This document shows positions 1 to 36,149 of a stretch of 36,149 nt of DNA, piece by piece. The translations under genes and the position numbers were made by a program. Under the pieces are notes generated by a model. That model ran no database searches. It saw only the letters and a list, made by a program, of their open reading frames with translations, and was not told where the DNA came from. Source of the stretch: Candidatus Firestoneibacteriota bacterium (lineage in GTDB: Bacteria; Oederibacteriota; D2-FULL-39-29). The number at the start of each line of letters is the position of its first letter. The first letter of the stretch is position 1. The stretch lies in the NCBI GenBank assembly GCA_903928075.1, contig CAIYPD010000124.1:1-36149 (forward strand), read 5' to 3'.

Positions 1-104
1 ACACTTGTCAGCGCTGCTGTTAATGTCGTCTTTCCATGATCAACATGACCGATGGTTCCTACATTTACATGCGGCTTTGTCCTTTCAAATTTTGCCTTAC
101 CCAT
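1..104 (-). CDS. tuf: Elongation factor Tu, N-terminal fragment (runs off the left edge)
   Basis: The GTPase EF-Tu delivers aminoacyl-tRNA to the ribosome. Only the first 34 codons are inside the window; they begin [20 protein letters not shown] and continue into the P-loop HVDHGKTT, which is diagnostic of EF-Tu. The start ATG at 104-102 is preceded by a GGAGGT Shine-Dalgarno sequence about 7 bases upstream. It lies 51 bases downstream of a tRNA-Thr gene on the same strand, a very common bacterial arrangement, and both are probably read from the promoter at 361-389. The remaining roughly 360 codons lie outside the window. Confidence 0.97.
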
Positions 105-155
105 ATTGCTTTACCTCCCATGAAATATTTCTTTGTTTTTCTGATAATTATTCAA

Positions 156-229
156 AGCCCACGATCGGGATTGAACCGATGACCTCATCCTTACCAAGGA
201 TGTGCTCTAGCCAACTGAGCTACATGGGC
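156..229 (-). tRNA. tRNA-Thr (anticodon GGT)
   Basis: The minus strand folds as a standard tRNA. The acceptor stem is GCCCATG with CGTGGGC (one G-T pair), the D arm contains AGCTCAGTTGG, and the anticodon stem CATCC/GGATG encloses a loop with GGT at 195-193. The T arm carries GGTTCAATCCC. CCA is not encoded. It sits directly upstream of tuf, the usual place for a Thr tRNA. Confidence 0.96.
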
Positions 230-360
230 AAAATATTTTTTTATAAAATAATCTCATGGTTTTAATTCCATGGATTTCTTAAAATAGTCAAACCAAATAG
301 TAACAAACACAAAAAAATAGAAATAATAAAATAATGTAAAATGTATTTACATGAAGAAGT

Positions 361-389
361 ATTCTATCATTTTTGCCTTCGCGTGTCAA
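361..389 (-). promoter_or_regulatory. Sigma-70-type promoter for tRNA-Thr/tuf
   Basis: On the minus strand a perfect -35 box TTGACA (389-384) is separated by 17 bases from a -10 box TAGAAT (366-361), five of six matches to consensus. Transcription would start near 354, giving a leader of about 125 bases before the tRNA. The strength fits the high expression expected of tuf. The rest of 230-470 is AT-rich and I see no gene in it. Confidence 0.8.
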
Positions 390-470
390 TATTTATATAG
401 CTTTTTAAGGGATTATAGGGAAGGCTGAAAGCCGGACGGGAAGTCTAAATACCTTTAAAAACACCATTAT

Positions 471-1679
471 TTAAAGCTTTTTACGGTTATATGCAGTTTT
501 TACTGCATCAATCACAGTTTTAAGAGGAATATTCTTTTTAATAGAAATACTTTTACAGTCCTCATACTCCGGAGAAACACTCATTATCTTCCCAAAAGCC
601 CGTCCGGTCTTAACTCTTACTTTGCCCCACAGGGTAAGGACGACGCTGATTTCCTTCTCAAGTTTTAACCTGTCCACAGGATACATTCTTAATCCAAAAG
701 TTGCGGTTTCCGAAAAAATAAGCGCAGCAATTTTTTCTACAATACTTTTTTCGCAAATCACTTCCAGCTTGACCGCGGGGCGGTTCTTTTTCATCTGCAT
801 TTGAGTTAAAGAAGCATCCAGAGCCCCGGCATTAAATAATTTTTCCAGCAAAGTATCATAAACAAGCGGAAGCGTATCATCAATGTTGGTTTCTATTACA
901 ATAATATTTTCCCGGACTGAAGTATCCGGCTCTTCTCCCAAAATTATTCTTAAGACATTTGCTTTCCCCGGAAAATTCCGGTCTCCGGCTCCGTAGCCGA
1001 TAGAGTTAATTTTCATATTGATGGCATTTTGACCGTGGTTAATATTATTTTTTTCAAGCACGCCCGAAAGTATAGCCGCGCCGGTCGGAGTCACCAGTTC
1101 ACAGGAAATCTCCGAGATGTAGACCGTCACCGGGGAATTTTTAATTATTTCAATTGTGGCCGGAGCCGGATTTGAGAGTTCACCGTGTGAACTTTTAATT
1201 ACGGCATTGCCGCCAAGATTTACCGGCGAAGAAAAGTATTTATTTACGCCGAGTTCTTTGAAACAAAGCAGAGCACCAATAACGTCAATAATGGTGTCAA
1301 CATTTCCCAGCTCGTGAAAATGAATATCCTTAATAGGCTCCCCGTGTATCTTTGATTCCGCCTTTGCTATGGTAAGGAATATTTCCCGGGCTTTTTCTTT
1401 AATCTTATTATCTATGCCTGCATTTTTTACAAAACGGTCAATTTCCGTATATTTACTATGCTCATGATGGTGAGAATGCGAATGAGTATGAACACTGACC
1501 TTGGAAGCAGAGATACCCGCCTTAACAACCTTTGAACAGGTTATTTTATAATTGTGCAGTTTTAAGTTCTTAAGTTCAGAAACTAAATATTTAAACGGGA
1601 CACCGGCATCAACGCAGGCGCCAAGAACCATATCTCCGGAGATCCCGGAGGCACAATCAAAGTAAAGAGTATTTTCCAT
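471..1679 (-). CDS. larC: LarC family protein: nickel insertion step of the Ni-pincer cofactor (DUF111)
   Basis: LarC inserts nickel into pyridinium-3,5-bisthiocarboxylic acid mononucleotide to make the cofactor of lactate racemase and related isomerases. The 402-residue protein opens with the family signature FDCASGISGDMVLGA and has a His-rich metal-binding stretch at about residues 64-74 (HTHSHSHHHEH). It also has the conserved HFHELGNVDTIIDV segment and ends in the usual C-terminal half. It is a single open frame, unlike the Lactobacillus gene that needs a programmed frameshift. larA, larB and larE are not in the window, so the client enzyme is unknown. It starts one base after the DUF116 stop and is probably the last gene of the operon. 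Confidence 0.9.
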   Translation of the reverse strand: MENTLYFDCASGISGDMVLGACVDAGVPFKYLVSELKNLKLHNYKITCSKVVKAGISASKVSVHTHSHSHHHEHSKYTEIDRFVKNAGIDNKIKEKAREIFLTIAKAESKIHGEPIKDIHFHELGNVDTIIDVIGALLCFKELGVNKYFSSPVNLGGNAVIKSSHGELSNPAPATIEIIKNSPVTVYISEISCELVTPTGAAILSGVLEKNNINHGQNAINMKINSIGYGAGDRNFPGKANVLRIILGEEPDTSVRENIIVIETNIDDTLPLVYDTLLEKLFNAGALDASLTQMQMKKNRPAVKLEVICEKSIVEKIAALIFSETATFGLRMYPVDRLKLEKEISVVLTLWGKVRVKTGRAFGKIMSVSPEYEDCKSISIKKNIPLKTVIDAVKTAYNRKKL

Positions 1680-1680
1680 T

Positions 1681-2430
1681 CTAACTCCCGGTTAAGAATT
1701 TATCTACAGCTTCTTTTAGCCCGGCAACACTTGCGCGGGTATTAATACATGGCCCTTCCGGCCTTTCATTAATAATGCCGAGAACCTCGCACCCGGGCAC
1801 ATCAAATATTCCACTAACTAATTCCCGTTCGCAGGCAACGGCAATGATAGCTTTCGGACGGAGTTTGTCAACCAGGGCTCGGGCCTGACTGCCGCCGGTG
1901 ACCAGGGCAACTTTAATACGGAGGGGGCTCACTATTTCCCGTATCTCTTTTACATCGCATTTGCCGCAGGATATACAATTTTCCAAATTGTTAACTATAT
2001 TGTATTTGCATTCATTATTTTGAATACACCTTGGCAGCAAGACCAGAAGCTCTTCCGGTTTAACGGTCGTTTTTTTTAATCCCAACAGGGAGGCGCTTAA
2101 AGCAATGAAAGACCTTTCAAATTGTTCTTTTACACCCAGAACTTTTGCAATAAAAGCCGCCAACCCGTAAAGCAAGCCGGAAAGAGGGCGGTTTATTTTT
2201 ATAGGCAGCATAATATTTTTCTTTAAGGCAAGCGCTGTAGAATTAAGCAGCAGATTAAACAACACAAGCACAAACAGGAGCAGGAGCGGAAACAGCGAAA
2301 GCACAAGCCAGGTGCTCTTAACTGCGGCAGCCATGACAAATAATAACGCAGCTATAAATAAAAGAGCTGAAAGAAAAAAAAGCAGGAGACAGAGCAGTGC
2401 CGGCCTTTTTTTAGAAATCAAATCTGACAC
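1681..2430 (-). CDS. DUF116 family membrane/cysteine protein, function unknown
   Basis: This 249-residue protein has two strongly hydrophobic N-terminal segments (about residues 10-37 and 39-66), then a cytosolic-type domain with a cysteine cluster (LPRCIQNNEC, then ENCISCGKC at about residues 150-160). The C-terminal half contains VALVTGGSQARALV, AVACERELVSGI and the conserved RPEGPC. This architecture matches DUF116 proteins, which have no established biochemical role; the CxxCxxC pattern suggests a metal or Fe-S site. Its start overlaps the end of the upstream barrel-type gene by 20 bases, indicating translational coupling, and larC follows after one base. An association with nickel-cofactor or metal metabolism is only suggested by position. 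Confidence 0.75.
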   Translation of the reverse strand: MSDLISKKRPALLCLLLFFLSALLFIAALLFVMAAAVKSTWLVLSLFPLLLLFVLVLFNLLLNSTALALKKNIMLPIKINRPLSGLLYGLAAFIAKVLGVKEQFERSFIALSASLLGLKKTTVKPEELLVLLPRCIQNNECKYNIVNNLENCISCGKCDVKEIREIVSPLRIKVALVTGGSQARALVDKLRPKAIIAVACERELVSGIFDVPGCEVLGIINERPEGPCINTRASVAGLKEAVDKFLTGS

Positions 2431-2893
2431 CCAGCCCCCCGTAGAAAGTTAAACCCATTGCCGGAGTTATAGCCAACGCGGGTGCTACTTCAATATACAA
2501 ATCAAAGGGGTTTACCAAATATTCAACCCCGACAGGCAGACGCGCGCCCAAACCCATTGAATTGGTGGTCCAGAAGGAAATATATGCTCCCCCTCCGTAA
2601 TAAAAAACCAAATCTCCGCTATTTAGTTCTTTTGACAGGTCCCTTAAAAGCTCATAGTTATGGAGCAAGTAATCTGCATGTACATATAGAGTCCTTGTCT
2701 GCCCCAGGGAAAGCACACCGTCAAACGCCGTTTCTTTATTGTTCCAAAGTTTTACCGATATCCCCAGAGGATCTCCCACCACTATCCCCGCGCCGACTCT
2801 TTCAAATTTTATTTCACCGTCAGCCTTTCCTTTCGCAAAAGTAAGAGACCCGAAAACCAGACAAAGAACGACTGCCGTAAATAATGTTTTCAT
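2411..2893 (-). CDS. Small secreted/outer-membrane beta-barrel-type protein, unknown function
   Basis: I do not recognise the family. The 160-residue product has a clear signal peptide (MKTLFTAVVLCLVFGSLTFA, cleavage expected after Ala20). The rest alternates hydrophobic and polar residues with many aromatics and glycines (for example DLVFYYGGGAYISFW and MGLTFYGGLGVRFDF) and ends in Phe, as expected for a small outer-membrane barrel of six to eight strands. It lies 10 bases after apt and overlaps the DUF116 gene. Alternatively it may be a soluble periplasmic beta-sandwich. No ligand can be inferred. Confidence 0.65.
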   Translation of the reverse strand: MKTLFTAVVLCLVFGSLTFAKGKADGEIKFERVGAGIVVGDPLGISVKLWNNKETAFDGVLSLGQTRTLYVHADYLLHNYELLRDLSKELNSGDLVFYYGGGAYISFWTTNSMGLGARLPVGVEYLVNPFDLYIEVAPALAITPAMGLTFYGGLGVRFDF

Positions 2894-2903
2894 AAATCCG
2901 CCT

Positions 2904-3419
2904 TTAGTATTTTATGTGGGACTTAATTTCATAGCCCTTTAATTTGCCGCGCCCGTTTAAAAACGAGAGCTCTATCAGAAACGCCAGAGCTTTTACTTTT
3001 CCGCCAAGCTTTTCTACAAGTTTAGTCACTGCCTCGGCGGTGCCGCCTGTTGCCAGCACATCATCCAGGATAAGCACCCTGTCCCCTTTTTTTATAGCAT
3101 CCTGATGCATTTCCAGTTTATCCTTGCCGTATTCAAGCGAAAAGGACTGGCTTATGGTCTTTCTTGGAAGTTTACCGGGTTTTCGCACCGGGACAAAACC
3201 GGCTTTTAATCTTAATGCAACAGGGACCCCGAATAAAAATCCTCTGGATTCCATCGCTACCACTTTATTTATCTTAAGTTTTTTGAGTTCTTTTACCCAG
3301 AGATCAATTACATGGGCAAGCGCTTTGGGATTTAAAAGCAGCGGTGTTATGTCTTTGAAAATTATACCTTTTTTCGGAAATCCGGGAACATCAATGATGC
3401 TTTTTCTTACATTTTTCAT
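2904..3419 (-). CDS. apt: Adenine phosphoribosyltransferase
   Basis: Converts adenine and PRPP to AMP and pyrophosphate in purine salvage. The PRPP-binding loop VLILDDVLATGGTAEA (about residues 113-128) is intact, and the N-terminal region DVPGFPKKGIIFKDITPLL is typical of Apt. I chose the ATG at 3419-3417 because AGGAGG lies just upstream and it gives 171 residues, the family norm. The open frame extends 19 codons further (to 3476) and would overlap the DUF47 stop, but that extension is not Apt-like. It is probably cotranscribed with the phosphate genes upstream. Confidence 0.93.
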   Translation of the reverse strand: MKNVRKSIIDVPGFPKKGIIFKDITPLLLNPKALAHVIDLWVKELKKLKINKVVAMESRGFLFGVPVALRLKAGFVPVRKPGKLPRKTISQSFSLEYGKDKLEMHQDAIKKGDRVLILDDVLATGGTAEAVTKLVEKLGGKVKALAFLIELSFLNGRGKLKGYEIKSHIKY

Positions 3420-3472
3420 TTTGCCCTCCTTTTCACCTGTGTTGATTTTTTGACGCCGAATTAAGTAACGAC

Positions 3473-4075
3473 TCAAGCCGTTTTTACCACAATACCGGAA
3501 ATAAGATTTGCTACACCATCAACACGGTCACCGGCGTTACTCAGATGCCGGTAAATCTCACGGGTTTTCATCATACCAACAACATCCGTACCGTTAAATA
3601 AGTCTTTTAAAGCATCCCGATAAGTCAGTTCAATCTGATTTTCAAGTTTTTTTGCCCGCAAAGCATGTTCATTTGAAATATTGGGATTCTCTTTCAGCCT
3701 GCCGACCGCATCCTTTATCTCGAGAGTTGCTTTAACAAGCAGCCCGGTCATCTTGACAAGGTGGGGATTTGTTTTTATCTCAAGTAGCTGCATTTCATCT
3801 ACGGTACTCTTCCCGTAGTCTATTATATCGTCAATCTCACGCGAAAGGTCAAAAAGATCCTCCCTGTCTATAGGAGTGGCAAAAGTTTTGTTCAACTCAT
3901 CAATTAAAGTCCGGCGCACGCTATCTGCTTCCCGTTCTATATCAAAAACCTTTTTTGCCAGGTCTTCCGCGGGGGCCTGAATATATTTTTCGAGAGCATA
4001 CATCCCTTCAAGCGTTTTGACAGACTGCTCTGAAAGTATCCCGAATAAATCTACTTTTTTTCTGAAAAGCGGCAT
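3473..4075 (-). CDS. DUF47/PhoU-like partner of the Pit phosphate transporter
   Basis: A 200-residue, largely helical cytosolic protein of the DUF47 family, which is found beside pit-type transporters and is thought to modulate them. It begins MPLFRKKVDLFGILSEQS and contains the conserved acidic segments TPIDREDLFDLSREIDDIIDY and IEREADSVRRTLIDEL, which in PhoU-like proteins form metal-binding E/DxxxD helices. The ATG at 4075 is preferred over an in-frame ATG seven codons upstream because AGGGGTGG sits at the right distance. It follows the transporter gene after 52 bases. Confidence 0.88.
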   Translation of the reverse strand: MPLFRKKVDLFGILSEQSVKTLEGMYALEKYIQAPAEDLAKKVFDIEREADSVRRTLIDELNKTFATPIDREDLFDLSREIDDIIDYGKSTVDEMQLLEIKTNPHLVKMTGLLVKATLEIKDAVGRLKENPNISNEHALRAKKLENQIELTYRDALKDLFNGTDVVGMMKTREIYRHLSNAGDRVDGVANLISGIVVKTA

Positions 4076-4127
4076 AACCACCCCTTTTGCCGGCAAGTCC
4101 TTCCGCCGGAAAATCTTTTTATCGCAC

Positions 4128-5114
4128 CTATATTTTAATGTATATTATAGCATAATAAAAAGCAATAGCAATACCGCCGGATAACGGCAGAGTAAGAACC
4201 CAGGACAAAACGATGTCCGTTACGATATTCCACCTGACTCTGTTTAAACCTACACTGCTGCCGGCTCCAATTACGGAAGAAGATACCACATGAGTGGTGG
4301 AAACCGGACCGCCCAGTAACGCGGCCGTGAAAATAACGGCAGCTGAAGAAAACTGAATGCCCAGGCCATGAATGGGGCTTATCTTGAATATTTTTGAGCC
4401 CAGGGTCTTCATTATTTTAACCCCGCCGGTTAAGATGCCCAGGGCTAAAGCAAAAGAACAAAGCAGTTTTACCCAAAGAGGGACAGAAAAAGATCCTTGT
4501 AGTCCGCAGGTTATAAGAGCAATTACAATTATTCCCATTGATTTCTGGGCATCATTCCCGCCATGACTGACGGCAAGGAAAACGGAAGCAGGTATTTGCA
4601 TAATTTTTAATATCTTATTTACTTTCGGAGTAGTGTTTTCTGTCAGGAGGAAAAGCAATTTCATGACAATAAAAGTAATAACAAATCCCAGAAGCGGTGA
4701 AGTAAGCAGAATTAAAAATATTTTTATCACGCCTGCAGTATGAATTTTATCAATACCCGAAGAAACAGCGACCGCCCCGATAAGCCCGCCCAGCAAAGCG
4801 TGAGAGGAACTCGAGGGCCGGCCGAGGAGTTGCGTAATCAGGTTCCAGGAAATAGCGCCAAGAACAGCCGCGTAAAGTATCTTTAAATTAATAACCGAGG
4901 GATCAAATAACCCGCTGCCGATTGTTTTTGCGACTGCCGTGCCTAGCAGAAAGGGCCCAAGAAATTCAAAAATCGCAGCCAGTAGAAGCGCGGAGCCCAA
5001 AGACATAGAACGCGAGGAGACCATGGAAGCGACAATGTTCCCGGAATCATTCATGCCGTTGATATAGTCATAGATCAGAACTATTAGCAACAGAATAATA
5101 AAAGCCGCGCTCAA
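4128..5114 (-). CDS. pit: Inorganic phosphate transporter, PiT family
   Basis: A 328-residue inner-membrane carrier with about ten hydrophobic helices in two inverted halves. Each half carries the PiT signature: YDYINGMNDSGNIVASMV near residue 20 and SHGGNDAQKSMGIIVIAL near residue 190. Conserved RPSSSSHALLGG and GGPVSTTHVVSSSVIGAG loops, which bind phosphate and the coupling ion, are also present. PiT proteins import metal-phosphate or phosphate with H+ or Na+. The start ATG overlaps the tsaD stop (ATGA-type), and the DUF47 partner follows. The length is at the short end for the family, without the central insert of E. coli PitA. Confidence 0.93.
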   Translation of the reverse strand: MSAAFIILLLIVLIYDYINGMNDSGNIVASMVSSRSMSLGSALLLAAIFEFLGPFLLGTAVAKTIGSGLFDPSVINLKILYAAVLGAISWNLITQLLGRPSSSSHALLGGLIGAVAVSSGIDKIHTAGVIKIFLILLTSPLLGFVITFIVMKLLFLLTENTTPKVNKILKIMQIPASVFLAVSHGGNDAQKSMGIIVIALITCGLQGSFSVPLWVKLLCSFALALGILTGGVKIMKTLGSKIFKISPIHGLGIQFSSAAVIFTAALLGGPVSTTHVVSSSVIGAGSSVGLNRVRWNIVTDIVLSWVLTLPLSGGIAIAFYYAIIYIKI

Positions 5115-6112
5115 AGGGTTAAACCCGGGTCAGCATTTAGATCATAATCACAAAATTCTTTTCTCTGATACTTTAAATATCCTGCAAGTGCTATCATGGC
5201 CCCGTTATCCGTACATAATTTACTTGAAGGGAAAAACAGCTCTATTCCCTCCTTTTTCCCTCTCTTGACAAACTCTGCACAGATAGTTTTATTGGCAATA
5301 ACTCCCCCGCCTAAAACAATCCTTTTTATCCTGTTTTTTGCCGCTACGGCAAAGGTCTTATTAAGAAGCGCCGCAATAACAGCGTCTTGAAAGCCGGCGC
5401 ATAAAGAATTATTATCGGTATTTTTACCGCTGTTCTTGAAATTACGCACTGCAGTCTTTAAACCGGAGAAGGAAAAATCAAAACTGCCGTCTTTCATAAC
5501 TGCCTCTGGAAATTTGACTCCAAAAGTGGCCAGGTTAGCCAGTTTTTCCACCTTCGGACCTCCGGGGTACCCGAGATCAAGAAGTTTGGCAACCTTATCA
5601 AATACCTCACCGACGGCATCATCCCGGGTTTGGCCTATTATGGAATATTCCCCGAAGCCGGAAACTTTAACAAGTTCGGTATGCCCGCCCGAAACAATTA
5701 AAGCAATGAAAGGAAATTTGAAACTTTGCCCCTCGAGGAGGCTGGAAAAGATATGCCCTTCCAGATGATTTACTCCTATTAAAGGTATTTTATAAACATA
5801 AGAAATAGCTTTTGCGGCTTCTATGCCCACCAGGAGAGAACCAACAAGTCCGGGTCCATAGGTAACAGCAACACCGTAAAGGTCTTCAAATTGTAACCCG
5901 GCTTGTTTTAGGGCTTCACCTACTACTATATATATGTTCTCGAGATGGCTTCTGGACGCAAGTTCCGGCACTACTCCGCCAAACTCACTGTGAATTTTTA
6001 TCTGAGAAGAAACAACATTTGAAAGGATTTTACTGCCGCCCTGAACAATCCCGGCAGAGGTATCATCACAGGAGGTTTCTATGCCAATAATTACAGGCTC
6101 AGGCTTTGCCAA
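5111..6112 (-). CDS. tsaD: tRNA N6-threonylcarbamoyladenosine transferase TsaD
   Basis: TsaD transfers the threonylcarbamoyl group onto A37 of ANN-decoding tRNAs with TsaB and TsaE. The 333-residue protein has the N-terminal ASKHA nucleotide-fold motif [14 protein letters not shown] (residues 10-23), the metal-binding HLEGH (His116 and His120) and the late [11 protein letters not shown] and TDNGAMIA motifs. Its start overlaps the end of serS by 14 bases and its stop overlaps pit by 4 bases. The other TsaBCE components are not in the window. Confidence 0.96.
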
Positions 6113-7379
6113 CTGAAATTTTCTCCATACCGCCCATATAAGACCTTAAAACTTCAGGTATAAGTATATCCCCGTTTTCCTGCTGGTAGTTTTCAATTAT
6201 CGCCGCCATGGTTCTTCCGACTGCAAGCCCTGAACCATTAAGAGTATGCAGAAATTCTGTTTTTCCCGTAGCCTTTCTCTTGAATTTAATATTGGCTCTT
6301 CGCGCCTGAAAGTCCGTACAATTGCTGCAGGAAGATATTTCCTTGTAAGCATTCAATCCCGGCATCCAGACTTCAAGATCGTAAGTTTTAGCCGACACAA
6401 AGCCCATATCACCCGTACAAAGTTGAATTACCCTGTAGGGAAGTTTCAATTTTTTCAATATTTCCTCAGCCTGAAGCGTCAAACTCTCAAGTTCAAGAAA
6501 TGAGGTTTCGGGGGTAGTAAACTTGAAGAGCTCAACCTTATCAAACTGATGAACCCTTATCAAACCTTTCAAGTCCTTGCCGTAAGAACCGGCTTCTCTT
6601 CTAAAACAGGCAGAATAAGCGGCATAAAGAAAAGGCAGCTGGCCCTCTGGAACTATTTCATCTCTGTGCATATTTGTGAGTGGAACCTCTGCCGTAGGAA
6701 TAAGATATAGGTCGTCCTCGGAACATTTATAAGCTTCATCGGCAAATTTAGGCAGCTGGCCGCTGGCTTGCATTGATTTTCCGTTCACAAGGTAAGGGGG
6801 AAAGATTTCCGTAAAGCCGGCGCTTGTATGGGTATCCAGCATAAAATTAATTATTGCGCGCTCCAGTCTTGCCCCGGCATTTTTTAAAATTACAAATCTT
6901 GAAGCCGCAATCTTAACGGCCTTTTCAAAGTCAAAAATACCGAGCGCTTCCCCTACTTCCCAGTGGGTCTTTGGTGCAAAAGCATACTTTGGAATATCTC
7001 CTATGGTCCTTACTACCGGATTAGCTTTTTCATCTTTTCCGACCGGCACACTTTTATCCGGAATATTAGGCAGGAGCAGCATCGCCTCACTGAGTTTCTT
7101 ATCCACACCGGCGAGACTTCCGTCAAGTACTAATATTTTTTCATTTATTTTGCCTACTTCTGCCATCTTGAAGGAAGCATCCTGTTTTTCCCGTTTGAGC
7201 TTACCTATTTCCTCGGATTGCTTGTTCTTGGCAGATTTGAGCGCTTCAACTTCCTGGATTATTTTTCTGCGTTCTTCGTCTAAGGCAATAATACCCGAAA
7301 GATCTATCTTTGAGCTTCTATTATTTAAAGACAGCTCGACAAGTTCTCTATTTTCTCTAATTAGTTTTATATCCAGCAT
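6099..7379 (-). CDS. serS: Seryl-tRNA synthetase
   Basis: Charges tRNA-Ser and tRNA-Sec with serine. The 426-residue protein has the expected N-terminal antiparallel coiled-coil arm (about residues 30-100, rich in E/K/L). The class II core follows, with motif 2 ([20 protein letters not shown]) and motif 3 ([19 protein letters not shown]). The start [15 protein letters not shown] is the standard SerRS N-terminus. The bactofilin gene ends 15 bases upstream, and the tsaD start lies within the last codons. Confidence 0.97.
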
Positions 7380-7394
7380 AGCTTTTCCGGAGAC

Positions 7395-7802
7395 CTAAAC
7401 CTGATTTTTTTTGGATTCTTTTTCAGGAATCTCGTGAATTTCATCTTTAGCACTGCCCGTCATTTCACAATGACCTTCAAAAATCCCGCCTTCCGCAATT
7501 GTAACCGACGGAGATTTTATATTCCCCATAACCTGACCGCCGTCTATAACTTCAACCTTTTCCCCGGCCAAAATATTACCGGTAATTTTCCCGCCAATAA
7601 TAATATTCTTAGCGGCTATATCACCATTAATTACACTTTCCCTGCCCAAAACCACATCCCCATCCACAGAGATATTACCTTCTATCTTTCCGTCTATCCG
7701 TATTGTGTCCTTGGATTTGATATCACCCTTTACTTCAGCCTGGGACCCGATTATACTGTCTACTCTGCCATATTTTTCGTCTCTCATTCCAAACATAGCC
7801 AT
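7395..7802 (-). CDS. Bactofilin (polymer-forming cytoskeletal protein)
   Basis: Bactofilins polymerise without nucleotide into filaments that place cell-wall or polar machinery. The 135-residue protein has a short charged N-terminus, a central domain of about 90 residues built of repeated G-x-I/V-x-G-[DN]-I turns (VKGDIKSKDTIRIDGKIEGN onward), and a short charged tail. That is the right-handed beta-helix pattern of the family. GGGAG precedes the ATG at 7802. It appears to be the first gene of the serS-larC run; no convincing promoter was found directly upstream. No LytM/M23 peptidase partner is adjacent. Confidence 0.92.
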   Translation of the reverse strand: MAMFGMRDEKYGRVDSIIGSQAEVKGDIKSKDTIRIDGKIEGNISVDGDVVLGRESVINGDIAAKNIIIGGKITGNILAGEKVEVIDGGQVMGNIKSPSVTIAEGGIFEGHCEMTGSAKDEIHEIPEKESKKNQV

Positions 7803-7910
7803 TCTCCCAGGAACTTTATCCCCTGTTGTCTTTTGGTTAACAATTGTTGTGAGTTGGCGCTAATTTAGATTTGCTAAGAAAAACAGACCGCAATCGCTTA
7901 GTATCTTTCT

Positions 7911-7967
7911 TCTATTATCTATTTTCTATTGTTCGATTGCTCTATAAAATTTTGTCGAACAAAATTT
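7911..7967. repeat. 57-bp direct repeat, copy 1 (AT-rich, ends in a hairpin)
   Basis: The stretch starting TCTATTATCTATTTTCTATT is repeated 125 bases further on. The first 44 bases are identical, followed by two mismatches and a shared GAACAAAATTT. Its end forms a 9-bp stem (AAATTTTGT/ACAAAATTT on the minus strand). The 8-base CGCAATCG at 7889-7896 is also repeated at the same offset (8014-8021). It is noncoding on both strands. Confidence 0.85.
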
Positions 7968-8035
7968 GCTTTTAATTACCGCTTTTTGAGCAATAGACAA
8001 TGGAGCAATAGAACGCAATCGTCAAGTATTTCTCG

Positions 8036-8092
8036 TCTATTATCTATTTTCTATTGTTCGATTGCTCTATAAAATTTTGCTGAACAAAATTT
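8036..8092. repeat. 57-bp direct repeat, copy 2, abutting a tRNA 3'-end duplicate
   Basis: The second copy of the 7911-7967 repeat, offset exactly 125 bases. On the minus strand its hairpin (AAAATTTTG, 5-base loop, CAAAATTTT) lies immediately downstream of the tRNA-like 3' end at 8094-8124, so it could act as an AT-rich transcript end. Between the copies (7989-8021) is a partial inverted relative of the same text (GAGCAATAGACAATGGAGCA). Confidence 0.85.
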
Positions 8093-8093
8093 T

Positions 8094-8124
8094 ATGGGCC
8101 CTGTAGGGTTCGAACTACCACCAA
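8094..8124 (-). repeat. Degenerate duplicate of the 3' end of the CAT tRNA (possible att scar or decayed tRNA)
   Basis: On the plus strand GGGCCCTGTAGGGTTCGAAC repeats the 3' terminal region of the intact tRNA at 8310-8340 (GGGCCCGGTAGGGTTCGAAC) in the same orientation, 216 bases away, and about 27 of 31 bases match. Its minus-strand 3' end AGGGCCCA would pair perfectly with the GGGCCCT 5' acceptor strand of the intact tRNA, better than that tRNA's own CGGGCCC. No D arm or anticodon arm is present beside it. Confidence 0.7.
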
Positions 8125-8260
8125 GTCGCTTTGCTCCCCAATAGGGGTTTACACCCCTGATGGCGTCTCGCCAACGAAGTTGGCGGACTGTTCACCCCTC
8201 TAAAACGAAGGGGCCGCTGAACATCCCCTTCAACCCCTTGTTGGTCGTAGGTTCAGTCTT
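8125..8260. other. Hairpin-rich GC island between the two tRNA 3' ends
   Basis: This noncoding stretch is far richer in G+C than its surroundings. It holds several potential stems: CCCC/GGGG around 8138-8157, CGCCAAC/GTTGGCG at 8169-8185, CCCCT/AGGGG around 8195-8213, and AGGGG/CCCCTT pairings up to 8238. At 8239-8254 GTTGGTCGTAGGTTC is an inverted copy of the tRNA variable-loop/T-arm sequence. I recognise no RNA family in it. Confidence 0.5.
8166..8187. repeat. Palindromic element, copy 1 of 3
   Basis: On the minus strand TCCGCC, AACTTCGTT, GGCGAGA forms a perfect 7-bp stem (CGCCAAC/GTTGGCG) with a 3-base loop. The outer TCCGCC and GGCG-AGA ends recur at 14481-14504 and 28530-28546. This copy is in the GC island beside the CAT tRNA. 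Confidence 0.55.
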
Positions 8261-8308
8261 CTTTTCTTTTTATTAGTTATCAGCAATCAGCAATTAGCTA
8301 TTTATTTA

Positions 8309-8382
8309 TGGGCCCGGTAGGGTTCGAACCTACGACCAACGGATTATGAGTCCGACGCTCTAACCAGCTGAGCTAAGGGCCC
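8309..8382 (-). tRNA. tRNA with CAT anticodon, probably tRNA-Ile2 (lysidine type)
   Basis: The minus strand gives GGGCCCT acceptor, TAGCTCAGCTGGTTAGAGC D arm, a loop CTCATAA (anticodon CAT), variable loop and T arm GTAGG/CCTAC around TTCGAAC, then CGGGCCC and discriminator A. CCA is not encoded. I favour Ile2 over elongator Met because of the C4-G69 and C5-G68 pairs and the close likeness to E. coli ileX around the anticodon (known TilS determinants). Two stem positions mismatch (7-66 T/C and 27-43 T/T), which is unusual for a functional tRNA. Confidence 0.85.
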
Positions 8383-8468
8383 CGGTTAATTGGGGGTTTT
8401 AGAAAATAACTTCTCCTTCTAAATAATACTTGAGATTCTTTGCAAAATAGTTCAAACTCTAGAAAGAG

Positions 8469-8498
8469 ATTATACCAAAAGACAGGCAGGTAAAACAA
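8469..8498 (-). promoter_or_regulatory. Likely promoter of the CAT tRNA
   Basis: On the minus strand a perfect -10 box TATAAT (8474-8469) lies 18 bases after a weak -35 TTGTTT (8498-8493). Transcription would begin near 8462, about 80 bases before the tRNA. Nothing else recognisable lies between 8383 and 8575. Confidence 0.45.
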
Positions 8499-8575
8499 GA
8501 AGATTGTCTAAAGTCAAATAGGACTTACCCGGAAACAGAAGGTTAAAGAAACCCATAGGAGCTCAAACAAACATT

Positions 8576-8773
8576 TTATTTTTTATTTTTATTCTTTTTT
8601 TGCTTGGCTTCAGTTTTTGGCGCTTCATCAGAACTTATTTCTTTCATTGCTTTTTTGAACTCGAGTATAGTTTTCCCGACCGACTTGCCGATTTCCGGCA
8701 GCCTTTTTGCTCCAAAAAGCAAAAAAGCTATAACCAGCACAATTATTAATTCGGGCATGCCCATTCCAAACAT
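8576..8773 (-). CDS. tatA: Twin-arginine translocase subunit TatA/TatE type
   Basis: TatA forms the pore-like part of the Tat system, which exports folded, cofactor-bearing proteins. The 65-residue protein has the family layout: a short periplasmic N-terminus (MFGMGMPELIIVLV), one membrane helix, the hinge FGAKRLPEIGKSVGK, an amphipathic helix and a Lys-rich tail. The ATG at 8773 has GGAGAG upstream; an earlier in-frame ATG ten codons up lacks family support. tatC is not in the window. It follows hemL after about 170 bases, at the end of the heme/cytochrome run, where a four-cluster ferredoxin with a Tat-like leader is a plausible client. Confidence 0.93.
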   Translation of the reverse strand: MFGMGMPELIIVLVIAFLLFGAKRLPEIGKSVGKTILEFKKAMKEISSDEAPKTEAKQKKNKNKK

Positions 8774-8946
8774 ATACTCTCCACTTTTGTATTTAAAAAA
8801 CAACTTGCTTAATAATGTTTAACTTTCTGCATTGACTTAACAAAGTCAGCCTTTCTGTGTTCTGTTATTCTTATCTGCTGAACTCCTTCCGCAAGCTCGA
8901 AAATTCTCTGCGATAGGTCTTTCTACTGCAGAAATCCTCATTTTAT

Positions 8947-10233
8947 TTACTTCTTTTTTAAGCCTCTCAGGGCTAAATAATTTATCTTGACCGTCTTCTC
9001 AATATCCTGATAAGTATGAGCCCCGGATATAAAGTATACCTCAAACTGGGAAGGCGGCAAATATACTCCGGATTTCAACATTGTGTTAAAATATTGAGCA
9101 TAAAAGCTTATATCGCTGGACTTTGCCGTCGCATAATCATTAACAACCTGATTAGTAAAAAACAGTGTTGACATAGAACCCAGCCTGTTATAAGTGTACC
9201 CTAAATTTAATTTTCTCAGATTTTCTCTGACCCCATCTTCCAAAAGCTTTCCTTTCTTTTCTAAGTCTTCGTAAAACCCTTTAACTTTTAATTTCTTCAA
9301 GGTCGCGATGCCTGCGCTTATCGCGAGCGGATTACCGGAGAGTGTCCCCGCCTTATAGACCGGTCCTCTTGGGGCTATTAGTTTCATTATCTCTTCCTTA
9401 CCTCCATACGCCCCTACGGGAAGCCCGCCGCCGATAATTTTACCAAGGCAGGTGAGATCCGGTTTTATACCAAACAAACCGGAAACTCCCCCAAAACTAA
9501 GCCTGAAACCGGTAATAACTTCATCAAAAATAAGGACCACTTTATATTTTTGCGTGAGCTCCCTGATCTTTTTGAGATAGCCTTCTTTTGGCAAAACCAG
9601 CCCCATATTACCGGCAACCGGTTCAATTATCACGCAGGCAATTTTGTCATGTATCTTTCTAATAGTTTTCTCAAAGGCAATTATATCATTGTAAGGGAGA
9701 CTGATAGTGTCTTTAACCGTATTTAACGGAACTCCGGGACTTGAAGGAACTCCGAAAGTTGCCAGACCCGAGCCGGCTTCACTTAGTACGCTGTCGGAGT
9801 GCCCGTGATAGCAACCGTTAAATTTTATTATCTTATCTTTAGCCGTAAATGCCCGGGCTGCTCTAATTGCACTCATAACAGCCTCAGTTCCAGAATTTAC
9901 AAACCTTACAAGATCCATCGAAGGTATGGATTCACATATGAGTTTCGCAAGTTCTAATTCCCTTTCTGTAGGCGCGCCAAAACTTGTGCCATCTCCGGCT
10001 GTTTTTCTAATGGTGTTAACCACCATTTTATCCGCATGTCCGAGTATTAAAGGGCCCCAGGAACAGACATAATCTATATATGCTTTACCTTCTACAGAAT
10101 ATATTTTTGACCCTTTTGCTTTACTTATAAAGACAGGCGTGCCGCCAACCGCTTTAAAAGCTCTTACGGGAGAATTCACTCCGCCGGGAATATATTTTTC
10201 TGATTCTTTAAAAAGGAAACTGTTCTTCTTCAT
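8947..10233 (-). CDS. hemL: Glutamate-1-semialdehyde 2,1-aminomutase
   Basis: A PLP enzyme converting glutamate-1-semialdehyde to 5-aminolevulinate, the second step of the C5 pathway begun by HemA. The 428-residue sequence starts with the typical PGGVNSPVRAF block. It has the phosphate-binding NSGTEAVMSAIR, the PLP-ring Asp in IFDEVITGFR and the Schiff-base lysine at about residue 265 (CLGKIIGGGLPVGAYGG). It lies 26 bases after the NrfD gene and is separated from hemA by 14 genes of the same run. A gap of about 170 bases follows before tatA. Confidence 0.97.
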   Translation of the reverse strand: MKKNSFLFKESEKYIPGGVNSPVRAFKAVGGTPVFISKAKGSKIYSVEGKAYIDYVCSWGPLILGHADKMVVNTIRKTAGDGTSFGAPTERELELAKLICESIPSMDLVRFVNSGTEAVMSAIRAARAFTAKDKIIKFNGCYHGHSDSVLSEAGSGLATFGVPSSPGVPLNTVKDTISLPYNDIIAFEKTIRKIHDKIACVIIEPVAGNMGLVLPKEGYLKKIRELTQKYKVVLIFDEVITGFRLSFGGVSGLFGIKPDLTCLGKIIGGGLPVGAYGGKEEIMKLIAPRGPVYKAGTLSGNPLAISAGIATLKKLKVKGFYEDLEKKGKLLEDGVRENLRKLNLGYTYNRLGSMSTLFFTNQVVNDYATAKSSDISFYAQYFNTMLKSGVYLPPSQFEVYFISGAHTYQDIEKTVKINYLALRGLKKK

Positions 10234-10259
10234 TCGGTTGACTCCTTATTGACATTGTC

Positions 10260-11453
10260 TCACTCCCCGGTTTCTTTGGCAAAAGGAGGAAATAAATAAA
10301 TCAATACGGCTAAAATAATTACCGGTAAAATTATTAGCGCAGCAGCGGTCATCAATCCTTCCTTTCCAATCAATTCTAATTTATATGTGGTAAAACCTCT
10401 AAAACTCTTGGAGAACAATTGACCGCCGATTACAACATTCCATCTCATGGCAAATATTCCGATGAGCGTAAGCATTCCGGCAGAAAAATACATGGGCTTT
10501 CTAATTTCAGGTTTTACCTTAATTAATTGAATTATACTTAATAAAGTAATTGGAACTAAGGTTCCAAGAGCTATCTGAACGATTAAAAGTGAAATATGCA
10601 ATTTACCGGACATCAACATGGCTAAAGCCCCGAAAGCTTCGTTAGATTCATAAAATCTGTGAATAAGATCCAGTGTTTCGAGGGAAAAATCTATTATAAA
10701 TGCATATAAAAGATATCTGCCTATGGTATCAAGACAGTTCATATCTATTACAACTTTACGGAGCCAGGAAACAATCATATAAATAAGCATAACCAGAGCA
10801 ATTCCCGAAACCATCGCAGAAAAAATAAAAATGACAGGCATAAGCGGAGAAGACCACCAGGGGTTGGCTTTTATTGAACCAAATATAAAACCGACATAAC
10901 CGTGCAGCAGGAAAGCTGAAGGCACGCCGATTATTGTTACAAATTTTCCTATCTTATCATCCAGTTCAAGTGCTTCCGGCGAAATATTGTAAGACCACAG
11001 TGCCATCGCCTGATAAATATATTTTTTTATGCCTTTCTCGCTTTGCGCTAAAATTACTATATCTTTTCTATAGTCAAGCCAGATCTCCACCACCAGAACA
11101 ACCATCAGGTACCAGATATAAACAAAGCCAAATATCGCCATCGCTGAACTCAGATGCGGCGTGAAAAGTATTTCAAGCGCCCTTTCCGGATGGCCTAAAT
11201 GAATATTCAACGGCATCGGGGCTATTAAAAGGAAAGCTAAAGCGGTTAAAAGTGCGAGCCGGTAAGTGGGCTTCACTTCTTTAACATTAAAGACCCTCTC
11301 CAGGGAGGCCAATATAAACGCACCGGCCACAAGCCCGGTAATAAAGGGATACAAGACAATAAGTATACTCCAGTGCAGTTCTATTTCATTGGGATAAATA
11401 AAGCCCTGAACTTTACCCAGATATTCGAATAAAACCCTTATTATTTCATCCAT
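10260..11453 (-). CDS. NrfD/PsrC-type quinone-interacting membrane subunit
   Basis: NrfD-family proteins exchange electrons between the quinone pool and a partner ferredoxin without carrying their own redox cofactor. The 397-residue protein has about ten membrane helices and family features such as LNIHLGHPERALEILFTPHL (about residues 83-102) and SSAMAIFGFVYIWYL. It lies three bases after the four-cluster ferredoxin gene, which follows a tetraheme cytochrome. That trio resembles the quinol modules of Qrc, ACIII and the Geobacter Cbc complexes. No molybdopterin subunit is adjacent, so a cytochrome is the likely electron partner. Confidence 0.9.
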   Translation of the reverse strand: MDEIIRVLFEYLGKVQGFIYPNEIELHWSILIVLYPFITGLVAGAFILASLERVFNVKEVKPTYRLALLTALAFLLIAPMPLNIHLGHPERALEILFTPHLSSAMAIFGFVYIWYLMVVLVVEIWLDYRKDIVILAQSEKGIKKYIYQAMALWSYNISPEALELDDKIGKFVTIIGVPSAFLLHGYVGFIFGSIKANPWWSSPLMPVIFIFSAMVSGIALVMLIYMIVSWLRKVVIDMNCLDTIGRYLLYAFIIDFSLETLDLIHRFYESNEAFGALAMLMSGKLHISLLIVQIALGTLVPITLLSIIQLIKVKPEIRKPMYFSAGMLTLIGIFAMRWNVVIGGQLFSKSFRGFTTYKLELIGKEGLMTAAALIILPVIILAVLIYLFPPFAKETGE

Positions 11454-11456
11454 CTT

Positions 11457-12224
11457 TTAAAAGATCTCCTTGTCCATGCCTTTATAATATATCTTCGGTT
11501 TTGTCCCCAGATGCGGTTTAAGGACCTGAATATCGTTTGCATTCAGGAATTTCTTAATTTCGCTGTTGGGATCTTTAAGGTTCCCGACAATTCTGGCTTT
11601 TACCGGGCAGACTTCCACACAGGCAGGAAGTAAACCTTTGGTAATCCTGTGATAACACAACGAACATTTGTCGGCAACATGAAGTTTCGGGTGAAGATAG
11701 CGCGCGCCATAAGGACAAGCCTGTATGCAATATCTGCAGCCAATGCAGTATTTCCTGTCCACAAGGGTAACGCCGTCCGGGGTTGTGTATGTCGCACCCA
11801 CCGGACAGACCTGCACACAGGGCGGATGTTCACAATGATTGCAAATCTTCGGAACAAAATATTTCTTAACCAGCTTCTCGTCTTTATATTTGTCCGTAAA
11901 ACCGTTCAGCCCTCCGTTAGGAGAGTCTACTTTAACTTCACCGTTTTCGAGAATACCGTATCTTTCCACCCAGGTCCTGAAAAAAAACGGCTCCTTGGGA
12001 ACATTATTTTCTTTTTTACAGGCATCCACGCATCTTCCACAGCCTATACATTTCGATATATCTATTCCGTAGCCCCACAAATTACTTTTAATATCATATT
12101 CTTTGTTTACAGGTTTTCCGGCGACAGCGGCAAATAATTTATTCGCCTTTAAAATTTTGGCAAATCCCCCGATAAGCACAAATTTCCCTGCAATTTTTAA
12201 GAACTCTTTTCTGTTATATTTCAT
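11457..12224 (-). CDS. Periplasmic-type ferredoxin with four [4Fe-4S] sites (NrfC/DsrO/HybA type)
   Basis: A 255-residue electron-transfer subunit with sixteen cysteines in four groups: CIGCGRCVDAC (from Cys59), CNHCEHPPCVQVC, CIGCRYCIQAC and CSLCYH with ACVEVC. These predict four [4Fe-4S] clusters, which would wire NrfD to the cytochrome next door. The N-terminus has a Tat-like leader, NRKEFLKIAGKFVLIGG, in which the second Arg of the twin-arginine motif is Lys. If exported, folded transport through Tat is the expected route, and tatA is close by. The start at 12224 is 12 bases after the stop of the tetraheme gene. Confidence 0.92.
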   Translation of the reverse strand: MKYNRKEFLKIAGKFVLIGGFAKILKANKLFAAVAGKPVNKEYDIKSNLWGYGIDISKCIGCGRCVDACKKENNVPKEPFFFRTWVERYGILENGEVKVDSPNGGLNGFTDKYKDEKLVKKYFVPKICNHCEHPPCVQVCPVGATYTTPDGVTLVDRKYCIGCRYCIQACPYGARYLHPKLHVADKCSLCYHRITKGLLPACVEVCPVKARIVGNLKDPNSEIKKFLNANDIQVLKPHLGTKPKIYYKGMDKEIF

Positions 12225-12236
12225 ATTTTGGAATCC

Positions 12237-12692
12237 TCATAGCGGGTCGTGGGAATCATGACAGGCTAGACAATCTTCCCCGGGGTTGTGTTTCTTAAAA
12301 TCCACCTGCGGAAAATCTTTCCGTCTGACACTATTAATACTGTGACACAAATGACATAAGTCCTTACTTCCGGGCTTAACAATTTTCTCTTTTTTAGGTT
12401 CCAAGGAATGCCTCAACGCCGGACCGTGACAGGTTTCACAACTCAATCCTTTGTGTTTTGACTTGCTTTTTTTTGTGTACACAGCCTCGTGACACTTTTT
12501 ACAAGCAGCCATCCCGGCATACTCAGCAGCAAACCCCATATTTTCCCTTAGGGAATCTCCGCGGTAATGCCCAAATTCTCCGAAAGAGGCAGGAGTGAAT
12601 AATGCTCTGGCGATTAGGAATACTCCCACGCCAAGCAGGAAGATTGCCAGTAATCTCAACAAATGTTTATAATCTTTGTAACTGTACTTCAT
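12237..12692 (-). CDS. Membrane-anchored tetraheme c-type cytochrome
   Basis: A 151-residue protein with an N-terminal hydrophobic anchor (about residues 10-32) and four heme motifs: CKKCH (Cys64), CETCH (Cys85), CHLCH (Cys113) and CLACH (Cys141). All are on the periplasmic side if the anchor is N-in. Spacing and extra histidines (SKHKG, LRHSL, FKKHN) suit bis-His ligation. I cannot assign it to a named family. Immediately upstream of the ferredoxin/NrfD pair, it is probably the redox partner that takes electrons from, or gives them to, that quinol module. CTGGAG lies before the start. Confidence 0.88.
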   Translation of the reverse strand: MKYSYKDYKHLLRLLAIFLLGVGVFLIARALFTPASFGEFGHYRGDSLRENMGFAAEYAGMAACKKCHEAVYTKKSKSKHKGLSCETCHGPALRHSLEPKKEKIVKPGSKDLCHLCHSINSVRRKDFPQVDFKKHNPGEDCLACHDSHDPL

Positions 12693-12737
12693 ATTTTATT
12701 ACACTCCAGACAACTCTAAACTCGTAACAATTTATTT

Positions 12738-12766
12738 ATTTTACAATAACTAAAAAATGATTACAA
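12738..12766 (-). promoter_or_regulatory. Possible internal promoter ahead of the tetraheme/ferredoxin/NrfD genes
   Basis: In the 110-base gap after the 15-heme gene, the minus strand has TTGTAA (12766-12761), 17 bases, then TAAAAT (12743-12738). That is four of six and five of six matches to consensus. The gap is AT-rich, so a chance match is possible. Confidence 0.3.
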
Positions 12767-12802
12767 TGTTAAATGTTCCGTCTGCCTATTAAGGGTTTCA
12801 AT

Positions 12803-14458
12803 CTATAAATCATGGCAGGCAAGACAGTCTTTTTCTTTAATAATCAATTTTACGGCCTTATGACTGCCAAAAGCATGACAGGTATAGCAGCTCAAACCCG
12901 AGTCAATATGTTTTTTATGCGGCATTTTTTTGCTCTTAAAGGTAACTTCATCCGCGGGCACTTTAACGCCGAGTGCAGAGTGGCATAAGGTGGCGCAGAA
13001 ATGACCCGACAAAACCGAATCCGTATCCAGGTTTTTCAAACTCTTGCCCGTAAGTTTTGAAATACTTTCCAAGTCACTATCTGCTTTATGCATAATCTGC
13101 GAAGCATAATATACATTATGCTCAGTCGGTGTTTGAATTAAAAAAGCAATATTATGTTTCACTTCGGCTATTTTTTTATAGGCCTCTTTGTAGGCTGCGG
13201 CATTTCTATCCCCGGCGTCTAAAGCGCCTTCCGCCTGTTTTATTTTCTCCTGAATCTTCCCTATTGCCGCGCTTGATATATTTTTCCAATTACTCAGTAC
13301 CCCGGCATAGTTCTTCGAATGACATTTAATACAACCGGAATCCGAGGATTTATAGGTCTGTCCTTTGAATTCCAGTTTATCTTTATCGGCCTCAGGAATA
13401 ACATGACAGCCGACACAATTCACATTTGCCAGGTACATAGGCGACGGCATTGCCGGCACGCCTATTGCACCGTTGCCCATTAGCATTGTTTTCGACCCGT
13501 TATGCATACTCGAATGACAAACATTGCAATCGGTTTCGAGAGGTTTTACGGTTGTTTTTATGGAATGCTTTATTTCTTTGTGACAGCGGTAGCAGGCAAT
13601 GTAATGTTTCGTGACATGCTCATTATGCAAAGCGATGCCGTCTTTTAGTTTCTCAAGCTTTTCCGGCTGATTATGACAGGCAATACATCTGTCTTTATCT
13701 ACCTCCCCGTCGCCGGCCACAGAATCTAAATGGCAATCCTGGCATTTGACACCTTTTTTGAAAACAAAATCTTTATGATTATACGAGGTGTTCTGTATTT
13801 TAAATTCTTTTTCAGGAATTGTATGACACGCCGTACAGCCGCCTAACGGATTTAACTCCCGGCCTTCTTTAAATCCTTTAAAGTGGCAGAGATAACAGGT
13901 ATCATAGGTTACTTTTATATGCTCGCCTATCATGGCCTGGGAATGACAGGAAGTGCACCTTAAATGCCGGCCTCGTCTTTCTTCGGTTAAGTGGGGTTTA
14001 TGATCAAACATTATACCCTTACCGAAAGTAACTTTACTTTTTAAAAGTCTTGTGGAATGACAGCCCATTCTTAAGCAGGCAGAGTCTTCCACTTCCGCAT
14101 AGGGCCTCGAAGAGTAAGTCCTTGTGACATATTTTGCAACCTGGGAAAGAGATTGAAATTTTTTCCAGAGATGATCTTCCGGTTTACCGGGCGGGTAATG
14201 ACAGTCTACGCAGTTAACTTTATTGTGTTTTGAGCCTGCCCAGGCCTGATAATAAGGTTCCATTATATGGCAGGAACGACAGAAGGACGGGCTTGTTGAA
14301 TACTTTGTCGCGCCTATAAGCAGCAGCAAACCGCCAACAAACAGAGAAAATAGAATGATGAAAAATCTGCGCTTTATGCTTATTTTCTTTTTCTCATGCA
14401 GGGTAAGTTCTATACCAATAAAAACAAGTATTTTCTTCAGCAGCTCATTTGCTCTCAT
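12803..14458 (-). CDS. Large NapC/NirT-anchored multiheme cytochrome c (15 predicted heme sites)
   Basis: A 551-residue protein with one membrane anchor (about residues 29-50, RRFFIILFSLFVGGLLLL) followed by a NapC/NirT-like opening with CRSCHIMEPYY and NCVDCHYPP. I count thirteen CxxCH motifs plus CLRMGCH (four residues between cysteines) and CATLCH (three residues), fifteen candidate hemes in all. A helical, Lys/Ala-rich segment without hemes sits before the last three sites. NapC-type anchors oxidise menaquinol, and Geobacter ImcH is a comparable electron-transfer protein, but this one is longer. ATG 14458 is preferred because of AAGGAA upstream; an 18-codon extension would be made of a palindromic repeat. 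Confidence 0.88.
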   Translation of the reverse strand: MRANELLKKILVFIGIELTLHEKKKISIKRRFFIILFSLFVGGLLLLIGATKYSTSPSFCRSCHIMEPYYQAWAGSKHNKVNCVDCHYPPGKPEDHLWKKFQSLSQVAKYVTRTYSSRPYAEVEDSACLRMGCHSTRLLKSKVTFGKGIMFDHKPHLTEERRGRHLRCTSCHSQAMIGEHIKVTYDTCYLCHFKGFKEGRELNPLGGCTACHTIPEKEFKIQNTSYNHKDFVFKKGVKCQDCHLDSVAGDGEVDKDRCIACHNQPEKLEKLKDGIALHNEHVTKHYIACYRCHKEIKHSIKTTVKPLETDCNVCHSSMHNGSKTMLMGNGAIGVPAMPSPMYLANVNCVGCHVIPEADKDKLEFKGQTYKSSDSGCIKCHSKNYAGVLSNWKNISSAAIGKIQEKIKQAEGALDAGDRNAAAYKEAYKKIAEVKHNIAFLIQTPTEHNVYYASQIMHKADSDLESISKLTGKSLKNLDTDSVLSGHFCATLCHSALGVKVPADEVTFKSKKMPHKKHIDSGLSCYTCHAFGSHKAVKLIIKEKDCLACHDL

Positions 14459-14480
14459 ATTTTTTTCCTTTTCATCAACT

Positions 14481-14504
14481 TCTCCGCCACAAAGCGTTGG
14501 CGGA
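14481..14504. repeat. Palindromic element, copy 2 of 3
   Basis: The minus strand reads TCCGCC, AACGCTTTGT, GGCGGAGA, an inverted repeat in the 126-base gap between two cytochrome genes. It shares its arms with 8166-8187 and 28530-28546. The neighbouring 14545-14580 contains CTATCTATGGCTCTATTGG, loosely like the 57-bp repeat at 7911. Confidence 0.55.
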
Positions 14505-14584
14505 TTTCGCAATGCTTAACTTCTCATTATTCATCTTGTTTTTCTTCTATCTATGGCTCTATTGGTCCATTATTCTATCCCGTT

Positions 14585-16426
14585 CTACTCGGGGATTTCT
14601 CCCTCGGTTTTTTCTACTCTTTCTTCTTTTTGTTTTTTTGTTATTTTCCCGTTAAAAGAAACCCAATTTGCCGGATAAATATCAGGATCAAATATTACCC
14701 AGTAAAAATGCCAGACCACTATTGCCAGAGAAGCCAGTATCGCCTCGTATAAGTGGATGGTAAGTGCCACATCGTAAAACCACTTCGGGAAATACTGGAG
14801 CGCCAGATCTTTAAATATCAACAGGGTGCCTGTTATGACCATAACCACCCCGCCCCAGATCAAAGCCCAGTATTCGCTTTTTTCTATATAATTATATTTA
14901 TTGAAAAGGGGTCTGTGTTTTGCCAGGCCCAGATTATAGGCCGAAAGATGAATAACATCTGTAATATCTTTAAAAGCCGGCAGCATTTCAATAAATTGTC
15001 TCCTACCGTGCTTTGAGAATATTAGCCAGATAATATGCAGAAAAATAAGGACAACAAAGGTCAGAGCCGACAGTCTGTGGAGAATTTTCCTGACTTCCAT
15101 GCCGTCAGTAAAATACTTAAAGGGCAATGACCACCACGCGTTTTGGTCCAGATAAACAAAGCCCGTATAACCGAGGAGGATAAAGGATAATAACAATATA
15201 AAATGCTGAATCCGCATATACTTGCTGAACCTTTCTTCAACAAAATCTAATTTATCCTTCTGGTACCTGAGATAAAGTTTTTTGCCGAAATCCAGCAGGT
15301 TATGAAAAATCATACCCCCTATTATGAGTACTATGAGGCCAATATAAAACAGCGTTACATAAAATATTATTTTATCCTTTTTGGAGGTGGCCTTAACATG
15401 AACCGAACCCAGGGCAACTTTCTTACTTGCTCCGATATGACATTTGCCGCAGGTCTTCGCAAGATTCGCGGGAGAGACGGAGGAACGGGGGTCGGAAGAC
15501 GGCAAGATATCGTGATAGTTGTGACAGGTGGCGCAGTTTGCTACGGTTGCCGCGTTGTACTGATAGGCAATGCCGTGATAGGACTCCAAATAAGTCTCCA
15601 CTCGATCCGCAGGAAGCCCGAATTTAGTATTTATTTTTTCTGAGGAATGACAGTGGCTGCATGTTTTTACTATGGCAACTTTATTAACCGTCGAAGTCAG
15701 GTCCGTGTGTTCTTTTATATTGTGCTCGCCATGACAATCTATGCAAACCGGGGCTTCCTTCTTTCCGGCGCGAATTGCCTGCGCATGAATTGAGAGCTGA
15801 TAGTCTTTAAGTTGATTCTTGTGGCACTTGCCGCAGGTGGCAGGAATATTAAATTTATAAATAGTGGCTTCGGAATTTGAGGCAGTCTCTAGATTATGGC
15901 TGCCGTGGCAATCAATACAGATGGCAGCTTTCAAATTATTTTTCTCGAGAAAGGCCTTGCCGTGAACGGTTTTCGAATAACTGGAGTAGGCGTCTTTTAA
16001 CTTTTGAAAACCCATTTTTGTATGGCAATTGTTGCAAGTATCAGTTATTTTGTTCCGGCTTGTCGGTGAACCCGGGTTCTTAGAATTAAGTATGTTATGA
16101 GGCATGCCATGACAGGACTCGCACATCTCGCTATTGGGTATAACCTTCAACGCGTGCTCGCTCTTGGATACTATTTTTGCTTTGTCGTCATGACAGGTCT
16201 GGCAGGAAATAGCCTTAGTCCTTCTTGGATGAGGATATACGGTTATCTTCTCATGACAGGTATCGCAGGTCAGCCCGCCGTGGACCGAACCCGCAAACTC
16301 TTTGCTATTTCTGATGAGAGCCTTCTCTCCTGCCTTGGTGTGACAGTTTAAACATTCCTCATTCGTCAAAGCAAAAATATTACAAGAAATGTAAAACAAA
16401 AATATAACCAGAGCTTTTTTTACCAT
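14585..16426 (-). CDS. Fusion of an 11-heme c-type cytochrome and a b561-type membrane domain (CbcL-like architecture)
   Basis: The 613-residue protein has a signal peptide, then eleven CxxCH motifs (first CLNCH near residue 25, last CGKCH near residue 325). A C-terminal domain follows with about five membrane helices and conserved His residues (MRIQHF, KILHRLSA, FLHIIW, LTIHLY, VVWHFYW) that would hold two b hemes. This c-plus-b layout is that of Geobacter CbcL, an inner-membrane menaquinol oxidase for low-potential extracellular electron transfer, and of cytochrome b561/Ni-hydrogenase b subunits. I infer quinol-cytochrome electron exchange; direction is not set by sequence. The C-terminus is short and charged. 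Confidence 0.88.
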   Translation of the reverse strand: MVKKALVIFLFYISCNIFALTNEECLNCHTKAGEKALIRNSKEFAGSVHGGLTCDTCHEKITVYPHPRRTKAISCQTCHDDKAKIVSKSEHALKVIPNSEMCESCHGMPHNILNSKNPGSPTSRNKITDTCNNCHTKMGFQKLKDAYSSYSKTVHGKAFLEKNNLKAAICIDCHGSHNLETASNSEATIYKFNIPATCGKCHKNQLKDYQLSIHAQAIRAGKKEAPVCIDCHGEHNIKEHTDLTSTVNKVAIVKTCSHCHSSEKINTKFGLPADRVETYLESYHGIAYQYNAATVANCATCHNYHDILPSSDPRSSVSPANLAKTCGKCHIGASKKVALGSVHVKATSKKDKIIFYVTLFYIGLIVLIIGGMIFHNLLDFGKKLYLRYQKDKLDFVEERFSKYMRIQHFILLLSFILLGYTGFVYLDQNAWWSLPFKYFTDGMEVRKILHRLSALTFVVLIFLHIIWLIFSKHGRRQFIEMLPAFKDITDVIHLSAYNLGLAKHRPLFNKYNYIEKSEYWALIWGGVVMVITGTLLIFKDLALQYFPKWFYDVALTIHLYEAILASLAIVVWHFYWVIFDPDIYPANWVSFNGKITKKQKEERVEKTEGEIPE

Positions 16427-16515
16427 ATTCTCCGCCGGTACAAAATGTTTACTGCAACGGTTAAAAGGAAAACCCTATCCGCCGTTACTTATATAGAAAT
16501 ATTATATTAAAAATT

Positions 16516-17130
16516 TTACTTTTTTTCTATTTCGTGGAGGCCTTTTTTCACATATTCTTTATAGTCAAACTTCGGGCTTTGTTCTTTATTATGACAGGAG
16601 ATACAGTAACTTTCGGTAATCTTTGTATTAATAAATTTCTTTCTATCCTCTTTAGCCGCTGATTTATGCAGGCTCCCGGGGCCATGACAGCCTTCACAGG
16701 TTACATTTTTCATCTGCTCGTCCGCGGTCGCTATAGCAAAGCCCCCGATCAGGCCGGATCCGGTAGTGTGACAGGCCACACATTCCTCTTTTTTATCCGA
16801 GGCCTTATCCACCAGGATTTTAAAAGCACCGGCATGCGGTGTGGTTAGCCAGGATTTATAGGTCTTCATATGGCACATCTTGCATTTATTTACCCCGATA
16901 TAGGTAGCCCTCCGGCCTTCTTCCACATTGTCAGGTTTTTTATCAAAGGCATGCTTCTCTTTATATATTTTGCCGTTATCCGTCATTTCTTCTCCGCCGG
17001 CCACATTAGCGTGGCATACAGCACAGGCAAGACTTTCTTTAGCCGCATAACGGGGTGTGGCGAAGACCATACTTACCAGCAAGCCTGCAAAAACCAGCAC
17101 AGTTTTACCCAAAATATTTTCTATTCTCAT
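16516..17130 (-). CDS. Secreted pentaheme cytochrome c (cytochrome c-554-like)
   Basis: A 204-residue protein with a signal peptide (hydrophobic to about residue 29, cleavage near ATPRYA). It has five heme motifs: CAVCH (Cys36), CKMCH (Cys83), CVACH (Cys117), CEGCH (Cys145) and CISCH (Cys176). The block YIGVNKCKMCHMKTYKSW followed by a His-rich HAGAF is typical of the cytochrome c-554 domain. With no anchor after cleavage it should be a soluble periplasmic shuttle. It starts 28 bases after the ahbB stop, so heme synthesis and cytochrome genes are joined in one run. Confidence 0.9.
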   Translation of the reverse strand: MRIENILGKTVLVFAGLLVSMVFATPRYAAKESLACAVCHANVAGGEEMTDNGKIYKEKHAFDKKPDNVEEGRRATYIGVNKCKMCHMKTYKSWLTTPHAGAFKILVDKASDKKEECVACHTTGSGLIGGFAIATADEQMKNVTCEGCHGPGSLHKSAAKEDRKKFINTKITESYCISCHNKEQSPKFDYKEYVKKGLHEIEKK

Positions 17131-17158
17131 TTTCCCGTCCTCTCTTCTTTATTTTCTT

Positions 17159-17620
17159 CTAAATAAAATTAGGAGTTGTTTTTTTCAACTCTTTTATTGA
17201 TCGTAATATTTTGTAATTTTTTATCTTTGTAGCCCGGGCAACTTTTATTATATTCTTTTGCAACTCTGTTTTACTCTTTGCATGTATCATTGTATACAGA
17301 TTATACGGCCAGTTTGGCAGTGTTGCTCTTTCATAGCAGTGAGAGACGAAAGCAAACCTCGAAGCCGCTTTTCCCTGTTTAACTACTTGAGCTTCACCTG
17401 CATTCCAGACCACCATAGCATTGCTCGTTATTCCCACCCTGCGATGCGAAAGCGCAACCCCCGTTCTTCGTATCGTCTTGTTTCTGACCATACCTTTTAC
17501 CTTTTCAAGTAAAAGATCTTCTTTTATTTTTAATATATCCGCCAGTTCCGAGAACGGTCTTTTTGTCAGCGGATAGCCCTGTTTTAATATTTTAATTATT
17601 TTTTTGTCTAATTCTTTCAT
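17159..17620 (-). CDS. ahbB: Siroheme decarboxylase subunit AhbB (NirG/L-like)
   Basis: AhbA and AhbB form the heterodimer that removes the two acetate carboxyls of siroheme to give 12,18-didecarboxysiroheme. The 153-residue protein has an AsnC/Lrp-like winged helix (residues 1-60) and a RAM-like ligand domain. It carries the family signature VSHCYERATLPNWPYNLYTM (about residues 92-111), in which His and Tyr near the cofactor are conserved. Its start overlaps the ahbA stop by 4 bases. The order ahbD-ahbA-ahbB with heme genes upstream rules out a simple Lrp regulator. Confidence 0.92.
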   Translation of the reverse strand: MKELDKKIIKILKQGYPLTKRPFSELADILKIKEDLLLEKVKGMVRNKTIRRTGVALSHRRVGITSNAMVVWNAGEAQVVKQGKAASRFAFVSHCYERATLPNWPYNLYTMIHAKSKTELQKNIIKVARATKIKNYKILRSIKELKKTTPNFI

Positions 17621-18063
17621 ATTTGAAATACCGCCACGATCTTAAAGAGCCTTACTGACGGCAGTGAAAATATCTCGGCTATCCCGGTCTTATTCCTGAG
17701 CTCTTTTAAAATCAAATCCAGCCTCGTCTTATTCTTCGCCACTATCGCAAACCAGATATTGTACTCCCCTTCCCTCAAGTAATTATGAGTGATCTCCGGA
17801 TACGCGTTTATCATCTTTACGGCGCTTTTAAGTTTTTTTAACGGCACTTTTGCCGCCACCAGAGTGCTTGTATATTTCAATTTTCTAGAGTCAAAAGACG
17901 GGCCAAAATGCCTTATTATTTTCTTAGCTTTAAGATACGCCAGCCGCTTGATAACCTCTTCTTCCCTCATCTTAAGTTTTTTTCCCAAAGCCAGGTACGG
18001 CCGCGCAACCACCGGAAACTCTCTTTGTATCAGATTCAGTAGTTTTCTGTCTTTCGCGGTCAT
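17617..18063 (-). CDS. ahbA: Siroheme decarboxylase subunit AhbA
   Basis: The 148-residue partner of AhbB, with the same AsnC/Lrp-derived fold: N-terminal helix-turn-helix-like region (LLNLIQREFPVVARPYLALG) and a C-terminal domain with HNYLREGEYNIWFAIVA. That last motif is the AhbA/NirD counterpart of the HCYER...NLYTM block. It catalyses siroheme decarboxylation as a dimer with AhbB in the cytosol. It overlaps ahbD and ahbB by 4 bases on each side, consistent with coupled 1:1 synthesis. Confidence 0.92.
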   Translation of the reverse strand: MTAKDRKLLNLIQREFPVVARPYLALGKKLKMREEEVIKRLAYLKAKKIIRHFGPSFDSRKLKYTSTLVAAKVPLKKLKSAVKMINAYPEITHNYLREGEYNIWFAIVAKNKTRLDLILKELRNKTGIAEIFSLPSVRLFKIVAVFQI

Positions 18064-19121
18064 TTATTCTGCCCCTGCAGTTTTTTAGGCTGATAAGAGC
18101 AGTAGGGTTCCTCGCTCATATAATTACCGTTGTTGGTCAGGCCTCTCGCCCGGCAGCCGCCGCAGACATTCACATATTCACAAACTCCGCATTTACCGGT
18201 GAGGAGTTTTCTGTTCCTTAACTCATTAAATACGGGGGAGTTTTCCCAGATATCTTTAAGCTTCTGTTTTCTGAGATTACCGGCCTTAGCCGGCAGGTAT
18301 CCGCAAGGGAGCACATCTGCGTTTGCGCCGATAAACATGACGGCTATCCCGCCAAGACAGCCTTTATTCAAATTCTCCATGCCGGGAGGCAGCTTAGGCA
18401 TTACAGGCATTTCTTTTCCCTGCCTCAAAATCCGGTTAAAGTGCGGCGCACAGGTGGCTTTAATATTTATTTTTGTCTTCTTTTTCTCCTCAATAAGCCA
18501 GCTTAAAACATTTTCATATTCTTCAGGCGTTAGCTCATCCTCTATCATTTCTTTGCCCCGGCCTGTCGGAACCAGCAGGAATATATGAAAGGCATCCGCC
18601 CCGAGTTTTTCTACCAGTTTTATTATCCCGGGGAGGTCCTTCATGTTTCTTTTTGTGACCGCCGAATTTATCTGTACCGGAAGTCCGGCTTTGATAATAT
18701 TCTCTATTCCTTTAATTGCCAGATCAAAAGCTCCGGCCCGGCCCCGGAAATTATCATGTATTTGTGCATTTGAGCCATCCAGGCTTATGCTTACCTTTAC
18801 TATTCCGGCTTCTTTTATCTTCTTTGCTGCCTCCGGAGTTACCATAGTGCCTTCGGTGGCCAGCAGGGTCCTGATTTTTTTACTCGAGTATTTTATAATA
18901 TCGTAAATGTCCGGCTTTAACAGGGGTTCCCCTCCGCTCAAAATCAGCAGGGGATTACAATAACCGGCAATATCGTCAATTATCCGCAATACCTCCGGCG
19001 TCGAAAGCTCATCCGGCCCGGGTTTTTCTGTCGCACACGCGCGGCAATGGGCGCACTTCAAATTACAGGCTTTAGTCAACTCCCAGAATATGAGATGCGG
19101 AAATTCTACTTTAATATCCAC
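18060..19121 (-). CDS. ahbD: Radical SAM heme synthase AhbD
   Basis: AhbD oxidatively decarboxylates the two propionates of Fe-coproporphyrin III to vinyl groups, the last step of the siroheme-dependent route to heme b. The 353-residue protein has the radical SAM triad CNLKCAHC (Cys19, Cys23, Cys26), the GGEPLL motif, and a SPASM-like C-terminal cysteine set ([17 protein letters not shown] and EPYCSYQ) for an auxiliary Fe-S cluster. The N-terminus [20 protein letters not shown] is typical of AhbD rather than AhbC. The start overlaps hemB by 16 bases. Confidence 0.88.
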
Positions 19122-20083
19122 TTTGATTTCGCCGCCTCTTTTGCATGATAGGTTATTATAATATCCGCTCCGGCTCTTTTAATACTTGTTAGAATTTCTA
19201 TGACAATTCCGGCCTCATCTATCCAGCCTTTTTGCGCTGCGGCTTTTACCATACTATATTCCCCGCTGACATTATAGGCTGCAAGCGGCACAAGATATTG
19301 TTCTTTTGCTCTTCTAATTATATCAAGATAGGAGAGTGCCGGCTTCACCATGACTATATCCGCTCCCTCTTCGATATCTTCCTGAATCTCCAGCAGCGCC
19401 TCATTGCTATTTGCATAGTTCATCTGATAAGATTTCCTGTCCCCGAACTTGGGGGCTGAAAAGGCAGCCTCTCTGAAGGGCCCGTAAAAGCTCGAGGAAT
19501 ATTTTGCCGCATAGCTCATAATGGGCAAATTCATAAAGCCTGAACCGTCCAAAGCTTCCCTTAGAGCTTGAATGCGCCCGTCCATCATATCGGAAGGCGC
19601 CACAATGTCTGCACCCGCCAGAGCATGAGAAACAGCAATATCGCCCAGTATTTTGAGTGTTTCGTCGTTTAGTATCTCGCCTTTCTCAATAATTCCGCAA
19701 TGGCCGTGAGAGGTATACTCGCAGAGGCAAATATCGGTAATAACCACCAGCTCGGGAAACCGTTTTTTTATCTCCCGTACCGCTTTCTGGACTATACCGT
19801 TCTCCGCAAAACTTCCTGAACCGATTTCATCTTTCTTATCCGGTATTCCAAACAATAATACGGCGGTTATCCCGGCTTTTCTTATCTCAGCAATTTCTAT
19901 CAGCACCTTATCAACAGAAAAATGAAAAACCCCCGGCATAGAATTAATCTCTTTTTTTACGCCCTTTCCCGTAACTATAAATAAAGGATAGACAAAATCC
20001 TTTACGGATAAAATAGTCTCCGAGACCAGATCTCTTACTTCTTTTTTCATTCTAAGTCTTCTTAATCTCTGAATAGGAAACAT
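19106..20083 (-). CDS. hemB: Porphobilinogen synthase (5-aminolevulinate dehydratase)
   Basis: Condenses two 5-aminolevulinate to porphobilinogen. The 325-residue protein carries both Schiff-base lysines, Lys195 ([14 protein letters not shown]) and Lys248 ([12 protein letters not shown]). The cysteines of a zinc-type active site are in [14 protein letters not shown] (Cys119, Cys121, Cys129), so this is a zinc-dependent form, not the Mg/Asp form. TGGAGGT precedes the ATG at 20083 and touches the ahbC stop. It is embedded between ahbC and ahbD. Confidence 0.97.
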
Positions 20084-20097
20084 TTATACCTCCAAAA

Positions 20098-21279
20098 CTA
20101 GACTCTTGTGCTAATTTCTTCTTCCGTCAAATAGCATGCCGGATCTTCCATCCAGGGATCATCATAGACGGCTTCCGCCCGGGCCCTGAAATTTCCGTTA
20201 CAGATATCAACCCAAACACACCGGCCGCACCGGCCTTTTAAAAGTTTTTTCCTGTCTTTTAAGCCTTTCATTATCGGATTAGAGGTATCATCCCAGATAT
20301 CCCCGAACTTCCTGTCTTTAATGTTTCCGAAGGTTTGATTTCTCCAGAACTGGTCGGGATGAACATTTCCGAAACAATCAATACACGCAATTCCGATACC
20401 GGTGCTATTACCGCCGGTATATTGCAGGAGCTTTAAAACTGACGCGGCCCGTTTCGGGTCTATTTTTCTTAATTTAAGATAGAGATACACGCCGTCGGTA
20501 TGATTATCTACGGTTAAAATATCTTTATTGTAACCTTTTTCCTGAAACTTAACTGTTCTCTCAATAATATAATCTACTATTTCTCTTTTTCTTTCAAGAG
20601 GCACATCCTCTTTAATCAGGTCCTTCCCCCGGCCGCTGTAGACCAGGTGATAGAAACAGGCCCTATTTATACCCTCATTTTCAATAAAGTTAAATATCTC
20701 GGGCAAGTCGTCAATATTTCCTTTTGTAAGTGTGAGCCTCAGGCCGCTTTTTAAGCCCGCTTTGACGCAATTTCTAAAACCTTCCCTGGCTTTTTCGAAA
20801 GCGCCCTTGACCCCGCGGAACTTATCATTGACCTCGCCTATCCCGTCAAGACTAATACCAATATAACTGAAATCGCTGTCTTTTAATTTTTTAGCAACTT
20901 CTGTGGTAATAAGCGTGCCGTTGGTGGAAAGAACCACCCGCATCCCCGCGGCTTTAGCAAAATCCGCCAACTCAAAAAGATCAGGGCGGATTACCGGTTC
21001 CCCGCCGGAAAATAAAAATACCGGGGCCTTATATTCCGCAAGTTCCGTTATCATTTTTTTTGCCTGCTCTGTGGTGAGTTCGTCCTTGTACCTTTTATCA
21101 TCGGCGTTGATATAGCAATGCACGCATTTCAGGTTGCACTTCTGCAGGGAGTTCCAGACTATTATCGGCTTCTTTACTCTTGCGAACTGCAATAGGTTCG
21201 CCGGCAAATTCTTATCCCCGTATCTTAAAACATCGCCTTCGGAGACCGTCCCGCAGTATAACTTGGATATTCCTATCAT
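20098..21279 (-). CDS. ahbC: Radical SAM Fe-coproporphyrin III synthase AhbC (12,18-didecarboxysiroheme deacetylase)
   Basis: AhbC removes the two acetate side chains of 12,18-didecarboxysiroheme, giving Fe-coproporphyrin III. The 393-residue protein begins MIGISKLYCGTVSEGDVLRY, a conserved AhbC N-terminus. It has CNLKCVHC (Cys48, Cys52, Cys55), GGEPVIRPDLF, and a C-terminal cysteine region CGRCVWVDICNGNFRARAEA with DPACY near the end. These separate it from AhbD. The start overlaps the cobA-hemD stop by 4 bases; hemB follows after 14 bases. Confidence 0.92.
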   Translation of the reverse strand: MIGISKLYCGTVSEGDVLRYGDKNLPANLLQFARVKKPIIVWNSLQKCNLKCVHCYINADDKRYKDELTTEQAKKMITELAEYKAPVFLFSGGEPVIRPDLFELADFAKAAGMRVVLSTNGTLITTEVAKKLKDSDFSYIGISLDGIGEVNDKFRGVKGAFEKAREGFRNCVKAGLKSGLRLTLTKGNIDDLPEIFNFIENEGINRACFYHLVYSGRGKDLIKEDVPLERKREIVDYIIERTVKFQEKGYNKDILTVDNHTDGVYLYLKLRKIDPKRAASVLKLLQYTGGNSTGIGIACIDCFGNVHPDQFWRNQTFGNIKDRKFGDIWDDTSNPIMKGLKDRKKLLKGRCGRCVWVDICNGNFRARAEAVYDDPWMEDPACYLTEEEISTRV

Positions 21280-22775
21280 AGTTCCTCGCAGATTGAATTA
21301 GCTAGATCCTTAATAGTGTAATTTTTTGGTTGTATATCCACCCGGTATTTTAATTGTTTCAGGGTCTTTGTAGTTATGGGCCCTATGCTGGCAATCCCGG
21401 CTCGCTTAAGATACTTTTTGTATTTAACCGCAAGCCTGTCAAAGTTAATAACCGTAGAAGAACTTGTAAAGGTAATACAATCAATTTTCTTATTTATTGC
21501 CGCTTTTACGAAGGCCCGGGGAATGTTTTTTTCCGCCGCCGTAACATATACCGGCAAATCGTCAACCAGTGCTTTATTTTTTCTTAATAAAAGAGGCAAA
21601 ATATCTCTTCCCTCTTTAGCCCGGGGCAAAAGTATCTTTTTGCCTGCAACCCTGCCCAGTACTTTGAAAAGGGCTTCGGCTTTATATTCCGCAGGCAGAT
21701 AAACCGCTTCTAAACCTTTATGGCTAAGGACGCTTGCAGTGACCGGGCCTATAGCATAGATTTCCTTTCCCTTTAAATCTTTAAGCTTACCTGCTTCCAA
21801 AAGCATATCAGTGAATATTGCCGCACCATTAACACTCGTAAATATTATTTTGTCATAGCTCTTTATGTTGGAAACGGCCTCTTTTATCCCTGCATCCGGC
21901 CTCAAAGCAATAATTTTAATAGTCGGAAATTCAATTACTTTTGCCCCGGCCGCTTCCAGTAACGCCGTAAAACTGCTGGCCTGAACGGCCGCTCTTGTAG
22001 TTACTATGGTTTTACCGGCAAGAGGAGTTTTTTCAAACCAACCCAATTTCTTTCTTAAATTTACCACCTTACCGGCCACAATTATAGCCGGCGCCGTGAT
22101 ACCTGCACTTTTTACTTTTTCACAGATATTTTCAAGAGTGCCCGTACAAACAAGCTGTTCTTTGGTGGTGGCCCTTTGAATAATGCCGACCGGCGTGGTT
22201 TTTGGTTTTCCGGCAGCAATAAACTTTTTTACAATACCGGAAAGATTGCTCATGCCCATTAATATTACAACCGTGTCTACACCCTGAATAAGTTTGGTCC
22301 AGTTTATGGAAGAACTCTTTTTATTTGCATCCTCGTGCCCCGTAACAAAGCAGACGGAGGACGCAAGTTTCCGGTGCGTTAAGGGAATCCCCGCGTAAGT
22401 CGGCCCCGCAATAGCCGAGGAGACACCCGGAATTACCTCGAACTTTATGCCGTGCTTTTTCAAGACCTCGAGTTCTTCAGCGCCCCGCCCGAAAATAATA
22501 GGGTCACCGCCTTTGAGCCGGATCACCATACCGTTAGTTTTAGCTTTTTTTACTATAAGTTCATTTATTTCTTTTTGTTTCATAACATGAAAGGTGCCGG
22601 ATTTTCCCGCGTAGATCAGTTCCGCCCCGCGTTTGGCGTATTTTAAAAACTTCTTGTTAACCAGATTATCATAAATAATAACATCCGCAGCTTTAATACA
22701 GTCAAGCCCTTTTAAGGTCAATAGGCCAAAATCTCCCGGCCCGGCCCCTACCAGAAATACTTTTCCGCTTTTCAT
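21276..22775 (-). CDS. cobA-hemD: Fused uroporphyrinogen-III C-methyltransferase / uroporphyrinogen-III synthase
   Basis: The 499-residue protein joins two steps. Residues 1 to about 245 are SUMT/CobA, which uses SAM to make precorrin-2 (VFLVGAGPGDFGLLTLKG, RLKGGDPIIFGRGAEE, AGPTYAGIPLTHR). Residues about 250-499 are HemD, which cyclises hydroxymethylbilane (KTIVTTRAAVQASSF, IIFTSVNGAAIF, CITFTSSSTVINF). This fusion channels uroporphyrinogen III towards siroheme, as expected where heme is made from siroheme. It overlaps hemC and ahbC by 4 bases each. No separate hemE, hemF/N, hemG or hemH is seen. Confidence 0.95.
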   Translation of the reverse strand: MKSGKVFLVGAGPGDFGLLTLKGLDCIKAADVIIYDNLVNKKFLKYAKRGAELIYAGKSGTFHVMKQKEINELIVKKAKTNGMVIRLKGGDPIIFGRGAEELEVLKKHGIKFEVIPGVSSAIAGPTYAGIPLTHRKLASSVCFVTGHEDANKKSSSINWTKLIQGVDTVVILMGMSNLSGIVKKFIAAGKPKTTPVGIIQRATTKEQLVCTGTLENICEKVKSAGITAPAIIVAGKVVNLRKKLGWFEKTPLAGKTIVTTRAAVQASSFTALLEAAGAKVIEFPTIKIIALRPDAGIKEAVSNIKSYDKIIFTSVNGAAIFTDMLLEAGKLKDLKGKEIYAIGPVTASVLSHKGLEAVYLPAEYKAEALFKVLGRVAGKKILLPRAKEGRDILPLLLRKNKALVDDLPVYVTAAEKNIPRAFVKAAINKKIDCITFTSSSTVINFDRLAVKYKKYLKRAGIASIGPITTKTLKQLKYRVDIQPKNYTIKDLANSICEEL

Positions 22776-23704
22776 GGTTTTTTCTCTGCTTTATTTTCAA
22801 TTATTTTTTTTGCGTTTTGCCTTATTAGTTTCTGCGCAAGCTTTTGACCAAGCGCGGCACTGTCTTCTACTAAACCTTCTTCTTTGTCCTTTATAGACAC
22901 TTTTCCGTCCGGGCTTGTTACCGAGGCCTCAATTACAAGTTTATTACCGTAAACCCCGGCATTTGCGCCTACAGGCACCTGGCAGCCGCCGCCGAGTTCT
23001 TTAAGCAGCGCTCTTTCGCAAAGCACCACCGCGGCCGAAATGTTGTCGTTTAAAACTGCGCAGATTGCCTTAATTTCTTCATCGCCTTTTCTTAGTTCTA
23101 TCCCCAGGGCGCCCTGCCCTACAGAAGGCAGTATAATTTCATAAGGAATTATTTCTGAGACCAGGCTCTCTAAACCCAGCCTCCTTATGCCTGCCAGCGC
23201 CAGTATTATCCCGTCATAAGCACCGCTTTCCAGCTTCTTAATTCTTGTATCCAGATTACCTCTTAAATCTTTTATCTGCAGATCCATTCTAAAATGCTTT
23301 AACTGCGCGATTCTGCGCAAACTACTCGTCCCGATAACGGCGCCTTTCTTCAATTCCGCAAGCTTCCCGCAGGTCTTAGATATTAAGATATCGTGATTAT
23401 CCTCCCTTTTGGTTATAGCTCCGAGCAAAAGAGCTCCGGCCAGGTCAACAGGGACATCTTTCATACTGTGGACCGCCAGATCAGCACTGCCGTTTAAAAG
23501 GGCTTCTTCTATTTCTTTTATGAACATCCCCTTGTCCGGTATCTTAGAAAGCGGCACATCGTTAATAATATCCCCGGTGGTTTTTACGATAAGTATCTCA
23601 AACACTGTTTGTTTAAAACTTTTCTCCAGTTCCGTTTTAATATGATTTGCCTGCACTAAGGCCAGTTTACTCCCGCGCGAAGCTATTACAATTTTATCTT
23701 TCAT
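22772..23704 (-). CDS. hemC: Hydroxymethylbilane synthase (porphobilinogen deaminase)
   Basis: Polymerises four porphobilinogens into hydroxymethylbilane. The 310-residue protein has the N-terminal IASRGSKLALVQAN motif, the catalytic Asp in VHSMKDVP (Asp83), the RRIAQLKHFRMDLQIKDLRG block, and Cys241 (ELGGGCQVPVGA) that carries the dipyrromethane cofactor. It lies 4 bases after the precorrin-2 dehydrogenase gene and overlaps cobA-hemD. Confidence 0.97.
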   Translation of the reverse strand: MKDKIVIASRGSKLALVQANHIKTELEKSFKQTVFEILIVKTTGDIINDVPLSKIPDKGMFIKEIEEALLNGSADLAVHSMKDVPVDLAGALLLGAITKREDNHDILISKTCGKLAELKKGAVIGTSSLRRIAQLKHFRMDLQIKDLRGNLDTRIKKLESGAYDGIILALAGIRRLGLESLVSEIIPYEIILPSVGQGALGIELRKGDEEIKAICAVLNDNISAAVVLCERALLKELGGGCQVPVGANAGVYGNKLVIEASVTSPDGKVSIKDKEEGLVEDSAALGQKLAQKLIRQNAKKIIENKAEKKP

Positions 23705-23708
23705 TTTA

Positions 23709-24338
23709 TCAGCTCAGTCCCTGTTCTTTTAACTTTTCGAGCACCGCATTTTCAATTTGCGGCCCGCTTAATTTTCTATTTTTTTTAAGAAACGCCTCGT
23801 TTATGATACTATTCCAGACTTTCTCTTTCTTTTTCTTGTCTAATTTTATTATCTTGCTTCTCATTTCCTTAAGCGGCTTAAGGAGACCTGCATATCCGCC
23901 GTACCTTTTCTCAATATCCTTTCTTAGATACTTTGCCAGAGAGGGGCTTACCCCGTTAGTCGATACCGTTATAGTCAAATCCCCGCGTTTTGCCATCGCC
24001 GGTAGTATAAAATCACAGAGTCCCGGGACATCCACAACATTAACCAGAACCTTTCTGCTTTTTGCTGCTGCCGATATTTTAGCGTTCAGCTCCATATTGT
24101 CCGTGGCAACGACGGCCAGGAATACATTCTTAAGATCCTTAAGCGAATACCTTTTTTTTATGTATTTAAACCGTTCATTCTTCTTTAGATTATTGAAATC
24201 CGGCACTATTTCCGGGCTTACTAGTTTTACCTTTGCACCAAAAGAGAGCAGAGCCCTGACCTTTCTATAGGCCACTTCTCCGCCGCCCACTACCAGGCAG
24301 GTTCTGCCTTTTAAATTAAGTTGAACCGGATAATACAT
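23709..24338 (-). CDS. Precorrin-2 dehydrogenase / sirohydrochlorin ferrochelatase (CysG N-terminal/Met8p type)
   Basis: Oxidises precorrin-2 to sirohydrochlorin with NAD+, and in many relatives also inserts Fe2+ to give siroheme. The 209-residue protein has the Rossmann loop VVGGGEVAYRK (residues 16-26), the catalytic-type Asp in VNVVDVPGLCDFILPA, and STNGVSPSLAKYLR. No other siroheme ferrochelatase (SirB or CbiX type) is visible, so this protein may do both steps, but chelatase activity cannot be proved from sequence. It sits between hemA and hemC. Confidence 0.92.
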   Translation of the reverse strand: MYYPVQLNLKGRTCLVVGGGEVAYRKVRALLSFGAKVKLVSPEIVPDFNNLKKNERFKYIKKRYSLKDLKNVFLAVVATDNMELNAKISAAAKSRKVLVNVVDVPGLCDFILPAMAKRGDLTITVSTNGVSPSLAKYLRKDIEKRYGGYAGLLKPLKEMRSKIIKLDKKKKEKVWNSIINEAFLKKNRKLSGPQIENAVLEKLKEQGLS

Positions 24339-24352
24339 TTTCTTTCTGGCCT

Positions 24353-25393
24353 CTAACTTGACTTTAACACAATTGAATTAAAATATTTTAAGAGATCTTC
24401 TTTTCCTTTCTCAGCAATCTCCTCGGCTTTACTAATACATTTTGCTCTTTCATCTTTGTTGTTATTAACGATCGACTCCAGATCATCGATGTTATACAGG
24501 TATACATTTTCAAGGTCATTAATCTTCGGGTCAATATTTCTCGGAACAGATATATCTATAAAAAAAAGCGGTTTTTGATTTCTCTTTTGCATGCACCTGT
24601 TGATTTCATCTCTTAATATAACAAAATGCGGCGCACCAGTAGAAACAATAACTATATCCGCTTTTAAAACATAGTCATAGAGGCTTTCATACTTTATGGC
24701 TTCGCCCCCGACCCGGGCAGCAAGCTCAACAGCATTTTCATAAGAACGGTTAGAAACAAATACCTTCTTGACCCCTTTTTTTATCAGATGCTTTGCGGTT
24801 AGTTCACTCATACTGCCGGCACCGACGATTACAATAGTTTTTTCTTCAAGTGTTTCAAATATTTTTTCGGCTAAATCCACGGCTATAGAACTTACCGAAA
24901 CCGGCAACCGGCCTATTTCGGTCTCGGTTCTTATCCTTTTTATAACCGCGAACATTTTCTGAAAAAGATTACCAAATATTTTTGCAACCGCACCATTCTG
25001 CCTCGCCCGGGCATAGGCTTCTTTTACCTGTCCGAATATCTGGGTCTCCCCGACAACCATTGAATCCAAACTCGCAGAAACCCGGATTATGTGCCTCAGC
25101 GCTTCACTGCCGACATAAGTATATAAATGTTGCTCAAAGAAGCTTCTATTTATCTTATGATAACCGCTGAAGAATTCCTTGATAGCCTCTTCCGCCTTCT
25201 CGAGTTCTTTTACCACAAGATACAATTCAACCCTGTTACAGGTTGAAAGTATTACCGCTTCCTTAACCATAGGCAAAGCTTTTAAGCCGGCAAGAGCGGC
25301 ATTCAACTCATTATCCTGAAATGCCAGCTTCTCTCTTATTTCCACAGGCGCATTTTTATGACTCAAGCCGACAATTATTATTTCCATAGTCAT
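24353..25393 (-). CDS. hemA: Glutamyl-tRNA reductase
   Basis: Reduces glutamyl-tRNA(Glu) to glutamate-1-semialdehyde, the first committed step of the C5 heme pathway. The 346-residue protein starts IIIVGLSHKNAPVEIREKLA, has the nucleophilic cysteine in STCNRVELY (Cys52) and the NADPH loop IVGAGSMSELTAKHL. The ATG at 25393 has AAGG eight bases upstream and follows the ccsA/hemX stop by 10 bases. An ATG two codons later is also possible; an upstream in-frame ATG at 25447 would add 18 residues inside the previous gene and is rejected. Regulation by heme, as in other HemA proteins, is plausible but unseen. Confidence 0.95.
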   Translation of the reverse strand: MTMEIIIVGLSHKNAPVEIREKLAFQDNELNAALAGLKALPMVKEAVILSTCNRVELYLVVKELEKAEEAIKEFFSGYHKINRSFFEQHLYTYVGSEALRHIIRVSASLDSMVVGETQIFGQVKEAYARARQNGAVAKIFGNLFQKMFAVIKRIRTETEIGRLPVSVSSIAVDLAEKIFETLEEKTIVIVGAGSMSELTAKHLIKKGVKKVFVSNRSYENAVELAARVGGEAIKYESLYDYVLKADIVIVSTGAPHFVILRDEINRCMQKRNQKPLFFIDISVPRNIDPKINDLENVYLYNIDDLESIVNNNKDERAKCISKAEEIAEKGKEDLLKYFNSIVLKSS

Positions 25394-25403
25394 CCGTTGT
25401 ACC

Positions 25404-26225
25404 TTATTTAATAAAGTTGTGAAAGCCTTTGAACAGGGTATTAACACCTAAATAGGTAAAGGCCATACTTAAAAATCCCGCTATCGAAAAAAATGCGCTT
25501 TTTTTTCCCCGCCAGCCCTTGAAAAACCTTAAATGGAGCCAGGAAAAGTATATCAAAGCGGTTATAAGCGCCCAGACTTCCTTTGGTGACCACATCCAGT
25601 AGGAGCCAAAAGCTTCCTTCTCCCAAACAGCCCCGGCTACTATTCCTATAGAAAGAAATACGAGACCTAAACTCAAAAGTTTATAATTAAGGCTGTCCAG
25701 CATAGCAAGCGAAGGCAGAGCATGGGAAACTTTCCCTATCCTGTGAGATTTAACCTGATGTTCCTGAATCAAATAAACAATGCTTATACCCAGGGACATA
25801 ACAAAATTTGCATAACTCAGAAAAACAAAAGGCAAATGCACACTAAACCAGCGGTTCCTGAAAATAAGTTTAACCGGTTCGATCTCTTTATACATACCCA
25901 GAGCAACAATAAAAATAAGCAGTGCAACCGGCAGAATAAATGATCCGAGAACGGTTATTTTATGCCTCAGCTGTATTAAAAGGATAATTAAAATAATGCA
26001 AAAAGATAAAAAAGAAAGCGTCTCATAGCTGCTTGTTAAAGGAAGATAATTGAGGATCATGCTTCGGTAAAGCAAAGAGCAAAGATGACTAAGCCCTCCC
26101 AGCCCCAGAACAATTAAGGAGCTATATTCAAAGAGAGGTGTTTTTCTGAAAAAATAAAGCCAGTAAGCCGCCAGGCTCAAGAGATATAAAAAAACCGTTG
26201 CATAAATTAGTATCAGTTCCATCAA
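25404..26225 (-). CDS. CcsA/HemX-like polytopic cytochrome c assembly protein
   Basis: A 273-residue protein with about eight membrane helices and the tryptophan-rich heme-handling signature (FGSYWMWSPKEVWALITALI, about residues 208-227), with His residues in FSVHLPF and WLHLRFF. It belongs to the CcsA/CcmC/HemX group. It is the second such protein here, the other being at 27689-28498. Its place directly before hemA matches HemX, which in Bacillus-type hem operons affects the level of glutamyl-tRNA reductase. It could instead be a second heme handler. The start overlaps the resB stop (ATGA). Confidence 0.88.
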   Translation of the reverse strand: MMELILIYATVFLYLLSLAAYWLYFFRKTPLFEYSSLIVLGLGGLSHLCSLLYRSMILNYLPLTSSYETLSFLSFCIILIILLIQLRHKITVLGSFILPVALLIFIVALGMYKEIEPVKLIFRNRWFSVHLPFVFLSYANFVMSLGISIVYLIQEHQVKSHRIGKVSHALPSLAMLDSLNYKLLSLGLVFLSIGIVAGAVWEKEAFGSYWMWSPKEVWALITALIYFSWLHLRFFKGWRGKKSAFFSIAGFLSMAFTYLGVNTLFKGFHNFIK

Positions 26226-27568
26226 CTTTTTGTCTTTACCTGATTGATAATCTTTTCGAATTCTTCTTCAAATGTGACCGGATCCCTGTTTGCCATACCG
26301 GCAATAATTATTTTATCCCCGCTGACTTTCACCCATATTCTGCGATAGTACATGAAGAGGGACAAGGCCAGCCCCAGAATAAGCAACGCAAATCCCGTAT
26401 AGACAAAGGGGACCCCGGGATCTTTCACAACCTGTAGTACGCTATAATTTGACTGCTCGTAATCCAGGCATTTGAAGAGAAAAGGTGTCTTCTTCTTTGA
26501 GTGAAACTCCGCCATGCCTAAAAAGACCCAGAATTCAATATCCTTTTCTTTTGCTTTAATGAGTTTAAGGCAGACAGCCGGATTATTAGACTCTGCTGAA
26601 GCAGAAAAAGGCTTCATATTTTCATCAAGCTTGAAATCAGGATAAAACAAGACGGGTTTTACAAAGTAGCCTGTCCCGGGCAGAGGTACCTGTTCATTAA
26701 GGCCTGCTTTTATTTTGGCTATCTCTTTACCCTGCAGGTTTTGCACGCTTAAATTGAACCTGGCACTCTCTTCATCCTGACCATAACTTGCTTGATAGAA
26801 ACTTATGCCTTTGTAGTTAATAGGGTGATTAACCTCAATGGTTCCCGGAGATTTTACAGCCCCATCGGTTATCTCAACCCGGCTTAAAAATGTTTTGGGT
26901 GTTTCCGGATTGTTTTTATAAAACTCAACCTGGAATTTATTTAGTTTAATATCGAAACCCAGCGGGATGGAAATATTTTTTTTATCTGAATTTACGATCG
27001 AAACGCTCTGGCCTTCTTTAAGATTAAGATGGCCTTTAAATCCAAAAAAATAACCCAAAAGAGCGCCGACAAGAACAAATAAAACGCTTACATGCGCAAT
27101 TAAGACTCCCCACCGTGAGAGGATACCTTTATGAAACAAGGTTGCATCTTTTCCTGTCATTTTTGAGAAACCGCCCTTTTCTAAAAGCTTTCCTACACTT
27201 GCCTCAGTTTCTTTTAAATCCGGCTGTATTTTAAACTCATGGTAGTATTTCAAATTTTTTAAATATTCATCAGAAAGGTCTACCGGCGGGGTTACCACTT
27301 GTTTATAGATAGAACTGAACCTGTCCAAGGAACAGGCGGCTATGCTCAAGCAAAAAACGGCTAATAATCCGATAAACCACCAGCTGTTATACAGGTCAAA
27401 CAAACCTATCAGGTTAAAAAGGCCGTAGAACGCACCGTAGGTTTCTTTAAGCTGTTCACTGTTGGTGTCCTGGAGAATAAAAGTCCCAACCAGAGAAGTC
27501 AGGGAGATAAGAATGAAGAACAAAATTGCCGTCTTTATTGATTTTAATTTATTCCAGATATTTCCCAT
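26222..27568 (-). CDS. resB: Cytochrome c biogenesis protein ResB/Ccs1 (system II)
   Basis: ResB/Ccs1 works with CcsA to deliver heme to apocytochromes and ligate it to CxxCH on the periplasmic side. The 448-residue protein has three N-terminal membrane helices (about residues 12-32, 57-78 and 154-174), a large periplasmic domain, and a fourth helix near residue 400. It contains the family segments IKTAILFFILISLTSLVGTF and ISFYQASYG. ATG 27568 is chosen because GGAGGAG lies six bases upstream. It lies between the two CcsA-like genes. Confidence 0.93.
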   Translation of the reverse strand: MGNIWNKLKSIKTAILFFILISLTSLVGTFILQDTNSEQLKETYGAFYGLFNLIGLFDLYNSWWFIGLLAVFCLSIAACSLDRFSSIYKQVVTPPVDLSDEYLKNLKYYHEFKIQPDLKETEASVGKLLEKGGFSKMTGKDATLFHKGILSRWGVLIAHVSVLFVLVGALLGYFFGFKGHLNLKEGQSVSIVNSDKKNISIPLGFDIKLNKFQVEFYKNNPETPKTFLSRVEITDGAVKSPGTIEVNHPINYKGISFYQASYGQDEESARFNLSVQNLQGKEIAKIKAGLNEQVPLPGTGYFVKPVLFYPDFKLDENMKPFSASAESNNPAVCLKLIKAKEKDIEFWVFLGMAEFHSKKKTPFLFKCLDYEQSNYSVLQVVKDPGVPFVYTGFALLILGLALSLFMYYRRIWVKVSGDKIIIAGMANRDPVTFEEEFEKIINQVKTKS

Positions 27569-27688
27569 TTTTGCTCCTCCCCAAAAAAGCGCTTCCCAGC
27601 CCCTGGCAAAATCCCATCGCAAATGGATATTTTCCCTGTTTTCCTTTCCTCACTTTCCCCACTTTATTAACTTCTTTCACTGCTCTTA

Positions 27689-28498
27689 CTATCTGCCGTA
27701 GCTGTGCAGGCCTGACAGCAGAAGATTGACACCCCAGTAGGTGAAGAGAACGCAGAGAAAGCCAAAACACGAAATATAGGCCAGTCTCTTTTCGCTCCAG
27801 CCTTTTACAAATCTTGCATGCAAATAGATAGCATAAATAATCCAGGTAATCAGGGACCAGGTCTCTTTTGGATCCCAGCTCCAGTAGGTACCCCAGGCGG
27901 AATTTGCCCAAATTGAACCAGAAATTATGCCGAAAGTTAAAAGCACGATGCCTATCAGGATAGATTTATGATTAAGATTTTCAAGTTTTCCTGTTGCAGG
28001 AAGTTTATCGGAGTTATTCTTCTGTTTTACCAAAAACATGATGCTCATTACGAAAGAGAAAGCAAAAAACGAATAGGCCAGCATGCAGGAAATGACATGT
28101 ACCTCCAGCCAAATACTCTGAAGCGCCGGTACCAGCGGAGTCATTTCTTTATAATGCGCCGGCAGTATCGAGGCAGCGCCTATGGCAAGAAACGCAAGCG
28201 GCACGGTGACCATTCCTATATTTTTGATCTTGTATTTCAATAAAATTAAGAAATAAACTAATACAATAGCCCAGGAAAAAAACACCGTGGACTCATATAA
28301 ATTGGTAAACGGCGCGTGTCCGACCTGTTTCATCCATAAGACCAGTCCCAGGGTATGGGGAATAAAACCTATAATGGTAAGTATAAAATTGAATTTTTCC
28401 AGTTTTTCATTTTTTAGCGTGATGTTTATCAAATAAAGTATAGAATTAACGAGATAAACTATGGCAACGAAAAAAAATAAATCGACTACATTTATCAT
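27689..28498 (-). CDS. ccsA: Cytochrome c biogenesis protein CcsA/CcsB (system II heme channel and ligase)
   Basis: The heme-exporting partner of ResB. The 269-residue protein has about eight membrane helices, the WWD-type motif AWGTYWSWDPKETWSLITW (about residues 201-219), and conserved external and internal histidines (IPHTLG, LEVHVISC, YLHARF) that bind heme. ATG 28498 is supported by AGGAGGAGG just upstream. It is the first gene of the heme/cytochrome run; resB follows after 120 bases. Some annotators name this gene ccsB. Confidence 0.93.
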   Translation of the reverse strand: MINVVDLFFFVAIVYLVNSILYLINITLKNEKLEKFNFILTIIGFIPHTLGLVLWMKQVGHAPFTNLYESTVFFSWAIVLVYFLILLKYKIKNIGMVTVPLAFLAIGAASILPAHYKEMTPLVPALQSIWLEVHVISCMLAYSFFAFSFVMSIMFLVKQKNNSDKLPATGKLENLNHKSILIGIVLLTFGIISGSIWANSAWGTYWSWDPKETWSLITWIIYAIYLHARFVKGWSEKRLAYISCFGFLCVLFTYWGVNLLLSGLHSYGR

Positions 28499-28529
28499 TT
28501 TTATCCTCCTCCTTTTCAATTACTGATTG

Positions 28530-28563
28530 TCCGCCTTAAGGCGAGATCTCACCGCAGGTGGAC
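28530..28563. repeat. Palindromic element, copy 3 of 3
   Basis: The plus strand has TCCGCC, TTAA, GGCGAGA with an outer GTCCGCC/GGTGGAC pairing that extends to 28563. It lies 30 bases upstream of the ccs/hem run. The rest of 28564-28761 is AT-rich. It holds a TATAAT on the minus strand (28579-28574) without a convincing -35, the only candidate promoter I see for the long run. Confidence 0.5.
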
Positions 28564-28761
28564 TGATTAAATAATTATAAGCTGAAAAAGTCGTCTAATA
28601 CTTTTTAAATTTCACTTTACTTCTCGCAGGACATCTTATCTTTGCTTTATTATCTCACAAAACACTAAACTTTGCTATACCCCAAATTTTGCACAAAACG
28701 CAATTTACAAGCAGTATAAAGGCTTTATAATTCTTTTTAAAGACCTATTATGCTGTCCTTT

Positions 28762-28797
28762 AAAAAAACAGACCTTCCGCGGTTAACGGAAGGTCTG
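28762..28797 (-). terminator. Rho-independent terminator of the cytochrome/porin operon
   Basis: On the minus strand an 11-bp perfect stem (CAGACCTTCCG with CGGAAGGTCTG) and a 7-base loop are followed by seven T. It starts 18 bases after the stop of the 750-residue barrel gene, separating that operon from the ccs/hem run. Confidence 0.93.
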
Positions 28798-28814
28798 CTG
28801 AAACATCAAAAGTT

Positions 28815-31067
28815 TTAGAACTTGCAGGCTACACTGGCGCCTACTACACTGTAAACACCGTCATTTGCATCAAGATTTTGATCATCCCACTTTTTATACA
28901 TATAGTTAACCGATATGGTCGTATCCTTTATGATCTCGTAATTCAAAGTGAGAGACCCGGAATAACTTATGACATTGACCGGCATAACTTCAAGTATCTG
29001 GTCACCTGTCGTTACTATGTCGTCCATGTACAATACTTTTGTGGTGCCGTTCGTTTTTGTTATTCCTGCATTTGCATTAAGGCTTAACGCATTGGTAATG
29101 GCGACATAACCATTTACATTGCCAAAGTACGAGATATATTGAAGAGGGGCATTATCACGAAGAGCTATTGCCGTCGCAGTGGTAGTGGCAGTTCCAAAAT
29201 ACATATCCCCGTTGCTGCTTCCTTGTTCTATTCCTCCGGTAATTCCGGCGGAAAGTTTCGAATCCGCACTGCTCCAGCTCAAGCCGACAACTCCGTTGTC
29301 AATATCATTGGTATAATTACTGAAGCTTGAAGAAAGATTCTTTTCGCGTTTATAATCATAATCCGCCGTGAACTGCAGATTATCGACTATAGAAGCAGAG
29401 ACGGAAGCATTCAAATCATCTGAATAATCGGGAGATATTTCCGTGACAGCAACATTTGATTTCATATTCTTGTACTTAACATCTATGTCCAGCCAGCCGA
29501 AAGGAGTGATACTCGCTCCCGCTTTTATCGTGTTCGCAAAATTCTCAGCAGCCACTTTATTGTTAGTTGAATTAGCAAGTACAACTGTCGGGGCCAGGGC
29601 ACCCTGGTAAGTTACAGTACTGGTAAAGGTCTGCACAAAATTTTCTGCATTTGGCCTCTTGATATCGTCATATTTGTAACCCGCATAAAGCGTTACCCCT
29701 TTTAGGACACGATACTTTGCATTCAATTCTCCCGCAAATTCATCCCTGTTCATTGGAGTTTCAGGAACCACATACGAGGGGTTCGCATTGGAATTGGTTC
29801 CGTACTTGTAAGCAAGATATGCCGGGTCAGTTGTTGTAATATTTCTAACCTCGCCTTTGTTAAATTTTCCCGTTAAAGTAAGATCTTTAAGCGGCCGGTA
29901 AGATAAACCTGTTACCAGATTATAGGATGAAGACTTCGCATGGGACCACATATTTTCTTTATTCCTGCCGACACCGCTTAGATCTATGGCAAGATTATCA
30001 AGAAGGTCATATCTGGCTTTTCCCTTGTATTCCTGAGATTCTATCTCGGGGCCGGGGGTAAAATCACTGTAGTAATAGGTAGTGATCGTAGTGCCTCCAA
30101 GCCGGGTATAAGTGTCGGGAACGACCATATTATTGGCTTCTCTAAAGGCAGATATGGTCATTTCGATGTTTGCTGCACCCTGCTCACCAATTTTCGCATT
30201 TGCGTCAAAGGATATATCAGAAGCAGTCCGGTCGATATTCTTATGGGTCTCGATAATATTGGATGAACTTGCTATATAAACCGGTCCGTTATTTCTATCA
30301 TAGTAAACAAATTTTTGATTACCGGTTTCTATTTCCCCGCCGTAACTAATACCCAGCTTAAGCCAGCTCAAATTCGGCACATCGAGCATTAAACTTGCTT
30401 CATCCGAGGTCCTTCTTATGTAGTGGTCGATTCTGTCGTTAATTAAGATTCCGATATAAGTAACCGCTCCGTTTTGCGTTACGAAAAATTTATCATCATC
30501 CGCAAGTCGGTGAACCAGATAATCCCTGGAGACATTCAGTAATACACCCTCTGAACTGTACTCCAATTTCCCTGAAGCCTCGCCGACACCCAAAATGGTG
30601 TTTTTTATATTTTGCAATGACATTTCAAGAGAATCAGCGCCATCCAAAATCGAGATATTCAAACCATAATCAAATGTTTCGACTGAACTAAGGTTTCTGC
30701 CGTCATACTCGGCCACCCACTGCATTGAGCCGGCTATGCCATAAGGATAATAAACATTTATGCTTGGCTGTATAGATATACTTTTATCACTTTTTTTAAC
30801 CACTACCGGAGTTGGAGATTTCACTGCTGCTGTTTCTACAGGAACTACTGCCGGAACCGCTACAGGTACAACTACGGGTGCGGCCATGGGTGCCGGCACC
30901 TCAGGAACGACCACAGGCATTGCTGTGGGTGTTGCTGCATCGGGAACAATTACAGGTGCCGCTGCCGGAGTTGTTACCGCGGGAGCAGAAGTATCCTGCG
31001 CCGTAATAATTGAACTGCATAATAAAACAGCTAGAAGCGCTGCAAATAAATTTATCTTTTCTGTCAT
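28815..31067 (-). CDS. Large outer-membrane beta-barrel, probable porin sheath of a decaheme conduit (MtrB/PioB-like)
   Basis: A 750-residue protein with a signal peptide (cut near SSIITAQ), a Pro/Val/Ala-rich low-complexity linker at about residues 25-90 (repeated APVVVP-like units), then about 650 residues of alternating beta-strand sequence rich in Y, N, D and G. It ends in Phe, as outer-membrane barrels do. It lies 18 bases after the decaheme cytochrome gene. In MtrA/MtrB, PioA/PioB and MtoA/MtoB pairs the barrel surrounds the cytochrome and insulates it across the membrane. The N-terminal CxxC of Shewanella MtrB is absent. Assignment rests on architecture and gene pairing; an unrelated porin is less likely. 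Confidence 0.78.
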   Translation of the reverse strand: MTEKINLFAALLAVLLCSSIITAQDTSAPAVTTPAAAPVIVPDAATPTAMPVVVPEVPAPMAAPVVVPVAVPAVVPVETAAVKSPTPVVVKKSDKSISIQPSINVYYPYGIAGSMQWVAEYDGRNLSSVETFDYGLNISILDGADSLEMSLQNIKNTILGVGEASGKLEYSSEGVLLNVSRDYLVHRLADDDKFFVTQNGAVTYIGILINDRIDHYIRRTSDEASLMLDVPNLSWLKLGISYGGEIETGNQKFVYYDRNNGPVYIASSSNIIETHKNIDRTASDISFDANAKIGEQGAANIEMTISAFREANNMVVPDTYTRLGGTTITTYYYSDFTPGPEIESQEYKGKARYDLLDNLAIDLSGVGRNKENMWSHAKSSSYNLVTGLSYRPLKDLTLTGKFNKGEVRNITTTDPAYLAYKYGTNSNANPSYVVPETPMNRDEFAGELNAKYRVLKGVTLYAGYKYDDIKRPNAENFVQTFTSTVTYQGALAPTVVLANSTNNKVAAENFANTIKAGASITPFGWLDIDVKYKNMKSNVAVTEISPDYSDDLNASVSASIVDNLQFTADYDYKREKNLSSSFSNYTNDIDNGVVGLSWSSADSKLSAGITGGIEQGSSNGDMYFGTATTTATAIALRDNAPLQYISYFGNVNGYVAITNALSLNANAGITKTNGTTKVLYMDDIVTTGDQILEVMPVNVISYSGSLTLNYEIIKDTTISVNYMYKKWDDQNLDANDGVYSVVGASVACKF

Positions 31068-31085
31068 TTTCTTCCTCCCTTTAAT

Positions 31086-31970
31086 TTACCGTGTAAACCT
31101 GCTGGTTATATCAGAACCATGGATCATTACATGACACCGAGTACATTCAGTGTACCGTCTTTCTATGTTATTTACGGTGTTGAAGGCTGTCTTAGTCGCG
31201 TCATGCGGTCCTTTATGGCACCGGACACAAAGCATTGAGGTCTGCTGTTTCAGCAATTTATTGTTAATGGAACCATGGGGTTTGTGACAGGTCCCGCAGT
31301 CATCCTCAACAGGCGGATGACCAAATACAAAAGGCCCCGCTTTTTCAGCATGGCATTTTGCGCAGAGTTCATTAACGGATTCGGCTTTCAGATTTCCTTT
31401 ATCGCCTCCATGGGGGTTATGACAATTTTCACAGGAAATCTTTCCTTCCACGATAGGATGATGCGAGGGAAGATTATTTTCCATCTTCACTTTATTATGG
31501 CACTTGTAACAAAGTTCCGGGGTCTTTTTTACAAACATCTTTTTCGTAACCCCGCCATGCGTATCATGGCAGCTTGCACAACTAAGATCTTTGCTAGCAT
31601 GGGTACTGGATTTCCACTGCACAAGATTTTTTTGCGTGTGACAGCTTAAGCATATTTTTGAAACATCCTCGGGGGCTAATTTTTTCGGATTAACTATCTT
31701 GGCCTTATCGCCTCCCGCGGCAATATGCTCTACTCCCGAGCCGTGACAGGCCTCACAGCCTTTCTTGGCGTCAGGAGCTTTATTGTCCAGAAAGGTTTTA
31801 TAATGAATTGAGCTCTTGTATTCTTTAAATTCTTTGTCATGGCATTCTTTACAAGCCTCTGCCCCGGCATACTTCTTTGTGTCTTCGGAATATGCATTTG
31901 CCGTGAAACCAAGCAAAAATAATAACCCGACAGACCAGACAAAAAGTGCTTTTAAATCTGACTTAAACAT
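31086..31970 (-). CDS. Decaheme c-type cytochrome of the MtrA/PioA/DmsE family
   Basis: A 294-residue periplasmic cytochrome with a signal peptide (cut near residue 26) and exactly ten CxxCH motifs, from CKECH at Cys40 to CTRCH near the C-terminus. The spacing and pairs such as SCENCHNPHG, CGTCHKPHG and CASCHDTHG are those of the DmsE/MtrA family, which threads into an outer-membrane barrel to carry electrons across it. ATG 31970 has GGGGAGGAAAGG upstream; the longer frame would need a TTG start. The barrel gene follows. Upstream lie a receiver-domain remnant and a sigma-54 promoter. No extracellular MtrC/OmcA-like cytochrome is encoded next to it. Confidence 0.92.
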   Translation of the reverse strand: MFKSDLKALFVWSVGLLFLLGFTANAYSEDTKKYAGAEACKECHDKEFKEYKSSIHYKTFLDNKAPDAKKGCEACHGSGVEHIAAGGDKAKIVNPKKLAPEDVSKICLSCHTQKNLVQWKSSTHASKDLSCASCHDTHGGVTKKMFVKKTPELCYKCHNKVKMENNLPSHHPIVEGKISCENCHNPHGGDKGNLKAESVNELCAKCHAEKAGPFVFGHPPVEDDCGTCHKPHGSINNKLLKQQTSMLCVRCHKGPHDATKTAFNTVNNIERRYTECTRCHVMIHGSDITSRFTR

Positions 31971-31997
31971 CCTTTCCTCCCCTGCCAATTAATTTAA

Positions 31998-32016
31998 ACC
32001 GGCTTTTTTGACCGGT
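31998..32016. other. Small inverted repeat ahead of the decaheme gene
   Basis: ACCGG at 31998-32002 and CCGGT at 32012-32016, with about nine T-rich bases between, form a short hairpin in the leader, between the receiver-remnant stop and the Shine-Dalgarno sequence of the decaheme gene. No U tract follows on the minus strand, so it does not look like a terminator. It could stabilise the mRNA or be chance. Confidence 0.35.
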
Positions 32017-32028
32017 TAAATCATCTGC

Positions 32029-32259
32029 TTATCTTTTTTTTAACAACTCCTTTACTTTTTTCAGCAACTCTTCCGGCTGTGCCGGCTTATTTATATACCC
32101 GTCTACAGGAATATTTCTGCTGCCGTCCTCTGTTATAAACTCCCTTCCCTGCACTTTGGTGCTTATCGATGTTATCATAAGAATCGGTATTGCTGCCAGT
32201 TTTTTATTCTTTTTTAACCGTACCGCCAGATCGGAGCCTCCGTAAGCACTACTTTCATT
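32029..32259 (-). pseudogene. Truncated response-regulator receiver domain (C-terminal half only)
   Basis: The minus strand keeps an open frame of 76 codons without a start codon. It reads AVRLKKNKKLAAIPILMITS (beta-4 with the Thr/Ser switch) and ends GYINKPAQPEELLKKVKELL, with the Lys-Pro of beta-5 and the last helix. The beta-1 acidic pair and the phospho-acceptor Asp are missing. An in-frame TAA at 32262 closes it upstream; a different frame further up (…LPDFGRRDKENQIAGKMK) could be an earlier part shifted by a frameshift. It lies in the predicted leader between the sigma-54 promoter and the decaheme gene. Confidence 0.75.
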
Positions 32260-32363
32260 TTACCCGCAATTTGATTCTCCTTATCACGCCGGCCGAAATC
32301 CGGCAGAGAATGCAAATTTTCTGTTCAAAAAACCAATATAAGCATTAGTTTATCTCTATTACA

Positions 32364-32379
32364 GCAAAAAGCGTGCCAA
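32364..32379 (-). promoter_or_regulatory. Sigma-54 promoter (-24/-12) for the decaheme/porin operon
   Basis: The minus strand reads TTGGCACG, CTTT, TTGC followed by T. This matches the sigma-54 consensus TGGCACG-N4-TTGC[AT] at every conserved position, with exactly ten bases between the GG (32377-32376) and the GC (32365-32364). Transcription would start near 32352. It lies about 90 bases downstream of the stop of a sigma-54 activator gene and upstream of the decaheme gene with no other complete gene between. Confidence 0.88.
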
Positions 32380-32424
32380 GAAAAATATTCAAGTAAAATA
32401 AGGATTTTTAACAAGCGAACAATG

Positions 32425-32454
32425 AGAAAACATTACATAAAAGTAATGTTTTCT
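32425..32454. promoter_or_regulatory. Perfect dyad: probable enhancer site for the sigma-54 activator
   Basis: AGAAAACATTAC (32425-32436) and GTAATGTTTTCT (32443-32454) are exact inverted repeats with a 6-base spacer. A third half site GTAATGTTTAC begins at 32461 and runs into the end of the activator gene. The dyad centre is about 88 bases upstream of the predicted start of the sigma-54 transcript, a usual place for enhancer-binding proteins. Two-fold symmetry suits the Fis-type helix-turn-helix dimer of the neighbouring regulator. Confidence 0.75.
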
Positions 32455-32467
32455 AAAAAAGTAATGT

Positions 32468-33808
32468 TTACTCTATATCGAAGTCTTTTATCTTTTCCCA
32501 TAAGGTTTTCGGGGTTATTCCGAGTATTTCAGCTGCTTTCTTTTTTACGCCTGCAGAATGTTCCAGTGCCCTAATAATGTGCTCTTTTTCTGTTTCGCGG
32601 AGAGCCTTCTTCAAAGAAACAGCTTTCCAGGCATCCTTCTTCCTGAAATGCTCGGGCAATAAATCAGGCGTTATGGTCTCCTTTTCAGAAAGACAAACCA
32701 TACTTTCTATAAGATTTTCAAGTTCCCGGACATTCCCCGGCCAGGCATATTTAATCAGCAAAAGCATTGCCTCGGGGGATATTTTAACGGCTTTTTTTGT
32801 GTTTTTATTGTAGTACGCAAGAAAATGGTTTACCAGAAGCGGAATATCCGAAGGCCTCTCCCGTAAGGCCGGCAATTTTACAAGAACCACATTTAGCCGG
32901 TAATAGAGGTCCTCCCGGAAAGTTCCTTCAAGGATCTTCTTCTTTAAATCTGTTTTTGTGGCAGAGATGACCCGGACATCGGCTTTAAGGGTTTCAGAAC
33001 TTCCCACTCTTTCAAATTCTCTCTCCTGAAGTACCCGGAGTAATTTTACCTGGACGGCAGGACTTAAATCGTCAATATCATCAAGAAAGATGGTCCCCTT
33101 ATTTGCCAGTTCAAACCGGCCTATCCGCATTTTAACGGCGTCTGAAAAAGCGCCTTTTTCATGCCCGAAGAGCTCGCTTTCAAGAAGCGTCTCCGGCAGA
33201 GCCGAACAATTCACCTTAACCAGCGGGCCGAATTTTCTCTCGCTTAAAGCATGAATTGCGTCCGCAATAAGTTCTTTTCCCGTACCGCTTTCGCCTTCGA
33301 TCATTATCGTTGTGTTTCCGGGAGAAGCTATTTCAATAGTTTTATATATTTTCTGCATCAGCGGATTTTTTCCGACAATGTTATTTAATGAATTCCTTTC
33401 TCCGAGCCGTTCCTTAAGCAGCAGATTCTCTTTCCTTAAAGAACTCAATTCAAGGGCATTTTTTATGATTTGGGAAAGTTCTTCAAACAGGAACGGTTTT
33501 CCTATGTAATCAAAAGCGCCGAGTTTCATCGCCGAGACCGCAGTCTCCACGGTCCCGTAAGCCGTCATCATAATACAGGGGACATCGGAAACGGTATTTT
33601 TTATCCTCTTAAGCAGAGTAACCCCGTCCATCTTGGGAAGTTTAATGTCCATAAGTACCAGGTCAAAACCGCCTTCCTTGAATTTTGCAAGTGCCTGCAA
33701 ACCATCGGTCGCCCCCGTTACTTCATAACCTTCGCGGGTAAGATTGTCCCTGAGCATATTTAACATTAGATCGTCGTCTTCCACAACCAGCAGTTTAATC
33801 TTTGGCAT
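32468..33808 (-). CDS. Sigma-54-dependent response regulator (NtrC/AtoC family)
   Basis: A 446-residue enhancer-binding protein. The receiver domain (1-120) has Glu10-Asp11-Asp12, phospho-acceptor Asp54 and Lys104. The AAA+ domain (about 145-375) has Walker A GESGTGKE (172-179) and a sigma-54 contact loop GAFSDA at 219-224, a variant of GAFTGA. The C-terminal Fis-type helix-turn-helix ends at 446 (KKAAEILGITPKTLWEKIK). Its start overlaps the histidine-kinase stop by 14 bases, so the two form a pair. The nearest downstream target is the sigma-54 promoter at 32364-32379. Confidence 0.95.
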   Translation of the reverse strand: MPKIKLLVVEDDDLMLNMLRDNLTREGYEVTGATDGLQALAKFKEGGFDLVLMDIKLPKMDGVTLLKRIKNTVSDVPCIMMTAYGTVETAVSAMKLGAFDYIGKPFLFEELSQIIKNALELSSLRKENLLLKERLGERNSLNNIVGKNPLMQKIYKTIEIASPGNTTIMIEGESGTGKELIADAIHALSERKFGPLVKVNCSALPETLLESELFGHEKGAFSDAVKMRIGRFELANKGTIFLDDIDDLSPAVQVKLLRVLQEREFERVGSSETLKADVRVISATKTDLKKKILEGTFREDLYYRLNVVLVKLPALRERPSDIPLLVNHFLAYYNKNTKKAVKISPEAMLLLIKYAWPGNVRELENLIESMVCLSEKETITPDLLPEHFRKKDAWKAVSLKKALRETEKEHIIRALEHSAGVKKKAAEILGITPKTLWEKIKDFDIE

Positions 33809-34928
33809 TTTTTGTTTTCCTTAAAACCGGAAGCGTCACCGTAACCATAGTACCCGCGCTTTCCGGATTATCAGCTATCTCCAGCGTCCCCTGTGAAATC
33901 TGAATAATATTATAGCTTATAAAGAGTCCGAGGCCCACCCCTTCGCCCACTTCTTTAGTCGTGTAAAAAGGCGAAAAGATCTTGTCCCGGTCTTTTTGTT
34001 CTATCCCCTTACCGGTGTCAGAAAAATTCATACTAATTTTATTATTCTTAAGCGAAGAAGTTATAGTGAGCTGTTTTTTTGCCGTACCGGACATTGCTTC
34101 AACGGCATTTTTAATTATATTCGTAAAAACCTGCTGTATCTGGGACGAACTCGTATAAACGGCCGGCAGTCCCTCTTTCAAGTCAACTTTCAATATAACT
34201 TTTTCCTCCTGTATTTTGTGCTGCATAAATTCCAGGATCTCCCTCAGTACTTTGTTTAGATCCACAGGCTCCGTAACTCTTCTTCCCGAATATAAAAGAA
34301 TCTGCTTTATTATATTTTCTATCCGGAAAAGTCCTTTTAAACTTAACTCCAGGTATTTTCGGTTATCTCCGGTTATGCCCGGGTTAGCCAGCACGGTCCT
34401 GAGATAATTGACAATTGCCCCGAGTGGATTGTTTATTTCATGTGCAATACCGGCGGAAAACCGGCTTAGAGCAGCAACCCTTGAGGCTTGATGCAGTTTC
34501 TCCTGGACTTCTTCAAGCTCGGTAGTTCTTTCCAGAACATTTTTTTCAAGATTATTTCTTTCTTTTGTTATTTCCCGGCTCTTCTTATCAAGTTTTTTTA
34601 ACAGGTGAATACTCGAGATCTTAAATTCATTCAGCTTCCGTTCTGTTTTCTTTAACTCGGCATGCTCAAGTTCCAATTTCTCTCTGACGCCGATAAATTG
34701 CGAGGATAAAAGCCGGAGGGTCTTCTGCCAGGTCTCCGTATTCAGATTATTCTTGAAGACTTCACAGGCCATACAAGCCTCAACCTTTTCCAGCCATACT
34801 CCGCCCGGCTCCTCATTACAGAAGGTACCGCTTGTAAGCCAGCACTCAAGGTCGGAGGACAAAAAAGCAGGGCATTCTGTCTTTTTGCATTTAAAATACT
34901 CGTGACAACGGACGGGCTTATTATTCAT
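33795..34928 (-). CDS. Soluble sensor histidine kinase with N-terminal cysteine cluster
   Basis: A 377-residue kinase without membrane helices. Residues 1-60 hold seven cysteines (Cys8, 14, 19, 29, 37, 52 and 55) in the pattern RCHEYFKCKKTECPAF, ECW and CMACEVFK. This recalls the Cys/Trp-rich modules found in signalling proteins of anaerobes, likely a metal or Fe-S site. A coiled coil (about 85-150) leads to the HisKA motif AGIAHEINNPLGAIVNYL with His163, then the HATPase domain (NIIKNAVEAM, DTGKGI, GVGLGLFISYNII). It would phosphorylate the overlapping sigma-54 regulator in response to an intracellular redox or metal cue. Start is 4 bases after the split-barrel gene. Confidence 0.92.
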   Translation of the reverse strand: MNNKPVRCHEYFKCKKTECPAFLSSDLECWLTSGTFCNEEPGGVWLEKVEACMACEVFKNNLNTETWQKTLRLLSSQFIGVREKLELEHAELKKTERKLNEFKISSIHLLKKLDKKSREITKERNNLEKNVLERTTELEEVQEKLHQASRVAALSRFSAGIAHEINNPLGAIVNYLRTVLANPGITGDNRKYLELSLKGLFRIENIIKQILLYSGRRVTEPVDLNKVLREILEFMQHKIQEEKVILKVDLKEGLPAVYTSSSQIQQVFTNIIKNAVEAMSGTAKKQLTITSSLKNNKISMNFSDTGKGIEQKDRDKIFSPFYTTKEVGEGVGLGLFISYNIIQISQGTLEIADNPESAGTMVTVTLPVLRKTKNAKD

Positions 34929-34932
34929 TTGC

Positions 34933-35397
34933 TCAAAACCTGAGAATTGTCGGAGGAAGCTGGTCCAGCACTTCGCTATAAATCCGGTATCTTACAAATT
35001 TTGGGGTGAGTTTTACAAAATCAAACTGAGCGGGAATTCCTGCTTCGAGGGCTACATCTGCAAAAGGATTACGGCCTTTTAACATCAAAAGAGCGGTATT
35101 AATTTCTTTTTGAAGAGTAAGAGTTTGCGCCTGTCCGTTTATTTCCACTTCCCAGGACCTGTCGAAAGGATCTTCCAGAGCGTAAACAAGCATAGACAGG
35201 CCTGTTTCTATATTTACCTGTTCGATCATAGGGCTTCTTTTAAGGGACATAAGGTAGCAGACAAAACGGTCATCAACACCGTAATACATAACCCTTGATC
35301 TTAAAAGATTTTCTTTGCCGTCTTTTGTACTGACAACAGCTATCTCTTTTTCCCTCAAGTGCAAAAGTATCTCTTTTTCATCATGAATTTTAGACAT
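34933..35397 (-). CDS. Pyridoxamine 5'-phosphate oxidase-like FMN split-barrel protein
   Basis: A 154-residue protein with the flavin split-barrel pattern: IAVVSTKDGKENLLRSRVMYY, then DDRFVCYLMSLKRSPMIEQV and SWEVEINGQAQTLT, and a C-terminal KFVRYRIYSEVL. Members bind FMN or F420/heme and act as oxidoreductases or flavin sensors. The substrate cannot be told here. It is the first gene of the operon with the histidine kinase and sigma-54 regulator, so a role in redox sensing is possible but inferred from position only. The start is preceded by AGAGGA. Confidence 0.75.
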   Translation of the reverse strand: MSKIHDEKEILLHLREKEIAVVSTKDGKENLLRSRVMYYGVDDRFVCYLMSLKRSPMIEQVNIETGLSMLVYALEDPFDRSWEVEINGQAQTLTLQKEINTALLMLKGRNPFADVALEAGIPAQFDFVKLTPKFVRYRIYSEVLDQLPPTILRF

Positions 35398-35427
35398 TTT
35401 TCCTCTTAGTCCGGTGCATTTTAGACC

Positions 35428-35456
35428 ATACTACCGTATAAACAATAGATTGTCAA
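35428..35456 (-). promoter_or_regulatory. Sigma-70-type promoter of the split-barrel/kinase/regulator operon
   Basis: The minus strand has a perfect TTGACA (35456-35451), a 17-base spacer, and TAGTAT (35433-35428). Transcription would begin near 35421, leaving a leader of about 25 bases before the split-barrel start. The rest of 35457-35562 shows no gene or clear terminator. Confidence 0.7.
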
Positions 35457-35562
35457 GAAATAGAAGATTTTGCCGGTTAGAGGGAAACAGCATTGGTTTT
35501 CACTTAAAAAACAGGGATTCGATGCTTCTTTTTGCCGTCTCCCGAATCTCAAGAGTTTTTGC

Positions 35563-36149
35563 CTACTTCCCTACAATTGAGGGGGTAACAAAAATTACCA
35601 GTTCGGATTCCTGTTTCAGGGTTTCGGTTGAACGGAATAAACCGCCCAAAATAGGCAATTCGGAAAGCAAAGGGATCCCCGTCTCCCTCTTTAGCTCTTC
35701 TGTCTGCAGCAGGCCGCCTATCACTATGGTTCCGCCTTTTTTGACATAAAGGGAAGTATCCGCCCAGCGGGTTTTGAGGGCAGGAACAACCGAGCCGTTA
35801 TAGCTCACGCCTGCGGAAAAATCCAGATTACTTACTTCAACTCTTATCACACAGTTAATATTGTCCAGCACATCGGAAGTGGGCTCAATATCCAGTTTGA
35901 CCCCGTAGGTCTTCCAGTCGATATGGACACTGCTGTCACTTTGCCCGCCATTTTGAATCATTACGGGAATCTCGCCGCCGGAGAGGAATTTCGCCTTAAA
36001 ACCGGAGATAGTCAGCAGTCTTGGTTTCGCTAATACTTTAGCATAGCCGTTTTTTATCAACGCGTCAATTTTCACCTGAACTTTCTTCAGGCGTTCAAAA
36101 TCCCCGACTTGAAAAAGCGGCGGCAGGGTCTTCTCCGAAAGTTCCAGAG
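35563..36149 (-). CDS. Secretin C-terminal domain (CpaC/PilQ/GspD type), 5' end beyond the window
   Basis: Secretins form the outer-membrane channel of type II secretion, type IV pilus or Tad systems. The visible 194 codons include GYAKVLAKPRLLTISGFKAK, the gate-region GGEIPVMIQ, then VKLDIEPTSDVLDN and VVPALKTRWADTSLYV. The closing signature GGTIVIGGLLQ, PLLSELPILGGLFRS and ESELVIFVTPSIV follows. The SNLDFS and VPALKTR blocks are closest to Tad-type CpaC secretins. An internal ATG at 36075 is not the start; the frame stays open to the window edge. It ends about 107 bases before the promoter of the next operon. Confidence 0.92.
   Translation of the reverse strand, partial: LELSEKTLPPLFQVGDFERLKKVQVKIDALIKNGYAKVLAKPRLLTISGFKAKFLSGGEIPVMIQNGGQSDSSVHIDWKTYGVKLDIEPTSDVLDNINCVIRVEVSNLDFSAGVSYNGSVVPALKTRWADTSLYVKKGGTIVIGGLLQTEELKRETGIPLLSELPILGGLFRSTETLKQESELVIFVTPSIVGK

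Follow-up and report, generated by a model that had tools for sequence, protein, structure and literature searches.

The window (the whole 36,149-nt stretch of DNA analyzed here) seems to hold the output promoter of an ancestral sigma-54 circuit that would once have controlled flavin-based electron export and was, with a probability of roughly two in three, rewired to a multiheme conduit at the head of a heme/cytochrome island. Judging by the sequence comparisons presented below, flavin-based electron export was most likely the ancestral output of the circuit, the multiheme conduit is most likely its present output in the window genome, and, as part of this best reading, the conduit would have taken over as an output specific to this lineage, separated from the promoter by a broken gene. 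The replacement of the cargo is argued from the gene distribution, the missing flavin operon and the gene remnant taken together.

The sigma-54 (-24/-12) promoter, TGGCACGCTTTTTGC (32364..32378, minus strand), carries the GG and GC doublets, is the lone exact match to TGGCAC-N5-TTGC found by a pattern search of the 36,149-nt window (at 32378..32364 (-)), has a counterpart in the same place in five relatives, and is predicted to start transcription near 32352. A consensus match by itself was, however, rejected as proof of a promoter, because exact boxes are just as frequent genome-wide as the reversed control pattern (four versus four, i.e., no enrichment); the consensus alone thus proves little, and it is the position and the conservation that carry the case. 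As to the other three exact boxes of the genome, two lie within coding sequence and one ~490 bp before groEL; the latter (TTGGCACGGTTATTGCT at G000:C112:21204-21218, L004:1501-1515) is, apart from the window promoter, the genome's sole exact sigma-54 box in an intergenic position and suggests sigma-54 control of a chaperonin operon. RpoN is encoded in the window genome (404.8 bits versus a cut-off of 277).

Above the box lies an exact 12-bp inverted repeat, AGAAAACATTAC/GTAATGTTTTCT (32425-32436/32443-32454, no strand assigned), the center of which is ~61 nt, and the near edge 47 nt, above the -24 T. No second copy of the dyad exists in the genome, where the closest other match to its core differs at 3 positions, and its conserved core, CATTAC (32448..32443) N6 GTAATG (32436..32431), constitutes an inner pair of half-sites. 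A third, conserved enhancer half-site, CATTAC (32461..32466, minus strand, i.e., 32466..32461), which was absent from the initial annotation of this DNA, is found 18 bp upstream of the first half-site of the dyad and at -87/-88 from the -24 T in 6/6 Firestonebacteria loci, the order in the window being CATTAC(-88)/CATTAC(-70)/GTAATG(-58) relative to the -24 T. Among 200,000 Markov-shuffled upstream regions per genome, for the three genomes tried, none contained this three-half-site pattern.

The comparison set consisted of the five other Candidatus Firestonebacteria genomes (G004-G008) that have orthologues of both the regulator and the kinase, with nine genomes of the order in all. Full-length kinase orthologues are present there at 50-62% identity (the next matches drop to about 34%), the gene order is every time split-barrel gene, kinase, regulator, and the regulator gene is followed by the box in 5/5 relatives, as TGGCA[CT]GyTTnTTGC, with the half-sites CATTAC, [AG]TTAC and GTAATG at 87-88, 69-70 and 57-58 nt before the -24 T, a spacing within 1 nt of that seen in the window. 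Between the window and the relatives, 26-28 of the 28 motif columns are identical, versus 19-31 of the 62 other columns. Because the spacing is fixed to 1 nt and the identity of the motif columns is far above that of the flanks, there is strong evidence that the box, the enhancer and the adjacent NtrC-type activator/kinase belong to one putative cognate NtrC/sigma-54 unit under selection. A search of the nine genomes of the order for the enhancer plus TGGCA retrieved the promoter place in five of the six carriers of the two-component system (reversed control: 0); the sixth carrier, G005, lay outside the matches of that search, one of its half-sites reading GTTAC, and G001 and G006 gave two additional matches that look like chance.

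The NtrC-family response regulator (32468..33808, minus strand; orthologues at 60-67% identity) comprises, according to Pfam, a receiver, an AAA+ sigma-54 interaction domain and a Fis-type HTH. Its sigma-54 contact loop reads GAFSDA versus the canonical GAFTGA, and in the orthologues the loop is GAFTDA, GSFTGA, GAFTNA, GSFTNA or GAFTGA, although the sigma-54 boxes are conserved. The histidine kinase (33795..34928, minus strand) is soluble-looking and has an N-terminal two-CW cysteine-rich domain, in which seven cysteines are invariant across 10 orthologues; it probably senses redox state or a metal in the cytoplasm, and the poor predicted structure of the two-CW domain (mean pLDDT of 51) was used for no inference. 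The conserved three-gene regulatory cassette opens with a PNPOx-like split-barrel flavoprotein gene (34933..35397, minus strand), named so by its syntenic orthologue in L054, which matches PNPOx_N; the window protein itself (34933-35397) had no match in the family profile search. Such a gene precedes the two-CW kinase in every orthologous locus with upstream sequence, and its product may be part of the sensing.

The initial annotation had described a consensus -24/-12 box on the minus strand, a 12-bp perfect inverted repeat above it and, directly upstream, an NtrC-type sigma-54 activator paired with a cysteine-rich kinase to which both elements were tied. All of this stands, as the box is exact, unique in the window and conserved in five relatives, the repeat is exact and unique in the genome, the domains are as described, and the association is conserved in the same five relatives. 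The GG/GC elements, whose loss in close relatives the annotation had named as evidence against itself, are conserved there, but beside different genes.

What the promoter heads in 5/5 relatives is a flavin electron-transfer operon without a decaheme cytochrome. This operon starts with NusG_II (EetA-like), followed by an EetB-like ECF-S/ECF-T fusion and, in the four relatives whose contig continues, by an unassigned 431-aa protein (a probable barrel), ApbE, an FMN-binding protein, a kinase and a response regulator (the contig of G004 ends before apbE, and its operon is seen only as far as EetA and EetB). The two-component system and EetB occur together in 5/5 relatives; EetA, EetB, ApbE and the FMN-binding protein share one cluster in G005-G008 and L076, and no Ndh2-type NADH dehydrogenase was seen in the neighborhoods of the relatives' operon. 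A similar arrangement of the circuit and flavin genes exists in MAGs filed as Armatimonadetes and Cloacimonadota, L076 and L077 among them, with the L076 operon including an FAD synthetase. In L076 (labelled Armatimonadetes bin.262), a second box, TGGCATAATTATTGC, with ATTAC/GTAAT half-sites precedes rnfC-rnfD (L076:9680-10014), which suggests that the regulon might include the Rnf complex there, and L080 and L081 have only boxes with two mismatches. Neither box nor dyad was found at the EetB loci of G018 and G009, meaning that, outside the order, flavin genes also occur unaccompanied by this circuit, nor at the second ApbE loci of G005 and G008 or at the ApbE locus of G001.

The complete gene behind the promoter in the window encodes a DmsE/MtrA-type decaheme c-type cytochrome (31086..31970, minus strand; TIGR03508, 259 bits versus a cut-off of 192) with 10 CXXCH, the start of which is an ATG at 31970 behind GGGGAGGAAAGG (the longest ORF opens with a TTG at 31988), and the single PDB match of which by sequence is 6R2Q chain A (MtrA, E=5e-47; the molecule name in that file is wrong). 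It is accompanied by an MtrB/PioB-type outer-membrane barrel (28815..31067, minus strand; PF11854, 30.2 bits versus 23), whose model is poor (mean pLDDT of 48) and whose top Foldseek match in the PDB, 6R2Q_B (MtrB, E=2.6e-12), was counted as support only jointly with the Pfam match. These profile and structural matches support an MtrAB/DmsE-type outer-membrane conduit, which no MtrC-like gene adjoins. Behind the conduit, profile searches delineated a co-directional heme/cytochrome island (8947..28519, minus strand) with CcsA/ResB, HemA, a Met8-type dehydrogenase, HemC, UroM-HemD, AhbC/D-like radical SAM, HemB, NirD/L-like, multiheme cytochrome, FeS and NrfD subunit, and HemL genes, all genes from the conduit down to about 8.9 kb sharing one direction; a 23-kb one-direction cluster (8947-32000) thereby unites genes for the conduit, for cytochrome c maturation, for a heme pathway that includes siroheme-type steps and for multiheme/NrfD subunits. 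The decaheme cytochrome and barrel reported downstream in the initial annotation are borne out (DmsE family, PF11854, MtrA and MtrB matches). From the self-contained circuit drawn there, the sigma-54 unit can be kept, being conserved and with RpoN encoded, but the conduit as its own target is not supported in the form drawn, as the promoter heads a flavin operon in the relatives and the decaheme cytochrome, as well as HemB and ResB, was not found in the eight other genomes of the order. EetB and ApbE, in turn, were not found in the window genome.

Some 380 nt, in which hairpins and a broken gene are found, separate the promoter from the cytochrome. The broken gene, unmentioned in the initial annotation, is a single-domain response-regulator remnant (32032..32241, minus strand), of which only the C-terminal half is present, with no in-frame start codon and with the phosphoacceptor region missing. 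The remnant aligns with the regulator of the relatives' operon at scores of 128-144 versus 54-110 for hydrogenase-linked regulators, and this resemblance suggests a derivation from the former, the piece being too short for firm ancestry. An inverted repeat, TTTAACCGG/CCGGTTTAAA, is located at 31990-32015, just before the ribosome-binding site of the decaheme gene; it is no terminator by pattern and is possibly an operator or RNA element. An intact promoter beside a decayed gene suggests that the promoter is still in use, although a recent event would look alike.

Put together, the window site would serve as the output promoter of a two-component, sigma-54 circuit passed on by vertical descent, in which the two-CW kinase, upon a cytoplasmic cue (perhaps redox, via the seven invariant cysteines), would phosphorylate the NtrC-type regulator. 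The latter would bind the three half-sites of the CATTAC type, which lie 58-88 bp above the -24 element, and activate the RpoN polymerase, with transcription starting at about 32352 and the transcript presumably running through the remnant into the conduit. The flavin operon would have been lost except for the response-regulator piece, the conduit and a private heme/cytochrome island now standing behind the promoter. Points that weigh against this reading are the single MAG in which circuit and conduit meet, the stretch between promoter and cytochrome, the non-canonical GAFSDA loop of the regulator, the shortness of the remnant and the conduits of other genomes, which have no sigma-54 site next to them.

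Other explanations of the junction can be conceived, one being that the box and enhancer are a relic of the lost flavin operon, driving only the broken fragment, with the conduit expressed from elsewhere. The relatives' operon is indeed missing from the window genome, a decayed gene does follow the promoter, and no sigma-54 site was found beside the conduit pair in other genomes of the phylum and beyond. We nevertheless regard such a relic as unlikely, given that the box and the three half-sites are intact while the identity of the surrounding bases is close to random (a loss that happened recently could also account for the intact elements), that no minus-strand terminator or sigma-70-like site is recognizable in 31900-32520, and that the genes down to about 8.9 kb are all co-directional. 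A further reading, in which the dyad forms an RNA hairpin or terminator that belongs to the regulator gene and the box matches by chance, is hardly credible: the dyad does sit just beyond the regulator stop codon, and exact boxes show no genome-wide enrichment, but it has no U-tract after it, was not scored as a terminator, and in the relatives the half-site letters and the distance to the box are kept, but not the outer stem, so that the terminator scan and the conservation pattern led to the rejection of this candidate.

As the junction of the two-component system and the conduit is seen in one MAG only, and the island marker genes are absent from the other genomes of the order, a Firestonebacteria two-component locus wrongly joined to a foreign heme/cytochrome contig during assembly has to be considered as well. 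This is quite improbable, since in GC and tetranucleotide signature the island matches the other contigs of the genome (0.753 versus 0.746-0.780), the listed contamination is 0.73%, and the decaheme-barrel piece alone, at 0.423, lies at the low end of, but within, size-matched pieces of the same genome (the lowest being 0.411). Very little credence, likewise, is given to the flavin arrangement being the derived one and the decaheme conduit the ancestral target: one genome alone gives no direction of change, but the flavin arrangement is present in five Firestonebacteria, with a similar one in MAGs of other phyla, versus one genome for the decaheme arrangement, and the remnant resembles the flavin-operon regulator.

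The reading of an ancestral flavin-export circuit re-plumbed onto a conduit would mean that one conserved circuit links flavin-based export and MtrAB-type conduits, little being known of what switches conduits on, and would make the locus an apparent natural experiment, one chemistry of electron export having given way to another under the same control. It is arguably a little better than an even bet that the two-CW kinase/NtrC/sigma-54 circuit is a general-purpose electron-export controller, whose output was exchanged from flavin to an MtrAB-type conduit and heme island with the enhancer geometry unchanged; two-CW kinases of this type would then be predicted to sense when electrons have to be disposed of. 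As its regulator, kinase, enhancer and promoter are all defined, the circuit could be reconstituted in a laboratory host and the signal sought there.

In the open-access literature searched, neither flavin-based export nor MtrAB-type conduits were found described as being under two-component control through sigma-54. In BccR-CbcBA of G. sulfurreducens (Joshi 2021), an NtrC-type sigma-54 activator reportedly adjoins an electron-transfer cytochrome operon, the cytochrome there being, unlike in the window, an inner-membrane one. In Desulfovibrio, the sigma-54 activator gene DVU3142 lies, as in the window, beside a multiheme-cytochrome operon, ohcBAC, its predicted target with conserved promoter and binding sites, and the site persists in D. 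alaskensis despite the loss of ohcA and ohcC (PMC4641369). Unlike in the window, however, ohcBAC specifies an octaheme complex, described as a periplasmic cytochrome with membrane partners and no outer-membrane conduit, the activator is divergently transcribed (PMC4641369), and no flavin-to-heme swap of the kind proposed here is involved. The RpoN regulon of Geobacter sulfurreducens (PilR-pilA) has a promoter consensus, TTGGCACGGTTTTTGCT, that is nearly identical to the window box, and activator genes there likewise adjoin their targets, but a cognate sigma-54 activator beside a conduit is not shown there (PMC2725144); next to conduit clusters of Geobacter, the regulators that are named comprise OrfR, which was left intact at omcBC, and members of the LysR or TetR family (PMC6148476). 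The relatives' operon is similar to the flavin-based EET cluster EetA/EetB/FmnB of Listeria, in which EetB is the flavin-export ECF-S subunit, in having an EetA-like NusG_II, an EetB-like ECF-S (fused to ECF-T), ApbE and an FMN-binding protein (PMC9973259), and differs from it in the Gram-negative setting and the 431-aa probable barrel protein. The window pair itself falls below the cut-offs of the GSU2203-GSU2204 families (NF041028, 276 versus 325 bits; NF041027, 53 versus 350 bits) and, being a decaheme cytochrome plus barrel with MtrA and MtrB of 6R2Q as the best structural matches, resembles the Shewanella MtrAB/DmsE-type conduits.
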